NCBI GenBank assembly: GCA_913064775.1
Contig: CAJYAD010000010.1
Coordinates: forward strand, 1 to 64,000
DNA: 64,000 nucleotides
From: an uncultured Albidovulum sp.
GTDB lineage: Bacteria > Pseudomonadota > Alphaproteobacteria > Rhodobacterales > Rhodobacteraceae
Direction: 5' to 3'
In this document: piece after piece, positions 1 to 64,000 of the stretch
Position numbering within the stretch: the first letter of the stretch is position 1
How the letters are laid out: the number at the start of each line of letters is the position of its first letter
Translations under genes and position numbers: made by a program
Notes under the pieces: model-generated
The model's input: the letters and a program-made list of their open reading frames with translations, nothing else
The model's database searches: none
What the model was told of the DNA's origin: nothing

Positions 1-98
1 TCCGCCAGCTTCACCAGTTCGTGGCGCATGTCGATCATGTCGACCAGGCGGGGGCGCAGGAGATCGTCTTGTTCCTCGGCGCGCGGGCGGTGTTTCAT
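1..98 (-). CDS. IS5-family transposase, N-terminal 32 residues (cut by window edge)
   Basis: The reverse strand opens with an ATG at 98 and runs off the window start without a stop. The residues include EEQDDLLRPRLVDMID followed by RHELVKLA. This matches the characteristic N-terminus of IS5-group DDE transposases, whose catalytic domain would lie beyond the window. It reads toward position 1, away from regB. Only the family can be given; whether the element is intact cannot be seen. The terminal inverted repeat should lie between 99 and about 225, but its exact end cannot be set without the other end of the element. Confidence 0.75.
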   Translation of the reverse strand, partial: MKHRPRAEEQDDLLRPRLVDMIDMRHELVKLA

Positions 99-394
99 CG
101 CGGCTTCCAAATCTGCAAGGTTTTCAACAAAATCATACGAAACCTTGCAGGTAAAAGCGACCAAAAGGTCGCCATAATCACGCAAAATCAATGCAGTAGG
201 AGTTGTTCAGAGCGGACTAATTAATGATTAAACATAGCAACCTATTGGAGAGCAAGCACCGGACATAACGCCGCAACTATACAACCTATACGTGTATGAC
301 GCATCGGCCACAAGCATGCAACCTCGTGACTGGTCACACGGCGCAGATTGCGCGGGTCAGATCCGGGGTCAGGTCCGGGGGCCCGAACTGGCAG
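99..394. other. non-coding: IS5 5' end and regB 3' flank
   Basis: No credible gene is seen here. The first ~125 bases are less GC-rich than the surroundings and probably hold the untranslated end and terminal repeat of the IS5-type element. The remainder is the spacer downstream of the regB stop. An AT-rich stretch near 215-300 may mark the element/chromosome junction. Confidence 0.5.
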
Positions 395-1762
395 TCAGTC
401 GGTGATCAGCACGTTGTCGCCCAAGGCGTTCTCGGCGTCGGCGCCGATACGGGCGCGGGGCCAGATAGCAGTGATGATCGCGCCGGTTCTCGGCGCCGCC
501 TCGCCATTGGCAAAGTCAAGTTCGGCCCCCGAGCGTTCCAGCAGCGTCTTGGCAATGAACAGCCCCAGCCCCATGCCCTCATATTCCGGGCGCTGGCGGC
601 GGTCGGCATCGCTTTGGCGCGCCCGCACGAAGGGATCGCCGATCCGGCCGATCACATGCAGCGGATAGCCCGGCCCGTCGTCGCAGATCCGAATGGTGAC
701 GGTCTCGGGCGTCCACTCGCCTTCAATCCAGACGATGGCCGAGGAGAAATCCACCGCGTTCTGGATCAGGTTGCGCAGCCCGTGGATGATTTCGGGCTGC
801 CGCGTCAGGCTGGGCTGGCGTTCGTCGCCGCCCGGGCCGGGGCCCAGGGCAAAGACGATCTCCTTGCCGCGGTCCAGATGCGGCTCTGCCGCTTCGCGCA
901 GCAATGCGGCCATCGGGGCGCGGCGCAGGTGCAGATCGTCCTTCCCGGCGCGGCCCATCGAGCGCAGGATGTCGCGGCAGCGGTTGGCCTGATCGCGGAT
1001 CAGCGCCACATCCTCGGCCAGCTCGGGGTGGTCCTTCAGCTCATCCAGCAGCTCCGAGCTGACCAGCTTGATCGTCGCCAGCGGCGTGCCCAGCTCATGC
1101 GCAGCCGCCGCCACCACCCCGCCCAGATCGGTCAGCTTCTGCTCTCGCGCAAGCGCCATCTGCGTGGCCAGCAGCGCCTCGGACATGGATCGCACCTCGG
1201 TCGCGACGCGCCACGAATAGAGGCCCAGGAAAACGATGCCGATGATCGTGCCCAGCCAGAAGCCGAAGGCGAAGACCGGCGGTACCCGCAGCTCCTGCCC
1301 GCCGTTCAGCATCATCGGCATGTGAAACACCGCCAGCGCCGAGACCAGCGCGATCGACACCGCCCCAAGGAATATCGTGGTGCGCAATTGCAGCGTGCTG
1401 GCCGAGATCGTGACCGGCGCCAGGATCAGCAGGGTGAACGGGTTGTTCAGCCCGCCGGTCAGGAATAGCAGCATCGACAATTGCAGGATGTCGAACAGCA
1501 GCATCCCCATGGTCTGCGCCTCGGTCAGGCGGACGTTGCCGGGGAAGATGAAGATCGCGCCCAGATTGGCGACCACGCCCCCCAGCACCACGATGAAGCA
1601 GAGCCCCAGATCCAGATCCAGCCCGTAAAGCCGCTGCGCCGCCAGGATCGCGATCGCCTGCCCTGCCAGCGCCAGCCAGCGCAACAGGATCAGCGTGCGC
1701 AGCCGCACCCAGTTGCTGGAGGTGTCGAAGGCAAAAAGCTCGGGGCTCGGGCTGGGGGTCAT
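395..1762 (-). CDS. regB: Redox sensor histidine kinase RegB/PrrB
   Basis: A 455-aa membrane sensor kinase that phosphorylates RegA under low oxygen and controls photosynthesis, respiration and carbon/nitrogen fixation genes in Rhodobacteraceae. About six hydrophobic segments fill the first ~190 residues. The conserved quinone-sensing heptapeptide GGLNNPF lies in a loop near residue 105. The phospho-acceptor is in AAAAHELGTPL, near residue 222. The redox-active cysteine region NRCRDILRSM follows, and the C-terminal ATPase shows DDGPGYP and GMGLGLF. A longer reading frame starts at 1873, but the ATG at 1762 gives the usual family length and leaves room for a promoter. It is divergent from senC, the classic arrangement. 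Confidence 0.95.
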   Translation of the reverse strand: MTPSPSPELFAFDTSSNWVRLRTLILLRWLALAGQAIAILAAQRLYGLDLDLGLCFIVVLGGVVANLGAIFIFPGNVRLTEAQTMGMLLFDILQLSMLLFLTGGLNNPFTLLILAPVTISASTLQLRTTIFLGAVSIALVSALAVFHMPMMLNGGQELRVPPVFAFGFWLGTIIGIVFLGLYSWRVATEVRSMSEALLATQMALAREQKLTDLGGVVAAAAHELGTPLATIKLVSSELLDELKDHPELAEDVALIRDQANRCRDILRSMGRAGKDDLHLRRAPMAALLREAAEPHLDRGKEIVFALGPGPGGDERQPSLTRQPEIIHGLRNLIQNAVDFSSAIVWIEGEWTPETVTIRICDDGPGYPLHVIGRIGDPFVRARQSDADRRQRPEYEGMGLGLFIAKTLLERSGAELDFANGEAAPRTGAIITAIWPRARIGADAENALGDNVLITD

Positions 1763-1877
1763 GGCGCGGCTCGCGTCGGGTTGGGGGCCCGGGGAAGGGC
1801 GCCTGAGACAGGGTAACGCATTGTTAGACGGGCCGGGATCGGGGATCAATGACGGGTCCGAAGCCAAGAGCACCCCG
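1763..1877. promoter_or_regulatory. divergent regB / senC-regA promoter region
   Basis: 115 bp between divergent starts. In Rhodobacter relatives this spacer carries the back-to-back promoters of regB and senC-regA. I see no clear sigma-70 hexamers, so the role rests on gene arrangement. Confidence 0.5.
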
Positions 1878-2498
1878 ATGCCCCGCCAGACCGGTCTGAT
1901 TTCCCTCGTTGTTGCGACCGCCGTACTGGCGGCGGGTGCGGGGGGTTATCTTTACATGCAGACCCGCAACCAGCCCGATTGCGCCGCGGGCAAGCTGGCG
2001 GGCGGCGCGATCGGCGGGCCCTTCACCCTGATCGACGGCGATGGCCGCACGGTGACCGACAAGCAGGTGATCACCAAGCCCTCGTTGATTTATTTCGGCT
2101 ATACCTTCTGCCCGGATGTCTGCCCGCTGGACAACGCCCGCAATGCCGATGCCACCGACCTGCTGGCCAAGCGCGGCTTTGACGTGACGCCGATCTTCAT
2201 CTCGATCGACCCCAAGCGCGACACGCCCGAGGTGGTCAAGCAATATGCCGAGAATTTCAGCCCCAGGATGATTGGCCTGACAGGAACTCCCGCAGAAGTG
2301 AAGGCAGCGTCGAAGGCCTATCGCACCTATTACCGGATCCAGGACCCAAGCAAGGAATTCTACCTGATTGACCATTCAACCTATACCTATCTGGTCCTTC
2401 CCAAGCGGGGTTTCGTCGATTTCTTCAAGCGCGAGGACACGGCCGAACAAGTCGCCGATCGCACCGCTTGTCTTCTGAAAACCTCCGGGACAAATTGA
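1878..2498 (+). CDS. senC: SCO1/SenC/PrrC copper-binding thioredoxin-fold protein
   Basis: A 206-aa protein with an N-terminal membrane anchor (residues ~6-26) and a periplasmic thioredoxin-like domain. The copper ligands are visible: CPDVC (C78, C82) and the histidine in LIDHSTYTYL (H166). SCO proteins deliver copper to the CuA/CuB sites of cytochrome oxidase; in Rhodobacter SenC/PrrC also influences RegB/PrrB signalling. It lies upstream of regA in the same direction with a 56-bp gap and is probably co-transcribed. The start was chosen at the ATG that begins the membrane anchor; the open frame extends upstream into regB without sense. Confidence 0.95.
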   Translation: MPRQTGLISLVVATAVLAAGAGGYLYMQTRNQPDCAAGKLAGGAIGGPFTLIDGDGRTVTDKQVITKPSLIYFGYTFCPDVCPLDNARNADATDLLAKRGFDVTPIFISIDPKRDTPEVVKQYAENFSPRMIGLTGTPAEVKAASKAYRTYYRIQDPSKEFYLIDHSTYTYLVLPKRGFVDFFKREDTAEQVADRTACLLKTSGTN

Positions 2499-2513
2499 CG
2501 CCCCCCGCGCTTC

Positions 2514-2527
2514 GTCCTAGATAGGAC
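2514..2527. promoter_or_regulatory. short palindrome between senC and regA
   Basis: Perfect arms GTCCTA / TAGGAC around a 2-nt centre, 27 bp before the regA start. It could be an operator or a small RNA hairpin; nothing in the sequence decides. Confidence 0.3.
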
Positions 2528-2554
2528 TAAATGCGCGAATGTCCGGGGGACACA

Positions 2555-3115
2555 ATGACCGAGGACGACGACCTGTTGGTCGAACTGGGCGAAGACCGCT
2601 CATTGCTTCTTGTCGACGATGACGAGCCTTTCGTGAAACGTTTGGCTCGTGCGATGGAAAAACGCGGCTTCATTCCCGAAACCGCGGAAAGCGTCGCGGC
2701 GGGCAAGGCGATCGCTGGCAGCCGGCCCCCGGCCTATGCGGTGATCGACCTGCGGCTCGAGGATGGCAACGGCCTGGATGTGGTTGAGGTGCTGCGCGAA
2801 AAGCGCCCCGACGCCCGCATCGTCGTGCTGACCGGATATGGCGCGATTGCCACCGCGGTGGCGGCGGTGAAAATCGGCGCGACGGATTATCTTTCCAAGC
2901 CCGCCGATGCCAACGATATCGTCAACGCTCTGCTGGCACGCGGCGATGAATTGCCGCCGCCACCGGAAAATCCGATGTCCGCGGATCGGGTGCGCTGGGA
3001 GCATATCCAACGGGTTTACGAATTGTGCGATCGCAACGTGTCCGAAACGGCGCGGCGCCTGAATATGCACCGCCGCACGCTGCAGCGCATCCTTGCGAAA
3101 CGAAGCCCGCGTTAA
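2555..3115 (+). CDS. regA: Response regulator RegA/PrrA
   Basis: A 186-aa global redox response regulator, partner of RegB. The receiver domain has the acidic pocket VDDDE (residues 20-24), the phosphorylated aspartate in VIDLRLED (D65) and the KPAD lysine motif. A proline linker (LPPPPENP) separates it from a Fis-type helix-turn-helix (ETARRLNMHRRTLQRIL). This linker and HTH are hallmarks of RegA/PrrA. The start at MTEDDDLL has a GGGGGA Shine-Dalgarno just upstream and gives the family length (184-186 aa); an upstream in-frame ATG at 2531 has no such site. Confidence 0.96.
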   Translation: MTEDDDLLVELGEDRSLLLVDDDEPFVKRLARAMEKRGFIPETAESVAAGKAIAGSRPPAYAVIDLRLEDGNGLDVVEVLREKRPDARIVVLTGYGAIATAVAAVKIGATDYLSKPADANDIVNALLARGDELPPPPENPMSADRVRWEHIQRVYELCDRNVSETARRLNMHRRTLQRILAKRSPR

Positions 3116-3191
3116 TCTAGTTTGCCGATTTCCGCCCAAATTTCACACCGGCCATTCTTTGCCGCGCGTCCGTCCGCGCGATTTTGACGTC

Positions 3192-3220
3192 TTGACAGTT
3201 TTGAAGTACTGCGCGATTTG
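3192..3220 (+). promoter_or_regulatory. putative sigma-70 promoter of hvrA
   Basis: TTGACA at 3192-3197 and a weak -10 (GATTTG, 3215-3220) with 17-bp spacing, 28 bp before the hvrA ATG. This would give hvrA its own promoter separate from regA. Confidence 0.4.
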
Positions 3221-3247
3221 TCTGGAAAACGGAGGTTGAAGCCTAAC

Positions 3248-3556
3248 ATGGAATTGAACAATCTTTCTCTGAAGGAACTCAAGGATTTGCAATCCAAGGT
3301 CGCAAAGGCGATCGCAAGCTTTGAGGAGCGTCAGAAAAAAGAAGCCTTGGCAAAGCTTGAGGAAAAGGCCCGCGAAATGGGGTTTTCCTTGGCGGAACTG
3401 ACGGGCGGCGCGTCGAAGACCAAGCGCAGTGTCTCGGCACCGAAATACGCCAATCCCGCCAATCCGTCCGATACCTGGACCGGCCGCGGCCGCAAACCGA
3501 AATGGATGGTCGAGGCGATGGCCGCTGGCAAATCGCCCGAGGAATTCCTTATCTAG
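3248..3556 (+). CDS. hvrA: H-NS-family trans-acting regulator HvrA
   Basis: A 102-aa nucleoid-associated regulator. It has an N-terminal coiled-coil rich in K/E (residues 7-43) for oligomerisation and a C-terminal H-NS-type DNA-binding core, TWTGRGRKPKW (residues 76-86). In Rhodobacter, HvrA (Spb in R. sphaeroides) modulates photosynthesis and nitrogen fixation genes with light and oxygen. The length equals the known family members. The ATG at 3248 follows a GGAGG at 3231-3235, slightly distant; a frame extension to a TTG at 3218 is not needed. The location after regA matches the conserved cluster. Confidence 0.92.
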   Translation: MELNNLSLKELKDLQSKVAKAIASFEERQKKEALAKLEEKAREMGFSLAELTGGASKTKRSVSAPKYANPANPSDTWTGRGRKPKWMVEAMAAGKSPEEFLI

Positions 3557-3592
3557 GCATTTCGCGCAGCTGGGGCTCCGTTTCGCGGGGCC

Positions 3593-4192
3593 TCAGGCGC
3601 CATCCATCGCGGCCATCAGGGCCGCATGCCGCGCCGTGTAATCGGCGCGGACCTCAACCGGCGGGCGCAGCCGGATCTCCAATCCCTCGATCACATCCAT
3701 CCGCACGCGGCCGAAAAGGCGATCAGCCTCGGCCTTTGTGAATCCGGCGATCTGCGTGGCCTCCAGCCAGGCCGAAATCTTGTCAGCCGCCTTGATTGCC
3801 TTCTTCACCGTCTGCGGCAGCGTCGCGGGCAATCCGAAACGGATATGAATGGCCGAGGCCAGCCGCATATCCAATTCCCCATAGGCCGGCCCGACTGAGG
3901 CTTTCACCGGGCTGATCATATCGCCAATCACATATTCGGGCGCGTCATGCAAAAGCGCGGCCAACTGCCATTTCACCGGTGCCGCCGGATTGGCGCGGCG
4001 ATAGAGTTCCTCGACCAGCAGCGAATGTTCGGCCACCGAATAGGGCCAATCGCCCAGCGTCTGCCCGTTCCAGCGCGCGACAAAGGCAAGGCCGTGGGCA
4101 ATATCCGCGACCTCGATGTCCACCGGCGTCGGATCCAGCAGATCCAGCCGCCGCCCCGAAAGCATCCGCTGCCAAGCCCGTGGTTGCCGCAT
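3593..4192 (-). CDS. HD-domain hydrolase (YfbR-like)
   Basis: A 199-aa protein of the HD superfamily. Metal ligands are visible: H56 (AEHSLLV), the H82-D83 pair in [13 protein letters not shown], and a distal D in the [11 protein letters not shown] helix. The fold resembles the 5'-nucleotidase YfbR/YedJ group, so a (deoxy)nucleotide phosphohydrolase activity is a reasonable family-level guess, but the substrate cannot be read. It lies between hvrA and ahcY on the opposite strand. The start was chosen at MRQPRAW, 83 bp from the ahcY start, since upstream codons would run into the ahcY control region. Confidence 0.8.
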
Positions 4193-4275
4193 CCCGTCTC
4201 TCCGCCCCTGACCATTGTCCGTTAACCCACCCAGTGCTATCTGACCCACAGTCAGGTTTTCAAGGAGCACGGCAC

Positions 4276-5667
<1,392 letters not shown>

Positions 5668-5796
5668 TCCCGATTGCCCGAATCCAGGGTCTCGCCTCTG
5701 CGGCGAATTATTCCTTGGCGCATTGGGGGCTTCGCCGTAACCTTCGACCAGCCCGAAGGCTGCGAGGCCCCCAACCGGGCATTTGGGAGATTTGAA

Positions 5797-6138
5797 ATGA
5801 GCAAACGTGACGAATTGATTGTCAAATATGCCGACGATCTGAAGAACAAGTGCAAGATGACGCCGGACATGGACCTTCTGACCAAGGTGACCATCGGTTG
5901 CGGGCCCACGATCTACAACGCCGACAGCTCGACCGTGGCCGGCTCTGACCCGGCAGAGCTGGAGACGGTGAAGAACAATTTCCTGATCAAGAAGCTGGGC
6001 CTCGCCGACGGTCCCCAGCTGATGGATGCGATCAACGCCGTGGTCGACACCTACGGCCGCTCCGAGCGCAACAAATACCGCGCCGTGATCTATTACATGC
6101 TGGTCAAGCATTTCAACAAGGCCTCGGTCTACGGCTAG
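5797..6138 (+). CDS. DUF2853 family protein
   Basis: A 113-aa soluble, mostly helical protein recognisable as DUF2853 (start MSKRDELIVKYADDLK, end YMLVKHFNKASVYG). No enzyme motif is visible and no function is assigned to the family as far as I know. A GGGAG Shine-Dalgarno precedes the ATG. A strong intrinsic terminator follows immediately, so it is the last gene of its transcript. The 129-bp gap from ahcY leaves separate transcription possible. Confidence 0.85.
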   Translation: MSKRDELIVKYADDLKNKCKMTPDMDLLTKVTIGCGPTIYNADSSTVAGSDPAELETVKNNFLIKKLGLADGPQLMDAINAVVDTYGRSERNKYRAVIYYMLVKHFNKASVYG

Positions 6139-6161
6139 GCCGGGACCGGCAGGAAACGCAG

Positions 6162-6187
6162 ACGCCCGCTTATCCGGCGGGCGTTTT
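6162..6187 (+). terminator. Rho-independent terminator after the DUF2853 gene
   Basis: A perfect 8-bp stem, ACGCCCGC / GCGGGCGT, with a 7-nt loop, followed by TTTTG, 23 bp downstream of the stop codon. Confidence 0.85.
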
Positions 6188-6377
6188 GCTTTGTGGCCCC
6201 CCACTCCCGCCCCGCCGCTCTGCATCGCGGTTAACGCCGGATGAAGCAAAAGCCCTTGTTTTGCCACGTCTTTTCACCGCTTCAGGTTTGCCTTTTCGGC
6301 CCTATTCCCCTAATGTCCTTTCATGGCCAGAACGGCCGGAACCAGGATTTCACGTGGTGCAGGGGTGTACCGGGTGG

Positions 6378-6421
6378 CAAGGGGTTTCGGCCGGGGGGTC
6401 GAAGCCCCTTGTTCTATTTTG
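6378..6421 (+). terminator. strong hairpin with T-rich tail before the FMN riboswitch
   Basis: The arms CAAGGGG and CCCCTTG extend inward by several more pairs (with G-T), then TTCTATTTT. It sits between the DUF2853 terminator and the riboswitch with no gene ahead of it. It may insulate the riboswitch promoter or end an unannotated small transcript. Confidence 0.5.
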
Positions 6422-6474
6422 CGGCCAGATTTCCCTCTTGCATCGGATGCGCGGTTGGTCTTTCACTTGCCCAG

Positions 6475-6612
6475 TTCTCAGGGCGGGGCGGAAATCCCCA
6501 CCGGCGGTAAGACGAACACTTCGTTAAGCCCGCGAGCGCCTTCCCCTTGGGGAAGGGTCAGCAGATCAGGTGCAATTCCTGGGCCGACGGTCATAGTCCG
6601 GATGAAAGAGAA
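6475..6612 (+). ncRNA. FMN riboswitch (RFN element)
   Basis: Conserved RFN blocks appear in order: TTCTCAGGGCGGGGCG, AATCCCCACCGGCGGTAA, AGCCCGCGAGCG, GGTCAGCAGATCAGGTG, CCGACGGTCATAGTCCGG and ATGAAAGAGAA. These are the invariant pieces of the six-stem FMN aptamer. It lies about 70 bp upstream of a lumazine synthase gene, so FMN excess should reduce RibH synthesis. The variable arm is a long GC hairpin (TTCCCCTTGGGGAA). Confidence 0.95.
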
Positions 6613-6620
6613 CGTGCGCG

Positions 6621-6638
6621 CCCCCGTCTCGGGGGTTT
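6621..6638 (+). terminator. expression-platform hairpin of the FMN riboswitch
   Basis: CCCCCG-TCT-CGGGGG followed by TTT directly after the aptamer. It is short but very stable. It may act as the attenuator, though the short T-run leaves sequestration of the ribosome site possible. Confidence 0.45.
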
Positions 6639-6684
6639 GCATGTGATCGCCTTGGGTGACGTGTCACTAGCGAAGGAGATCACA

Positions 6685-7131
6685 ATGACACACACCCGAT
6701 ACGCCTTCATCAAGGCCAACTGGCATGCCGGAATCGTCGATCAGGCGTTGACCGGCTTCACCCAGATCATTCCTGCCAGCCAGATCGACGTCTTCGACGT
6801 GCCCGGCGCCTTCGAGATGCCGCTGCTGGCGCGCGATCTGGCGGCTTCGGGAAAATATGCGGCGGTTGCGGCGGCGGCCTTTGTCGTCGACGGCGGCATC
6901 TACCGCCACGATTTCGTCGCTCAGGCGGTGGTGACCGGGCTGATGCAGGCGGGGATGGACACCGGGGTGCCGGTGCTGTCCGTCTCGTTGACGCCGCATC
7001 ACTATCAGGAAACCGCGCATCACGACGCGATCTTCAAGGCGCATTTCGTCCAGAAGGGCCGCGAAGCCGCCGAGGCCGCGCTCGCCATCGGCCGCACCCG
7101 CGCGGCGCTTGCGCAAACCCGGGCGGCGTGA
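6685..7131 (+). CDS. ribH: 6,7-dimethyl-8-ribityllumazine synthase, type 2
   Basis: A 148-aa enzyme condensing the pyrimidinedione and dihydroxybutanone phosphate in riboflavin synthesis. The sequence (KANWHAGIVDQA, FDVPGAFEMPLLA, DGGIYRHDFVAQAV, LTPHHYQE) follows the RibH2 type known from Brucella and Mesorhizobium rather than the RibH1 type. A clear AAGGAG Shine-Dalgarno lies at 6673-6678. It stands alone behind an FMN riboswitch, so it is a riboflavin-repressible isoenzyme; the main rib operon must be elsewhere. Confidence 0.93.
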   Translation: MTHTRYAFIKANWHAGIVDQALTGFTQIIPASQIDVFDVPGAFEMPLLARDLAASGKYAAVAAAAFVVDGGIYRHDFVAQAVVTGLMQAGMDTGVPVLSVSLTPHHYQETAHHDAIFKAHFVQKGREAAEAALAIGRTRAALAQTRAA

Positions 7132-7148
7132 CCCGGCGGGCGGGCGCC

Positions 7149-7562
7149 TTAAAGCCCGCCCATTTCGCAGACTATCTTCCATTCGTCGTCGGTCACCGGC
7201 TGCACTGACAGCCGCGAATTGTTGACCAGCACCATATCCTTCAGCCGCGGCTCGGCCTTGCAATCGTCAAGGCTGACGGGGCGCGGCAGCGGTTTCACCG
7301 CCTTGATGTCCACGCAGTCCCAGCGCGGATCGTCGGTCGTGCTGTCCGGATGCGCCTCGGCGCAGACCTCGACGATGCCGACGATCTCCTTGCCCTGATT
7401 GGAATGGTAGAAAAAGCCGCGCTCGCCCAGCTTCATCGCCCGCATGTTGTTGCGCGCCTGATAATTGCGCACCCCGTCCCATTGCTCGCCGGTCTCGCCG
7501 CGCGCGACCTGGGCGTCCCAGCCCCAGCTGTCGGGTTCGGATTTGAACAGCCAATGGGCCAT
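7149..7562 (-). CDS. EVE domain protein
   Basis: A 137-aa single-domain protein starting MAHWLFKSEPDSWGWD, with VRNYQARNNMRAMKLGERGFFYHS and VNNSRLSVQPVTDDEW. These are signatures of the EVE/PUA-like fold (thymocyte nuclear protein 1 family), which reads modified bases. The cellular role is not known with certainty. Its ATG overlaps the stop of the upstream YciI-family gene (ATGA), so the two are translationally coupled. It is the last gene of the tsaD-gpsA-yciI-EVE operon. Confidence 0.9.
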   Translation of the reverse strand: MAHWLFKSEPDSWGWDAQVARGETGEQWDGVRNYQARNNMRAMKLGERGFFYHSNQGKEIVGIVEVCAEAHPDSTTDDPRWDCVDIKAVKPLPRPVSLDDCKAEPRLKDMVLVNNSRLSVQPVTDDEWKIVCEMGGL

Positions 7563-7834
7563 CAGCCGATGACCTTCTTCCAGGCGTCGATGCTGACGCT
7601 CTCGAACAGGCCGGCCTTGGCATAGGGGTCGCCCGCGGCCCAGACCTTGGCGTCTTGCAGACTGTCGACCTCCAAAATCAGCAGGCTGCCGCACATCCCG
7701 CCCTCGGCATCGATGAAAGGCCCGGCGAGCGAGACGATTCCGGTCTCGCGGACATAGGCCAGATGGGCGTCGCGGTTGGCTTTGCGGATCTCGATGGCGC
7801 CGGGTTTGTCGCGGCAGATCACGGCATAGGGCAT
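7562..7834 (-). CDS. YciI family protein
   Basis: A 90-aa small alpha/beta (dimeric ferredoxin-like) protein with the YciI pattern: RDKPGAIEIRKANRDAHLAYV, a GPFIDAEGGMCGSLLILE core and AGDPYAKAGLFESVSI. The catalytic-type H in the HL motif and the D of AGDPY are kept. YciI proteins are small-molecule-binding or hydrolase-like with few defined substrates. The gap to gpsA is 3 bp and it overlaps the EVE gene by 1 bp, so it sits inside the tsaD operon. Confidence 0.9.
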   Translation of the reverse strand: MPYAVICRDKPGAIEIRKANRDAHLAYVRETGIVSLAGPFIDAEGGMCGSLLILEVDSLQDAKVWAAGDPYAKAGLFESVSIDAWKKVIG

Positions 7835-7837
7835 GGT

Positions 7838-8803
7838 TCACTCCTGCTTCAGGGGACGGGTCAGAAGGCTTTCGGCAGCCTCTTCGATGGAACATTCGCG
7901 GTCAAGCAGCGCGGCGATCATCCGGGTGATCGGCATCTCTAGCCCCCGCTGCCCGGCCAGTTTCGCCACTGCCCGCGCGGTCGCGGCGCCCTCGACGGTG
8001 ACGCCCGGGTCGAATTCCTCGCCCCGTCCCAGCGCCAGACCGAAGCGGAAATTCCGCGACTGGGCCGAGGTGCAAGTCAGCACCAGATCGCCAAAGCCCG
8101 ACAGGCCCGCCAGCGTCTCGGCCCTTGCGCCCAGCGCCTCGGCCATCCGCGCCATTTCGGCATAGCCCCGCGTCATCAGCGCCGCCCGCGCGGAATCGCC
8201 AAAGCCCGCGCCGATCACCACCCCGGCGGCAATGGCGATCACGTTCTTCAACGCCCCGCCCAGCTCGGCCCCCGCGACGTCGATGGTGCGGTAAAGCCGC
8301 AGCACCGGGGTGGACAGCCGGCGCTGCAACGCCTCGCCCTGCGCCACATCGGCACAGGCCAGGGTCAGCGCGGTGGGCATTCCCCGGGCGATATCGGCGG
8401 CAAAGCTGGGCCCGGTCAGGATCGCCGGGGTGGCCGTGGGGCAGGCGTGGCAGATCACACGGGCGGGGCCCTCCAGCGTCTCTAGATCGATCCCCTTGCA
8501 GCAGGCCACCAGCACCCGGCCATCCAGCCCCGGCTGCGCCGAGAGAAAGCCGCCCAGCTGCTGCATCGGCAGCGCCAGAAGCACCGGGCCTTCCGCGAGA
8601 ATAGAGCCGATTTCCGCTGTGACAGAGACGTTTTCGGGGATCTCCACCCCCGGCAGACGGTCGGGGTTCTGCCGTGTGGCTGCCAGCCGCGCGGCCTGCG
8701 CGGGATCGCGGGACCAGAGCGTCACCGCCGCCCCCCCGCGCGCCAGGGCGATGGCCAGCGCGGTGCCAAAGGCGCCGGCGCCGAGGATCGAGACCGCGCT
8801 CAT
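7838..8803 (-). CDS. gpsA: Glycerol-3-phosphate dehydrogenase [NAD(P)+]
   Basis: A 321-aa enzyme reducing dihydroxyacetone phosphate to glycerol-3-phosphate for phospholipid synthesis. The N-terminal nucleotide-binding motif is [10 protein letters not shown] (residues 8-17). The catalytic lysine lies in [13 protein letters not shown], and [11 protein letters not shown] and the family C-terminus are present. Its ATG overlaps the tsaD stop (ATGA). The order tsaD-gpsA-yciI-EVE is common in Rhodobacterales. Confidence 0.96.
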
Positions 8804-9894
8804 GCCTTGGCCCCCTTCTTGCCCGAGCCGATCATCGCCGGCTGGCTTTGGTCCAGCGGCCAGCGCGGCCGGGCGCGCAGGTCCATTCCGTCGCGCTGAC
8901 CGGCGCGGAAACGCTCGATCCCGGCCCAGGCGATCATCGCCGCGTTGTCGGTGCAAAGCCGCAGCGGCGGGGCCACGAAACGGGCGCCGGTTTCGGCGGA
9001 AAGCGTCTCTAACATGGCCCGAATGGCGGTGTTCGCGGCCACGCCCCCGGCCACGGCAAAGGCGGGCTGCGGCGGTGCCTCGTCCAGATAGAGCGCCAGC
9101 GCCCGGCGCGATTTGCCCGCGATCACAGCCACCACCGCCGCCTGGAACGAGGCGCAAAGATCGGCCCGGTCAGCCCGCGTCAGCCCGCCTTTTTCGGCCA
9201 CCAGCGCGTCGCGGGCCCGCAAAAGCGCTGTCTTCAGGCCCGAAAAGGAGAAATCACACCCCGGACGGTCCATCAGCGGGCGCGGAAGGGCGAAACGGGT
9301 GGGATCGCCGGACCTCGCCTCGGCCTCGACCGCGGGGCCGCCGGGCTGCGGCAGGCCCAAAAGCTTGGCGGCCTTGTCAAAGGCCTCGCCCGGGGCGTCG
9401 TCGATGGTGCCGCCGATGCGGCTGAAATCGTCACTGCCGCGCACGATCAGGAACTGGCAATGCCCGCCCGACACCAACAGCATGAGATAGGGAAATTCCA
9501 GCCCATCGGTCAGCCGCGGCGTCAGCGCATGGCCCGCCAGATGGTTCACCCCGATCAGCGGCAGCCCCGCGCCAGCGGCGATTCCCTTGGCGCACATCAC
9601 CCCCGACAGCACGCCGCCGATCAGCCCCGGCCCCGCCGTCACCGCCACCGCATCCAGCGCCTCAAGCCCCAGCCCGGCCTGTGCCAGCGCCTCTTCTACG
9701 CAAAGATCCAGCTTTTCGGCATGGGCGCGGGCGGCGATTTCGGGCACCACGCCGCCATAAGCCGCATGCAGCGCCGTCTGCCCGGCGACGACCGAGGACA
9801 GGATCTGCGCACCACCCCGCGCATCCGCGCGCACCACGGCGGCGGCGGTATCGTCGCAAGAGCTTTCAAGGCCGAGGAGAAGCAGGTCTTTCAT
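8800..9894 (-). CDS. tsaD: tRNA threonylcarbamoyladenosine transferase TsaD
   Basis: A 364-aa ASKHA-fold protein of the t6A37 tRNA modification pathway. It begins [11 protein letters not shown], has the metal-binding NHLAGH (H118, H122), [21 protein letters not shown] and the late metal aspartate in [12 protein letters not shown]. The partners TsaB, TsaC and TsaE are not in the window. It is divergent from hemD with a 57-bp spacer, which must hold both promoters. Confidence 0.97.
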
Positions 9895-9951
9895 TGCCGG
9901 ACCGGATCGGGGAAGGTTCCTTGCAGGTAACACCCGGACCCGCCCGAAACA

Positions 9952-10662
9952 ATGCCAGCCAAGCCCACTCTGCTGCTGACCCGCCCCGCCGCGCAATCGC
10001 AGCGCTTCGCCCGTCAGGCCGAGGCGGCGCTGGGGCCGTGGCCAATGGTGATCTCGCCGTTGACCGAGATCCGGTATCTGGAGGTGGCGCTGCCAGCAGA
10101 GGGCGCGGTCATCTTTACCTCGGAAAACGCGGTGCGGGCCTGGGTGCGGCGCGCGGCGGGCGCGGGGCGAAAGGCGTGGTGCGTGGGCGCGCGCACCGCC
10201 GAGGCGGCCAAGGCGGCCGGTTTTGACGCGCAGGCCGTGGGCGGCGACGCCGACGCATTGGTGGCGGATCTGATCGCGCAGGGCGTGCGGGGGCCGCTTT
10301 TGCATATGCGCGGCACCCACAGCCGGGGCGCGGTGACGGATCGGCTGAATTCCGCCGGTATAGAGACATCCGAGGTCCGGATTTACGACCAGCACCCCAG
10401 CCCGCCGACGCCCGAGGCGCGCGCCCTGCTGGCCGGGCGGGCGCCGGTGCTGGTGCCGCTGTTTTCACCGCGCAGCGCGGCCCTGTTCGCCGCTGCGGCA
10501 ACGGGGGCAGGGGCGCCGCTGCACATTTTCGCCTTCAGCCCGGCGGTGGCGGCGGCGCTGAGCGGGGTGGAAATGGCCTCGCTCGACGTGGCGGAGCGGC
10601 CCGAGGCGGATGCGATGATCGCCGCGATGGCGCAGCGGTTCGCCGCATCCGGCTTGGCTTGA
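9952..10662 (+). CDS. hemD: Uroporphyrinogen-III synthase
   Basis: A 236-aa protein that closes hydroxymethylbilane to uroporphyrinogen III in heme, siroheme and (in phototrophs) bacteriochlorophyll synthesis. The HemD pattern is recognisable: [14 protein letters not shown] at the start, [30 protein letters not shown] and [13 protein letters not shown]. HemD sequences are weakly conserved; the downstream mitofilin-like gene and hemY confirm the call. The next gene begins 75 bp later in the same direction. Confidence 0.9.
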
Positions 10663-10736
10663 GGGTCGCGCGGGCGCAGTCTAAAGTCAGCTCTGGCGGG
10701 GCGTCCCGGGGGCGCCGAAGTTCAGGAGGGATGCCG

Positions 10737-12065
10737 ATGGCGGGCCGCAAGACGCCGAAAGACGAGACCACGCCTTCCGAGGCGCCGAAGACGGCCCCCG
10801 AATCCGCAACCCCTGATGCCGCAACCCCCGACACGCTAGCCGAAGACGCGTCGGGCGCCGGGCCTTCCGAGGCGCCGGCAACGGATGACGCGCAGGCCAA
10901 GGCCGCGCCCGATACTGATACTGACCCCGATCCCGGGCCCGATCCCGAACCCATAGCCGACCCGACCCCTGATCCTGTCGTGGTTGAGGAAAGCTCGGCC
11001 GCGGTTCGAGCCGCCGGGCCCGAGGCGCGGGGCGAATCGTTCGATCCCGCCCCGGTGGTGGTGCGGCGCGGGCCGGGTGCCCTGCCGATGGTGCTGGGCG
11101 GTGTGATCGCGGCGGCGCTGGGCTTTGGCACGGCGCAATATGTCAATCACGGCTGGCCCTTCGGCCCGGGTGCGGCGCAGAACGCCGCGCTGCAGCAGGA
11201 GGTTGCCGGTCAGGCCAGCGCGATCGCCGCGCTGAAGGCCAAGGTGGCGACGCTGGACACTTCGTCCTCGGCCATGCCGGCGCGGATCGACGCGCTGGGC
11301 AAGGATCTGGGCGCGAAACTCGCGTCGGACAGCAAGGCGGCGGCGGTCCGGATCCAGGCCAATGCGCTGGCGATCGATGATCTGAAAAACAGCATCACCA
11401 AGATCGGCTCGGCCAGTGCCCGGGCCTCGGGGGCGGTGCCGGCGGATGTGGCGGCGAAGCTTTCGGCGCTGGATCAGCGGGTCGGGGCGCTTGAAAAGAA
11501 TGTGAGCGGCCAGATCGCGGCGGCCCAGAAGGCCGTCCAGGACGCGAAGGTGAAGGCCGAGGCCGCCGCCGCCCGGGCGCAGGCGCGTGCGGCGCTGACC
11601 CGGATCGACGCGGCGTTGACGGCGGGGGGCGGGTTTGCGCCCTCGGTCGCGCAGCTGCAACAGGATGGCGTCGCGGTGCCGCCCAATCTGGCCGGTGTGG
11701 CCGAGGCCGGGGTGCCGACCTTGGCCGAACTGCGCGCCGATTTCGACCCCGCCGCACGCCGCGCGCTGGCGATGTCGGTTTCCAGCTCGGTCAAGGGCGG
11801 GATCTGGTCGCGGGTGTCGGCCTTCGTGCAGGTACAGACCGGGGCGCGGTCCTTGACGCCGCGGACCGGCGACAGCCCCGACGCGGTGTTGTCGCGGACC
11901 CAGGCGGCGCTGGACAAGGGCGATCTTTCCGCCGCGATAGAGACGATAAAGGCCCTGCCCAAGGCCGGACAGGCCGAAATGGCGCCCTGGGTCGCTAAGG
12001 CCGAGATCCGGCTGAAGGCCGAGGCGGCCGCCAAGGCGCTTGGCGCCAAGCTGGACGGGAAGTGA
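10737..12065 (+). CDS. Mitofilin/HemX-like membrane protein
   Basis: A 442-aa protein. The first ~100 residues are a low-complexity acidic/proline region (repeats of DP and PD). One membrane span follows (about residues 105-122), then a long periplasmic coiled coil (about 130-290) and a C-terminal helical domain. This is the architecture of alphaproteobacterial mitofilin (Mic60-like) proteins coded between hemD and hemY. The family shapes or tethers inner membranes in Rhodobacter. The start is ATG 10737, six bases after AGGAGGG; the ATG at 10731 touches the ribosome site and is less likely. Confidence 0.85.
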   Translation: MAGRKTPKDETTPSEAPKTAPESATPDAATPDTLAEDASGAGPSEAPATDDAQAKAAPDTDTDPDPGPDPEPIADPTPDPVVVEESSAAVRAAGPEARGESFDPAPVVVRRGPGALPMVLGGVIAAALGFGTAQYVNHGWPFGPGAAQNAALQQEVAGQASAIAALKAKVATLDTSSSAMPARIDALGKDLGAKLASDSKAAAVRIQANALAIDDLKNSITKIGSASARASGAVPADVAAKLSALDQRVGALEKNVSGQIAAAQKAVQDAKVKAEAAAARAQARAALTRIDAALTAGGGFAPSVAQLQQDGVAVPPNLAGVAEAGVPTLAELRADFDPAARRALAMSVSSSVKGGIWSRVSAFVQVQTGARSLTPRTGDSPDAVLSRTQAALDKGDLSAAIETIKALPKAGQAEMAPWVAKAEIRLKAEAAAKALGAKLDGK

Positions 12066-12075
12066 GGGGAACGGG

Positions 12076-13572
12076 ATGATCTGGTCGCTTATCAAGGTTC
12101 TGCTTTTCGTCGCCGTGATCGCCGCGCTGACCATGGGTGCGGGTCATCTGATGGACATGGGCGGCGGGCTGCGGCTGACGATTGGCGGCTGGGAATTCTC
12201 GCTGGGTCCGCTGCAGGCGGTGATCGCGGCGCTGCTGCTGGTGCTGGCGCTGTGGATCGTGATGAAGCTGGTGGGTTTTCTGGTCGCCGTGCTGCGGTTC
12301 CTGAATGGCGACGAAACCGCCGTCAGCCGCTATTTCGACCGCAACCGCGAGCGCAAGGGATATGAGGCGCTGTCCGACGGGCTGATGGCGCTGGCCTCGG
12401 GCGAGGGGCGGCTGGCGATGATCAAGGCGCAGCGGGCCGAGAAGCTGCTGGGCCGGCCCGAGCTGACCAATCTGGTCACCGCCCAGGCGGCCGAGATGGT
12501 CGGTGACAGCAAGCGCGCCGAAGAGGTCTACAAGCGGCTGCTGTCCGACGACCGCAGCCGTTTCGTCGGCATCCGCGGGATCATGAAGCAAAAGCTGGCC
12601 GCCGGCGACACCGAGACCGCCAAGGCGCTAGCCGAAAAGGCCTTCGCCCTGAAGCCCCGCCATGCCGAGACCCAGGACATCCTGCTGGAACTGCAGGCCA
12701 AGCAGGGCGACTGGACCGGGGCGCGCGCGACGCTGACGGCGAAGGCGCGCTCGGGCTATCTGCCGCGTGATGTGCACCGCCGCCGCGACGCGGTGCTGGC
12801 GCTGCAAGAGGCGAAGGACATCCTTGATTCCGGCAAGTCGATCGAGGCGCGCGAAGCCGCCATCGCCGCCAACCGCAAATCGCCCGATCTGGTGCCGGCC
12901 GCGGCGATGGCGGCGCGCGGCTACATCGCCGACGGCAAGCCGAAATACGCCACCCGCGTGCTGCGCAAGGCGTGGGAGATCGCCCCGCATCCCGATCTGG
13001 CCGCCGCCTTCGCCGAGATCGCCCCGGATGAGACGCCCGAGAACCGGCTGAAGCGCTTCAAGGTGCTGACCTCGCAGCATCCCGAACACTCTGAAACCCG
13101 CATGCTGCTGGCCGAGCTGACCATCGCGGCCGAGGATTTCCCCGCCGCCCGCCGTGCGCTGGGCGATCTGGTCGAAAGCCACCCGACCGCGCGGGTGCTG
13201 ACGATCATGGCCGCGATCGAGCGCGGCGAAGGCTCGGACGATGCGGTGGTGCGCGGCTGGCTGACGCGGGCGCTGACGGCGCCGCGCGGGCCGCATTGGG
13301 TGTGCGACAAATGCCAGGCGGTGCATGCGCAATGGGGCCCGATCTGCGGCAATTGCGGTGGCTTCGACACGCTTTCCTGGCGCGAGCCCCCCGAATCCGC
13401 CGGCCCCAGCGCCACCCAGACCGAAATGCTGCCCCTGATCGTCGGCGCCCCCGGCACCAGCCCTTCCGCCGCCAGCAAGCCCCCGGTCGAGCAGCCGAAG
13501 CCTGAGGTCGAGGATGCCGAACTGGTGCCCGAGACCGCGCCCGGCGACAGCCCGCGCGCGGGCGCAAATTAG
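12076..13572 (+). CDS. hemY: HemY-like TPR membrane protein with C-terminal zinc ribbon
   Basis: A 498-aa protein with two N-terminal membrane spans (about residues 4-24 and 45-70) and a TPR-like helical region, matching HemY_N proteins. Near residues 408-430 is a CxxC...CxxC zinc ribbon (CDKC and CGNC), followed by a disordered acidic/proline tail. This is not protoporphyrinogen oxidase, despite the shared symbol; the role of the TPR-type HemY is poorly defined. It is the last gene of hemD-mitofilin-hemY, 10 bp after the previous stop, and ends 45 bp before tRNA-Thr. Confidence 0.88.
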   Translation: MIWSLIKVLLFVAVIAALTMGAGHLMDMGGGLRLTIGGWEFSLGPLQAVIAALLLVLALWIVMKLVGFLVAVLRFLNGDETAVSRYFDRNRERKGYEALSDGLMALASGEGRLAMIKAQRAEKLLGRPELTNLVTAQAAEMVGDSKRAEEVYKRLLSDDRSRFVGIRGIMKQKLAAGDTETAKALAEKAFALKPRHAETQDILLELQAKQGDWTGARATLTAKARSGYLPRDVHRRRDAVLALQEAKDILDSGKSIEAREAAIAANRKSPDLVPAAAMAARGYIADGKPKYATRVLRKAWEIAPHPDLAAAFAEIAPDETPENRLKRFKVLTSQHPEHSETRMLLAELTIAAEDFPAARRALGDLVESHPTARVLTIMAAIERGEGSDDAVVRGWLTRALTAPRGPHWVCDKCQAVHAQWGPICGNCGGFDTLSWREPPESAGPSATQTEMLPLIVGAPGTSPSAASKPPVEQPKPEVEDAELVPETAPGDSPRAGAN

Positions 13573-13617
13573 GGGCTACACAGCCGCGGAAGATGGTGTT
13601 ATCAGGCCCGCCACCGG

Positions 13618-13693
13618 GCCGGTGTAGCTCAGCTGGTAGAGCACGTCATTCGTAATGATGGGGTCGGGGGTTCGAGTCCCTTCACCGGCACCA
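13618..13693 (+). tRNA. tRNA-Thr (anticodon CGT)
   Basis: A 76-nt cloverleaf. The acceptor stem is GCCGGTG / CACCGGC, the D arm GCTC-AGCTGGTA-GAGC, and the anticodon loop TTCGTAA gives CGT (decodes ACG). The T arm contains GGTTCGAGTCC and CCA is encoded. The 3' end is the integration site of the island that follows. Confidence 0.97.
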
Positions 13694-13716
13694 CTTCTTC
13701 CGGGTAAGCCACTGAA
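13678..13716 (+). repeat. attL: 39-bp direct repeat covering the tRNA-Thr 3' end
   Basis: Identical over 39 bases to 49147-49185; flanking bases differ on both sides. It includes the last 16 tRNA bases with CCA and 23 bases downstream. Confidence 0.92.
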
Positions 13717-13742
13717 ATCCCTAAAATACAGTGGTTTACCCG
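13701..13742. repeat. inverted repeat next to attL
   Basis: CGGGTAAGCCACTG pairs with CAGTGGTTTACCCG (one G-T pair), loop 14 nt. A similar hairpin with one mismatch lies at attR (49171-49210). It may end the tRNA transcript or be part of the integrase core site. Confidence 0.7.
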
Positions 13743-13759
13743 AGAGGGATGGGTAAATC

Positions 13760-13780
13760 TGCCCCACATTTTGCCCCACA
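13760..13780 (+). promoter_or_regulatory. candidate integrase arm-type repeats (left)
   Basis: TGCCCCACA at 13760-13768 and again at 13772-13780, a 12-bp period. The same pair with the same period occurs at 49007-49027 just upstream of the integrase gene. Equal spacing at both ends of the island is what arm-type binding sites of a tyrosine integrase look like. Confidence 0.55.
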
Positions 13781-13829
13781 AAGCCTCGTTAAAACTGTTT
13801 GTCGGCGACGGTGAGATCACCGAAATGTG

Positions 13830-14105
13830 AGCTGATCGGCATTCAGCTTTGGGCTTTGTCATCTGCGCGACGGTGCATATTCCGGGGTGATACGCCCACC
13901 GATTCCTGGGTATTCGCCCACCCCTGTGATGCGCTGTTGTGAGGCAATCTGTAACCGGGGTTACCTTCCGCCTTTTTGGCACGAGGGAAGCCCGATGAAG
14001 AGATTGCCGATGCGGAAGATACGAGATATTTTCGGCTGTCAGCCGAGGGGGTGTCGACGCACCAGATTGCAGCAAGCCCGGCGATCGGACGCCCCTCTAC
14101 GCCTG
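13830..14105 (+). pseudogene. IS21-family left end and truncated istA
   Basis: An ATG at 13995 begins MKRLPMRKIRDIF, the typical IstA start. A frame change then leads into RLSAEGVSTHQIAASPAIGR, the first HTH of IS21 transposases, and homology stops near 14100. Upstream, repeats of the type CCGATTCCTGGG and TTCCGGGGTGATACGCCC (about 13870-13925) look like the multiple terminal transposase-binding repeats of IS21 elements. The istB partner and most of istA are absent, so this is a dead remnant. Confidence 0.7.
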
Positions 14106-14130
14106 GATCTTCCTGTGGCAGGCGACCCCA

Positions 14131-14142
14131 AGGTTTGACCCC
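14131..14142 (+). repeat. AGGTTTGACCCC direct repeat, copy 1
   Basis: Same 12-mer as 37661-37672, and one mismatch from 30136-30147. It lies 60 bp upstream of the relic gene start, at the same place relative to the start as copy 2. Confidence 0.5.
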
Positions 14143-14201
14143 ACTTCCGTTTCTTTTGTTGTGGCCAATATATCTGTCTGACACCAATGAAGAGTCGAGC
14201 C

Positions 14202-14640
14202 ATGACCCAAACAATCGGGACCGCTCGAAATGCCTACGAGCGAGGCGAGGGAAAGGGATTTCATCCGGAAATCGCGTTCGCCCAGTTCGATCTCGGGGAT
14301 TGCGCCCTTGGCCTCGAGTGGAGGAACCTTCCCCTCGATGCGATGTCATTCGAAGCACAGTTCCCCGGCCGACCCGAGGAAGATGATCCATCTCATCAGG
14401 CGGCTCGGAGGTCTTCGTCTCTATCAGAGCTGGCGATCAACGATCTTGCGAATGATCTTGGCGCATGGAGGAGGTTCGCAAGAGGACCATTGGTAGGCCT
14501 TCGGCACCTATGGTCGAATAGCAGGTATTAAGACCGGGCTCTCAGATATCCAAAGGCCACTCGAACGAGCATTTGGAACCGAAATTTCTCCACCTGCCAT
14601 TCCGCGCGAGATGGCGCTCGAAGCTGAAAGCCAAGCAACC
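14202..14640 (+). pseudogene. frameshifted, truncated paralogue of the 566-aa gene at 30.2 kb
   Basis: The ATG at 14202 opens AYERGEGKGFHPEIAFAQFDL and LPLDAMSFEAQFPGRP, which aligns with AFERGEGAGLSTIIALAHFDL and LPLDAVAFKDRFPDRP of the gene at 30207. After about residue 60 homology moves to another frame (GGLRLYQSWRSTILRMILAHGG against TGLRMYQNWRSATLRMIFANGG) and later shifts again (LERAFGTEISPPAIPREMALEAE). The match ends near 14640, so about the first quarter of the gene survives. The ~70 bp upstream of the start is also conserved between the two copies. Confidence 0.85.
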
Positions 14641-14647
14641 GGTGCTG

Positions 14648-14673
14648 GACTGCAGGGCGGGCGCCCTGCAGTC
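14648..14673. terminator. hairpin downstream of the amidase gene
   Basis: A perfect 11-bp stem, GACTGCAGGGC / GCCCTGCAGTC, 4-nt loop, 147 bp beyond the amidase stop. There is no T-run. It resembles in sequence the hairpins at 24632 and 32022, which also lie 3' of minus-strand transcription units. Confidence 0.5.
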
Positions 14674-14819
14674 ATTCGATTGTCACACTGTCGCAGCTCC
14701 GCGGCAACCGCGCGCCGCAGGAATCGTCCTGCGGGATTGGGCTTCGCTGCGCGACAGGTTCATACTCAATCCGATCAGCAGGAGGCCCGGACCGGACACC
14801 TGGCGCGCAGGCGGCCAGA

Positions 14820-16361
14820 TCACGCTACCGCTGGTTTCCGATGGCGCGTCGCCTGTTCGTATGCATATGCCATCTGTAGAAGCAGCGCCTCGCTCCATTG
14901 CTTGCCAAGGAAGATCAGCTCGAATGGCGCGCCCGACGAATAGTAGCCCGCCGGCATCGTCACACCGGGAAGGCCGGCGATGTTGAGCTCCCCCACCGTG
15001 GTCTCGAGGATCGCCTCGCCCGCGTGGAGTGCAGGCAGTTCACGCAGCATCTGCGGATAGACCAGCCCGTCGAGCCGATGGCGCGCGAAGACCTCGTCCA
15101 GCAGGTCGAGATACCGCCGCTTGAGCGCGGTGAACGCCGGCAGCTCCGGCGGCGTTTCAGGCGCCGCAAGACAGGCGGCAAAGTCCGGCAATTCGTGCAA
15201 ATAGCCGAGGATCGCCCCAGGGGCGAGCACGTCCTCCTCCGCGGTCGCAGCGACGAATTCGGCCCAAGTCTTGATCGCCGCATCAGGCCCGAGGCGGCGC
15301 AGGTAGTTCGTCATGTCATGGGGCAGCGACTCGAGGCCACGGCCGTCGAAGAACGGCGTGCCCGGCGTGATCTGACGGTAGCTGGCGAAATCGGTGCCGG
15401 CGAAGGGATCCTCGATCAGCTCCGCGCCCGCCGCGATCAACTCGTCCTTCGCCCGTTCATAAAGCGCCGCGGCCTCGTCCGAGAGCCGATCGGGCCGCCA
15501 GCCCGGACCATAGAGGCCAAGGCGCTTGCCCATCAGCCCATCGGCGCGCAAGCCCGACGCGTAGCCCTCTGCCGGGATCTTGTCGAGCGCGGCGAAGGTC
15601 TTCGGGTCCTCGGTGGTGAACCCGGCAAGCACGGTAAGCCCTTCGGCCGCATCGGTGACGGTGCGGGCGATCGGGCCCACCACGTCGCGGTAGGCCGAGA
15701 GCGGGACGACCCCGGCGTTCGGCACCAGCCCAATTGTCGGCTTGATCCCCACCAGCCCTTGCGCCGAGGCCGGGTTCTGGATCGAGCCGCCGGTTTCTTC
15801 GGCAAGGCCCATCACCGCCATATGCGAGGCGACCGCCGCCGCCGTGCCCGCACTCGATCCGCCGGGCACGCGGCCCGGCATCGCGGGGTTGATCGTCGGC
15901 CCTGCCCAGCTGTCATTGGCGTGGGAGCCGGTCCAGCTGAGGATCGGAACGTTCGTCTTGCCCAAGATCACCGCATCCGCCGCCCGCATCCGGGCGACGA
16001 CCGGGCTGTCGCGCCCGGGCATCAGATCGACCCCGCCCGCGCCGGAATAGAGCATCCGCCAGCCCGCCGTCGTCGGAAAACCCTTCATGTCCATCGGGTC
16101 CTTCACAACCACCGGAACCCCGGCCAGCGGCCCAACGGCCTCTCCTGCCGCGATCCGGCGGTCGATGTCGCGCGCGGTCTCCAGCGCCGCGTCGTTCTCG
16201 AAGATGACGGCGTTGTAGGTACCGTTCACGGCATGCAGCTGCGCGAGCGCGGCCTCTGTCAGCATCTCGGCAGTGAAGGTGCCGCCCTGCAGTCCTTCGC
16301 GGATGGCGGCTACGGAAAGCTCTCCCAGCGGGGGGATGTTCGATGGCGATGGGGTGGTCAA
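14820..16361 (-). CDS. Amidase (amidase signature family)
   Basis: A 513-aa cytosolic serine hydrolase that cleaves carboxamides to acid and ammonia. The Ser-cisSer-Lys triad is visible: K87 (VVVKDPMD), the cis-serine in PGGSSAGTAAA (S169/S170) and the nucleophile S193 in ETGGSIQNPAS. The start is a TTG at 16361 preceded by AAAGGA; no in-frame ATG fits the N-terminal helix. It is the last gene of the long minus-strand operon, after formamidase and an ABC transporter under AmiC/AmiR, so its substrate is probably a short amide taken up by that transporter. The exact substrate cannot be read. Confidence 0.9.
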   Translation of the reverse strand: MTTPSPSNIPPLGELSVAAIREGLQGGTFTAEMLTEAALAQLHAVNGTYNAVIFENDAALETARDIDRRIAAGEAVGPLAGVPVVVKDPMDMKGFPTTAGWRMLYSGAGGVDLMPGRDSPVVARMRAADAVILGKTNVPILSWTGSHANDSWAGPTINPAMPGRVPGGSSAGTAAAVASHMAVMGLAEETGGSIQNPASAQGLVGIKPTIGLVPNAGVVPLSAYRDVVGPIARTVTDAAEGLTVLAGFTTEDPKTFAALDKIPAEGYASGLRADGLMGKRLGLYGPGWRPDRLSDEAAALYERAKDELIAAGAELIEDPFAGTDFASYRQITPGTPFFDGRGLESLPHDMTNYLRRLGPDAAIKTWAEFVAATAEEDVLAPGAILGYLHELPDFAACLAAPETPPELPAFTALKRRYLDLLDEVFARHRLDGLVYPQMLRELPALHAGEAILETTVGELNIAGLPGVTMPAGYYSSGAPFELIFLGKQWSEALLLQMAYAYEQATRHRKPAVA

Positions 16362-16498
16362 GAGCGTCCTTTCCCGGTGCCTCGGGCGGCACCGCGTCTT
16401 GGGGGCGGCACCTCGGCCGCCGTTTCGTAGAGATCGCGCAGGGGGCGGCTGGCGGGTGCCATGACCCGCCGCGCCTGCGACCTATCTTTGCCTTCAGC

Positions 16499-17515
16499 TT
16501 ATTGGAATTGCAGATATTTCTTCGATATGGCGGCGCCGACCGTGTATTTGGGGTCGACGAAGTTCCCAAGCCGGACCCGGCCGCACTGGCTGAGCATCAT
16601 GTAGGCGTCCCACTTGTCGAAGGCGTAGTCGGCCTCCATCCAGCGCACCAGCTCGCGGTATGCGATGCGGGTTGCATCCTCCAGCGGGCGGGCGCTGCCG
16701 ATCGTCATGATGAAATCTTCCTTCTCCATGCGCGGCCATTCGATCTGCCAGGCCTTGATCAGGTCCACCCGGATCGTGGTGACCGTGGGATATTCCACAG
16801 CCACGCCGCAGACCTCGCCGTCGCCCTGGCAGGCATGGGCGTCTCCGATGAAAAGCCGCGCGCCGGGGCTGCGGACCGGCAGATAGGTAATTGAGCCCGG
16901 CCCCATGTCGGGCAGGTCCATGTTGCCGCCATGCTGGTCGGGGGTGAGGGAGTTGATGCTGTCGATCTCGGGCGAGAGGCTGAGCGTGCCGATATGGGGG
17001 TTGTACGGCAGCGTCACCCGGTCACTCCAGCGCACCTCGTGTTCGTCGAGGTGGATCTTGCGCACCTTCTCGGGCAGCGGATCGTTCAGCATCGCGGTAT
17101 AGGTGGTGCCAGTCAGCGCCCCGAATTCGGGGATCATGCAGCAGGTGCCACGTGGGTTCTCGCCGCGCGGCACCATCTTCTCGATGTGGACGGCGACGAC
17201 ATCGCCCTTCTCCGCACCCTCGACCATGATCGGCCCGTTCTGAGGGTTGAGGAACGGCATCACCAGCTTCTCGGTCGGGCTGTCATGTTCGTGCTGGATC
17301 TTGCCGTCGAAGGCGTCCCGCGTCTCGACGACGATCCGGTCGCCCGGCGCGATCGTCATTACTGGCGTAGAATAGGGGCCGATCGTGTAGTGGAAATCGC
17401 CCTGCGCCTCTTCGGTCAGGTTATGGGTTTGCGGTGTGCGGTCGCGGCCGACGCCGCGAGTCGCCATGATCGAACTGGATAGCCAGTCCTGTTTGCCTTC
17501 GGACGGTTCGAGCAT
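16499..17515 (-). CDS. fmdA: Acetamidase/formamidase family protein
   Basis: A 338-aa metal-dependent amidase of the FmdA/AmdA family. Family features are HEHDSPTEKLVMPF, GPIMVEGAEKGDVVAVHIEKM, LPYNPHIGTLSLSPE, GGNMDLPDMGPGS and IGDAHACQGDGEVCG. It releases ammonia from formamide or acetamide. The start chosen is ATG 17515, with GGAGG at 17526-17530; a GTG at 17533 lies upstream of that ribosome site. It lies 31 bp downstream of the transporter ATPase gene and 137 bp before the amidase, so the transporter, formamidase and amidase form one pathway of uptake and hydrolysis. Confidence 0.92.
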   Translation of the reverse strand: MLEPSEGKQDWLSSSIMATRGVGRDRTPQTHNLTEEAQGDFHYTIGPYSTPVMTIAPGDRIVVETRDAFDGKIQHEHDSPTEKLVMPFLNPQNGPIMVEGAEKGDVVAVHIEKMVPRGENPRGTCCMIPEFGALTGTTYTAMLNDPLPEKVRKIHLDEHEVRWSDRVTLPYNPHIGTLSLSPEIDSINSLTPDQHGGNMDLPDMGPGSITYLPVRSPGARLFIGDAHACQGDGEVCGVAVEYPTVTTIRVDLIKAWQIEWPRMEKEDFIMTIGSARPLEDATRIAYRELVRWMEADYAFDKWDAYMMLSQCGRVRLGNFVDPKYTVGAAISKKYLQFQ

Positions 17516-17546
17516 AGTGAATTTTTCCTCCACTTCGGAAATTGGA

Positions 17547-18248
17547 TCAGACGGACAGGTATTCGGTCAGCAGGGCCTCGTCGGCGATTTGCTCGCGGCC
17601 CAATTCGGCGGTGATCCCGCCCTTGTCGAGCGCATAGGCGCGTTGGGCGACATGCTGCATCAGGTCGAGGTTCTGCTCGACGATCAGCACGCTCAGCCCG
17701 CGCTCTCGATTCAGTGTCAGAAGCGCTTCGCCGATCTCCTGCACGATGCTGGGCTGGACGCCCTCGCTCGGCTCATCGAGCAGCAGCAGCTTCGGCCCCG
17801 CGATTAGCGCCCGGGCGATCGCCAGCATCTCCTGCTGGCCGCCCGAGAGCGTGCCCGCGATCTGGCGCCGGCGTTCCTTGAGTACCGGGAAGGTGGCGTA
17901 GATCAGCTCGAAATCGAGTGCGCGGCCGATGAAACGGCCGGTCCGCAGGTTTTCATGCACCGTCAGGTCAGGGAAGATGAAACGCCCCTGCGGCACATAG
18001 CCCAGCCCCTTGCGCGCGCGCTCCTCTGCTGGCAGGCCGGTCAGCTCCGCCCCGTCGAAGTGGATCCGGCCACCGCGGCTTTTCAGAAGGCCGATCAGGG
18101 TGCGCATCAGCGTCGACTTGCCTGCGCCATTGCGGCCGATGACACCGACGATCTCGGTCGGGGCAAGGCTCAGTGACACCTCACGCAGCACGTCTCCCGC
18201 GTCGTAGCCGCTGCGCAGGCCCGAGACGGAGAGGATGGGATCGCTCAT
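17547..18248 (-). CDS. urtE: ABC transporter ATP-binding protein, UrtE/LivF type
   Basis: A 233-aa ATPase with Walker A GRNGAGKST, signature LSGGQQEML, Walker B LLLLDEPSEG and a switch histidine region replaced by IVEQNL, as in LivF/UrtE. It is one of the two ATPases of a branched-chain-type (HAAT) importer. The full set urtB-C-D-E with an upstream binding protein is arranged as in urea and short-amide transporters. Its ATG overlaps the urtD stop. The symbol refers to subtype; the true substrate (urea, formamide or another amide) is inferred from the amidase genes. Confidence 0.88.
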   Translation of the reverse strand: MSDPILSVSGLRSGYDAGDVLREVSLSLAPTEIVGVIGRNGAGKSTLMRTLIGLLKSRGGRIHFDGAELTGLPAEERARKGLGYVPQGRFIFPDLTVHENLRTGRFIGRALDFELIYATFPVLKERRRQIAGTLSGGQQEMLAIARALIAGPKLLLLDEPSEGVQPSIVQEIGEALLTLNRERGLSVLIVEQNLDLMQHVAQRAYALDKGGITAELGREQIADEALLTEYLSV

Positions 18249-18973
18249 GCCGTTTCCTCTCGGACCTTGCCCAAATAGATCGCGCGCACATCCTCACGCG
18301 CGGTGATCTCTGCCATCGTGCCTTCTGCGAAGATCGCGCCCTGATGCAGCACCGTGACCATCTGCGCGGTGGCGCGGACGAAGGCGATGTCATGCTCGAC
18401 CACGATGATCGAGAGGCCGCCGGAATTGAGCTCGCGCAGCACGTCAGAGGTGCGCCGCGTCTCGACCGGCGACATCCCTGCCGTGGGCTCGTCAAGCAGC
18501 AGCACGCTGGGCCTGCCGCGCAGCGCCATGCAGATTTCCAGCCACTGACGCTCGTGATGGGCGAGCGCCGTGACTGGCCGGTCGAGGCCGCGATCCAGCC
18601 CGAAGGCGGTGAGCGCGGCCCGGAACGGCGCGGGCTCTTCCCCGCCCCGGCCGGCGGTGTCGAGGTTCTGGCGCAGGGTCATGGCATGGAAGGTGCGGTT
18701 GGTCTGAAAGGTCAGACCCAGCCCCTTGCGCACCCGCTGGAAGGGTTTGAGGCGGGTGATGTCCTCGCCCTCCAGCTCGATGCGGCCCGCATCGGGCGGC
18801 TGGATCCCGGCGAGCAGCGCGAAGAAGGTCGACTTTCCGGCGCCGTTCGGGCCGATGACGCAGCGTAGCTCGCCCTCGGTCAGCGCGAAATCCACGTCAC
18901 GCGCCGCCACCACGCCGCCAAAGCGCTTCTGCAGGCCGATCGCATGGAGGATGGTCTTTGCGGGATCAGGCAT
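18245..18973 (-). CDS. urtD: ABC transporter ATP-binding protein, UrtD/LivG type
   Basis: A 242-aa ATPase: Walker A GPNGAGKST, Walker B LLLDEPTAGMSP, switch VVEHD. The signature loop reads LAHHERQWLEI instead of LSGGQ, the variant expected for UrtD-type subunits (usually LSHGQKQWLEI). The ATG at 18973 overlaps the urtC stop as TGATG. A GTG one codon earlier is a less likely start. Confidence 0.9.
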   Translation of the reverse strand: MPDPAKTILHAIGLQKRFGGVVAARDVDFALTEGELRCVIGPNGAGKSTFFALLAGIQPPDAGRIELEGEDITRLKPFQRVRKGLGLTFQTNRTFHAMTLRQNLDTAGRGGEEPAPFRAALTAFGLDRGLDRPVTALAHHERQWLEICMALRGRPSVLLLDEPTAGMSPVETRRTSDVLRELNSGGLSIIVVEHDIAFVRATAQMVTVLHQGAIFAEGTMAEITAREDVRAIYLGKVREETA

Positions 18974-20037
18974 CACGTGGCCTCCTTCAGGCGAAGTGCC
19001 TTGCGGCCAAGCTCGATCAGCCGTGGGATCAGGCCCTCGGGCGCGAACAGCATGACTGCGACCAGCAGTACTCCGGTGATGATCAGCGCATATTGGTTGC
19101 CGGCCGAGGACAGCACATAGGTGAGCTGGTTGAGCAGAAACGTGAGGATCATCACCGCGAACAGGCTGTCACGCCCGCCGACCGCGACCCAGATCACCGG
19201 CAGCGACGCCTGCGCCAGGCTGGTGACCGAGGGCGTGATGTAGTTCCCCCAGGTGACGTAAAGCAGCCCGCTGATCCCCGACAGGACGGCGGCGATCACG
19301 AAGGCCACGAGCTGCTCGAGCCGCACGTCGTAGCCCAGCAGTTCGGTTCGCAGCGGATCTTCGCGAAGCGCGATCAGCACCTGGCCGCGATGGGAATTCA
19401 CCCGGATGCGCAGGCCGATGAAGCACAGCACCACCGTCGCCACTGTCAGGTAGTAGAAGGCGTAATCCTGAAAGATGAAATTGCCGATCTGCAGCGACGG
19501 GATATTCATCCCGTTGTAGCCGCCAAGCGCCACATCGCCGACTTTCCACGCCGACCCGGCGGTCAGGCCCAGAAAGGTGGAGAGCAGCAGCGCAAGCACC
19601 AGTGTCAGGATCGGCACGATCCAAGCTGCGACCCGTGCGTAGAAGATGAAATAGCCGAAGATCAGCGCCAGCAGCCCCGCCGCGCCAAGACCCGCGAGGA
19701 TGCCGAGGATTGAGCCAAGCGTCGGATCGGCCGTCATGTTGCCCGCGACAACGCCGTAGACATAGCCCGCGACGGCGAAGAAGGCGACTTGGCCGAAGCT
19801 CAGGATGCCGCCGTAGCCCCAGAGCAGGCTGAGCCCCAGCGCCATTGGAATGTTGAGAAGATAATAGGCCACGTTGGTCGCGCTGAAGGCAGAGGCGGTG
19901 GCGGGATAGAGCAGAAATCCCAGCAGGATCAGCCCCATCAGCGCCCAGCCTGGCGGGGTACGACCGATGTCGTGCGGGCCGGTGAAGGCGGCGCGCAGCG
20001 GGTTGGGACGGCGTTTTTGCGGCATCGGTCCACTCAT
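18973..20037 (-). CDS. urtC: ABC transporter permease, UrtC/LivM type
   Basis: A 354-aa inner-membrane permease with about nine hydrophobic segments. The conserved cytoplasmic loop is HRGQVLIALREDPLRTELLGYDV, matching LivM/UrtC. The motif GYGGILSFGQVAFFAVAGY is also typical. It pairs with the UrtB-type permease, whose stop overlaps its start by four bases. Confidence 0.9.
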   Translation of the reverse strand: MSGPMPQKRRPNPLRAAFTGPHDIGRTPPGWALMGLILLGFLLYPATASAFSATNVAYYLLNIPMALGLSLLWGYGGILSFGQVAFFAVAGYVYGVVAGNMTADPTLGSILGILAGLGAAGLLALIFGYFIFYARVAAWIVPILTLVLALLLSTFLGLTAGSAWKVGDVALGGYNGMNIPSLQIGNFIFQDYAFYYLTVATVVLCFIGLRIRVNSHRGQVLIALREDPLRTELLGYDVRLEQLVAFVIAAVLSGISGLLYVTWGNYITPSVTSLAQASLPVIWVAVGGRDSLFAVMILTFLLNQLTYVLSSAGNQYALIITGVLLVAVMLFAPEGLIPRLIELGRKALRLKEAT

Positions 20038-20915
20038 CCCCGTGCCCCCCGCGTCCGGCGCCGAAGCCGCAACGATGACACGCCGTTGGGCAGGATGCGA
20101 ATAAGGACCAGCGCCGTGACGAGAAGCGCGATGCTGCCCCAGAAGCTGCCCATCAGGAAGGACACCGGCGTCTCGACCAGCGACAGCAGGCTGCTGCTGC
20201 CGATCGCGCCGCCGATCACGCTTGCCCCGCCGCCGACGACGACGGTGATGAAGGCGGGCGCCACGAACTGCTGGCCCATGAAGGGTGCGATCGAGGTGGT
20301 GGGGGCAAGAAGCGCGCCGCTCAGCCCGGCAAGGGCCGAGCCAAGGCCGAAGGTGATCATATAGACCCGCTCCACCCGGATGCCGAGGGCGCGGGCCATG
20401 GCGGCATTCTGCATCGTCGCACGGGCCTGCAGGCCGAACTCGGTGGCCTTATAGAGCCACCCGAGCCCAGCCAGCAGAACCACGCAGATTGCCATCAGAA
20501 ACAGCCAGTAGGTCGAGAAGGAATAGACCCCGACGGTGAGCGCGCCGCCGGGGATTGCGATCGGCGCCATGAAGGGGCCGAAGGCGATGAGCGTGCCTTG
20601 CGAGAGGATCAGGCTTATCCCCCAAGTGACCACAAGGGCGCCAAGCTCGCGTCCGTAGAAGTGCCGGACCACCAGCCTTTCAAGCACGATGCCGAAGACC
20701 CCGACCGCGACCGCCGACAGCAGCACGGCCAGGGGGAACGGCAGTCCGCGATGGACCGCCGCACTCGCCGCATAGGCGCCCAGCATCATGAATTCGCCAT
20801 GCGCGAGGTTGATGATGTTCATCATCCCGAGGATGACGATCAGTCCCAGCGCCGCCAGCAGCAGGAAGGCCGCATTGGTGCCGAACTGATAGAGAAGACT
20901 GACGATCTCGGCCAT
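20034..20915 (-). CDS. urtB: ABC transporter permease, UrtB/LivH type
   Basis: A 293-aa permease with about eight membrane spans. It has the LivH features GMMNIINLAHGEFMMLGAY near the N-terminus and LVVTWGISLILSQG, plus the loop ATMQNAAMARALGIRVERVY. It is the first permease gene after the binding protein, with a 9-bp gap. Confidence 0.9.
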   Translation of the reverse strand: MAEIVSLLYQFGTNAAFLLLAALGLIVILGMMNIINLAHGEFMMLGAYAASAAVHRGLPFPLAVLLSAVAVGVFGIVLERLVVRHFYGRELGALVVTWGISLILSQGTLIAFGPFMAPIAIPGGALTVGVYSFSTYWLFLMAICVVLLAGLGWLYKATEFGLQARATMQNAAMARALGIRVERVYMITFGLGSALAGLSGALLAPTTSIAPFMGQQFVAPAFITVVVGGGASVIGGAIGSSSLLSLVETPVSFLMGSFWGSIALLVTALVLIRILPNGVSSLRLRRRTRGARG

Positions 20916-20924
20916 GACGCTCCC

Positions 20925-22430
20925 TTACTTTTTCTTCGCGGCGAACATCTTGAAGAACGGATCGTCGTCGGGCGTGTACTGCTTGTGCTCGGGCTTGCCG
21001 ATCAGGTTCACCCCCATCCGCGTCAGCCACCAGGGCGAGATCGAGGGCCACTCGCGCTCGAAGCTGATGTTCTGCTGCTGGTCCGCCACCGCAAGGCGGA
21101 TGTAGTGCGAGCAGGCGTGCGTGCCGGGATCAAGGAAGACGCTGCCCTCGGGCGCCTCGACGGTCCAACCGGCCTCGAGCGTGCGGCGCACCTTCTCCTG
21201 ATCGGTGGTGCCGGCAAGCCGCGCGGCCATGGCGTAGAGATGGACCGAGAAGTAGGTGTTCTGAGCCATCTGCCCCAGGTAGGGATCCTGCGGGAACATC
21301 TTGTAGAAGCGGGCCACGAAGTCCTGGTTTCGCTTGGTCGGGATCTCCTGCATGTAGTTGACGGCGTTATGCATGTTCGCCATCGCCGGGGCCTTGAAGC
21401 GCTTGTGCTCGTAGCCCTGCGCCATGTTGATGGTCGAGGCCATCGGCAGGTGCAGCCCCGAGGCCGCCGCCTGGGGGTAGTAGTTCGACTGGTTCTGACC
21501 GACGAGCAAGGTCATTACCCAGTCCGGCTTGGCCGCCTGAACCCGGGCGATGACTGAACTGAATTCCGACACTTCGAGCGGCGGGAATTCCTCACCGATC
21601 ACCTCGGCGCCCAGCACCGGCGCGAAGGAGCGCACCCAGGAGGCGGTGAGCTGGCCGAAGTTGTAGTTCGCGGCGATGGTGAAGACCTTCGGGCCGAACT
21701 TCTCGACCATGTACTTCATTACCGGAATGACCTGCTGCTCGCAGACCGCGCCGGTGCAGAAGGTGTTGGTGTCTGCCACCCCGCCTTCGTACTGGTTGGT
21801 GTAGAAGTAGAGCTGCTTGTGCTGGTCTACGATCGGGCGGATCGCCTCACGTTCGGCACTGGCGAAACCGGCGACGAGCACATCGACCTTGTCCTGCTGG
21901 ATCATCCGGCGGGCCAGCCGCTGCCAGAGCTGGTTGTTGGACTGGCCGTCGGCCGATACCAGATCCACCTTGCGGCCGAGAAGCCCGTTCTCGCCCGACT
22001 TGATCAGGATCTCGTCGTCATCCGAAACCACGGTGGCCTTCTTCGAGGGCGCGCCGCCGTCATTGACGACATCCAGCGCCGCACCATCGGTCTTGAGCGT
22101 TTCGGGCTTGGGCGCGTAAAGGCCGTTGCTGCCAAAAACGCCCGGTCCGACCGGACCGCCGGCAAGGGTGTAGCCTGCGTTGATCTCGGCCACTGCAAGC
22201 TGCGCGGCATGCAGCTTCTGGATGCCGTAGATCGACAGGTTGCCGGACTGATCCTCGATGAAGCCGATCTTCACGGGATCGCTGCTGGCCGCGCGCACGA
22301 TTGCCGGCCGCGCCAGGACCGCGGCGCCTACGGCGGCTGCGGTTCCGGCAAGCACAGTCCGGCGCGATGGACCCGACGCCTTGGCGGTGCCGTCGACAGA
22401 AGTTTCGGGAGGTGGGGTCTGGTCGGTCAT
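20925..22430 (-). CDS. Periplasmic substrate-binding protein of amide/urea ABC transporter (Tat-exported)
   Basis: A 501-aa type-I periplasmic binding protein. A twin-arginine signal is present (SRRTVLAG followed by a hydrophobic stretch and ARPAIVRAA), so it is exported folded. The mature start VKIGFIEDQSGNLSIYG and the region GFASAEREAIRPIVDQHKQLYFY resemble UrtA/AmiC-type binding proteins. It is longer than usual (about 400-430) because of an insertion near residues 100-150 rich in Gly/Pro/Asp. It lies directly after amiR and before the permeases. Substrate urea, formamide or a related amide: inferred. Confidence 0.85.
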   Translation of the reverse strand: MTDQTPPPETSVDGTAKASGPSRRTVLAGTAAAVGAAVLARPAIVRAASSDPVKIGFIEDQSGNLSIYGIQKLHAAQLAVAEINAGYTLAGGPVGPGVFGSNGLYAPKPETLKTDGAALDVVNDGGAPSKKATVVSDDDEILIKSGENGLLGRKVDLVSADGQSNNQLWQRLARRMIQQDKVDVLVAGFASAEREAIRPIVDQHKQLYFYTNQYEGGVADTNTFCTGAVCEQQVIPVMKYMVEKFGPKVFTIAANYNFGQLTASWVRSFAPVLGAEVIGEEFPPLEVSEFSSVIARVQAAKPDWVMTLLVGQNQSNYYPQAAASGLHLPMASTINMAQGYEHKRFKAPAMANMHNAVNYMQEIPTKRNQDFVARFYKMFPQDPYLGQMAQNTYFSVHLYAMAARLAGTTDQEKVRRTLEAGWTVEAPEGSVFLDPGTHACSHYIRLAVADQQQNISFEREWPSISPWWLTRMGVNLIGKPEHKQYTPDDDPFFKMFAAKKK

Positions 22431-22446
22431 GATATCCTCACTGTTG

Positions 22447-23082
22447 TCATTTGCATTCGTTCACCCGTCGGCCGACGAGGCCGACGGCCCTGCCCATGTC
22501 TGGCAGCTTTTGGCCGAGGAGCGGCGAGGCGACGAGCGACGCGGCGAGTTCCTCGACGGTCACCCGTGCAGCCATGGCCGCACGGCGCATCAGGTCGAGC
22601 GCGGCGCGCTCATCGAGATCGTGTTGGCGCATGATTTCGAGGGTCGCGCGCACTACCAGCGAGCGCGCCTTGACCCGGGCGGTCAGATCCTCGACCGAAT
22701 GGTGCAGGTCGCGCGCCTGCTGGTGCAGATGGGTGGCGACGATCAGCGCCTGATAGGCCCCGTGCGATCCGATCGGCTTGAGCAGGAAGGCCGTGGCTGC
22801 CTGGCTCAGCGCCCATTCCACGCGCCCCGGCGCCTCGGAGCCGATGATCGCGACCAGCGGCACCGGCGGCGGCTCGCGTTCCCAGGGGAACAGACTATCA
22901 TGGCCCAAATCGGCATCGAAGAACACGACGTCGGCTTCGGCAAGCCCCGTTGGCTTGAGATTCGGCGACAGGCACCGGACATCCAGCCCGACCCGTCGAA
23001 GCTGCGCCTCTAGCGCGCTGCGGTGCCGGTCGGCGCGGTGGATGATGGCTGCGGTCTTGCCTGCGAAGTTGATCGTTGTCAT
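22447..23082 (-). CDS. amiR: ANTAR-domain antiterminator, AmiR/NasT family
   Basis: A 211-aa RNA-binding antitermination regulator. An N-terminal pseudo-receiver domain (FFDADLGHDSLFPWE, FLLKPIGSHGAYQ) is followed by a helix and a C-terminal ANTAR domain (about residues 135-190: RSLVVRATLEIMRQHDLDERAALDLMRRAAMAARVTVEELA). In Pseudomonas, AmiR is held by the amide sensor AmiC and released by amides, letting transcription pass a leader terminator. Here amiC is immediately upstream (7-bp gap) and a terminator-like hairpin sits in the leader, so the same logic probably applies. Confidence 0.9.
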   Translation of the reverse strand: MTTINFAGKTAAIIHRADRHRSALEAQLRRVGLDVRCLSPNLKPTGLAEADVVFFDADLGHDSLFPWEREPPPVPLVAIIGSEAPGRVEWALSQAATAFLLKPIGSHGAYQALIVATHLHQQARDLHHSVEDLTARVKARSLVVRATLEIMRQHDLDERAALDLMRRAAMAARVTVEELAASLVASPLLGQKLPDMGRAVGLVGRRVNECK

Positions 23083-23089
23083 GACTGCC

Positions 23090-24271
23090 TCACGATGCGC
23101 AGAGGTAGATGAGCGGGGTCCTCACGCCGCCGCCCGACGCCGGGCGCGGCAGTTGCGTCAGATAGGGATCGGGTCTGGTCGGCTCTCCGGCCTCCCAGGC
23201 GGTCCGGAACTGCGCGTCTTCGGCAGCGATCCCGATCCGCGGGGTAAGCCAGGCGTGGTTGTTGTCCGGGTCGATCCGGACCGCGCCCTGCGGCGCCGCA
23301 AGGCGGCAGCCGTAAAGCGCCTGCTTGACGGGCTCCAGATGTTCGGTTCCGGCGACGCGCAAGCTCTCGGCCAGAAGATGGGCCAGCAGATAGGTCGCCT
23401 CCGCATCCGCCGAGGTGACCCGCGCGGCGCCGAAGCGCTCCTTGAAGATTTGAACGAAATCGGCGTTCTCGGGTCGGTCGACGGAATTGAAATAGACACT
23501 TGAGGCGATGTGCCCCACTGCAGCCTCGTCGCCGATCGCCTTCAGCTCCGGCTCCGACAGGGTGCAGCTCGCGATCGGCCGGGTCACCGCCGCGAAACGT
23601 TCGTCGCGCTGCCCGAGCGCGTGATAGGCGCGGTAGAAGGCATAGCTTGAATCGCCGATTAGCGTGTTGAAGATGAAATCAGGCGCAAGCTCTGCGATCT
23701 CCTCGATGGCCGACTCCATGTCGAGATCGCCCACCGGCAGGAAGCGCTCGCGCATCACCCGTCCGTGCTGTCCCTCGGCCAGAAGTCGCATGATGCGCGA
23801 GTTTTCCCAGGCCCAGATGTAGTTGCTGCCGAGGCAGTAGACCTTGGCGCCGTAGCGCGGCATCACCCAGTTCGCCAGCGGCACGACATGCTGGTTCGGC
23901 GCGGCGCCGCCATAGATCACGTTGGGGCTGCTCTCGAAGCCCTCGTAATGAGACGGGTACCAAAGCAGGCCATCGAATTTCTCGATGCTGGGGATGATCT
24001 CCTTGCGGCTCGACGAGGTGTAGCAGCCGATGATATGCCGCGTGCCGCCGGCCAGCAGCGTCTCGACGCTGACCCGGTAGGCATCAAGCGACCCGCCGAG
24101 GTCGATCACCAGCGGCGCAAGCCGCAACTCGTGGCCTTTCTGCTCCGCGATGCGGTTCGCCACTTCGATGCCGAGCAGCGCGCCGTCGCGCAACTCGCGT
24201 CCTATCGTTCCGTAAGGGCCGGTCGTCGAAAACAGGATACCAACTGACACGGTCCACTTGGCTTCGGTCAT
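23090..24271 (-). CDS. amiC: Cytoplasmic amide sensor AmiC
   Basis: A 393-aa type-I binding-protein fold without a signal peptide, as expected for AmiC, the negative regulator that sequesters AmiR. Features: VGILFSTTGPYGTIGRELRDGALL, GCYTSSSRKEIIPSIEKFDGLLWYPSHYEGFE and NYIWAWENSRIMR, close to the AmiC/UrtA-like class. The start is ATG 24271; an in-frame extension to 24328 would run through the leader hairpin and is rejected. First gene of the minus-strand amide operon. Confidence 0.9.
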   Translation of the reverse strand: MTEAKWTVSVGILFSTTGPYGTIGRELRDGALLGIEVANRIAEQKGHELRLAPLVIDLGGSLDAYRVSVETLLAGGTRHIIGCYTSSSRKEIIPSIEKFDGLLWYPSHYEGFESSPNVIYGGAAPNQHVVPLANWVMPRYGAKVYCLGSNYIWAWENSRIMRLLAEGQHGRVMRERFLPVGDLDMESAIEEIAELAPDFIFNTLIGDSSYAFYRAYHALGQRDERFAAVTRPIASCTLSEPELKAIGDEAAVGHIASSVYFNSVDRPENADFVQIFKERFGAARVTSADAEATYLLAHLLAESLRVAGTEHLEPVKQALYGCRLAAPQGAVRIDPDNNHAWLTPRIGIAAEDAQFRTAWEAGEPTRPDPYLTQLPRPASGGGVRTPLIYLCAS

Positions 24272-24303
24272 GCCCTTGCCTCTCGAACTGTTACCGCGAG
24301 AAA

Positions 24304-24341
24304 CAAAAAGGCCCTCAGACAGCTTCACCTGTCGGAGGGCC
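24304..24341 (-). terminator. leader terminator/attenuator of the amiC operon
   Basis: On the minus strand, GGCCCTCCGACAG and CTGTCTGAGGGCC form a 13-bp stem (one mismatch) with a 6-nt loop, followed at once by TTTTTG, 33 bp upstream of amiC. This is an intrinsic terminator in a 5' leader, the expected target of AmiR antitermination. Confidence 0.8.
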
Positions 24342-24382
24342 CATTTGCCGGCTGCGCGGAATATTCCGGTTAGCTATGTAGC

Positions 24383-24405
24383 CAGGTAAGACTGTACCTT
24401 GCCTG
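24383..24405 (-). promoter_or_regulatory. upstream leader hairpin of the amiC operon
   Basis: CAGGCAAG / CTTACCTG (one mismatch) with a 7-nt loop, about 40 nt before the terminator stem. It could be the first stem of a two-hairpin ANTAR target, although the loops do not show the textbook hexaloop. Confidence 0.4.
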
Positions 24406-24410
24406 AGTCG

Positions 24411-24440
24411 ATCATCGCGCCAAGTCTTTTGAGTTGTCAA
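24411..24440 (-). promoter_or_regulatory. putative promoter of the amiC operon
   Basis: Minus-strand TTGACA (24440-24435) and GATGAT (24416-24411) with 18-bp spacing, placing transcription start just before the first leader hairpin. Confidence 0.45.
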
Positions 24441-24631
24441 GAGAGCTGACCGAAAGGCCCTCTAGATGCCGCCTTGGGCAGCGACCTGCACGTGTTCTAG
24501 ACGACACGGGCGAGGATTGCTTACATCTTGCGCGAAGTTTTTGAGGTCGCGGATCCCCGCCGGCGTTGAACGGCCGGCTATTTTCCGGGGTGGCTTTTAG
24601 CCTGCCATCAAGCCCTCGCCGTGGCTCGCGG

Positions 24632-24666
24632 AATGACGGCAGGGCGGGTCGCGCCCTGCCGTCATT
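24632..24666. terminator. terminator-like hairpin between the two amide transporter operons
   Basis: A perfect 15-bp stem, AATGACGGCAGGGCG / CGCCCTGCCGTCATT, with a 5-nt loop, 160 bp after the livF-type stop. With the adjoining 40 bp it is nearly repeated at 32018-32100. Confidence 0.7.
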
Positions 24667-24672
24667 TGAACC

Positions 24673-24810
24673 TCAGGCGCTGGCAAGGAAACGCCGCGCC
24701 GCCAGACGACGTGGTCGTCTCGTCATGGTCATCTCCTCGCTCGCGGCCATCATCATGCCCGAAGTCAGCCACATCACGAAACGCACAAGCCCGCGCTCCA
24801 ATCTGACCAT
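24673..24810 (-). CDS. small 45-aa ORF, possibly a gene fusion remnant
   Basis: An ATG at 24810 reads 45 codons to TGA at 24673, starting 15 bp after the livF-type stop. It has a short hydrophobic stretch (VRFVMWLTSGMMMAAS) and then a basic tail ending RRLAARRFLASA. The last ~12 codons and the following hairpin match the 3' end of the gene at 32065-32484, so the tail was copied from, or shares origin with, that gene. An internal ATG at 24732 has a better ribosome site (GAGGAG). It may be a real small membrane protein or debris. Confidence 0.35.
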   Translation of the reverse strand: MVRLERGLVRFVMWLTSGMMMAASEEMTMTRRPRRLAARRFLASA

Positions 24811-24825
24811 CGTGAATTATCGCGG

Positions 24826-25545
24826 CTAACCCGCTACGGTTTTCGAGTCGATGCCCAGGTATGTGCGGATCTCACGGCTATTCGCCAACTCCGAGGACGG
24901 GGCGGAAAACCGGATCTGGCCCTTTTCGAGGATATAGCCGCGATCCGAGATGTTCAGCGCGAAGGATGAGTTCTGCTCGCTCAGCAGGATGCTCAGATCT
25001 TCGCGCATTAGCCGTTTGATCCAGCGGAAAAGATCTTTCACAACAACTGGCGCCAGCCCCTCGGTGGGCTCGTCGAGCAACAGCAGCTTGGGATTGCGCA
25101 GAAGCGCACGACCGAGCTTGAGCATCTGCTGCTCACCGCCGCTCAGGAACCCCGCGCCGCGGCCCGAGAGTTCCACCAGCTTAGGGAACATCTCCAACAC
25201 GCGCTCCACCGTCCACGGGCCCACCGTGCCCTTCGCGTCATGGGCGGCAAGGTCGAGGTTCTGGCGCACTGTGAGTTCGGAAAACACCCGCCGCCCGCTC
25301 GGCACATAGCCGATCCCCGCCCGGGCGATCTGGTGGGTGGAAAGCCCGGTGATCTCGGCGCCGTCGAGGGCAATCCTGCCCCTGCGTGGTGGCGTCATCC
25401 CCATGATCGAGCGCATGGTCGTGGTCTTGCCGGCCCCGTTGCGGCCCAGAAGCGCCACGCATTCACCAGCCGCGATCTCGAGCGAGACACCTTGCAAGAT
25501 GTGGCTCTGGCCATAGTAGGTGTGGATCTCGTCGATTTTCAGCAT
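24826..25545 (-). CDS. livF: ABC transporter ATP-binding protein, LivF type (second transporter)
   Basis: A 239-aa ATPase: Walker A GRNGAGKTT, signature LSGGEQQML, Walker B LLLLDEPTEGLAP, switch LLSEQN. LivF/UrtE subtype. Its start overlaps the livG-type stop (ATGA). It is the last gene of the second five-gene HAAT transporter set and is followed by a strong hairpin. Confidence 0.9.
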   Translation of the reverse strand: MLKIDEIHTYYGQSHILQGVSLEIAAGECVALLGRNGAGKTTTMRSIMGMTPPRRGRIALDGAEITGLSTHQIARAGIGYVPSGRRVFSELTVRQNLDLAAHDAKGTVGPWTVERVLEMFPKLVELSGRGAGFLSGGEQQMLKLGRALLRNPKLLLLDEPTEGLAPVVVKDLFRWIKRLMREDLSILLSEQNSSFALNISDRGYILEKGQIRFSAPSSELANSREIRTYLGIDSKTVAG

Positions 25546-26297
25546 CAGGCTTCCTCACCCAGGTAGACCGCCGAGACCTCTGCATTGTTGCGCACCTCGC
25601 CGGGGGTGCCCTCAGCGATGACCTGACCGCGGTGCATCACAGTGATTCTGTCGGAAATGCCGAAGACGACATCGGTGTCGTGTTCGGAAAACAGCACCGT
25701 CAGACGCTCGGTCCGGGCCAATTCCTGCACCAACGATACGGTGCGCTCGGTCTCCCATGGCGACATGCCAGCCGTGGGTTCGTCGAGCAGCAGAAGCTCG
25801 GGCTTGGTGGACAGAGCGAGCGCCACCTCGAGAGCGCGCTGGTCCCCGTGCGAGAGCGTGCCGGCCACCGCGTCGGCGCTGTCGGCAAGGCCCACCCGGT
25901 CGAGCCAGTCCATCGCCTCGGCGCGTACCTTGGCCGAGGAATGCAGGAAGCTGGCAAAATCGTAGGTCCGGCGGCGGCGCACCATGATCGCGGCCTCGAC
26001 AGATTCGAGCGTGCCGAGGCGCGGGAAGATGTTGGTGATCTGGAACGTCTGCACGAGGCCCGCGCGGGCGATCACGTTGGGCTTGCGCCCGCTGATTACC
26101 TGTCCCTTGAAGCGCACCGTGCCGGTGGTGGGTTTCAACACCCCGGTGAGCAGCCGAAAGAGCGTGGTCTTGCCGGCCCCGTTCGGCCCGATCACCGCAT
26201 GGATCGAGCCCTTCTCAACCGAGAAGCCGACGTCGCCCACGGCACGGAAGCCGCCGAACTGGCGCGAAAGGTCCCTGACCTCGAGGATCGCACTCAC
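25545..26297 (-). CDS. livG: ABC transporter ATP-binding protein, LivG type (second transporter)
   Basis: A 250-aa ATPase: Walker A GPNGAGKTT, signature variant LSHGDQRALEVAL, Walker B LLLLDEPTAGMSP, switch FSEHD. The start is taken as GTG 26297, which overlaps the livM stop (GTGA); upstream codons in this frame are only the shadow of livM. Confidence 0.9.
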   Translation of the reverse strand: MSAILEVRDLSRQFGGFRAVGDVGFSVEKGSIHAVIGPNGAGKTTLFRLLTGVLKPTTGTVRFKGQVISGRKPNVIARAGLVQTFQITNIFPRLGTLESVEAAIMVRRRRTYDFASFLHSSAKVRAEAMDWLDRVGLADSADAVAGTLSHGDQRALEVALALSTKPELLLLDEPTAGMSPWETERTVSLVQELARTERLTVLFSEHDTDVVFGISDRITVMHRGQVIAEGTPGEVRNNAEVSAVYLGEEA

Positions 26298-27292
26298 TTC
26301 CTGCCCCCCTTGCGCCACGGCAAGCCGTGCTTGAACTGCCCGATCAGCCCGTCGGGCATGAACAGGATGATCACCAGCAGGACCACGCCGAGGATGAGCT
26401 GCCAGTCCCTGGTGGTCCCCACCAGGAACTGGCGCGCGATCTCGTAGATGAAGGCGCCCACGACCGGCCCGAGGAAGGAATACATTCCCCCGATCACCGA
26501 CATCATCACCGGGTCGCCCGACTTCACCCAATCGAGCAGTTCGGGATAGGCATTTTGGTTGTAGACTGCGTAAAGCGCGCCCGCGAGCCCGCAGAAAAAG
26601 CCTGAGAGCACAAAGGCCATCAATTGGTGGCCGAAGACGTTGAGCCCCAGCGACTCGGCGCGTTCGGGGCGCTCGCGGGTGGCGCGCAAGAGCAGGCCGA
26701 AGGGCGAGACGGTGATCTTCCACAGCGCCAGCAGCGCCACGACCGCCACGCCGAGGATGAACCAGTAGCCGTTCTGCGGCACGGCCAGCGCGGGCGGGAT
26801 CATCTTTCCGAAGATGCCGTTGGCGCCGCCGGTGAAGTGGTATTGCTGCTCGGCCACCACGTAGAAGAGCTGCGAGAAGGCCAGCGTGAGCAGCGCGAAA
26901 TAGAGCTTGCGCGCCCTCAGCGCGATCAGGCCGACGAAGAATGCGGCCAGCGCGGCGGCGAAGGGAGCGGCGCTGAAGGCCAGCCAGAAGGGCAGCTTCC
27001 AATGCATCCAGTTTAGCGCGATCGCATAGGCACCGATGCCGTAGAACGTGGCCTGCCCGAATGAAACCAGCCCGCCATAGCCCAGGAGCAGGTTGGTCGC
27101 TGCAGCAAAGACCGCGAGGCCGAGGATCAGTTCAAGCTCCAGCAGCGCCGACTGCCCGAGATAGTCGGGCCCGGCGGCAAGCATGAGGACGATCACCGCC
27201 AGCCCGGCGGCCAGCACAGCCGGGTGGAGGCCCTGGTCACGCTTGCGCGAGATCTGGTCGGCGACCGGGGGAAGGGCGGGTTGTGCGGCCAT
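26294..27292 (-). CDS. livM: ABC transporter permease, LivM type (second transporter)
   Basis: A 332-aa permease with about nine to ten hydrophobic helices, GYGGLVSFGQATFYGIGAY, and the cytoplasmic loop FGLLLRATRERPERAESLGLNVFGHQ of LivM. The long LivH-M-G-F overlap chain shows one transcript with tight coupling. Confidence 0.9.
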   Translation of the reverse strand: MAAQPALPPVADQISRKRDQGLHPAVLAAGLAVIVLMLAAGPDYLGQSALLELELILGLAVFAAATNLLLGYGGLVSFGQATFYGIGAYAIALNWMHWKLPFWLAFSAAPFAAALAAFFVGLIALRARKLYFALLTLAFSQLFYVVAEQQYHFTGGANGIFGKMIPPALAVPQNGYWFILGVAVVALLALWKITVSPFGLLLRATRERPERAESLGLNVFGHQLMAFVLSGFFCGLAGALYAVYNQNAYPELLDWVKSGDPVMMSVIGGMYSFLGPVVGAFIYEIARQFLVGTTRDWQLILGVVLLVIILFMPDGLIGQFKHGLPWRKGGRK

Positions 27293-27295
27293 TTC

Positions 27296-28177
27296 TCAAT
27301 ACCCCAGCTTCTGGCCCATCAGGCCCACGGGCCGCACGGCGAGCACAACGATCATCGCGACGAAGATGAAGGCGGGCGCCCAGCTTGGCAGATAGAAGAT
27401 GCCGACCGCCTCGACGATGCCGATCAGCGTGGCGCCGATGGCGGCCCCCGCGATCGAGCCGAGCCCGCCGATCACCGCAACGATAAAGGCCGAGACGATC
27501 ACCGACTGGCCCATCCCCGGATCGACCGATTGCAGCGGGGCGATCACCGCGCCGCCGAAACCCGCCAGCCCCGAGCCGATCGCGAAGACCAGGGTGAACA
27601 GCCGCTTGACGTTGGTGCCGCTGGCGGCCAGCGTTTCGGGGTCCTCGACCGCCGCGCGGATCTTCCAGCCCAGCATGGTGCGTCCCAACAGTGCCCAGAG
27701 CGCAAGCCCCATGGCCACCGCGCAGCCGATGACGAAGAGATCGTAGGCGGGGAACATCACGCCGCCCACCATCGCTGCGCCGGAAAGGCTGGGGGGCTGG
27801 TTGGCCGACAGGCTCGCCGTACCCCAGAACCTGAGTGCGAGATCGCTGAGGATCAAGAAAAGCGAATAGGTTACAAGCAGTTGGACGAGGTGGTCGCGCT
27901 CGTAGACGCGCCGCAGCAGCGTCACCTCGGCGATCGCCCCAATTGCGGCGACGAAGAGCGGCGCCACGAGCAGCCCGACCCAGAACAGCCAGCCCGACCC
28001 GGAGGCTGCGAAGAGCGTTGCCATGAAATAGGCGCCATACATGTAGAGCGTGCCGTGGGCCACGTTGATGACCCTCAGCGCCCCGAAGATCAGCGATAGC
28101 CCCGCCGCGATGATGAACAGACTCGCCGCCGTCGTCATCGCGCTGAGCCCCTCGATCACGATCACCTGCAGGTTCAT
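27296..28177 (-). CDS. livH: ABC transporter permease, LivH type (second transporter)
   Basis: A 293-aa permease with about eight helices. FGALRVINVAHGTLYMYGAYF is the LivH N-terminal motif, and LGWKIRAAVEDPETLAASGTNVKRLF the cytoplasmic loop. It follows the binding-protein gene by 86 bp and precedes livM by 3 bp. Confidence 0.9.
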   Translation of the reverse strand: MNLQVIVIEGLSAMTTAASLFIIAAGLSLIFGALRVINVAHGTLYMYGAYFMATLFAASGSGWLFWVGLLVAPLFVAAIGAIAEVTLLRRVYERDHLVQLLVTYSLFLILSDLALRFWGTASLSANQPPSLSGAAMVGGVMFPAYDLFVIGCAVAMGLALWALLGRTMLGWKIRAAVEDPETLAASGTNVKRLFTLVFAIGSGLAGFGGAVIAPLQSVDPGMGQSVIVSAFIVAVIGGLGSIAGAAIGATLIGIVEAVGIFYLPSWAPAFIFVAMIVVLAVRPVGLMGQKLGY

Positions 28178-28263
28178 GCGCCTTCTTCCCCCGTGTCAGG
28201 CCGATCGCAAAGGCCCGGGTCGCGCCTGTGTCATGCGCGCGCCTCGGGCCCTGCCGGTTGGCG

Positions 28264-29505
28264 TCAGCTCTTGGGCTGTTCCGCGGTGGTGATTTTGCAG
28301 GACAGGATGATGTCCTTGGCCGGGATCAGCTTCGAGTGGGCATAGGTCTGGAAGCCGTACTTGGGATTCACCTTGGCCGCGATCGTGCCGACATATTCCC
28401 CGACATCGCCCTGATGGTCACAGGCGCGCAGGGTGATCGGGCCGCGGATCGTCTTGATTGTGGCGCCGCTCAGCGCCGCCGAGACCTTGTCGCCGTTGAA
28501 GCTGTGCGCCTTCTCGACGCCTTGGGCCCAGGTCTCGAAAGCGGTGTAACCCATCACCGCCCAGGCCGAGGGCCATTCATGATACTTGGCGTTATAGGCC
28601 TCGGAGAATTTCTCCATCCCCGGCCCCTTCATCGCCCAGAAGGGTGCACGATCCCACGCGATGGCGCCGGCCGGCACCTTGCCCTTCAGGGCCTTGAGCT
28701 GGGCGCGGCCATACATTGCCATCGGCTTGGTGTGCTTGAAGAATCCGAAGCCCTCGGCCTGCTTGGTCAGCGTCACCAGGTCACCGCCGAACTGACCCAT
28801 GAAGGTATAGTCGGGATGGGCCGCGATCAGCGCCGCGATATAGGAGGTGTATTGCGAGGCGCCGAGCTTGGGCGTCTCCTGCGCCTTGACGGTGTAATTC
28901 ACTCCGTCGGCCTTCAGCGATTTCAGGAACGAGGCGACGGTGTCGCGGCCGAAGCTGTAGTCTGGGGTGATCGTCGCGATGGTGATGTGCTTCTTGCCAA
29001 CGGCATCGGCGAGGTAGCGGGCGACGGCGGCCGGCTCCATATGGGTGTCCGGGACAACTTGGAACATGTACTTGGTGTAGTTAGTTGTCGCCAGCTTCAC
29101 GTCGTTCGAGGTCGAGAAGAAGATCGGCGTCTTGTACTTGGCGGCGACGCCTTCCTCAGCCACCGCTACGGCGCTGCTGACCGGGCCGAAGATCGCGACG
29201 GCATGGTTGTCGAGGATGAAGTTGCGTACATTGGTCGCGCCGGTCGCGGGCGACAGGTTGGAGTCGGCGCTCACCACCTTGACCTGCTTGCCCAGCACGC
29301 CGCCCTTAGCGTTGGCATCGGCCGCAGCCAGTTCGATCGCCTGCAGGCCGGTCTGGCCCAGTTCGGCGATCGGGCCGCTCAGCGCGGTGGTGATCCCGAC
29401 CGTGACGCTGCCCGAGGCCAGCGCCGACGTTGCAAAGGCAACCGTCCCCGCAGCGGCCAGCGCCAGCGAGCCGAGCCCGGCAATCATCTTCCTCGAATGG
29501 TCCAT
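28264..29505 (-). CDS. Periplasmic binding protein of the second HAAT transporter
   Basis: A 413-aa LivJ-type binding protein. The Sec signal peptide (residues 1-31) has a basic start and hydrophobic core ending near ATSALASGS. The mature protein begins VTVGITTALSGPIAELGQ. GPVSSAVAVAEEGVAAKYKTPIFF and the C-terminal CDHQGDVGEYVG region are typical of amide/aromatic-acid-binding members. It heads the second transporter operon. Ligand unknown; the setting suggests an amide or a product of amide hydrolysis. Confidence 0.88.
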   Translation of the reverse strand: MDHSRKMIAGLGSLALAAAGTVAFATSALASGSVTVGITTALSGPIAELGQTGLQAIELAAADANAKGGVLGKQVKVVSADSNLSPATGATNVRNFILDNHAVAIFGPVSSAVAVAEEGVAAKYKTPIFFSTSNDVKLATTNYTKYMFQVVPDTHMEPAAVARYLADAVGKKHITIATITPDYSFGRDTVASFLKSLKADGVNYTVKAQETPKLGASQYTSYIAALIAAHPDYTFMGQFGGDLVTLTKQAEGFGFFKHTKPMAMYGRAQLKALKGKVPAGAIAWDRAPFWAMKGPGMEKFSEAYNAKYHEWPSAWAVMGYTAFETWAQGVEKAHSFNGDKVSAALSGATIKTIRGPITLRACDHQGDVGEYVGTIAAKVNPKYGFQTYAHSKLIPAKDIILSCKITTAEQPKS

Positions 29506-30206
29506 GTGTTCCTCCTGTTACTCTGCAGAATCGCGTGCGCGGCCCCGATATCGGGGCATGCAGTAGGTTCCGCGGAAACTTTCGGCAGTTGGGGATACCA
29601 AGCGGGAGACCCGACTGGGCACGATCAGTTTCCCTCCTCCAAGTGGCGCATCTATTGCACACGCCCTGCTTCAGAAGAATTCACCGTCCTGTGAGAATCA
29701 GGATGTTCCCGCGTACATCCATCACGTTTGCAGGAGACCTGTAGCGACACCGCTGTCCTTCGAGACATCCAATCCGATGAAAAGATCGCTATTCTCGTCC
29801 ATCGCCCGTCCTCCTGGCATGAGAGGGCTTACGCGGCCCCACTGGGGCCACGGTCCCCTCTTCATCGGTGAAACGGCTCTTCCTCATTCGTCTGCTCCTT
29901 CGCGGTTGAACAAACTCTACATTAGACTGAGGGATCTCGCGGGGGGCAGAGCAGTCAGGCAATCTTACGATCGGGCCGACTGACCCTGACCGGTAAGGTC
30001 TCTAGCCTAAACACCACGGGCATTTCCGCGGGTGTGGTGTTGCCTCCTCCGGCCAGACATTCACCCCACGCGGACGTGTTGGACTTGGAAACCTCGCACC
30101 CGGCTCGAGCTTCTTGTCGGCGACGATCTTCCCCGAGGTTTGATCCCACTTCCTTCTCAAACGGTTTGGCCAATATGTGTGCGTGTCACCAACGCAGAGG
30201 CGCACC
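29506..30206. other. non-coding region between the amide cluster and the recombinase module
   Basis: No convincing gene in ~700 bp. It must hold the promoter of the second transporter operon. Small hairpins occur at about 29838-29852 (GGCCCC / GGGGCC) and 30008-30039 (AACACCAC / GTGGTGTT, 16-nt loop). The last ~70 bp, from 30136, resemble the sequence upstream of the relic gene at 14202. Confidence 0.6.
30136..30147 (+). repeat. AGGTTTGATCCC direct repeat, copy 2
   Basis: One mismatch from AGGTTTGACCCC at 14131 and 37661. With the copy at 37661 it brackets the whole recombinase module in direct orientation. Confidence 0.5.
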
Positions 30207-31907
30207 ATGCAAAGCACTATCCGAACCATTCGCGAAGCCTTTGAGCGAGGTGAGGGCGCGGGCCTTTCGACGATAATCGCCCTCGCGCATTTCGATCTTG
30301 CCGAGCAGGCGCTGGGGCGAGCCTGGGAGGCGCTGCCCCTCGATGCTGTCGCGTTCAAGGATCGCTTTCCGGATCGGCCCCGGCAAGGTGATCCCCTCAT
30401 CAACAAGTTCACCGGGTTGCGGATGTATCAGAACTGGCGTTCGGCAACTCTGCGCATGATCTTCGCAAACGGAGGCGCCCCCACAGAAGACCACATCGAA
30501 TCACTCAAGGCCTACGGGCGGATTGCAGGTCTCAAATCGGCTCTATCCGATCTTCGCGCGCCTCTCGAACGTGCGTTCGGAAATGAAACACCTCCGGCCG
30601 CAATTACCAGCAAACTGGCCGTCGAAGCCGACAGGCAGCTATCGGGCATCGACCGCCAGCGTCTGCGACGTGCGCTCAAATGCCTCGACGATCTGCGGAA
30701 ATTGCCAGAGGTGGTCGAAAGCGGATTGCTTGGCCCCGAGCCGATCGGCCCCATGCCTCGGTATCGTTCATCCGGACAGCGAGAGGTGCCACTGCCGCCA
30801 CTGCTTGGGAGCTTTTGCAAAGGTGTGTCCATCGGAATGGCCTCCGCGATCAAGCTTGTCTTCGAGATCGGTGTGGATGCCGGCGTCCTTCAAGAGAGCG
30901 AGGACATTTCACCGGGTCACCTTGTCGATCCGGCCACATTCAACGCGCTGCAAACTGAAGTGCATGCACGACACAAGCCCAGGACCGCAGAGCAATATCT
31001 CAAAATTGTGAGCTGTGCCCTGTTGGGGACATCCGTGAGCGAGGCTGACCTGGATGGTTGGTCTAAACTGCGGTGCGAAGCACGGGTGCTTGCTCCAGAG
31101 GTCGACCTCAATCCGCAGAGCACCTTGAAGTCAGCCTGCGGGGGCCGAGAGCCTTGGGAACTTGATCAGGCATGGTTCGACGACGCCTCGAACGGTGCCG
31201 AGACAAAGCGCCAACGCTCCGCGCTAAGATCAGGCATCCGTGTGCTGGAGAAACTGCGAGATGCCGGCCACGAGAACCTCCTGAAGTTCCTTCCCCCTGA
31301 GCCGATCCAGCTCGTGGCCCTTCGCCCGGAGAATCTCGAATACCCGTCGTATCTCACCGGGGCACTCCGCGCGTGGCGGGGCCTGGAAGCCCCGAGCGCG
31401 GCCGTGGACAAGAACACCCGAAACGCCCTGCGCTTCTTGTGGAGAAACACCCGGGCTGATGGTCTTGAGGAACTCATCGAACCAGAGAACATCGACAAGA
31501 TCTTCTCGAACGCGTCCGATTTGACGGCGGTCGTCCTCAAGCAGTATCGCGTTGCGGCGCACCGCTTCAGGGAAGTCATGTTTCGCGAACCGCCGTATGA
31601 ATGGGACAAGCTCGTCGCCCACGCGCGAAGCCAGAGGTTTTCAAAGGAAGACATCCATAGCTTGGGCGCGCTTCGCAGCCATGCGCTGTCTGGACCGCGG
31701 CAGCTCGCACCTCACATGATTGATCGAGACTGGGTGGACGCACTTCGAGACGGAATTACCGCGCGCTCGTCGACCCAGCGCCTGCGCCGGGGAGTCAGTG
31801 CATATGATGTCTTGCGCACTGACCCCGACCTGAAAATCCGGTTGTCAGTCGAACCCTTGGGGCCCCTGGCCGATCGCCGCCGGCTATCATCTTCCCGTCG
31901 GTCTTGA
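30207..31907 (+). CDS. unrecognised 566-aa protein of the recombinase module
   Basis: I do not recognise this family. The ATG at 30207 (weak AGAGG before it) opens a soluble, mostly helical, charged protein without signal peptide or membrane spans. The N-terminal ~130 residues (ERGEGAGL, LPLDAVAF, LRMYQNWRSATLRMIFANGG) are the part conserved in the relic at 14202. I see no HxxR...Y recombinase motif, no Walker motif and no nuclease motif. It converges on the minus-strand operon and shares about 110 bp of upstream sequence with its relic. The style of sequence resembles the large recombinase-like neighbours, so a role in the same mobile unit is the best inference. Confidence 0.8.
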   Translation: MQSTIRTIREAFERGEGAGLSTIIALAHFDLAEQALGRAWEALPLDAVAFKDRFPDRPRQGDPLINKFTGLRMYQNWRSATLRMIFANGGAPTEDHIESLKAYGRIAGLKSALSDLRAPLERAFGNETPPAAITSKLAVEADRQLSGIDRQRLRRALKCLDDLRKLPEVVESGLLGPEPIGPMPRYRSSGQREVPLPPLLGSFCKGVSIGMASAIKLVFEIGVDAGVLQESEDISPGHLVDPATFNALQTEVHARHKPRTAEQYLKIVSCALLGTSVSEADLDGWSKLRCEARVLAPEVDLNPQSTLKSACGGREPWELDQAWFDDASNGAETKRQRSALRSGIRVLEKLRDAGHENLLKFLPPEPIQLVALRPENLEYPSYLTGALRAWRGLEAPSAAVDKNTRNALRFLWRNTRADGLEELIEPENIDKIFSNASDLTAVVLKQYRVAAHRFREVMFREPPYEWDKLVAHARSQRFSKEDIHSLGALRSHALSGPRQLAPHMIDRDWVDALRDGITARSSTQRLRRGVSAYDVLRTDPDLKIRLSVEPLGPLADRRRLSSSRRS

Positions 31908-32017
31908 GCGATATGACACGGTGATACGATGGCGGAAATCCTGTGGGGGATCACCTGTCGTCGCGCACAATGAACATCAGCGACACGTCGTCGTCTGTGC
32001 AATCCATGGCCGAATCC

Positions 32018-32100
32018 GCGGAATGACGGCAGGGCGGGCGGGCTGCCCTGCCGTCGTTTGAACGTCAGGCGCTGGCGAGGAAACGCCGCGCCGCCAGACG
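32018..32100. repeat. ~83-bp imperfect repeat (partner 24628-24709)
   Basis: Both copies contain the hairpin plus the last ~12 codons (LAARRFLASA and stop) of a minus-strand gene. They differ at only a few positions outside the hairpin loop. Confidence 0.8.
32022..32058. terminator. terminator-like hairpin after the small-gene pair
   Basis: AATGACGGCAGGGC / GCCCTGCCGTCGTT, 14-bp stem with one G-T, 9-nt loop, beginning 7 bp beyond the stop at 32065. Near copy of the hairpin at 24632. Confidence 0.65.
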
Positions 32101-32484
32101 AGCGCGGACCGCGTCGCGGAAGTTCCTAAGCGCCCGCCATTCCTCGAACAGCCAGCGCAGCGCGTCGACGCGGCTGTCGAAGATGACATCGTCATAGGTT
32201 TCGTGCCGCGGCGTCTGGCGAATGCGATCACCGTAGCCAGGCCAGAGCGTGTTCAGCGCGTCCACCAGAACCTGCTCCATCTGCGCGATGCGAATGTCAT
32301 CGCGTTCATCGAAGGCCTCACCACGCCGAAGCCGAGCGAGGGTCGCGTTGAAGGACGTGCCGTAACTGGCGGGAAACGCCAAGTCAGCGTCGTCGAAGGC
32401 ACGGGCGAAGCTGGCCGCCTGGCGAATGGCCTGCGCGGCCAGCTCCTCGAGGGCCTCTTCACGGCGAAGTTGCGATTGTTCCAT
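32065..32484 (-). CDS. unrecognised 139-aa protein (small-gene pair, second)
   Basis: The ATG at 32484 has an excellent AAGGAGG. The protein is helical, acidic at the start (MEQSQLRREEALEELAAQA) and very basic at the end (RARLAARRFLASA), with no known motif seen. It starts 10 bp after the stop of the 122-aa gene, so the two are co-translated and probably act together. The 3' end and terminator recur at 24.6 kb. A toxin-antitoxin or small accessory pair is possible, but nothing in the sequence proves it. Confidence 0.75.
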   Translation of the reverse strand: MEQSQLRREEALEELAAQAIRQAASFARAFDDADLAFPASYGTSFNATLARLRRGEAFDERDDIRIAQMEQVLVDALNTLWPGYGDRIRQTPRHETYDDVIFDSRVDALRWLFEEWRALRNFRDAVRARLAARRFLASA

Positions 32485-32494
32485 GAGATCCTCC

Positions 32495-32863
32495 TTAGGC
32501 CGCGTGCCGAATTTCGACGGGAACGTTGCTGCCCGCTTCGAGCGAGGCAAGGAGATTGCCAAGCTGGTCCGTCAGCATGCAGATCGACCACACCACCGGA
32601 TCGTCCGGCCCGATCTCCGCGAAGAAGCCGGATTCCTCACGGTCCGGGTCATGAACGTGCTCAAGTGAAAGCAGGGCGAAGAGCCGGCGCAACTCGCGCT
32701 TGTGCCCGGCCTCGAACCCCTTCGAGGCGCGGAGCATCCTGCGCAAACTCTGAAAGCGCCGGAGCGCGGCAGCGCCCCCGAGCAGCAGGGTCGCATTCTG
32801 AAGGTCGAGGTCGTTGGCCTCGACGAAAGCCCTCGTCTCGGAGAGCATCTGTTTCCGGGTCAT
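32495..32863 (-). CDS. unrecognised 122-aa protein (small-gene pair, first)
   Basis: The ATG at 32863 has GGGAG nine bases upstream. Predicted helical: MTRKQMLSETRAFVEANDLD, then a basic stretch RRFQSLRRMLRASKG, then SLEHVHDPDREESGFFAEIGPDDPVVWSICMLTDQLG. I do not recognise it. It lies in the same direction as, and 224 bp downstream of, the second recombinase-like gene, separated by a 25-bp perfect inverted repeat. Confidence 0.75.
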   Translation of the reverse strand: MTRKQMLSETRAFVEANDLDLQNATLLLGGAAALRRFQSLRRMLRASKGFEAGHKRELRRLFALLSLEHVHDPDREESGFFAEIGPDDPVVWSICMLTDQLGNLLASLEAGSNVPVEIRHAA

Positions 32864-32969
32864 GCTGGAAACTCCCTTGTAGCGCCGCCCCCAATTAGGT
32901 CGGCCAAGAACACGGGCGGGGGGACCTCCTTTCGTCCCGTGCTGTTCAATGCTCCCTTTCGGGCAGCAG

Positions 32970-33029
32970 GTCCTTGTCTCTGTCTGTCTTTCTGCTCACC
33001 CGGAGGCAGAAAGACAGACAGAGACAAGG
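32970..33029. repeat. perfect 25-bp inverted repeat with 10-nt loop
   Basis: Arms 32970-32994 and 33005-33029 are exact reverse complements; the arm contains TTGTCTCTGTCTGTCTTT. It lies between the second recombinase gene and the small-gene pair. There is no T-run, so it is not an ordinary terminator. Confidence 0.9.
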
Positions 33030-33087
33030 ACGGCGTTCTTCAAGACCTTTGGGTGGGTCGTGGCGCTACCGCCGAGCCTCAGCCGCC

Positions 33088-34476
33088 TCAGAGCAGGGAA
33101 GCGAGTTCGTCGGCGAGATCGTCCTGGGCCATGCTCGCGCGAGTTTGCTGAAGAGACAGGCCCTGGTAGTGTCGGGCGGTGGATTCCGAGATCTGGTTGC
33201 AGAGCGCCATCGCCTTTGCGGTTCCTGCGTCGCCCTGAGCGCCGAAATGCTCATGCATCATCGTCCGGGTGACGGTCGCTCCGGTCCCGAGTATATCCGA
33301 CCAGACCCGCGAGACGTAGCTCTTGGCACACGCGGCACCGTTCGGGTTCACGAAGAGCGTGCGATTTGAGGCCTCGACGTGCCGGCGCAGCTCGTCGAGA
33401 TATTTCGGATCGTTGTCTTGAAGCACCAGAGCGTCGATGAACGGCGTCATGCTCGGATGGAATGACGCCGGGAAGTCTTGGCGCCCGCTCTGATGCGCGG
33501 TCTTCTGCGGGCGGAAATTGCGGAGCCGGTAGCGTTCACTGGACCAGAACAGCGTCTTGCCGAAGACCAGCCGGTCCCATTCTCGGCGAAGCGGCAGACC
33601 CGCGGGCAGCCCGAGCGCAGCGGCCCGGTTGCGCTGGATGTGACGGTCAAGCGTGCTTTTCAGCTCAACGCTGGACGCGAGCATATCGAGGGCGGTGCGC
33701 ATGACGTCCAGTGGGCTGCCAATCCCGTGAAGTTTGCCGAACTTCAGCTGTGAGGATTGCGCCTCATCTTCATGGAGCATCTCGAGCGTCTGTTTCAACT
33801 CTTCAAGCAGCTCGGGCGGATAGGTCTCCCGCAACCGGGCAAAGCGTTCCAGTTCCTCCCAAGTTGCCCGAAGTGTGGCCGGCCGGAGCGGCTCGCCAGA
33901 GCGCGAACTGACGCGCCCGGTCAGTTGCGAATAGAATTCCGTGAGGCCCTCTTGGTGCAGCTCTTCATCCATGCCCGCGAGCCGCATGGCGAAGATGTAT
34001 TCTCCGAGTTTCCGAGTCATCCGCTCCAGTATGCTCGGGGCCGGGGCGGAGCCGAGACCCGTCTTCTTGCGCCTGGCGAGGTCCCCGAGAAAAGCTTGCC
34101 AGTCACGCGGCAGTTCCTCGCGAGGCACCGAGACCGTGCGCAGATAGACGGCCCTCCCCTTGCTGCTCGTCCTCCGGCTGGTTTCCTTGCGGAGGGCGTC
34201 ATGGTGCAGCCGCGCAATGACGCTGATCCCTTCGTTCGTCGGATCAAGCAGCTCAAGGGCCGCACGGAGGTGCTGCAGGTCAGCCGCTCCTTGGCCGAGG
34301 TCGGCCCAGGCACGAAAATCCTCCTCGACGACCCTGCTCAGACCATGCCTGATCTGGTGGTCGAAGAAGCTGTCCAGCGCACGAATAGCGGGCAGGGAAA
34401 GCTTGGAAATCCCGGACTCCTTCGAGAGATCACGCCAGGCCGGTTTCGCGAGAATGCGGAGAAATTCGCCGTTCAT
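33088..34476 (-). CDS. tyrosine-recombinase-like protein with atypical active site
   Basis: A 462-aa protein whose ATG overlaps the stop of the upstream recombinase gene (ATGA), so both are made together. The C-terminal part resembles the end of a tyrosine recombinase: TRTMMHEHFG (R404, H408, H410), then ARHYQG with a candidate tyrosine at 437. However, the normal HxxR order and the LGH box are not visible, and I see no clear first arginine. It may be a degenerate, structural or partner subunit. The N-terminal two thirds are helical and unrecognised. A longer upstream frame is only the shadow of the neighbour. Confidence 0.75.
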   Translation of the reverse strand: MNGEFLRILAKPAWRDLSKESGISKLSLPAIRALDSFFDHQIRHGLSRVVEEDFRAWADLGQGAADLQHLRAALELLDPTNEGISVIARLHHDALRKETSRRTSSKGRAVYLRTVSVPREELPRDWQAFLGDLARRKKTGLGSAPAPSILERMTRKLGEYIFAMRLAGMDEELHQEGLTEFYSQLTGRVSSRSGEPLRPATLRATWEELERFARLRETYPPELLEELKQTLEMLHEDEAQSSQLKFGKLHGIGSPLDVMRTALDMLASSVELKSTLDRHIQRNRAAALGLPAGLPLRREWDRLVFGKTLFWSSERYRLRNFRPQKTAHQSGRQDFPASFHPSMTPFIDALVLQDNDPKYLDELRRHVEASNRTLFVNPNGAACAKSYVSRVWSDILGTGATVTRTMMHEHFGAQGDAGTAKAMALCNQISESTARHYQGLSLQQTRASMAQDDLADELASLL

Positions 34477-36347
34477 GCCATCAACTCCGAGAAGAGTTCC
34501 GACTGGGCGTCCTCGATAACGGCCTCCCGGTTGATCCAGGCGTAGTATTTCAGGACGATAGCGGGCGTGTTCCCCAGCAGCGCCGCGATCTTGGGCGCGT
34601 TCTGCAGCGACCGGGCCATCAGGATCGACGCGATCCCGTGGCGCATGTTGTGCGGCGTCATCGGCAGCCCGATAGATTCGCTGACGGGAACCAGCCAGTC
34701 GTAGAACAGCGATTTCGCCATCGGCTTCGCGCTGGTCGGAGACACGAAGAAATGGTGGGACTCGGCCTGCCGCTTCCCGTCCTTCTTGAGGCCGAAACGG
34801 ATGCGATCCAGCGGTTCGTCCTCTTTGCTTTCGCACCACACGGCATTCCCGAAGGGAAAGAGCGGCCGAATCGTCTCGAGATACCAGTCCAGGGTCTGCG
34901 GACCTTCGAACTTGTTCTTCTGGATCTTGATGCGCAGGGCCTCGGTTTGCCTGCCCTTCCTCTCCTTTGCCGGAACGATGGCCAGATAGTGCGTGTCCTT
35001 GTCTGTGGGAAGCAGGAGGTCAGCATTGGGCCCGCGATGCTTGCGTTGCATCGCGTTCGAGACGCGCATCGGGGCGCCGACGATCTCCATCGCCGCAAAG
35101 GCGGCACAGGTGCCGAACCTCCGGATCTTGTTGAGCCTTTCCCCGCAGATAACCTTATCCGTCGCGATAAGATCTTCGGCAATTTCGCGATAGTGCAGGT
35201 GCTGTGTGAGGAACAGCTTGCGCTGCGCAAGATCGTTGACGAGAGGGCGGCAGAACTGAATGGACTTCTCTGACATCTGCTCGCCTGCCTCCTTGCCCTC
35301 CTCGAGGAACGTGGAGTGCTTCATCGCCTTGCCCATATGGGACACGTCGAAACCGTTGCGGCCAGCCACCGTCATACAGTTGCTAACGTAGGTGCGAGCC
35401 GACCGCGCAGTCAGACCATCGGGGGCGTCGGACGTGTCCACCCAATGCGCGAGCACCTTGCCGAAGACCTCCTCGGAGAACATCTCCTCCAGGTTCAGCC
35501 GCGCGTCGAGATCGAAGGCGCCGCTGCGCTGCAGAGACGCCGTCCAAGCGTAGCTGCGAAGCGCAGAGCGATACATGTCGGCGGTGCCATCTTTCACGCG
35601 CGCGGAGTGAGACTGCGTCGTTTCGTTCCAGCTGCCCGGCTTGAGGCGGGCAACTTCTACAAGCTCGTCGATCCACCCGGTGACGCGGTCAGGCAGCGTG
35701 TTCTCAAAACGCCGGCGGACAGCCTCGATGTCCAGTTTCCCCGGGAGGAGCGCCGCCACCGACCGGATGCAGGAGTAGTGATCGAGAACGGCAAGTGCGC
35801 GGAAGACCTTGTCCCGAATGGCGGCCGTCGGGGCCCCTTCCACCAGCCGCTCAATCCCGCCGTCGACGAAACTCGCGGGTTCGACGCCCGTCTCCCGAGC
35901 CCGGTCGGCGAGTGCTTTCACCGCGCCGAATTCAGCGGCATGAACGGGCCCCTTGTTCTTGGCGAGGGTCCCCAGAAGATCGACGAGCGCGGTCCAGCCG
36001 TCCTTTCGCTCGCCACGTTCCCGCTTCGCGTCATAGGCCCCGGTCGCGTGCTGGATCTGGCACCGCACCTTGCGGCGCCAGCGAATGTAGGCGGACCGCG
36101 TGCGCCAGAAACCCCGTTCCCGGCCAGGGACGTGGTGGGGAAGTTTCGCAAGCGGGAAGGTCTTGTCGAACTCCGTCAGGTCCGCGGGCAGCAGCCACAG
36201 CGGCTGGCCGTGGAACTCGCTAAGGCGCTTGACCGCCTTCGCTTCATCGGGCTTTTCGGAATTGGAGGCCAGGTCGAAGACATCCTGCATCGTCATGGCG
36301 GGGGCGGTTTCGGCGCCGGTTTCAAAGTTGCGGTCGAAGATACTCAT
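34473..36347 (-). CDS. large tyrosine recombinase (phage-integrase family)
   Basis: A 624-aa protein, longer than typical integrases (350-450), with a ~400-residue N-terminal extension of helical, basic sequence (RWRRKVRCQIQHAT). The catalytic domain shows the first arginine in GAPMRVSN (near residue 426), HNMRHG (H566, R569, H570), LLGNTP in place of the usual LGH, and tyrosines Y601/Y602 in LKYYAW. So R-HxxR-Y are present and it should be active. Its first ~102 codons are partly duplicated just upstream (36375-36692). It is coupled by a 4-bp overlap to the next recombinase-like gene. Confidence 0.85.
   Translation of the reverse strand: MSIFDRNFETGAETAPAMTMQDVFDLASNSEKPDEAKAVKRLSEFHGQPLWLLPADLTEFDKTFPLAKLPHHVPGRERGFWRTRSAYIRWRRKVRCQIQHATGAYDAKRERGERKDGWTALVDLLGTLAKNKGPVHAAEFGAVKALADRARETGVEPASFVDGGIERLVEGAPTAAIRDKVFRALAVLDHYSCIRSVAALLPGKLDIEAVRRRFENTLPDRVTGWIDELVEVARLKPGSWNETTQSHSARVKDGTADMYRSALRSYAWTASLQRSGAFDLDARLNLEEMFSEEVFGKVLAHWVDTSDAPDGLTARSARTYVSNCMTVAGRNGFDVSHMGKAMKHSTFLEEGKEAGEQMSEKSIQFCRPLVNDLAQRKLFLTQHLHYREIAEDLIATDKVICGERLNKIRRFGTCAAFAAMEIVGAPMRVSNAMQRKHRGPNADLLLPTDKDTHYLAIVPAKERKGRQTEALRIKIQKNKFEGPQTLDWYLETIRPLFPFGNAVWCESKEDEPLDRIRFGLKKDGKRQAESHHFFVSPTSAKPMAKSLFYDWLVPVSESIGLPMTPHNMRHGIASILMARSLQNAPKIAALLGNTPAIVLKYYAWINREAVIEDAQSELFSELMA
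36046..36203. repeat. 158-bp direct repeat, copy inside the recombinase gene
   Basis: Identical by eye to 36391-36548, offset 345 bp. It covers codons ~49-102 of the recombinase. Outside the block the two copies are clearly diverged. Confidence 0.9.
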
Positions 36348-36374
36348 TGGCGTTTTCCTGATTCTGCTCGTAAA

Positions 36375-36692
36375 TTAGTGGGCTGCAGTTGCGTGCTGGA
36401 TCTGGCACCGCACCTTGCGGCGCCAGCGAATGTAGGCGGACCGCGTGCGCCAGAAACCCCGTTCCCGGCCAGGGACGTGGTGGGGAAGTTTCGCAAGCGG
36501 GAAGGTCTTGTCGAACTCCGTCAGGTCCGCGGGCAGCAGCCACAGCGGACGGCCGTGGAAATCGCTCAGGCGTTTAACCGCGTTGGCTTCGTCGGACTTT
36601 CCGATATTGTAGGTCCGCTCGAGGACATCCTGCATCGTCAGGGCGGGCGCGGTTTTGGCGCGGTTTTCGAAGTTCCAGTCGAAGATACTCAT
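36375..36692 (-). pseudogene. truncated duplicate of the large recombinase N-terminus (105 codons)
   Basis: The ATG at 36692 starts MSIFDWNFENRAKTAPALTMQ, parallel to MSIFDRNFETGAETAPAMTMQ of the intact gene at 36347, with the same upstream AGGAAA/GGAAAA context. Codons 1-48 are diverged, codons 49-102 identical, then a stop after HATAAH. It is in frame and could be translated to a 105-aa DNA-binding or dominant-negative fragment. More likely it is the scar of recombination between two related modules. Confidence 0.8.
36391..36548. repeat. 158-bp direct repeat, copy in the truncated gene
   Basis: Partner of 36046-36203; it ends 16 bp before the stop codon of the truncated duplicate. Confidence 0.9.
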
Positions 36693-36732
36693 TGGTGTTT
36701 TCCTTTTCTGCTCGAGAGATAGGTTGGCTGTT

Positions 36733-36874
36733 TTCAGTGCATCGGAAGCGTTGCAGTGCATAAAATGTCGTTCTGCTCCGCTCTTGGCCGAACCGTAAAT
36801 TCGGGACAGAACGACATCTGATTGGTTGCGGTGCGCTGCCGACATTTGCGGTGCAGATGCGTGGACTGGAGTGC
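36733..36874. promoter_or_regulatory. inverted repeat flanked by five iterons: candidate recombination or operator site
   Basis: ATGTCGTTCTG (36765-36775) and CAGAACGACAT (36807-36817) form a perfect 11-bp inverted repeat with a 31-bp spacer. Around it are five same-direction octamers ending GTGC: 36733-36740, 36752-36759, then 36827-36834, 36847-36854 and 36867-36874. The last three are spaced exactly 20 bp, the first two 19 bp. It occupies the gap between the triple-HTH gene and the recombinase genes. Confidence 0.65.
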
Positions 36875-36885
36875 ATTCCCCGTGA

Positions 36886-37596
36886 TCATCGCGCGACCCC
36901 GGCTTCCTGCGCGGCGCGGTGAGCGGCCACAAAAATTCCTTCCGCCGCAGAATCCAAAGGCGCGCGATCGCCCTGGCAGCTCGCCGCATTCGCGTCTGGT
37001 TCGGCATCCTCTTTCGTCGATGTCGCTGCTTTTGCGGCCTTCAGAACAGCGCTCCTAAGGAAGAGCTTCTTGCCGCCGGGCATGATGATATGGGAAGGCA
37101 GCGCCGCGTCCTTCACGTCCCGCAATTGCTCTATTTTCGAATGAAGATGCGGAAACTGTTTGGCAACTTGAGGCAATGTCATCGTGAAGTCGTTGAGCCT
37201 GTCGAGCTGCACGAACGCGCCGCGCGGCGAACGGGCGAAGGCACGGAACTGAGAGGCGATGAAGCGGCGACTCCGGGGCCCGAAGGCGTAAAGCGGAGGA
37301 GCCGAAATTTCTCCCGCTTCGAACTTCTTCTTGAGATCTGGCGCGCGGAGGCCCAGCTCTGCAGCCGCGTGGGCGAGCGTCAGCATCGGCTGTGTCAGGG
37401 CGTCAATCTCGTCCGATGCGGGGGCAACACCGAGGACGCCGGAGAGAAGGCGGTGCCAGGGATATTTTCCGGACGCCGCCATGACGTCGAGATTCTCAAG
37501 GAAGTCGGCCACAACGTTCCGCGACATGCCCAGCCATTTGGCGGCTTGGGACAAGGTCGCAGCACCTGCGGGCGCAAATTCGTTTGGGCTGGGCAT
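36886..37596 (-). CDS. multi-HTH DNA-binding protein of the recombinase module
   Basis: A 236-aa protein with three excisionase/MerR-like helix-turn-helix units: TLSQAAKWLGMSRNVVADFLE (about residues 14-34), TLAHAAAELGLRAPDLKKKFEAGEI (about 72-96) and TLPQVAKQFPHLHSKIEQL (about 143-161). The tail is Ala/Asp-rich. It is first in the minus-strand order HTH - duplicate - recombinase - recombinase-like. It likely binds the iteron site just downstream or acts as a recombination directionality factor. The start at 37596 avoids a frame extension into the CRISPR array. Confidence 0.75.
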   Translation of the reverse strand: MPSPNEFAPAGAATLSQAAKWLGMSRNVVADFLENLDVMAASGKYPWHRLLSGVLGVAPASDEIDALTQPMLTLAHAAAELGLRAPDLKKKFEAGEISAPPLYAFGPRSRRFIASQFRAFARSPRGAFVQLDRLNDFTMTLPQVAKQFPHLHSKIEQLRDVKDAALPSHIIMPGGKKLFLRSAVLKAAKAATSTKEDAEPDANAASCQGDRAPLDSAAEGIFVAAHRAAQEAGVAR

Positions 37597-37601
37597 GTCA
37601 T

Positions 37602-37624
37602 CTCCGTGTCTTTCGGACACGGAG
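37602..37624. promoter_or_regulatory. palindrome at the start of the HTH gene
   Basis: CTCCGTGTC-TTTCG-GACACGGAG, a perfect 9-bp stem ending 5 bp before the ATG. It overlaps the ribosome-binding region, so it may be a translational or autoregulatory operator. Confidence 0.5.
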
Positions 37625-37660
37625 ATGGGCCTAATTGGGCAAATCAGAAAAGGTTTTTGG

Positions 37661-37672
37661 AGGTTTGACCCC
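37661..37672 (+). repeat. AGGTTTGACCCC direct repeat, copy 3
   Basis: Identical to 14131-14142; 65 bp upstream of the HTH gene start and about 50 bp from the degenerate end of the CRISPR array. Confidence 0.5.
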
Positions 37673-37723
37673 CTGATCAACGGCGACACTTTTTCGTGAT
37701 CGACGCCAATGGCGTCGCCGCCT

Positions 37724-39287
<1,564 letters not shown>

Positions 39288-39465
39288 CGCCTCCGTTTAA
39301 CGCATTCAGATCTTGGGACAATAACCCCCGTACGCGCGAACCTGGCCGTGCAGCGCGCACACACTGGAGTTTGCGCACCGGGGGCTGGAATATCCGTCTG
39401 ATTTTTTTGATTTTTTCACAATGCGAAACCCCCGGCACTTTCGTGACCGCTCAGGGTTCGCACAC
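39288..39465 (-). promoter_or_regulatory. CRISPR leader
   Basis: 178 bp between the cas2 stop and the first repeat, with an A/T-rich tract (TTTTTTTGATTTTTT on the plus strand, about 39402-39416) unlike the GC-rich surroundings. It should hold the array promoter and the integration anchoring site. Confidence 0.8.
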
Positions 39466-39756
39466 TCAGAAGATCAGCGGGCCGTCGAAATCTGTCGCGG
39501 GTTTCGCCCCCACATGCTCGACCTTAGACCGCCAGTTGGGGCCCAACATGTAAAACCGCAGGCTGTCCTCTGCGGGGTTGATCAGGCCGGTCAGACGGGC
39601 GCGGAGCGCGGTCCAGCGGGCCGGGTCGAGATCGCATTCGAAGACCGAATACTGCACCCGCTGGCCGTAATCCAGACAGGCCGCCGCGATGCGCCGCAAC
39701 CGTTTGCGGCCGGCCGGGCTGCCGGTGCGCACGTCGTAGGTGATCAGCACCAGCAT
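39466..39756 (-). CDS. cas2: CRISPR-associated Cas2 (subtype I-C)
   Basis: A 96-aa Cas2 with the N-terminal [11 protein letters not shown] (metal-binding aspartate), [24 protein letters not shown] and the I-C-type C-terminus. It pairs with Cas1 to integrate new spacers. It lies 2 bp after the cas1 stop and directly before the leader. Confidence 0.97.
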
Positions 39757-39758
39757 GG

Positions 39759-40793
39759 TTACCTCCAGATCCAGGCAGGGTAGCCGTCAAGTTCGCCGCG
39801 CAGGTGCCGGGCGAGTAGTTGCGCTTGCATCTGGGGAAACAGGCCGAAGAACGCGACTTCATCGAAGAAGGCATGGCGCAGGGTTTCGCGCTTGCGCTCC
39901 TGCCAGGCCTTGAGGACCGTCTCTCGGCCGCTGTCGGACAGCAGGACCGCCCCGGTTTCCTCTGCCCGGAAATCACGGTCGGCCAGTTGACGTCGGTTGA
40001 ACAGGCTGAGGCAGAGGCGATCGGCCATCGGGGCGCGGAATTCTTCCATCAGGTCAAGGGCAAGGCTCATCCGACCTGGGCGGTCTCGGTGCAGGAAGCC
40101 CATCTGCGGGTCGAGGCCATGGGTCTCGCAGGCGGCGCGGCAATCCTGCGCGAGAAGGACGTAGAGGAGTGACAGAACGGCATTCACCGGATCTCGCGGC
40201 GGGCGGCGGTTGCGCCCGGAAAAACCGAAATCCGGGTTGCGCAGAAGGTGGGGGAAGGCCGCAAAATAGGCATTGGCAGCCTCGCCCTCCTGGCCGCGTA
40301 GGTAGTCGAGATCGGGTGCGGACAGTGCTAGTCGGGCCGCATCGGAAAGGCGCCGCTCGGCCAGGTCCAAGCAATCCCGCGGCGCGGTGGCCATCGCGCC
40401 GCCGTGGTCACGCAAGGCGCGGCGGATCACCCCACGCTGGTTCGCGGTCTTGGCCGCAACAATACTCTGGGCAATGCCCAGCGCGAGATCGGCATCCTCG
40501 GTGCGCCTGTGCTGGGCGCGGCGCAACAGCACATTGCCAGATTGCGGCCCCTCAACACGGGCAAGGAACCGGCCTGTCGTGGAGAGGAAAGCTATGGAAA
40601 TGCCCGCTTCGGCGCAGAAGGACATCAGCGGTGGGCTGATCTCGGCCCCTGCGAAGCAGACCACCTGGCCGAGCAGATGCGCTGGCGCACGGCCCCGGTC
40701 CACGCCGTCGATCTCCACCACGACATTTTGGCCGTCCTTGCGGAGCCGGGCCCCTTCGGAGGTAACGTAGAGCGTGTTGAGTAGCCGTTTCAT
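39759..40793 (-). CDS. cas1: CRISPR-associated Cas1 (subtype I-C)
   Basis: A 344-aa integrase of the adaptation complex. Features: [29 protein letters not shown], catalytic-type positions in [11 protein letters not shown]...[35 protein letters not shown]. Its ATG overlaps the cas4 stop (ATGA). Confidence 0.97.
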
Positions 40794-41429
40794 TCGGGGT
40801 CTCCCGGCACGTTGGCGGCGCTGACCGCACGCTCCAACCAGGACCGCACCGGTGGCGGCGCCTGCATCCGTTCCGGTCGGCACAGGTCGTGCAAAGAGCA
40901 GGCGCCGCATCGTCGCGGATCGTGGACCGGCGCGGGCACCCGACCGGCGATCAGCGCGTCGCGGGCTTCCGTTGCGATGGACGTTGTCAAAGAGCGAAGT
41001 TCGGCGTCGAATGCGACGGGTTTGCGGCGCCGGATTTCTCCATAGAACAAAGCCCCTTCTGGGATCGCTCGACCGGTCATCTCCTCCAGGCAAAGAGCCT
41101 GAGCACAGAGTTGCACTTCGTCGGCGCGATGTGGCTTCGGGCGACCGCGCTTGTATTCTACGGGGCAGATCGCGCCGCCCTCAAGCTCAACCGTGTCAGC
41201 GACGCCGTGCAGGCCGAGTTTCCGCGACCCGAGCTCCACCGCCCGCAGGGTGCGCAGGCCCTTGCGCCGATCGCCCACACCGCCATCGACGCGGGCGTGC
41301 AGCACACGCCCCTCTGCGGTCAACCGGTTCTCGGCCCAGAGACGCTCGACATGGATCAGCGCGCATTGGCGAGGGCAGAACAGCCAATGTTGCAATGCCG
41401 AGATCGGCAGGCTTTCCGGTGCGTCGCAT

Positions 41430-41446
<17 letters not shown>
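40790..41446 (-). CDS. cas4: CRISPR-associated Cas4 nuclease (subtype I-C)
   Basis: About 218 aa. Cas4 trims prespacers and selects the PAM together with Cas1-Cas2. The four iron-sulfur cysteines are visible: one in FCPRQC near the N-terminus and [10 protein letters not shown] near the C-terminus. RecB-type nuclease residues are in [11 protein letters not shown]. The start is uncertain. A TTG at 41446 gives 14 residues before ISALQHWLF, the usual family spacing; an ATG at 41476 would overlap cas7 by 47 bp. Confidence 0.93.
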
Positions 41447-42328
<882 letters not shown>

Positions 42329-42332
<4 letters not shown>

Positions 42333-44137
42333 TGGCTGTCCTCTTCTTCGACGGCGATCTCCAACACCTCTTTCGGTGCGGTCTTCGCGAACTTTTGGTG
42401 GTAGTAGCCGGCAACGAAGCGGCCCTGATCCTCGAGTGTCAGGCTGCCTGGCAGATCAGGGGCGAGCCCGGACCAGACCTCACCGATCTGGCTGTCGAGC
42501 CAATGGGCCAGGCCGCCCTTGTCCGTCTTGCGCAGGCTCGCGAGGTGATGGGTCGCGGTCTTCACCAGCAGCGGGAAGACGCGGGCGGGGGTAGAAGAGG
42601 CGGAGGCGAAATACCGGTCGCGGATCGTGGCGTTGAGACCTGGAAGGGCGCTGCGCTGGATACTCTCGAGCAGCGCGAAGAGTCGGCCGAGCCGGTAGGC
42701 CGGGCTGGTATTCTCTGGATCGAGGCTCACGGGAAACTCCTCCTTCTGATTGCGGCAGAGCACCGCTTTACAGATCGCGGCCCGGGGGCCGTTGACGATG
42801 CCATCGGCGCGAATGCGAGTGATCACGGCAGCCAGCAGCAGGCGCGGATAGGGCTGGCCGGTCAGCACGGCGCGCATCAGGCTGCCGCCGAGCAGGGGCG
42901 GAATGTTCTTGGCGTCGCGTTGCTGCGCGGTCTCGTAGAGCAATGCCCAGACCGACGGCGGGCGCGCCCATGCGGTGGGCTCGATCCGCAGATCCTGATG
43001 GAAGCGGGCGACGTTGCGGGTGAACTCCCCCAGTCGGCCCGGCAGCCAGAACCGCACCGACAGCCGCGCGGCATTGGGCGAGAGGCCGAGGATGTAGACT
43101 CGGGTCTCTGGGGCGAAGCGTGGGTCTGCGGGGGCCTGGCCGCGCGCCAGCGCCTCCATCGCGATGCGAATCCTATCCTCGGCCTCTCCGGGAGTCTCCT
43201 GCGTTTCGGTGGATGGGGGTGCAAGCAGGGCGGCGAGGAGATCCTCCACCGTCTCGTCGCCTTCCCGCGCCTCGGTCTCCGCCCAAAACACCACGGTCGC
43301 ATCGCCGACGCGCAGGGCGCGCCGCCCCGGCCCGGCGCCGGAGCGCGACAGCAGCGCGTTCAACGCCGTGCCATAAGCGAAGGTTGCTGCCTCGGACACG
43401 GGCGCATTGTCACCCTGGCGCTTGCCGAAGGATTCATAGGCCGTGCTGTTGAAGGAGACGAGTGATGCACCCGAGCTCTGCGCCCCTGAGACCCCCTTGA
43501 TCGAGGGGTGCAGCCGCGCCACCGGCCCGCGCTCGCCGGTCACGAGACAGAGCGGCCCGTCGCCTCCCGCCTCGCCCGCGATCAAGGCTGCGGCGGCGGG
43601 GCGGTCGTGCAGGTAACCCACCTCGCCCTCAAGCCGGAAGACGACGTTCTGGTCGAGCACCTCGGTGGAAAAGCCTCGCGTGGCGAAGTCCTCCCACGAC
43701 CAGCCATCGAGGAACCGCAACAGGGCGTGAAGGCCGGGATCGTCGCTTTCCGCTAAACGGTCGCGGTGGGCCTTCCTGAATGCGGCGTGTTCGTCGGCCG
43801 TGCGCCGCTCCTGAGCCGGAATTGGCCGGCCGGCCACCAGCTTCGGCTTGCCGCGCTCGTCCTTTAGGGCGGTGACGCCCAGCACATAGGCGGTCTTGTC
43901 CCAAAGGAAGTTCGGTGCGATTCCGGAGGAGCGCTTGACGGCCGCGGGCACACCGATCGGTGCCGCCACCATCCTGCGCCTGTCCGGCACGAGCTTCGGG
44001 TTGATCGCGACCAGCCGTCCCGCAGTGTCGATCACCACCTCCGCCCCGATCCGCTCGGTCGAGAAACCTTTGTGCGGCGCCTCGCCCGCCTTCGCCATCC
44101 GATCGTAAAGCGTGGCCAGCGCCGACAGGATCGTCAC
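42329..44137 (-). CDS. cas8c: CRISPR-associated Cas8c (Csd1), Cascade large subunit
   Basis: A 602-aa PAM-recognising large subunit. It starts [12 protein letters not shown] and includes [63 protein letters not shown] and [11 protein letters not shown]-type sequence near residue 475, all characteristic of Csd1. The start is GTG 44137, overlapping the cas5 stop (GTGA). Length is normal. Confidence 0.96.
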
Positions 44138-44802
44138 TGTGCCAAGCCTTCAGATCGGGCGCGGGCGACGTCGATCACGCCGTCCTCCATCTTCGCACGA
44201 AAGAAAAGCGCCTCCTTGCCCGCGCCATAGTCGATGTCATAAAGCATCCAGCCAAGGTCGCGCGTCCGATCTACCTCGGGCAGGGTGCTGTCGGGGAAGT
44301 CGTCCACAAGCGTCACATCCGCCGGAAACTCCCGAACGCCGAGGCATGGCTGGTGGAAATGCTGCCCCTTCGCCGCGCGCCGTCGGGCCATCTCTATATG
44401 TTTGGCCTCGCTGTCCTCCGCGCCAGCTTTGGGTGTCATCTCCAGATGCGCCTCGATCCCATAGACGACATTGCGCAGGGCCATCATCGCGCGCTGCTGG
44501 CGGTCTTCTTCAACCAGCAAGTGGAGCCCGACGGTGGAGCCGGCCTTCATCGCTGATATCACCGTACCTGCGGGGATCTTCGACCCGATCTCGTTGCGGC
44601 GGATGTTCTCGAACCGGATCGGAGCGAGGACGTGGATGCGGTCGATGACCCAGCGGATGGCGGGCTTCCAGTGGATCGCTTCGATCAGGCCGCGCGCAGC
44701 GGAGGGGGTGATCGCGTCGTAGCTGACACGCTCGACCTTCATTTCAGGACGGGTAAAGCAGGCGTAATCGCCACGAACCAACAACTTGATACCGTATGAC
44801 AT
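44134..44802 (-). CDS. cas5c: CRISPR-associated Cas5c, crRNA endonuclease
   Basis: A 222-aa RAMP protein. In I-C systems, which lack Cas6, Cas5c itself cuts the pre-crRNA hairpins. It begins YGIKLLVRGDYACFTRPEMKVERVSYDAITPSAARGLIEAIHWKPAIRW-like sequence, standard for Cas5c, and ends with CLGVREFPADVTLV. No cas6 is present in the locus, as expected. It lies 74 bp downstream of cas3. Confidence 0.96.
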   Translation of the reverse strand: MSYGIKLLVRGDYACFTRPEMKVERVSYDAITPSAARGLIEAIHWKPAIRWVIDRIHVLAPIRFENIRRNEIGSKIPAGTVISAMKAGSTVGLHLLVEEDRQQRAMMALRNVVYGIEAHLEMTPKAGAEDSEAKHIEMARRRAAKGQHFHQPCLGVREFPADVTLVDDFPDSTLPEVDRTRDLGWMLYDIDYGAGKEALFFRAKMEDGVIDVARARSEGLAQ

Positions 44803-44876
44803 GCAGATAACGATCCTAATGCTGCCATAAGCTGCGCCGGATGATGTTCCTCAGTCAAGCATGCTTGGCCCACAGT

Positions 44877-47156
44877 TCACCAGTTCATGAACCCGAGGTC
44901 GCCGAAATCGTCCCAGCGAAGGCCGGTCTGCGGATCGTAAAGGCCGGGCTGGTCGAGGAGCAGGAACTGATCGGCGAAGTCCTTGGGTTTGAAGGGGCGC
45001 AGCAGTCCTGCATCCTGCATCCGACGCTGCACTTTTGCGGGCACCTGCACCTGATAGTTCTGCAAGCCGCGCGCCACGGCACCCGCGCTCTGCACGAAGC
45101 CGAGATCCCGAAGCTCCTCCTCCGGCACCCCCCAGTCGCCGCCGACAATCACCACCGGTCGGCTGCCATCCTCGATGATCCGGAACGCCTCCGCGATCGA
45201 GGCATAGGGAAAGACTGGACGTTGCGGACTGGCCTTTCCGGCCTCTTGGATGGCGCAAAGGATGGCGAAAGGGCGTCGATCCACTTTTCCCGCATCCATC
45301 GCATGGGCTCCGTTCCAGTAGGTGTTGCGGAAATATTCGCGCACCGCATCCAGCGAAAGGGGATCAACTGCGTGTTTCGCAAGGACCACACGGGCGACAT
45401 CGGCCATCTGGCGTAGACCGTCGGGCGGGGCGTATTCTCCCTCAGCGCCGCGTTCCGCCTCGAAGATCACCACTCGACCGAGGTCGGGCAGATTGCCCTC
45501 CCGGTTGCAGCGTCCGGCGGCTTGGGCGATGGAATCGAGCCCGGCGAGGGCGCGGAAGACCACCGGAAAGCTGATATCGACACCTGCCTCGATCAGGCTG
45601 GTGCTGACCAGCCGCACGGGCGCGCCCGCCTTCAGCCGCGCCCGCACCGTATCGAGGACCTGACGGCGGTGGCGCGCGGTCATGTTGGTGGAGAGGTGGA
45701 ACGCCTCCGGCAGCGGGCGGATCAGGTCGAACACGGCACGCGCCTGTTTGCGGTTGTTCAGGATCGCGAGGCCGCCGGCCATTCCCGCCAGCGCCTCTGC
45801 CAATGCCGCATTGTCCAGCGGCCTCACCTGTTCGACACTCACACGCCGCAGCGCATCGTAAAGAGCGACGGGATCGGGGGCGAGCTCCCGCACTGCGAGC
45901 GGTCCCTCGCGATCAAGTCCCTCAGGATGAGGGAAGCCATCCTCGCCACCTTTCAGAAGGGCAGGCTGGGTTGCGGTGCAGAATACGATCGAGGCTCGAT
46001 AGCCCCGCGCCAGTTCTTTCAACGAAGCAAGGCTTGGGCGCAGAAGGCGGATCGGCAGAGTCTGCGCCTCGTCCAGCACGACCACGGCATTGGCGATCCG
46101 GTGCAGTTTGCAGCAGGGAGAGCCGCGCCGCGCGTGAAGGCTTTCGAAGAACTGTACCGCCGTCGTCACAATCACCGGTCGGTCCCAGGTCTCAGTTGCC
46201 TCCTTCAGGGCGGCACGCTCGTCTTCGCCACTCCCCCGCTCGCCCGTCCCCTCCCAGTCGAAGGCGGAATGGTGCTCAAGAACCGCATCGTTGCCAATCG
46301 TTCCGAACACCTCGCGCAGGACCTGCGCCGTCTGCTCCACGATCGAGGTGTAGGGAATGACGAAGATCACCCGCTCCATCCCCTGCGCGATGGCGTGATC
46401 GAGCGCGAAGCCAAGGGATGTCAGGGTCTTGCCGCCCCCTGTGGGCACGGTCAGGCTGAAAAGCCCCGGCGCGGACGTCGCCTGAGCGCGGGCATGAGTG
46501 TGGACGCGGCGTCGCAGGTCGTTGACCGCCCCGCCCCCGCCACGTGCGGCCATGTGGTGGTCCAGCAGGTCGCGCAGTTTCGCCAGGGACGGGGCCGTGG
46601 GTCGGGATACCATCCGGCTCTCCTGCCGGGCATAGAAGGCGGCCGTCTCGCGCCGGTCAGCATCGACGAGGGCTGAGAAGACCATTCTTCCGAGAAACTG
46701 CTGCGCGTAGAAAAGATCCACCGGCCGTCCCTTTGTCAGCGATGCGAGCGGGCCGGGCAGGGTCCGAAGCACGGGGACCCTCCAATCCTCGGGCGGCACG
46801 AGCGCCTCCGCTTGCCTCAGCCTATCTGCAAGAAGCATCCCGTTCCGCGCACCGTCGTCCAGCCCTGCGTGATGGCCCAGGATGACCTGTGCGAGGAGGC
46901 TTCCGAACCCAAGATTGTCAAGCGCATGGCGCGCGCCTTCCGCAGAATGCGGTTCGACAATGCGTGGATCGGACAGGCGCGCCTGAAACCGTTCCTTCAT
47001 CTTGCCAAGATCGTGCAGCCAGCCCGCGATCTCGGCAAGGTCGGGTGCGAAGCCCTGCGCGTTTCGCCGGGCGGCCATTGCAACGGCCTCGGCGTGATCG
47101 CTCAGTGGTTCCCAGTCTGACTTGTCGCTGTTGCAGGTGGAATGGGCGAATTGCAT
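44877..47156 (-). CDS. cas3: CRISPR-associated Cas3 helicase-nuclease
   Basis: A 759-aa effector that unwinds and degrades target DNA recruited by Cascade. The N-terminal HD nuclease shows DHAEAVAMAAR and GWLHDLGKM, and the helicase has Walker A TVPTGGGKT, motif II VVLDEAQTLP and motif VI AAGRCNREG. The start is ATG 47156; the frame extends four codons to a TTG with no better support. It is the first gene of the cas operon, so the promoter lies in 47157-47334. Confidence 0.96.
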   Translation of the reverse strand: MQFAHSTCNSDKSDWEPLSDHAEAVAMAARRNAQGFAPDLAEIAGWLHDLGKMKERFQARLSDPRIVEPHSAEGARHALDNLGFGSLLAQVILGHHAGLDDGARNGMLLADRLRQAEALVPPEDWRVPVLRTLPGPLASLTKGRPVDLFYAQQFLGRMVFSALVDADRRETAAFYARQESRMVSRPTAPSLAKLRDLLDHHMAARGGGGAVNDLRRRVHTHARAQATSAPGLFSLTVPTGGGKTLTSLGFALDHAIAQGMERVIFVIPYTSIVEQTAQVLREVFGTIGNDAVLEHHSAFDWEGTGERGSGEDERAALKEATETWDRPVIVTTAVQFFESLHARRGSPCCKLHRIANAVVVLDEAQTLPIRLLRPSLASLKELARGYRASIVFCTATQPALLKGGEDGFPHPEGLDREGPLAVRELAPDPVALYDALRRVSVEQVRPLDNAALAEALAGMAGGLAILNNRKQARAVFDLIRPLPEAFHLSTNMTARHRRQVLDTVRARLKAGAPVRLVSTSLIEAGVDISFPVVFRALAGLDSIAQAAGRCNREGNLPDLGRVVIFEAERGAEGEYAPPDGLRQMADVARVVLAKHAVDPLSLDAVREYFRNTYWNGAHAMDAGKVDRRPFAILCAIQEAGKASPQRPVFPYASIAEAFRIIEDGSRPVVIVGGDWGVPEEELRDLGFVQSAGAVARGLQNYQVQVPAKVQRRMQDAGLLRPFKPKDFADQFLLLDQPGLYDPQTGLRWDDFGDLGFMNW

Positions 47157-47334
47157 TTGTACAATCAATGAGGGTTTCGAATTGCTGGAAGATTAGCACA
47201 CGCGGACGGAAGTGGTCACGTCACACGGCTCTTCTGGGCGTGATTGTCGTATCGCGATCTGCGAATCAAACCTTCTTCTACTTCTCATGTTCGGGCCGAT
47301 GTCCCCGACCGTTCCAAACAACGGTCGAACGGAA

Positions 47335-47580
47335 ATGACGAACAACATCCAATACCTTGAAGCCCATCTGGATACCCTGGCGCGCTTCATCGACGAACGT
47401 GAGGATGGGGAGCGCTACGTTCCTCTCTACGAGCGCGTTGAAGAAGAACTGGCCAAGTTGCGCCGTAGCCGGTCGACCTACGACCGCATCCGTGCGCGCC
47501 GCGCCGCAACTGCAGGAGGTGGCAGCATAAACGATTCTGTCGCCTACTTGGTGCGGAAGGGCGAGCCAACCACTACCTGA
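47335..47580 (+). CDS. unrecognised 81-aa protein between cas3 and the integrase
   Basis: The ATG at 47335 opens MTNNIQYLEAHLDTLARF, then a charged helical sequence (REDGERYVPLYERVEEELAKLRRSRSTYDRIRARRA) that could form a coiled coil, and a polar tail. It is divergent from cas3 with 178 bp between starts, and its last 8 bp overlap the convergent integrase gene. Codon use fits coding. It could be a regulator of the cas promoter or an integrase-associated factor; neither is shown. Confidence 0.6.
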   Translation: MTNNIQYLEAHLDTLARFIDEREDGERYVPLYERVEEELAKLRRSRSTYDRIRARRAATAGGGSINDSVAYLVRKGEPTTT

Positions 47581-48988
47581 TACGGAACCCCTCTTCTTCC
47601 AGCAGCCGGTCGATCTCGGCATGGATCTCAGAGTGGCTACGCGGAGCCCAACCATCGGTCGGGAAGGCGATCAGTTCCAGGTAGAGAGCCCTGATCCTGA
47701 GCTTCGTTTCATCGCCGTAGACTTCGCGGCCACGAAGCTGGCGCAACGAGTGGCCCATGAGCTGCGCCCTCTCTTCATTCTCAACACCGGCCCGCCGCAG
47801 GCGCGTTTCGAACGTGTGCCTGAGCGCCCTGATCGTCAGTCCCTTGCCCGGAAACAGACCCCGCTCCCTAAGATACTTGTTTATGGCGTTGGAATAGTTC
47901 GCGTTGCCACGGTAACGGGGAAAGCCCTTGGGATGCCGTTTCATTGCCTCCAGTGCGTGCCCGATCAACGGCACTTTCCTGATGGACCAGGTGTTCTTCA
48001 CCTGCCTCTGCTGGTCCCCTTCTTCCTCAACTTTGATCAGGAAGTGTGGCACCGCCGCGTCGAGGAAGATATGTTCCTCGGGCATATCATAGACCTCGGA
48101 GGCGCGCGTTCCTGTCTCCCCGATGATGATGGCGATATCCCGGGCTTCGTCATTCAGACCGGCAATCGCCTCGAAATTCAGCAACACTTCGGGGATCCAC
48201 TTGGCGGGCAACTCGCGCTTGTTTTGGCTCCTGGACCTGTTCTCGGCACCGGTCTTGTCGAGGCTCATGCCTGAAAACGGGTTGGAGTAGTTTTCGACCT
48301 CGATCTCCTTGAAATAGGCGTCGACGATTGCTCGCATCCGGCCGATTTCCTTGTTCACGTGGTCGGTTGTCTGCTTCGCGCTCTTTCTCTTCTTGGACCA
48401 GAAGCTCTGGAACTTCTTCGCGTCAGTGGCACTGATTTCAGCAATGGGCCGGTCACCCACGCACGCGATGAAGTTCTTCGCAGCGCGCTTCCACTTGTTG
48501 TTCCATTCCCGAACTTGGCGAGGATTCTTGCCACCGACGTCGTCTGCGAGAAGCCTCGCCATGCGCTCCGGCATCTCCGATACCTTCACGGAAGGCAGAT
48601 CGACACCGCCGAGAGCCAGGGTCACGAGTGAAGAGTTCGAGGGTTCCTGCGCGACGGCATCCAGGCGTTCGATGAGCTCGTCGATCTTGCCGTTTAGGAG
48701 CTTCTCCGTGGTCGTATAGCCAAGACCCCTCGCCTGACCCAGCGCGAGAATCTCGCCGAACTCCTCGCGACCCAAGTTGCCTTTCGCACCAGCGAGCTGC
48801 CTCTCCCACTCCGCGGTCAGTTCCATGCGAATCAGGGCGGCCCGATCAGCGGCCTGTGACTGGCTGTCAGTCTTGAGGCTGACGTTGATTTCTCGCCGGG
48901 ACTCAACTTCCCGAAACCGCGCTGGAACGCGCCAGCGAAGATACCACTGACCCCCACGCTTCTCGATGTTTCTTGCTGCTGTCGCCAC
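47573..48988 (-). CDS. int: Site-specific tyrosine integrase of the island
   Basis: A 471-aa phage-integrase-family protein. N-terminal arm-binding domain (RGGQWYLRWRVPARFREVE), SAM-like core-binding domain (about residues 130-240), and catalytic domain with the first Arg in ETGTRASEV, IRALRHTFETRL (R390, H391), LMGHS (H413) and REVYGDE (Y424). It starts with GTG 48988, 158 bp inside attR, and reads into the island. Candidate arm sites lie between its start and attR. It most likely catalysed insertion into tRNA-Thr(CGT). Confidence 0.95.
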   Translation of the reverse strand: MATAARNIEKRGGQWYLRWRVPARFREVESRREINVSLKTDSQSQAADRAALIRMELTAEWERQLAGAKGNLGREEFGEILALGQARGLGYTTTEKLLNGKIDELIERLDAVAQEPSNSSLVTLALGGVDLPSVKVSEMPERMARLLADDVGGKNPRQVREWNNKWKRAAKNFIACVGDRPIAEISATDAKKFQSFWSKKRKSAKQTTDHVNKEIGRMRAIVDAYFKEIEVENYSNPFSGMSLDKTGAENRSRSQNKRELPAKWIPEVLLNFEAIAGLNDEARDIAIIIGETGTRASEVYDMPEEHIFLDAAVPHFLIKVEEEGDQQRQVKNTWSIRKVPLIGHALEAMKRHPKGFPRYRGNANYSNAINKYLRERGLFPGKGLTIRALRHTFETRLRRAGVENEERAQLMGHSLRQLRGREVYGDETKLRIRALYLELIAFPTDGWAPRSHSEIHAEIDRLLEEEGFRIR

Positions 48989-49006
48989 CTTGAGCCCGCT
49001 CTACCT

Positions 49007-49027
49007 TGCCCCACAAACTGCCCCACA
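49007..49027 (+). promoter_or_regulatory. candidate integrase arm-type repeats (right)
   Basis: TGCCCCACA at 49007-49015 and 49019-49027, period 12 bp, identical in sequence and spacing to 13760-13780. They also overlap the likely int promoter, so the integrase could repress its own gene. Confidence 0.55.
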
Positions 49028-49146
49028 AAACGACTTGATGGGCCATCTTGAAGCTCGGGTCTGATAGCGAGCGAATCTTGAAAAAGGAATTGAATTCAAA
49101 CCACTAATCGAGTTCCTGCAGTGGCCGGCTCTGACCCAGTGTGATG

Positions 49147-49185
49147 CCCTTCACCGGCACCACTTCTTCCGGGTAAGCCACTGAA
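49147..49185 (+). repeat. attR: 39-bp direct repeat
   Basis: Perfect match to attL (13678-13716). A similar palindrome (GGGTAAGC...GCTTACCC, 49171-49210) extends over its right edge. Confidence 0.92.
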
Positions 49186-49635
49186 TTCTTGAGATATCAG
49201 TCGCTTACCCGCGCAGGATTGGCGAATTTCCCCCCACAATCCGCCCCACGACAGGTCGCGTCGACGATCCAGTGGGCCAGCGCAACACGGCAATCCAGGC
49301 GGATCTGCACCCGGCTTCAGCGCGCGCGGGCAGCTTTTGCCGCAACGAAGGTGGACCGACACGACGTGCAGGCATCCCCCTTGGCGGCATGGCCGTCTTC
49401 AACCCAGACTCAGGGACGGGCTGCATAGCCGCGGTCGCGGCGGCGCCGGGATGACGCCGATCTTTGGGCATGATGCCCTGTTGTCCGCGGGCGCAAATTT
49501 AGCCGGTCCCGCAAATTGCTGCAGAAAAATTCACCGGCCGGAAAATTGGTCAGCGATCAGGACCAATTTTGATGGACGCTTGCCGGATTTGTCCCAGCGT
49601 GAGGCAGCACCCCTCGCCAAAAGGACATCCGAAAC
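49186..49635. other. non-coding flank right of the island
   Basis: No convincing gene. The first ~70 bp resemble the sequence inside attL (13717-13785) at a lower level, including degenerate paired repeats near 49230-49250. The rest holds the promoter region of the downstream transporter and a palindrome at 49542-49570. Confidence 0.6.
49542..49570. promoter_or_regulatory. palindrome upstream of the amino-acid transporter
   Basis: AAAATTGGTC and GACCAATTTT, perfect 10-bp arms, 9-nt spacer, 65 bp before the binding-protein ATG. It looks like a repressor/activator operator (dimer site) rather than a terminator, since a gene follows. Confidence 0.55.
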
Positions 49636-50454
49636 ATGCTCAAGCTCCCCCAATCAACCGCACTGGCCCTTGGCCTTGGCCTTGCCAGCCTCGCGCCTCA
49701 GGGCGCGATGGCCGGCACACCGATGCTGCCGGCCAATGTGGTCGCCAGCAAGACGCTGACCGTGTGCAGCGCCGTGAGCCTTCCGCCGATGGAATTCTTC
49801 TCGAAGGATCAAAAGCCGCAGGGCGTCGACATCGATCTGGCCAATGCGCTGGCCTCCCGGCTGAACCTCAAGACCAAGATCATCAACATCCCCTTCGCCG
49901 GCCTGATCCCGGCGCTGCTGGCGCATAATTGCGATGTGATCATGTCGCAACTCTTCATCAAGGCGCCGCGGCTCAAGGTGATCGACGAGATCCCCTATAT
50001 GTATTCGCAGGAAGGCTTCATCCTCAAGGCTGGCAAGCCCAAGCTGAAAAGCCCCGAGGACCTGTCCGGCATGAAGGCGGCCAGCGTGACCGGCACCACG
50101 GCGACCGATCTGATGAAGGCCGCCAATGTCAAACTTGCCGCCGCTGGCAAGCCGCCGATCAATATCGTGCTGTTCCCGGACAACACCCCGGCGCTGCAGC
50201 AGGTGCAGTTCGGTCAGGTGCAGGCTTACGGCGTCGCCTATGAGACGGCGCTGTATTATGCCGCGCTGCAGCCGTCGCAGTTCGAGGTCGGGGGCGACCC
50301 CTATTTCAAGATCCTCACCGGGATTGGCGTTTCCAAGGACACGCCCGGCCTGCGCGACGCGCTGAAGGCACAGCTTGGCGCGATGATGAAGGACGGCAGC
50401 TACGCCAAGATCTTCACCAAATGGCATATCGCCGCCGACATGCTGCCGAGCTGA
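49636..50454 (+). CDS. Amino-acid ABC transporter substrate-binding protein
   Basis: A 272-aa type-II (SBP family 3) periplasmic protein. Sec signal peptide to about residue 26 (LGLASLAPQGAMAG). Core motifs: PPMEFFSKDQKPQGVDIDLANALASRL, GLIPALLAHNCDVIMSQLFIKAPRLKVIDEIPYMYS and GVAYETALYY. It heads a three-gene polar amino-acid importer; the ligand cannot be read. It follows a family-typical order SBP-permease-ATPase. Confidence 0.9.
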   Translation: MLKLPQSTALALGLGLASLAPQGAMAGTPMLPANVVASKTLTVCSAVSLPPMEFFSKDQKPQGVDIDLANALASRLNLKTKIINIPFAGLIPALLAHNCDVIMSQLFIKAPRLKVIDEIPYMYSQEGFILKAGKPKLKSPEDLSGMKAASVTGTTATDLMKAANVKLAAAGKPPINIVLFPDNTPALQQVQFGQVQAYGVAYETALYYAALQPSQFEVGGDPYFKILTGIGVSKDTPGLRDALKAQLGAMMKDGSYAKIFTKWHIAADMLPS

Positions 50455-50458
50455 ACCG

Positions 50459-51213
50459 ATGGCCTTTGACTGGACCTATTTCTGGGCGCAGCTTTTCACG
50501 CCAAGCACCGCCTTTCTGGATGGCCTGTTCCTGACCGTGTTCATGGCCGTCGCGGCGCAGATCCTCGGCTCGGTTCTGGGTCTGGTCATCGCGCTGGGAA
50601 AGATGGCGCGCAGCCGGGTGCTGCGCGGTCTGGCCGGGGTCTATATCTGGATCGTGCGGGGCACGCCGCTGCTGGTGCAGATCGTGTTCATCTACACGGG
50701 CCTCGCCGCGGCCAATATCCTGCGCTTCAACGACATCACGCTGTCCGGGATCACCTTCCCGGGCAGTGTGCAGGCCGGCATTCTGGCGCTGGCGCTGAAC
50801 GAGGCCGCCTATATGGCCGAGATCTTCCGTTCGGGCATCGGCTCGGTCGACAGCGGCCAGTTCGAGGCCGCCAAGGCGCTTGGCATGCCGCCGGCCACGA
50901 TGTTTCGCCATATCGTCATGCCGCAGGCGCTGCGGATCATCCTTTTGCCGATCGGCAACCAGTTCAACATCATGCTGAAGAACACCACGCTGGTCAGCGT
51001 CATCGGCGTCTCGGAAATGCTGCTGGTGACCGAAACCATCAACTCGGCCACCTTCCGCACCTTTGAGCTTTACTCGGTACTGGCGCTCTATTTCCTCGCA
51101 CTCACCAGCCTGTGGCATCTGTTCATGGCCTGGGCCGAGCACCGCCTTGCGCGCAGCAAGACCGGGCTGGTGCCGGGGCAGGACGCCGGCGCCACCCCCA
51201 AGGAGGTCGCCGC

Positions 51214-51217
<4 letters not shown>
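50459..51217 (+). CDS. Amino-acid ABC transporter permease (HisM/GlnP family)
   Basis: A 252-aa inner-membrane permease with about five hydrophobic segments. The conserved EAA loop is [28 protein letters not shown], and [14 protein letters not shown] is a family hallmark. It starts 4 bp after the previous stop. A single permease gene suggests a homodimer. Confidence 0.93.
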
Positions 51218-51999
<782 letters not shown>

Positions 52000-52011
52000 G
52001 GCCAGACCGGA

Positions 52012-52160
52012 TCACGCCTCGGGCAGATCCGCGAGATGGCTGGCAATGGCGCCGGCGGTGGTGATCCGGACACTGTCGCCGGCGTGATCAAGATGGCCGA
52101 TCAGATCGCCATGCAGCGCGATGCCTGTGACAAGCGGGCGCGCGGGGCTTTCCGTCGTCG
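52012..52160 (-). pseudogene. possible 3' remnant of a gene
   Basis: A minus-strand frame ending at TGA 52012-52014 reads PARPLVTGIALHGDLIGHLDHAG and onward to HLADLPEA, which has the look of a real protein C-terminus. It lacks a plausible start: upstream codons run through PRGPWEYCRYKGAAPP into non-coding-like sequence. I do not recognise the family. It converges on the ATPase gene. Confidence 0.3.
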
Positions 52161-52448
52161 AGGGCGGCGCCGCGCCCTTATAGCGGCAGTATTCCCAAGG
52201 ACCGCGTGGTACCTTGCGATTCCGCGCTGACGGCCGACCCGCCTCGGGTCACGGCGCGCGCCGCCGCGGCGGACGGTCTCAAAACGGCCAGGCCCGCTCG
52301 GGTTGATACGCACATGGCCGCAGCGCAGGCCGATCTTACGGTTCCGGCAAAGTGATGACCCGCCCCCACGCCCCCGCGCGCGGGGGCGGGTCTGCCCCTG
52401 GCATCAGTCGCCGATGATCTGATGCCCCCTCCTGAAAGGAGTCCTCCC
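52161..52448. other. non-coding upstream region of the stomatin-like gene
   Basis: About 290 bp of very GC-rich sequence (several CG runs) with no convincing gene; it must include the promoter of the following gene. Confidence 0.5.
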
Positions 52449-53267
52449 ATGTTTCTCGCCGCCCCCTATGTCTGGCTGGTGATCCTCGCCATCGTCCTGG
52501 GCCTTGTCGTCAAGTCCATCCGGATCCTGCGTCAATATGAACGCGCCGTCGTCTTCACGCTTGGCAAGTTCCAGGGCGTCAAGGGACCGGGCCTCGTCAT
52601 CCTGATCCCCTTCGTGCAGGAGATGGTCCGCGTCGACCTGCGCATCCAGGTGATCGAGGTGCCAAGCCAGGACGTGATTTCGCGCGACAATGTGTCGATG
52701 AAGGTCGATGCCGTGCTCTATTTCCGCGTCGTCGACCCTGAACGCGCGGTGATCCAGGTGCAGAACTACCTGCCGGCCACCAACATGCTGGCGCAGACCA
52801 CGCTGCGCGCCGTGCTGGGCCAGCACGAGCTGGATGAAATGCTGTCGGAACGCAAGAAGTTGAGCACCGATGTTCAGGAGATCCTTGACGGTCAGACCGG
52901 AAACTGGGGCATCAAGGTCTCGAACGTCGAGATCCGCACGGTCGAACTGACCGACAACATGGTGCGCGCCATCGCGAAACAGGCCGAGGCCGAACGCGAC
53001 CGGCGGGCCAAGATCATCCACGCCGAGGCCGAGTTCCAGGCTTCGCAGACGCTCGTCAACGCGGCGAAGATCCTGTCATCCGTCCCGGCCGCCATGCAGC
53101 TGCGCTATCTGCAAACGCTGACCGAGATCGGTGGCGAGCAGAACTCGACCGTGGTGTTCCCGATGCCGATCGACATCATCAAACCGTTTCTCGACCTAAT
53201 CGAGCATCCGGCCAAGACGCCCGAGCCGAAGCTGCAAGCGGACGCCAGCCGTAGCAAATCGGTTTAA
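52449..53267 (+). CDS. SPFH/stomatin-like membrane protein (slipin)
   Basis: A 272-aa protein with one N-terminal hydrophobic segment (residues 4-24), then the SPFH/band-7 domain (about 25-190: YERAVVFTLGKFQGVKGPGLVILIPFVQ, SQDVISRDNVSMKVDAVLYFRV) and a coiled-coil/flotillin-like tail (QAEAERDRRAKIIHAEAEFQASQ). Slipins scaffold membrane microdomains and often pair with an NfeD protease; no nfeD is adjacent here. A good AAAGGAG lies 8 bp before the ATG. Confidence 0.93.
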   Translation: MFLAAPYVWLVILAIVLGLVVKSIRILRQYERAVVFTLGKFQGVKGPGLVILIPFVQEMVRVDLRIQVIEVPSQDVISRDNVSMKVDAVLYFRVVDPERAVIQVQNYLPATNMLAQTTLRAVLGQHELDEMLSERKKLSTDVQEILDGQTGNWGIKVSNVEIRTVELTDNMVRAIAKQAEAERDRRAKIIHAEAEFQASQTLVNAAKILSSVPAAMQLRYLQTLTEIGGEQNSTVVFPMPIDIIKPFLDLIEHPAKTPEPKLQADASRSKSV

Positions 53268-53471
53268 GCTGACCCTGCCCGCCAGCCGGCTGATTGTGCT
53301 CGAAACCACGGCAATCGGGCCATGTCGAGTCGGCTGGTCGGGCCAACCCCGGCCCTCAACGAGATCGGGAAACCTCAACGTCACAGATATCTTCTTCCGC
53401 GGAACCCGCGAGGGATTGGCACCCCCCCCCACGTTCCTCTCAGTCGCGGGGGCGCTGCCCCCTGCACCCCC

Positions 53472-53535
53472 GGGATATTTTTACCAGAAAGAAAGCAAGG
53501 GGGGCTCTTTGTTCTCTTTCTGGTAAAAATATCCC
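53472..53535. terminator. 20-bp perfect inverted repeat, bidirectional terminator type
   Basis: GGGATATTTTTACCAGAAAG and its exact complement frame a 24-nt loop; the stem carries T/A runs on both strands. It lies between the converging slipin and OmpA-family genes. Elements with a related core are common in Rhodobacteraceae intergenic regions. Confidence 0.65.
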
Positions 53536-53568
53536 AGGGGGTCACGCCCCGGGCGCCAAGGCGCGCCT

Positions 53569-54525
53569 CTACTGGCCCGAATCTACCATCGCCTCGACCC
53601 GCCGGTTGCGCTCGCGTCCGGCCTCGGTGTCGTTCGAGGCGCGTGGGGCCAGATAGCCCACGCCCGCCGCGGCGATTTCCTTGGGGTCGACGCCATAGTC
53701 CTTGATCAGCCGGTCGCGCACGGATTCGGCGCGCTTCTTCGACAGCGCCAGGTTTGGGTCCAGCCCGCCGGTGGTGTCGGTATGGCCGACCAGGGTGACG
53801 TGCTGATCGGGGTGGGCCTTCATATAGGCCGCGATCTCGGCAAGCGAGTTGTAGGCGCCCGGCGCCAGATCGGACGAGCCCGAAGGAAAGTCGAGATCAT
53901 CGAGCGGCACCGCGATGCCCGCGGCCAGTCCCGCCGCCACATCCTGAGGCGGGGCCGGGATTGCGGCGGGCGCGGTGCCGGGGGCGGGTGGCGATTGGGT
54001 GGCAGCGGTGACCTTGGCGGCGGCGGGCAGCGGCAGGCCCACGCGGACCACCTCGACAAAGCGGGAATCTACGCTGCGGCTGACCAGCAGGCCCACATAT
54101 TGCGGCCCCGTATCGGCCTGACGGCGCAGCACCAGATAGCGAAAATCGCCCAGATCCACATGCATCTGCGGCTCTGGCAGGACCTGCAGGTGATAGCGGA
54201 AATCGAAGCCGCCGCAGGCCCGCGTGTCGCATTCATAAAGCGGCGTGAACCCCGCAGTCTCTAGCTGGCTGCGCAGATCGGCCATCACCTGCAGCGTCGT
54301 CAGATCGCGTCGGTCGATGCGCCAAGCCCGGATCAGCAGCGGCCCCTCGGCGCGCTGGGTCTTGAAGCCGCCATCCTTCCACGGCCCCACCGGAAAGCGG
54401 TAGGATCCAAGTACGCTGGTCTTTTCGGCCCGCAGCTCGGCCTTGGTGGGAAGGCTGAGCGTCAGCGCCCACCCCGCCGGCGCGGCAAGGGCCAGAAGCC
54501 CGGCAAGCGCCAGCGCCGCCTTCAT
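53569..54525 (-). CDS. OmpA-family peptidoglycan-binding outer membrane protein
   Basis: A 318-aa protein. Signal peptide to about residue 20 (LLALAAPAGWAL), an N-terminal domain of ~170 residues, a Pro/Ala linker, and a C-terminal OmpA domain (about 205-318) with VTLVGHTDTTGGLDPNLALSKKRAESVRDRLI and ERNRRVEAMV. The Asp and Arg that bind diaminopimelate are present. It starts 4 bp inside the stop of the upstream CMD-domain gene, so the two share a transcript. Confidence 0.9.
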   Translation of the reverse strand: MKAALALAGLLALAAPAGWALTLSLPTKAELRAEKTSVLGSYRFPVGPWKDGGFKTQRAEGPLLIRAWRIDRRDLTTLQVMADLRSQLETAGFTPLYECDTRACGGFDFRYHLQVLPEPQMHVDLGDFRYLVLRRQADTGPQYVGLLVSRSVDSRFVEVVRVGLPLPAAAKVTAATQSPPAPGTAPAAIPAPPQDVAAGLAAGIAVPLDDLDFPSGSSDLAPGAYNSLAEIAAYMKAHPDQHVTLVGHTDTTGGLDPNLALSKKRAESVRDRLIKDYGVDPKEIAAAGVGYLAPRASNDTEAGRERNRRVEAMVDSGQ

Positions 54526-55100
54526 CGTGCCTGGCCGTGGTATTCGGCGTTGGGCTGCATCTCGGTCGCCGCCGCCACCCGGTTGGTCATGTTGAAGAAC
54601 CCCGTGACCGAGGCGATATCCCAGATGTCGCGTTCGGAGAAACCGGCGCCGCGCAGGGTCGCGCGGTCCTCTTCCAGAATGCGATCGGGGGTTTCGGTCA
54701 GCTTCGCAGCGAAATCTAGCATCGCGCGCTGGCGCGGATCCAGCGGCGCCGCGCGGTAGTTCATCACCATCGCCTCGCCCAGCATCGGGTCGCCGGACAA
54801 TTCGCGCACCGCCGCGCCATGCGCCACCTGACAATACCAGCAGCGGTTGATCGACGACACCACCACCGCGATCATCTCGCGCTCCAGCTTGGTCAGGCCG
54901 GACTCGGACAGCATCAGATCGTTATAGATCGCGGTGAAGGCGTTCAGCTTGTCGACATCGAAGGCATAGGCCTGCAACACGTTCGGCACGAGGCCCAGCT
55001 TTTCCTGACAGATGCCGAAATATTTCTGGGTCTTTTCGGGCAGCGGATCGGCCATCGGCAGATCCATCGCGGTCGGTTGCTTGAGTTCGGTCCAGTCCAT
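54522..55100 (-). CDS. Carboxymuconolactone-decarboxylase/AhpD-like peroxidase-related protein
   Basis: A 192-aa all-helical protein. The redox motif CWYCQVAHG supplies the CxxC...H of AhpD-like peroxidase-related enzymes; GLVPNVLQAYAFD and LEREMIAVVVSSINR are typical. It could reduce alkyl hydroperoxides, but the family is broad. Start ATG 55100 with GGAGGAGG upstream. Gap to the GNAT gene upstream is 22 bp. Confidence 0.88.
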   Translation of the reverse strand: MDWTELKQPTAMDLPMADPLPEKTQKYFGICQEKLGLVPNVLQAYAFDVDKLNAFTAIYNDLMLSESGLTKLEREMIAVVVSSINRCWYCQVAHGAAVRELSGDPMLGEAMVMNYRAAPLDPRQRAMLDFAAKLTETPDRILEEDRATLRGAGFSERDIWDIASVTGFFNMTNRVAAATEMQPNAEYHGQAR

Positions 55101-55122
55101 CTTCGCCTCCTCCTCGCGCGCC

Positions 55123-55836
55123 TTACGGGACGCGGTAATGATAGTTACCCGCTTCCTCCATCCCGAGGGAAGCATAGAGCGCGCGCGCGCCCGCATTCGC
55201 CTGCGTCACGGCCAGCGAGATCCAGTTGGCGCCGTTGGCCTGCGCCCAGTTGGCAGCAGCGCGCATCATGTAGCGCCCGCCGCCCAGACGCCGGCGATGG
55301 GGGCTGACCTCCAGCGCATGCAGCATCGCGACACCATCGTGGATCGCCACAAAGGCGGTGCCCGCGGGCTTGTCGTCGCGGCGCGCCAGAATCGCGGTCT
55401 TGGGGCCCAGCACCCGCGCCATCACCGCCAGCCGGGAGGGGCCGATGCCGCCCTCGGCCCACAGCTCGCGCTGGATCTGCAGGGGGGGCCAGACGGTCAT
55501 CGCGGTGACCTGGGGGATCGGCTCGACCAGCGCCGCGACCGGCGCAAGATAGAGCACGACCGGATCCTTCACCTTGTAGCCGCGCGCCGCCAGCCAGCCA
55601 TCCAGATCCTCATCGCCCGGGCGGATCATGAAGATCGGCGGCTGGCCAAGGGCCGCCTGCCGGGCGATGGCGCTGTCCAGATCGGCCCGGGCCACTGGCC
55701 CCGCCGCCGTCGTGGCCGAGACCCGCTGCCCGCCGCCCTGCCCTTCGCGCACGATCCAGGGGCCGGCGCGGTGGAAGGCGGCGGCCGGCCAGGTCGCATC
55801 GACCACATCATAGAGCGCGGCGGCGGAGGGCTTCAT
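55123..55836 (-). CDS. GNAT-family N-acetyltransferase
   Basis: A 237-aa protein whose C-terminal half is a GNAT fold: LHALEVSPHRRRLGGGRYMMRAAANWA is the acetyl-CoA-binding motif A (R-x-x-G-x-G/A type), followed by ANAGARALYASLGMEEAGNYHYR. The N-terminal half is a variable substrate domain. Acceptor unknown. Start overlaps the stop of the CinA-like gene. Confidence 0.88.
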   Translation of the reverse strand: MKPSAAALYDVVDATWPAAAFHRAGPWIVREGQGGGQRVSATTAAGPVARADLDSAIARQAALGQPPIFMIRPGDEDLDGWLAARGYKVKDPVVLYLAPVAALVEPIPQVTAMTVWPPLQIQRELWAEGGIGPSRLAVMARVLGPKTAILARRDDKPAGTAFVAIHDGVAMLHALEVSPHRRRLGGGRYMMRAAANWAQANGANWISLAVTQANAGARALYASLGMEEAGNYHYRVP

Positions 55837-56567
55837 GCGGCGCCCACCGAAAGAGCCGATTCCAGCCGGGACAGAGCCTGATCCAGCAGGGATTCGTCAG
55901 TGCCGCGGATCACCAGATTGGTGCCGAAGCGGCCGTCCTGCTGGAACGGGTAGGAGCCGAAGGAAAGATCGGGATACTCGCCCGCGACACCGGCCAGGAT
56001 ATCGGCCACCTCGCCCTCGCCGCGCAGCATTCGCAATGTGCGCGACCGTACCGGCACGCCGCCGACAAGGCCCGGCAGAAGGCCCGTCAGCATCGCCTCG
56101 AACACGCGTGGCACACCGGCCATGACATGCACGTTGCCCAGGCTGAAACCCGGCGCCACGGAAACCGGATTGTCGATCAGCGCGGCACCTTCGGGGATCC
56201 GGGCCATGCGCATGCGCGCCGGGGTTGCCTCGATCCCGCGGCTGTCGAAATAGGCCTGCAGCAGGGCGCGGGCATCGTCGCGGATGTCGGCGGTCAGGCC
56301 GAAGGCGGCGGCGACGGCCTCGGCGGTGATGTCGTCATGGGTGGGCCCGATCCCGCCCGAGGTGAAGACGTGATCGTGGCGCGCGCGCAACGCGTTCACC
56401 GTGTCGATGATGGTCTGGCGGTCGTCGCCGATCACCCGCGCCTCGACCAGACCGATGCCGTGATCGGTCAGCTTGCCGGCGAGGAAATGCAGGTTCGAAT
56501 CACGCGTCCGGCCGGACAGGATCTCGTCTCCGATGACGATCATCGCGGCTGTGGGGTTGGCGGCCAT
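55833..56567 (-). CDS. CinA-like molybdopterin-binding domain protein
   Basis: A 244-aa protein containing the MoaB/Mog-like domain of CinA (AMIVIGDEILSGRTRDSNLHFLAGKL, TSGGIGPTHDDITAEAVA) and a further region seen in short CinA proteins, but not the C-terminal PncC deamidase domain. It is probably a nucleotide-processing enzyme of the COG1058 type. The ATG at 56567 has AAGGAGAG. It is divergent from sfsA with 46 bp between. Confidence 0.88.
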   Translation of the reverse strand: MAANPTAAMIVIGDEILSGRTRDSNLHFLAGKLTDHGIGLVEARVIGDDRQTIIDTVNALRARHDHVFTSGGIGPTHDDITAEAVAAAFGLTADIRDDARALLQAYFDSRGIEATPARMRMARIPEGAALIDNPVSVAPGFSLGNVHVMAGVPRVFEAMLTGLLPGLVGGVPVRSRTLRMLRGEGEVADILAGVAGEYPDLSFGSYPFQQDGRFGTNLVIRGTDESLLDQALSRLESALSVGAA

Positions 56568-56613
56568 GGCACTCTCCTTGCGCGGGCTATCCTTGGGGTA
56601 TAGGGCGGGGATC

Positions 56614-57357
56614 ATGCGCTTTCCACCCCTCCTTCAGGCCCGGTTGATCCGGCGTTACAAGCGGTTCCTGGCGGACATGCGGCTGGAAGACGGGCGCGAG
56701 GTGGTGGCGCATTGCCCCAATCCCGGCTCGATGCTGGGGATGGCGGCCGCGGGGGCGCGGTGCTGGCTGGAACCCAACGACGATCCGAAGAAGAAGCTGA
56801 ACTTCTCATGGAAGCTGGTGGAACCTGCGGCCGGCGTGCTGGTGGCGGTGGACACCGGGCTGGCCAATCGCGTGGTGGCCGAGGCGCTGGCGGAAGGTGC
56901 AGTGCCCGGGCTTGACGGCTATGCGAGGGTCCGCCCCGAGGTGCCTTACGGCGAGGGCAGCCGGGTGGATTTCCTGCTGTCCGATCCGACGCGGGCCGAG
57001 GCGCTGGTCGAGGTGAAAAGCGTGACGCTTTCCCGCGGCGGATGGGCAGAATTCCCTGATTCAGTGACGAAACGCGGCACGAAACACCTGCAGGAGCTGA
57101 CACGAGAGGCGCAGGAAGGCCGGCGCGCGGTGATGCTCTATCTTGTGTCTCGTAGTGATGGCGCCCGGGTGCGCATCGCCGCCGACATCGACCCGGCCTA
57201 TGCTGCGGCTTTCGACGTGGCCCGCGCCGCGGGGGTCGAGATGCTGGCGCTGGGCACGGAGATCTCGCCCGAAGGGATCCGTGCGGCGGGGGCGCTGCCG
57301 GTCGATGCGGGGTTTCAGGCGGCAGGTTCAGCGAAGGCGCGGCACACATCGGGGTGA
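56614..57357 (+). CDS. sfsA: Sugar fermentation stimulation protein SfsA
   Basis: A 247-aa SfsA-family nuclease-like protein. Motifs: LIRRYKRFLADMRLEDGREVVAHCPNPGSM at the start, SRVDFLLSDP, VEVKSVTLSRGGWAEFPDSVTKRGTKHLQEL (restriction-endonuclease-like core). Its physiological role is unsettled. It precedes map in the same direction by 111 bp, a common Rhodobacterales order. Confidence 0.94.
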   Translation: MRFPPLLQARLIRRYKRFLADMRLEDGREVVAHCPNPGSMLGMAAAGARCWLEPNDDPKKKLNFSWKLVEPAAGVLVAVDTGLANRVVAEALAEGAVPGLDGYARVRPEVPYGEGSRVDFLLSDPTRAEALVEVKSVTLSRGGWAEFPDSVTKRGTKHLQELTREAQEGRRAVMLYLVSRSDGARVRIAADIDPAYAAAFDVARAAGVEMLALGTEISPEGIRAAGALPVDAGFQAAGSAKARHTSG

Positions 57358-57468
57358 CTGTGGGTCCCGCATTGGCGCCAACCGCGCCGAAACGCTGGCC
57401 AAACCGCGCCTTTCGCATTATCTAACCCCCGAAACCGGCGCATTGCGCCCAGGAACACGGAGGGCGCC

Positions 57469-58278
57469 GTGGACGATAGCAGCAGCCGCGTCACCAAGGA
57501 CGGCATCACGATCTACGAACCCGGTGATTTCGCCGGCATGCATGCGGCTGGCCGGATCGCCGCGCAGATCCTCGACGAGGTGGCCGAATATGTCTTTCCC
57601 GGCGCCACCACCGAGGCGATCGACGCGTTCATCAACCGCCGGGTGACCGAGCTGGGCACCGTCTCCGCCACCATCGGCTACCGTGGCTATAAGCATGCCT
57701 CCTGCATCTCGGTCAACCATGTGGTCTGCCACGGGATTCCGGGGCTGAAGACGCTGAAGGACGGCGATATCCTGAACATCGACGTCACGGTGATTCTGGA
57801 CGGCTGGTTCGGCGATTCCAGCCGCATGTATGTGGCCGGCGCCCTCAGCCGCAAGGCCGAGCGGCTGATCCAGGTCACCCATGACGCGCTGATGATCGGG
57901 ATCGAGGCGGTAAAGCCCGGCAACACCTTCGGCGACATCGGCTATGCGATCCAAAGCTATGTGGAAGGCAACCGGATGAGCGTGGTGCGCGATTTCTGCG
58001 GCCATGGGCTGGGCCGGGTGTTCCACGCGCCGCCCAACGTGCTGCATTACGGTCGCCCGGGCCACGGCGCGGTGCTGGAAGAGGGGATGTTCTTCACCAT
58101 TGAGCCGATGGTGAACCTGGGCCGCCCCGAAACCAAGGTGCTTGCCGACGACTGGACCGCCGTGACCCGTGACAAATCGCTGTCCGCCCAGTTTGAGCAT
58201 TCGGTGGGGGTGACGGTCGACGGGGCCGAGATCTTCACCCTGTCGCCGGCCGGGAAGTTCCACCCGACCTGGGGCTGA
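57469..58278 (+). CDS. map: Methionine aminopeptidase, type I
   Basis: A 269-aa metalloprotease removing initiator methionine. Metal ligands are in INIDVTVILDGWFGDSSRMY (two Asp), FCGHGLGRVFH (His), TIEPMV (Glu) and AQFEHSVGVT (Glu). GTG start at 57469 with GGAGG eight bases upstream. Essential housekeeping gene. Confidence 0.96.
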   Translation: MDDSSSRVTKDGITIYEPGDFAGMHAAGRIAAQILDEVAEYVFPGATTEAIDAFINRRVTELGTVSATIGYRGYKHASCISVNHVVCHGIPGLKTLKDGDILNIDVTVILDGWFGDSSRMYVAGALSRKAERLIQVTHDALMIGIEAVKPGNTFGDIGYAIQSYVEGNRMSVVRDFCGHGLGRVFHAPPNVLHYGRPGHGAVLEEGMFFTIEPMVNLGRPETKVLADDWTAVTRDKSLSAQFEHSVGVTVDGAEIFTLSPAGKFHPTWG

Positions 58279-58304
58279 AACGGCACTAATTCAGCATTGC
58301 TGCC

Positions 58305-59207
58305 CTAATTCAGCGCCGCAGCCTGGGCGCGGCGCTCCTTGCCGGCCTTGACCTGAGCGCGCCACAGGGTGAACAGCCCCGCGCCCACGACAATCGCCGC
58401 GCCGATCACCACGTTCACCTCCAGCAGGTCGCCGAACACCGTGATCCCGATCGCCGAGGCAAAGATCAGCTGGAAATAGGCGAAGGGCTGGACGGAACTG
58501 GCCTCGGCCACCTCATAGGTGCGGATCAGCAGGAAATGCCCGAAGGCCGCGGTGACGCACAAAAGCGCCATCCAGGCCCAGTCGGGGCCGCTCATCGGCT
58601 GCCAGAAGAACAGCCCCACCGCCGTCGCGATCACCGCGCCCACGGTGCCAGTCCAGAAGAAGCTGACCGACGCACTGTCGGCCCGCGCCACATAGCGCGT
58701 CAGCAGCGAATACAGCGCGAAGCCCAAGGCCGCGCTCAGCGGTGCGAGCGCCCAGGGCGAGAACACCGCGACGCCGGGTTCCAGAATGATCAGCACGCCG
58801 AGAAAGCCCACCCCGGCGGCGGCCCAGCGGCGCCAGCCGACGGCCTCGCCCAGGATCGGCCCCGACAGCGCCGAGACGATCAGCGGATAGCAGGTGAAAA
58901 CCGCATGCGCCTCGACCAGGCCGAGGTGGACGAAGCCCAGCACCATGACCCAGATCTCGACCACCAGAAGCGCGCCGCGAAGGCTCTGCAACAGCGGAAA
59001 ACGGGGTTTGAGGGCACGGCGGATCCCGCCCGGGCGGCGCAGGGTGATGGCGATGACGAAGGCGGCGAAGAACCAGTAGCGGATCATCACCACCATGAAG
59101 ACGTTGTAGCTGCCGGCAAGGTGGCGCGAGATACCGTCCTGCAGTGCGAAAATGAAGGTCGTGGCGATCATTAAGAGGATGCCAAGGCGCGCGTTCTGGT
59201 CGGTCAT
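58305..59207 (-). CDS. EamA-family (DMT) transporter
   Basis: A 300-aa inner-membrane protein with about ten hydrophobic helices in two EamA repeats. Typical pieces: FALQDGISRHLAGSYNVFMVVMIRYWFFAAF, SGPILGEAVGWRRWAAAGVGFLGVLIILEPG, SSVQPFAYFQLIFASAIGITVFGDL. Substrate unknown (amino acids, SAM or other metabolites in the family). Its start overlaps the mnmD stop by 4 bp. Confidence 0.92.
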   Translation of the reverse strand: MTDQNARLGILLMIATTFIFALQDGISRHLAGSYNVFMVVMIRYWFFAAFVIAITLRRPGGIRRALKPRFPLLQSLRGALLVVEIWVMVLGFVHLGLVEAHAVFTCYPLIVSALSGPILGEAVGWRRWAAAGVGFLGVLIILEPGVAVFSPWALAPLSAALGFALYSLLTRYVARADSASVSFFWTGTVGAVIATAVGLFFWQPMSGPDWAWMALLCVTAAFGHFLLIRTYEVAEASSVQPFAYFQLIFASAIGITVFGDLLEVNVVIGAAIVVGAGLFTLWRAQVKAGKERRAQAAALN

Positions 59208-59890
59208 GCGCGGTCCCACAGCACGCCCCGGCTCATATGCCGCTTGCGTCCATATCCCGGCGCGCGGGTGACGGCAAAGCCGGCATCATCCAACCCGCGC
59301 CGCACGAAGCCCGCGGCGGTATAGGTGGCGAAAGTGCCGCCCGGCGCGGTATGGGCGGCGACCTCGGCCATCAGATCGGGCGCCCATAGCTCGGGGTTCT
59401 TGGCGGGTGAAAACCCGTCCAGAAACCAGGCATCCGCCTGACCGGGCCAGCGCGGCAGGGTCTCGCGCGCGTCGCCAAGGATGACCTCGGCCCGCAGGTC
59501 CGGCAGCTCAATCACCCGGCGCCCCTCGGCCCATTGTGCCAGCAAAGGCGCGGCCGCCGGGCGCGCGGCGGGAAAGGCGTCAAGCGCCCGGGCCATTTCC
59601 TCGGCCGACATCGGAAAAGCCTCAAAACTGGTGTAACAGAGCCGATCCTGACGCCCGGCCGCGCGCCAATCCAGCAGCGCGGCGATCAGGTTCAGCCCGG
59701 TGCCAAAGCCCAGCTCGGCGATCTGGAACCCGGGGCCAAACCGCGTGGGCAGGTCGTTGCCCTGCAGGAACACATGGCGCGTTTCCTCCAGCCCGCCGGC
59801 AAGCGAGAAATAGGGATCATCGAAACGGGTCGAGACCGGCACCCCGCCGTCACCCCACGTGAGCTCCGCGCTCTGGTCTGATCGCTGCAT
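59204..59890 (-). CDS. mnmD: tRNA mnm5s2U34 methyltransferase MnmD (DUF752)
   Basis: A 228-aa SAM-dependent methyltransferase: LTWGDGGVPVSTRFDDPYFS, ETRHVFLQGNDLPTRF, SAM-binding ELGFGTGLN, and DAWFLDGFSPAKNPELW are hallmarks of the methyltransferase half of MnmC. In E. coli this domain is fused to an FAD oxidoreductase; here it stands alone, and an MnmC-like FAD protein is coded divergently 53 bp away. The start is ATG 59890; the longer frame would overlap the divergent promoter. Confidence 0.92.
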   Translation of the reverse strand: MQRSDQSAELTWGDGGVPVSTRFDDPYFSLAGGLEETRHVFLQGNDLPTRFGPGFQIAELGFGTGLNLIAALLDWRAAGRQDRLCYTSFEAFPMSAEEMARALDAFPAARPAAAPLLAQWAEGRRVIELPDLRAEVILGDARETLPRWPGQADAWFLDGFSPAKNPELWAPDLMAEVAAHTAPGGTFATYTAAGFVRRGLDDAGFAVTRAPGYGRKRHMSRGVLWDRA

Positions 59891-59943
59891 TTGCCCTACA
59901 TCCAAGCTGCGGGCGAGGATGATCAAGGGCGCGGGGAATGGCA

Positions 59944-61011
59944 ATGGTACAGGTGACGGCGGTGGATGTCACCGTACGGGGCGGCGGGATCTTCGGGCTA
60001 TGCACCGCCTGGGCCTGCGCCCGCCGCGGCGCCCGCGTCCGCCTGGTCGAGCGCCGCGCGATCGGCGCCGGATCCTCGGGCGGTATCGTCGGCGCGCTGG
60101 CCCCGCATGTGCCCGAGAACTGGAACGACAAGAAGGCCTTCCAGCTCGACAGCCTGCTGATGGCGGAAGGTTATTGGGCCGAAATAGAGACGGTTTCTGG
60201 CCTATCCACCGGCTACGGGCGCCTCGGCCGCTTGCAGCCCCTGGCCGACGGGCACGCGGTCGAGATGGCGCGCGCCCGCAGCGCAGGCGCCGCCCGCCTG
60301 TGGCAGGACCGCGCCCGTTGGGAGGTGGTCGAGGCCCGCGATTTCCCCGACTGGGCCCCGCCCAGCGCCACCGGCCTGCTGATCCACGACACATTGTCGG
60401 CCCGCCTGCACCCGCGCCTCGCCTGCCTCGCGCTGGCGGCCGCCTGCCGGGCGCGGGGGGTCGAGATCGTGATCGGCGACGCCCCGGATGCGGGCGCCCC
60501 GGATTCAGGCGCCGTGGTCTGGGCGACGGGCTATGAGGGGTTGGAGGAATTGTCCCGAACATTGGGGAAACCGGTCGGAAACGGGGTGAAGGGCCAGGCG
60601 GTTCTGCTGGGTTTCGACGCGTCGGACAAGCCGCAGCTCTATGCCGACGGCCTGCACATCGTGCCGCATGGCAACGGCACCGTCGCGATCGGCTCGACCT
60701 CGGAACGTGAGTTCGAGGCCCCGGACATGACCGACGCGCAATGCGACGCGCTGCTCGCGCGGGCGCGCGCCGCCTGCCCCCCCCTCGGCACGGCGCCGGT
60801 GCTGGAACGCTGGGCCGGCGTGCGCCCCCGCGCCAAAAGCCGCGCACCGATGCTGGGCCCCTGGCCCGGCCGCCCGGGTCATTTCATCGCCAATGGCGGC
60901 TTCAAGATCGGCTTCGGCATGGCCCCAAAGGCCGCTGAGGCGATGGCCGATCTGATCGTTGAGAACCGCGACACCCTTCCGGATGGCTTCCGGGTCGAGG
61001 CCAGTCTCTGA
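59944..61011 (+). CDS. FAD-dependent oxidoreductase (DadA/MnmC-like)
   Basis: A 355-aa flavoprotein with an N-terminal dinucleotide-binding motif VRGGGIFGLCTAWACARRGARVRLVE and the C-terminal RPRAKSRAPMLGPWPGRPGHFIANGGFKIGFGMAP region of the DAO family. Its position opposite mnmD suggests it supplies the oxidative MnmC1-type step (cmnm5U to nm5U), but an amino-acid oxidase role cannot be excluded. The start is ATG 59944, with GGGG eight bases upstream; ATG 59938 is possible. Confidence 0.85.
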   Translation: MVQVTAVDVTVRGGGIFGLCTAWACARRGARVRLVERRAIGAGSSGGIVGALAPHVPENWNDKKAFQLDSLLMAEGYWAEIETVSGLSTGYGRLGRLQPLADGHAVEMARARSAGAARLWQDRARWEVVEARDFPDWAPPSATGLLIHDTLSARLHPRLACLALAAACRARGVEIVIGDAPDAGAPDSGAVVWATGYEGLEELSRTLGKPVGNGVKGQAVLLGFDASDKPQLYADGLHIVPHGNGTVAIGSTSEREFEAPDMTDAQCDALLARARAACPPLGTAPVLERWAGVRPRAKSRAPMLGPWPGRPGHFIANGGFKIGFGMAPKAAEAMADLIVENRDTLPDGFRVEASL

Positions 61012-61049
61012 ACTGCTTCAAGCCTTGCCGATGCGGCGCGGTCGCGGCG

Positions 61050-61116
61050 TATTTGGAGAACGATGAAAGACGAAGAGCGCGGCCTTCCCTTCATCTTGGC
61101 GAAAATACTCCACGGG
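61050..61116. repeat. imperfect hairpin repeat downstream of the FAD gene
   Basis: GTATTT...GATGAA (61049-61067) can pair with TTCATCTTGGCGAAAATAC (61090-61108). The second arm matches a short intergenic motif I know as frequent in Rhodobacteraceae. It lies between convergent genes and probably terminates both. Confidence 0.5.
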
Positions 61117-61178
61117 GTCGCCATTGGCGCGCCATTGGTTCGAGCGACAATGGCGACGGGGTGTGAAACCCCCAGCGC

Positions 61179-61622
61179 CTATCCGTCGCCCGCCAGCCGG
61201 CGGCGCATTTCGCGCAATACCGGCAGCACCGCGCGGACGCGTTCGGTTCCAAGGGCGGCCACGACCTCTCCGATCACCGGGGTGATCGCCTGCAGCGCGG
61301 CATCGCGCGCGGACCGCCCTGCAGGTGAAATAGAGACGAATTTGCGTCGCGCATCGTCCCAATCGGGACGGATGTGGACATGGCCTGCCCATTCCAGCTT
61401 TGACAGCGTGTTGGTCATCGCGCCGCGGGTGACGCGGAAGGTGGCGGCCAGCTGTGCGGGGGTGCGTTCCTCGCTGACCCGCGCCAGATGGTTCAGCACG
61501 CCGAAATGCGACAGCTCCATCCCTTTCGGCAGGACCTTCGACACCTGGGTGCGGGCCAGCTGATCAGCCATGAACAGCTCGGAGAACAGCGCCGTCGCCA
61601 GGTTTTCGGGACTGTCCGCCAT
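61179..61622 (-). CDS. MarR-family transcriptional regulator
   Basis: A 147-aa winged-helix regulator: LSHFGVLNHLARVSEERTPAQLAATFRVTRGAMTNTLSKLEWAGHVHIRPDWDDARRKFVSISPAG contains the HTH (about residues 55-77) and the D-x-R wing motif. It is coupled (ATGA) to the upstream nitrilase-family gene, so it is probably made with it; its ligand and targets are not visible. Confidence 0.92.
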   Translation of the reverse strand: MADSPENLATALFSELFMADQLARTQVSKVLPKGMELSHFGVLNHLARVSEERTPAQLAATFRVTRGAMTNTLSKLEWAGHVHIRPDWDDARRKFVSISPAGRSARDAALQAITPVIGEVVAALGTERVRAVLPVLREMRRRLAGDG

Positions 61623-62455
61623 CAGGGGCCCTCGAACCGGCGGTCATGGGTGAGTGAGGGCACACGGGCGCGGGCGCGGGCGACCTCGGTCAGGTCGAGG
61701 TCGACGAAGGACAGGCCCGGTTCGGTGCCGGCGTCGACCAGCACCTCTCCCCACGGCGCGACGGCCAGGGAATGGCCATGGGTGCGGCGCGGCGCGCGGC
61801 CGTCACCCGCCGCGTGGGTGCCGGTTTGCGCGGGCGCCAGCACATAGCAGCCGGTCTCGATCGCGCGGGCGCGCAGCAGGCTTTCCCAATGCGCGGCGCC
61901 GGTGACCGGGCTGAAGGCCGCCGGAATCGTCAGGATTTCGGCCCCCGCCTGGGCCAGCGCGCGGTAGAGATGGGGGAAGCGGACGTCGTAGCACACGCTC
62001 ATCCCGATCCGGGCAAAGGGGGTTTCGGCCACCACCGCCTGCGCGCCCGGCCGGTAGGCTGCGGATTCGCGGTAAATCTCGGCCTCGGACACGTTCACGT
62101 CGAACATGTGGATCTTGTCGTAGCGCGCCGCGATGGCCCCATCCGGCGCGATCAGGAACGACCGGTTGGCGAAACGACCGTCCGAATCGTCGGTGCGCAG
62201 CGCCAGTGAGCCGATCAGCAGCCAGATGCCCTGCGCCCGGGCCTCGTCGCGCAGGCCGGACAGGGTGGGATCGTCGCCTTCGTAGTGCAGCACGGATTTC
62301 TGATGCGCGCGGCTGGACGAGAGGCAATTGGTGACCTCGGGCGTCAGCACAAAGCCCGCCCCGCCCGCCGCCGCGTCGCGGACCAGTTCGCGGGTCCGGG
62401 GCAGGTTGGCGGCCGGATCGTCGCTGACATTCAGCTGCACCAGCGCCGCGCGCAT
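61622..62455 (-). CDS. Carbon-nitrogen hydrolase (nitrilase/omega-amidase superfamily)
   Basis: A 277-aa hydrolase with the Glu-Lys-Cys triad: LTPEVTN, YDKIHMFDV and SVCYDVRFPHLYR. The sequence resembles Nit1/Nit2 proteins, which repair deaminated glutathione or hydrolyse omega-amides. It sits directly after a glutaredoxin gene (3-bp gap), which supports a glutathione-related (Nit1) role. Confidence 0.9.
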   Translation of the reverse strand: MRAALVQLNVSDDPAANLPRTRELVRDAAAGGAGFVLTPEVTNCLSSSRAHQKSVLHYEGDDPTLSGLRDEARAQGIWLLIGSLALRTDDSDGRFANRSFLIAPDGAIAARYDKIHMFDVNVSEAEIYRESAAYRPGAQAVVAETPFARIGMSVCYDVRFPHLYRALAQAGAEILTIPAAFSPVTGAAHWESLLRARAIETGCYVLAPAQTGTHAAGDGRAPRRTHGHSLAVAPWGEVLVDAGTEPGLSFVDLDLTEVARARARVPSLTHDRRFEGP

Positions 62456-62458
62456 GGC

Positions 62459-62716
62459 CTAGGCCCCCAGCATCGGGTCAAGCTTGCCCGCGCGGTCGAG
62501 CGCATAGAGCTCATCACAACCGCCGACATGGGTGCCGTCGATGAAGATCTGCGGCACGGTATGGCCGCCGTTGGCGCGTTGCATCATCTCGCGGCGCAGG
62601 TCGGGCTTGGTCATCACGTTGTATTCGGTGAAGCCGGCGCCCTTCTTCTTCAGCAGCCGCTTGGCCGACAGGCAGAAGCCGCAGAAGGGCGAGGTGTATA
62701 TCTCGATATTGGGCAT
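62459..62716 (-). CDS. grxC: Glutaredoxin 3
   Basis: An 85-aa glutaredoxin. The active site reads CGFC (residues 12-15) instead of the usual CPYC, and the glutathione-binding TVPQIFIDG and GGCDEL motifs are intact. Dithiol glutaredoxins reduce ribonucleotide reductase and mixed disulfides. First of grxC-nitrilase-marR. Confidence 0.95.
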   Translation of the reverse strand: MPNIEIYTSPFCGFCLSAKRLLKKKGAGFTEYNVMTKPDLRREMMQRANGGHTVPQIFIDGTHVGGCDELYALDRAGKLDPMLGA

Positions 62717-62802
62717 GGAGCGATCTCCTGATGATGCCGCGACTATACGGATTCAGCCGCCCACCGCAACGCGCCCCGAAGTCCACCCTACCGCGATCTG
62801 CC

Positions 62803-63558
62803 CTAGTCCTTCACCACCCGCGCCAGCGCCAGCACCGAGACGGCGCGCGCACCTGCACTGCGGCAGGCCTCGGCCGCCGCCGACAGCGTCGCTCCCGAGG
62901 TCATCACGTCATCGACCAGCAGCACATGCCGCCCCCGCGCCCGGGCGCCGCGTTTGGGATGGGGGGCCAACGCCTCGGCCAGGTTGGCAAAGCGGGTGTC
63001 GCGGTCGCGGCCTTCCTGGCTGGGGGTGCGGCGGGTGCGGACCAGCAGATCGGGGCAATGGTCAAGCGCCAGTTCCCGCGCCAGCGCGGTCGAGATCAGC
63101 GCCACCTGATTGAAGCGGCGCGACAGCAGCCGGCGCCAGTGCAACGGCACCGGCGCGATCAGCATGTCCGGCGTCAGGATCGGGCGCGCGGTGCGGGCCA
63201 GCCAGGTGGCGGCGGGACGGGCCAGATCCTGCCGGTCGCCATGTTTCAGCGCCAGCACCAGCTTGCGCGCGTTGTCGCGATAGAGCAGCGCCGCGCGGCC
63301 CTGATGCCAGGGGCGGGGCACGGTGAGGCAATCGTCGCAGAATTCGGGGGCAAGCTCAGCACCCGGCCCTGCGCCCGCCTCAGCACCCGCTTCGCCGGGC
63401 AGCGGGGCGCCGCATTTGTCGCACACCAGCCCCGCGATGAAGGGCGTGTCGCGCCAGCAGGTGCCGCACAGGCCGAAATCGCTGGTCACCAGCGCGTCGC
63501 AGGACAGGCATTGCGGCGGGTAGATCAGATGCAGCGCCTGGCTGATTGCCGTTTGCAT
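62803..63558 (-). CDS. comF: ComF-family phosphoribosyltransferase-like protein
   Basis: A 251-aa protein. An N-terminal double zinc ribbon (CLSC...CGTC, CDKCGAP...CDDC, residues ~17-80) precedes a PRTase domain with the PRPP loop HVLLVDDVMTSGATL. In naturally competent bacteria ComF helps DNA uptake; in others the function is unclear. It lies 86 bp before grxC and is divergent from the methyltransferase gene. Confidence 0.93.
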   Translation of the reverse strand: MQTAISQALHLIYPPQCLSCDALVTSDFGLCGTCWRDTPFIAGLVCDKCGAPLPGEAGAEAGAGPGAELAPEFCDDCLTVPRPWHQGRAALLYRDNARKLVLALKHGDRQDLARPAATWLARTARPILTPDMLIAPVPLHWRRLLSRRFNQVALISTALARELALDHCPDLLVRTRRTPSQEGRDRDTRFANLAEALAPHPKRGARARGRHVLLVDDVMTSGATLSAAAEACRSAGARAVSVLALARVVKD

Positions 63559-63586
63559 TCTTGCGCCGACCTTCTACATCGGGCCC

Positions 63587-64000
63587 ATGACCCAGGACCT
63601 GACCGATCGCCAAGCGCTGATGCTGCACCGCCGCCGGGCCGCCCGGGCCCCGGCACTGTTCCTGCATGAACTCGCCCGCGATGACCTTCTGGATAGGCGC
63701 GAAGAGGTTAACAGGACGTTTACGGCACCCGCCGTGGTGACGCCGTTCCCTGAGGTCTGGCAGGACGCGCTGCCCGGGGCCACGATCGTGCCGGACGCAC
63801 CGGTTCTGGCGCTGGAGGAGGGCGCGCATGATCTGGTGATCCATGCGCTGGCGCTGCATTGGGCCGACGATCCGGTGGGGCAACTGGTGCAATGCCGCCG
63901 CGCGCTGCGGCCCGACGGGATGTTTCTGGGCGTGCTGTTCGGGGGCCAGACGCTGGCCGAGCTGCGCGCCTGCCTGGCCCAGGCCGAAGCTGCCGTCAGC
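63587..64000 (+). CDS. SAM-dependent methyltransferase, N-terminal part (cut by window edge)
   Basis: The ATG at 63587 opens 138 codons with no stop before the window ends. RQALMLHRRRAARAPALFLHELARDDLLDRREEVNRTF at the start, then HDLVIHALALHWADDPVGQLVQCRRALRPDGMFLGVLFGGQTLAELR, are characteristic of BioC/NDUFAF5-like methyltransferases common next to comF in Rhodobacterales. NDUFAF5-type proteins act in complex I assembly; the bacterial substrate is not established. Confidence 0.85.
   Translation, partial: MTQDLTDRQALMLHRRRAARAPALFLHELARDDLLDRREEVNRTFTAPAVVTPFPEVWQDALPGATIVPDAPVLALEEGAHDLVIHALALHWADDPVGQLVQCRRALRPDGMFLGVLFGGQTLAELRACLAQAEAAVS

Follow-up and report, generated by a model that had tools for sequence, protein, structure and literature searches.

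A recurrent gene module with two unlike tyrosine recombinases, possibly a mobile element of an unnamed family

What kind of element is formed by the recombinase genes that lie between two short direct repeats in this DNA, and does it belong to a type that already has a name? A preliminary description of the window (the whole stretch of 64,000 nucleotides analysed here) had taken these genes for an unrecognised multi-recombinase module, and this view holds, as neither of the two recombinases, called A and B, matches a family above curated cut-offs in the libraries searched and the module recurs at different sites. When 36 B proteins were compared with Pfam at E 0.01, only two models matched, with two members each, so that at least 32 of the 36 are without a Pfam match. 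No description of the module was found in the literature searched. We favor, at a probability of about 0.6, a mobile element of an unnamed family with a core of an HTH regulator and the two unlike tyrosine recombinases, encoded in an apparent operon.

Gene layout and ends of the module in the window

All genes that had been listed for the unit (HTH, A, B, two small proteins and a convergent 566-aa gene) are present. The reverse strand encodes the 236-aa HTH protein (36886..37596), described before as triple-HTH, whose single weak HTH_17 match is the only HTH match seen, followed by A (624 aa, 34473..36347) and B (462 aa, 33088..34476), which overlaps A by 4 bp (34473..34476) as originally reported. 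Two small proteins, w122 (122 aa, 32495..32863) and w139 (139 aa, 32065..32484), are encoded downstream on the same strand. They are found 3' of B in 19 and 14 of 73 loci, respectively, and 28 of 101 matches to the w122 family lie within 5 kb of an A-profile match; both are optional neighbours and not part of the core. Protein C (566 aa, 30207..31907) is encoded convergently on the forward strand. Comparison with A also identified a partial direct copy of its gene on the reverse strand (36375..36692), comprising the first 105 codons and its own stop, with 82% residue identity to the start of A and 90.9% DNA identity over 328 bp. A hairpin with a 12-bp stem covers the ribosome-binding site of the HTH gene (37599..37627, reverse strand; z -5.11, with comparison and controls).

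The unit is bounded by the 12-mer AGGTTTGAYCCC, which occurs in direct orientation at positions 30136 and 37661 and once more at 14131. The C-side repeat AGGTTTGATCCC (30136..30147, forward strand) and the HTH-side repeat AGGTTTGACCCC (37661..37672, forward strand), which adjoins the distal end of a CRISPR array, represent probable element ends. Three matches to the 12-mer were counted with one mismatch allowed, compared to 0.39 expected, and none of 100 shuffles reached this number, bearing out the near-identical direct 12-mers noticed before. The third copy belongs to the remains of a related element, a decayed end with what is left of a C gene (14131..14682, forward strand). The degraded copy of the 566-aa gene that had been proposed at 14.2 kb is real and is split into two pieces of 52% and 49% identity, of which one contains a stop; its likeness to the 30-kb copy begins around the 12-mer in an alignment judged by eye. 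CRISPR spacers compared with the element matched only stretches of the array itself.

The genome of the window holds another A-B pair as well as one more B that is cut by a contig end, giving three B copies in total. The partial A copy and several contig-cut loci could reflect decay. Matched direct repeats were found in the window only, the ends varying among subgroups of loci, and neither an empty site nor a circle or a transposition event was observed. The suggested nested mobile unit remains plausible, with recurrence at different sites but matched ends in the window alone.

The recombinases A and B and the A-related protein C

A and B both are tyrosine recombinases. In A, the residues R428, K464, H566xxR569 and Y602 occur in the order typical of the superfamily (R, K, HxxR, Y) and all five are conserved in 48 of 48 aligned relatives, in agreement with the initial assignment of the 624-aa protein from its R, HxxR and Y residues. 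The nearest PDB match of the A profile is XerD (7.3e-9). B shows the same order of residues, with R297, K325 and R404 conserved in 46 of 46 aligned relatives and Y437 in 45 of 45, while the box-II histidine is variable, being present in 36 of 45 relatives and replaced by threonine in the B protein of the window (T401xxR404). The structural model of B adopts a Cre fold (Z 15.0 over 291 residues), and the B profile gave no convincing PDB match by sequence alone, the best being an integrase at E 0.1. The motifs of B had been described as scrambled (R404, H408, Y437), a reading that paired the wrong residues: R404 is the box-II arginine, and it precedes the tyrosine by 33 residues, the spacing also found in A. 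Given this and the Cre-like model, B is not scrambled. A degenerate partner was rejected on the residues and fold of B. The invariance of the catalytic residues across very divergent A and B proteins argues for selected activity of both. The B model has the fold of Cre and the A profile matches XerD, but A and B differ from Cre and XerC/XerD by large extra N-terminal regions and by an apparent operon with an HTH gene.

Protein C is related to the N-terminal half of A and not to its catalytic part (hhalign to the A profile, 98.7-99.0%), and no catalytic domain was recognised in it. The 566-aa protein, previously assigned to an unknown family, is present and convergent as stated, with its relatedness to A as a correction. 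Its structural model is all-helical and of low confidence, and this low-confidence model returned nothing below E 0.001 from the PDB. Searching plasmids for C by tblastn gave no match at 1e-5, and profile-level relatives of C are present on loci L006 and L011. The genes for A, B and C follow each other in a row in L006 and C is convergent in the window, so the layout of the module varies.

Recurrence and genomic settings

The A-B pair recurs as a unit. Of 73 non-redundant loci, 67 have B downstream of A, so that the condition set beforehand to refute the module, homologues that never co-occur, does not hold. An HTH protein is encoded upstream of A in 65 of these loci, with no homologue found there in the other 8. 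C is located within 8 kb in 17 of the 73 loci and is absent nearby in 56. The distances among A proteins and among B proteins correlate closely (r 0.978, 44 loci), a value reached in 0 of 2000 permutations. The HTH protein, A and B probably move DNA together. A profile scan of the class was positive in 73 of 394 at E 1e-3, 40 genomes reaching at least 80 bits, and a single-sequence scan proved too insensitive (2 of 385, one weak). Three matches above 96 bits (G501:C202, G678:C12 and G516:C13:57254) are not among the loci compared. The hosts that could be named seem restricted to Rhodobacterales; cultured ones with a copy include Phaeobacter sp. B1627 and Leisingera aquimarina. L107 and genome G639, equated with Pseudooceanicola pacificus and Allosediminivita pacifica, share 13,598 bp at 99.985% identity. 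In L059, L060, L102 and L103, alike sequence starts after unrelated DNA, indicating sharp cassette borders.

A is found on eight plasmid records, with B adjacent in seven, and some carrier plasmids are small (14.9 kb in one example). Together with the XerD match of the A profile, this could indicate a maintenance function, in which A and B act as a two-enzyme resolvase of carrier plasmids or islands, like XerC/XerD, and do not transpose on their own. The Xer pattern is one of two different recombinases acting in one reaction, which two unlike enzymes would fit. We consider such a role unlikely, given that direct repeats bound the whole unit in the window, that the HTH gene and often C accompany A-B and that some A matches lie on chromosomal contigs larger than 1 Mb (G510, G474, G456).

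Several copies occupy tRNA islands that carry a phage-type integrase apart from the module. This integrase stands between the tRNA and the module and exceeds the Pfam cut-off in L054, L056, L083, L111 and L112; in L079, a probable case, it scores below the cut-off. L110 is placed in this group by its 89% identity to L083. For these copies the module may be cargo. Between L083 and L112, the module is exchanged between shared flanks. Passive carriage in islands that ordinary integrases mobilise, with a module that is largely inactive or a hot spot of recombination, would be in line with these islands, the exchange and the partial A copies; the invariant catalytic residues of highly divergent A and B proteins speak against it and make it similarly improbable. 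In five further loci (L113, L115, L116, L117, L120), tRNA-Ser(GCT) lies directly 5' of the HTH gene, and no second tRNA fragment was found at these loci. The modules of L058, L071 and L072 have a common flank with an nnrS gene. As modules in G431 and G516 also have nnrS at a distance of ca. 14-29 kb, we do not take this flank as proof of site-specific insertion; it may represent co-carried cargo.

Known elements, proposed mechanism and neighbouring genes

On our best reading, the mobile element favored here follows a logic like that of Tn554, GInt and SE but has its own gene set, with 12-bp direct repeats bounding the window unit. In its favor are the recurring HTH-A-B order, the catalytic residues of A and B, the Cre-like B model, the correlated A/B distances, the 12-mers at the window unit and the decayed copy, the sharp cassette borders, the long stretch common to L107 and G639, the plasmid copies and the three B copies of one genome. 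Weighing against it are the restriction of matched ends to the window, the optional small downstream genes, the tRNA islands with a separate integrase, the threonine in the B protein of the window, the weak PDB result of the B profile, the 8 loci where no HTH homologue was found and the signs of decay. Tn554 (tnpA, tnpB, tnpC) likewise pairs neighbouring tyrosine recombinases that differ from each other, one of them long and both required, according to the portion of PMC3414803 consulted, but differs from the module, where the HTH gene comes first and C is extra. Comparison by hhalign with the Tn554-type set of plasmid pNL1 recovered only the catalytic domain shared with the two shorter recombinases (83.2% over 41 columns and 91.9% over 171), and A gave 0.3% against the long recombinase and 0.2% against the third protein of this one reference set. 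SE, the strand-biased circularizing integrative elements (intA, tfp, intB, srap), resemble the module in combining two catalytic recombinases with a recombinase-like protein that lacks the catalytic motif, and leave a 6-bp footprint. Tfp lies between the recombinases in SE; in the module A and B are adjacent and C lies elsewhere. GInt (ginA, ginB, ginC, ginD) encodes three recombinase-related proteins plus a small one, has imperfect repeats of 10-17 nt in direct orientation and carries cargo next to its operon in the excerpt of PMC5385486, all of which recalls the module; the window operon, however, holds two recombinases, with C convergent and outside it. RIT (recombinases in trio) shares adjacent overlapping recombinase genes but has three catalytic recombinases, compared to two in the module. 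Among the NCBIfam matches of 38 A proteins and 36 B proteins at E 0.01, none is named for Gamma-Mobile-Trio, in a library that may or may not include Gmt models. That the module is a divergent branch of the Tn554, SE or GInt elements, as suggested by the shared logic of two catalytic recombinases, a non-catalytic relative and a small protein of helical structure (in part PMC10214605 and PMC5385486), is very unlikely in view of the pNL1 result (single reference sequences, which leave room for distant kinship), the position of C outside the recombinase pair and the report of SE only from Gammaproteobacteria, with no Tfp or Srap homologues in Alphaproteobacteria, in the sections of PMC10214605 seen.

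For the favored mobile element, A and B would bind the two ends of the element at half-sites that differ from each other, and strand exchange would proceed in a mixed A/B tetramer in which each enzyme serves one strand or half-site. The joined ends would then be re-inserted at a short core like AGGTTTGAYCCC. The HTH protein, a probable regulator or directionality factor, would bind near the HTH-side end, control the operon and set direction as an excisionase would, and the hairpin on the ribosome-binding site of its gene could restrain read-through expression after insertion. Where present, C may serve as a DNA-binding helper related to the N-terminal half of A. We infer the mixed complex, the strand roles, the control of direction and the movement of the element.

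Why two or three recombinases are needed per reaction is an open question for Tn554, RIT, GInt and SE. The fixed A-B pair, the correlated distances and ca. 70 natural variants make the division of labour directly testable, and the A-B set provides a marker for Rhodobacterales mobile DNA largely missed by domain searches. More tentatively, at slightly less than even odds, the module would add a sixth group to the five kinds of tyrosine-recombinase transposons (ICE/IME, SE, GInt, RIT and Tn554) distinguished in the part of PMC10214605 used here. This group would be characterised by an obligate unlike pair with one half-site or strand each, the recombinase relative C as a helper lacking a catalytic domain, a hairpin on the ribosome-binding site of the first gene as restraint and dedication to Rhodobacterales plasmids and islands.

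A phage origin was rejected, as A had no tblastn match in 50,697 phage records; viral contigs likewise gave no match for C or A. The idea of a defence/mobility hybrid finds no support in the core proteins, as none of six window proteins matched a PADLOC family at E 1, which rules against an anti-phage defence system. Eight neighbours of modules were picked by hand, a choice that allows no claim of enrichment, and six of them have PADLOC matches while two have none: a CBASS cyclase, a SAVED effector and a DrmD-like helicase are all located in L006, with PDC-S19 in L007, SoFic in L012 and a weak PbeA match in L009.

An HTH gene followed by two tyrosine recombinase genes

Five genes lie on the minus strand of the window, encoding a 236-aa HTH protein (36886-37596), the 624-aa tyrosine recombinase A (34473-36347), the 462-aa tyrosine recombinase B (33088-34476, overlapping the A gene by 4 bp) and two small proteins of 122 aa (w122, 32495-32863) and 139 aa (w139, 32065-32484). 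The gene for the 566-aa protein C (30207-31907, plus strand) is convergent to these five. All six genes are enclosed between direct copies of the 12-mer AGGTTTGAYCCC at 30136 and 37661, matching the near-identical end repeats of the preliminary description, and a third copy at 14131 lies beside a decayed C copy, in agreement with the degraded left gene proposed at about 14.2 kb. Possible imperfect inverted repeats can be seen by eye just inside the 12-mers at 30160-30180 (TTTGGCCAAT) and, on the other strand, 37625-37650 (TTTGCCCAAT). A separate ORF resembling an N-terminal stretch of A is located between HTH and A (36375-36692 in the window; also in loci L058, L059, L060, L062, L063, L098, L102, L103 and L107) and may be either a leftover of exchange between modules or a shortened regulator.

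Both members of the A-B pair are recombinases. Catalytic residues were compared in alignments of 48 proteins that exclude loci L011 and L064 due to their broken or cut A genes. R428, K464, H566, R569 and Y602 are invariant in A while in B, with two or three incomplete rows set aside as gaps, R297, K325 and R404 are invariant in 46/46 and Y437 in 45/45 proteins. The position three residues before R404 is histidine in 36/45 B proteins, threonine in seven (including the window protein), glutamine in one and isoleucine in one. H408 is histidine in 24/46 aligned proteins. A spacing of 33 residues separates R404 from Y437 in B and R569 from Y602 in A. The earlier reading of the B motifs as scrambled (R404, H408, Y437) thus stems from a mis-assigned box II. 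Profile comparison links A and B at 97.5-97.8% probability (E 7.6e-12 and 1.2e-12). Residues 123-456 of the B model (24 sequences, pLDDT 87.2, pTM 0.74) align with Cre over 291 residues (Z 15.0, rmsd 6.2), and Cre is again the top Foldseek match (E 1.5e-3, probability 1.00), with no match below 0.001. In searches of PDB sequences, the A profile finds XerD at 7.3e-9 and the B profile has no convincing match, the best being an integrase at E 0.1.

None of seven window proteins matches Pfam or NCBIfam above curated cut-offs, the best matches being A to Phage_integrase (E 0.057) and HTH to HTH_17 (E 5.1e-4). Six window proteins scanned against PHROGs and PADLOC yielded nothing better than E 0.012 and nothing at E 1, respectively. 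Wider searches, with 38 A proteins in NCBIfam and with 36 B proteins in both NCBIfam and Pfam, added only Xer-/integrase-type matches (best 3.2e-8 for A and 7.5e-5 for B).

Recurrence and host range of the module

The A-B pairing was first noticed in nine seeds, namely the window, contig C18 of its own genome and seven plasmids. Loci were collected from 8 plasmid records, 40 regions at stronger family-scan matches, the second own-genome copy and 35 named genome contigs, giving 85 loci including the window, of which 73 were analysed after removal of 12 duplicates. The expected co-occurrence of module homologues is borne out: B follows A in 67/73 loci and HTH lies upstream of A in 65/73, for loci that were picked by the presence of A and many of which went into later profiles. 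By source, B is adjacent to A in 7/8 plasmids, 39/40 scan loci and 19/23 further named contigs. Of the six loci lacking B, L064, L116, L117 and L120 run into a contig end, L011 has a broken A followed by an IS, and L128 contains an A fragment. Pairwise A and B distances are correlated (r = 0.978; 44 loci, after removal of four incomplete ones from the 48), and none of 2000 permutations was as high. The HTH-plus-two-recombinase module is real and recurrent.

Other genes accompany the module less regularly. C is found within 8 kb in 17/73 loci, w122 downstream in 19/73, w139 in 14/73 and both small genes in 12/73. At least 28/101 w122 matches lie within 5 kb of an A-profile match, a lower bound because the scan scored at most three A candidates per genome; w122 is a frequent neighbour outside the core. 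C matches occur in 16/388 genomes, 14 of them among the 40 strong-A genomes of a 394-genome scan (hypergeometric p 1.5e-13, ignoring phylogeny and the slightly different samples), and in 12 genomes C and a strong A share a contig at 20 kb or less.

The 8 plasmids are Rhodobacterales per their taxonomy lines, as are the 35 named contigs judging from genus names; the two short peptide patterns used for the latter were drawn from close relatives and that scan is therefore non-exhaustive. In a small sample of 259 genomes of the phylum, the B profile matched in the own genome only and in none of the other Rhodobacteraceae present. Phage records gave no match for A. The own genome, a draft of 105 contigs, holds the second A-B pair on C18. 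Its contig C45 ends within a third B gene, and C44 carries an A-like fragment together with ORFs resembling HTH, w122 and w139.

Module borders and insertion context

The borders of the HTH-A-B cassette are sharp across loci. L059, L060, L102 and L103 have a common start at CCGCCCACTC preceded by unrelated DNA. Between L058/L060/L062 and L102/L103/L107 homology is lost within a few tens of bases of the stop codon of B, whereas L059, L063, L102, L103 and L107 stay alike for kilobases beyond it. L083 and L112 have both flanks in common (93% and 99% identical) and different HTH-A-B modules between them, as if one module had replaced another next to w122-w139. L107 (Pseudooceanicola pacificus) and genome G639 share a stretch of 13,598 bp at 99.985% identity. 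No empty site was found among the loci compared. Of the proposed recurrence with conserved ends, the recurrence holds (73 loci) but the ends differ between subgroups, none being common across them. The module most likely represents mobile-element machinery.

Several neighbouring features were observed. In L083, L112, L056, L111, L054 and probably L079, a phage-type integrase gene separates the module from a tRNA gene. Three different modules (L058, L071, L072) have the nnrS part of a nitric-oxide gene cluster in common as a neighbour. In the window, a CRISPR array (37791-39290) with 22 repeats at up to 6 mismatches, plus one shorter repeat seen by eye, abuts the HTH-side end, its last repeat being truncated beside the 12-mer. 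Type I-C cas2, cas1, cas4, cas7, cas8c and cas5 and a cas3-like gene follow at 39466-47168, and an FMN riboswitch (RF00050, 108.3 bits) is located at 6470-6617.

Protein C, the HTH hairpin and relation to known systems

C and nine relatives align to A-profile positions ~33-351 (98.7% and 99.0%, E 3.5e-16 and 8.2e-18), leaving the catalytic part of A unmatched in the profile comparison, and A-like stretches are found repeatedly within C. The window C model, of modest quality (pLDDT 69.7, pTM 0.39), is all-helical save single residues and found nothing below E 0.001 in the PDB. C may be a DNA-binding helper.

A hairpin burying the RBS is found directly 5' of many HTH genes, with a 12-bp stem in the window (z -5.11), and in 5/6 folded HTH upstream stretches, L111 being the exception. 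Stems of at least 8 bp precede 28/69 HTH genes, about nine of the 28 being near-identical relatives of L058, vs 1/67 B, 1/86 A and 11/316 other ORFs. Stem pairing is kept between subgroups although sequences differ. Hairpins limiting transposase translation are known and the HTH hairpin is similar, but an HTH-binding palindrome in the DNA would be indistinguishable from it.

Tyrosine-recombinase transposons have been divided into five groups, ICE/IME, SE, GInt, RIT and Tn554 (PMC10214605), with GInt described in PMC5385486, BIM, RIT and Tn554 relatives in PMC3414803 and further material in PMC8138268. Going by the available text of these sources, the HTH-A-B set shares their logic but differs in layout. 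Recombinases on Sulfitobacter plasmids were counted in PMC13386836, whose available text names no such A-B pair. No description of the set was found in the open-access literature searched, an absence that is not proof. The module could not be assigned to any named family and is a variant among the multi-recombinase systems. Reference proteins of plasmid pNL1 showed no specific similarity to the present set in profile comparison; its 463/595/741 trio was labelled GInt- or SE-like by us from layout alone. Carrying a trio of integrase genes as well as a pair resembling Tn554 (L092, 2783-8180 and 36237-40050), pNL1 is a handy reference replicon.
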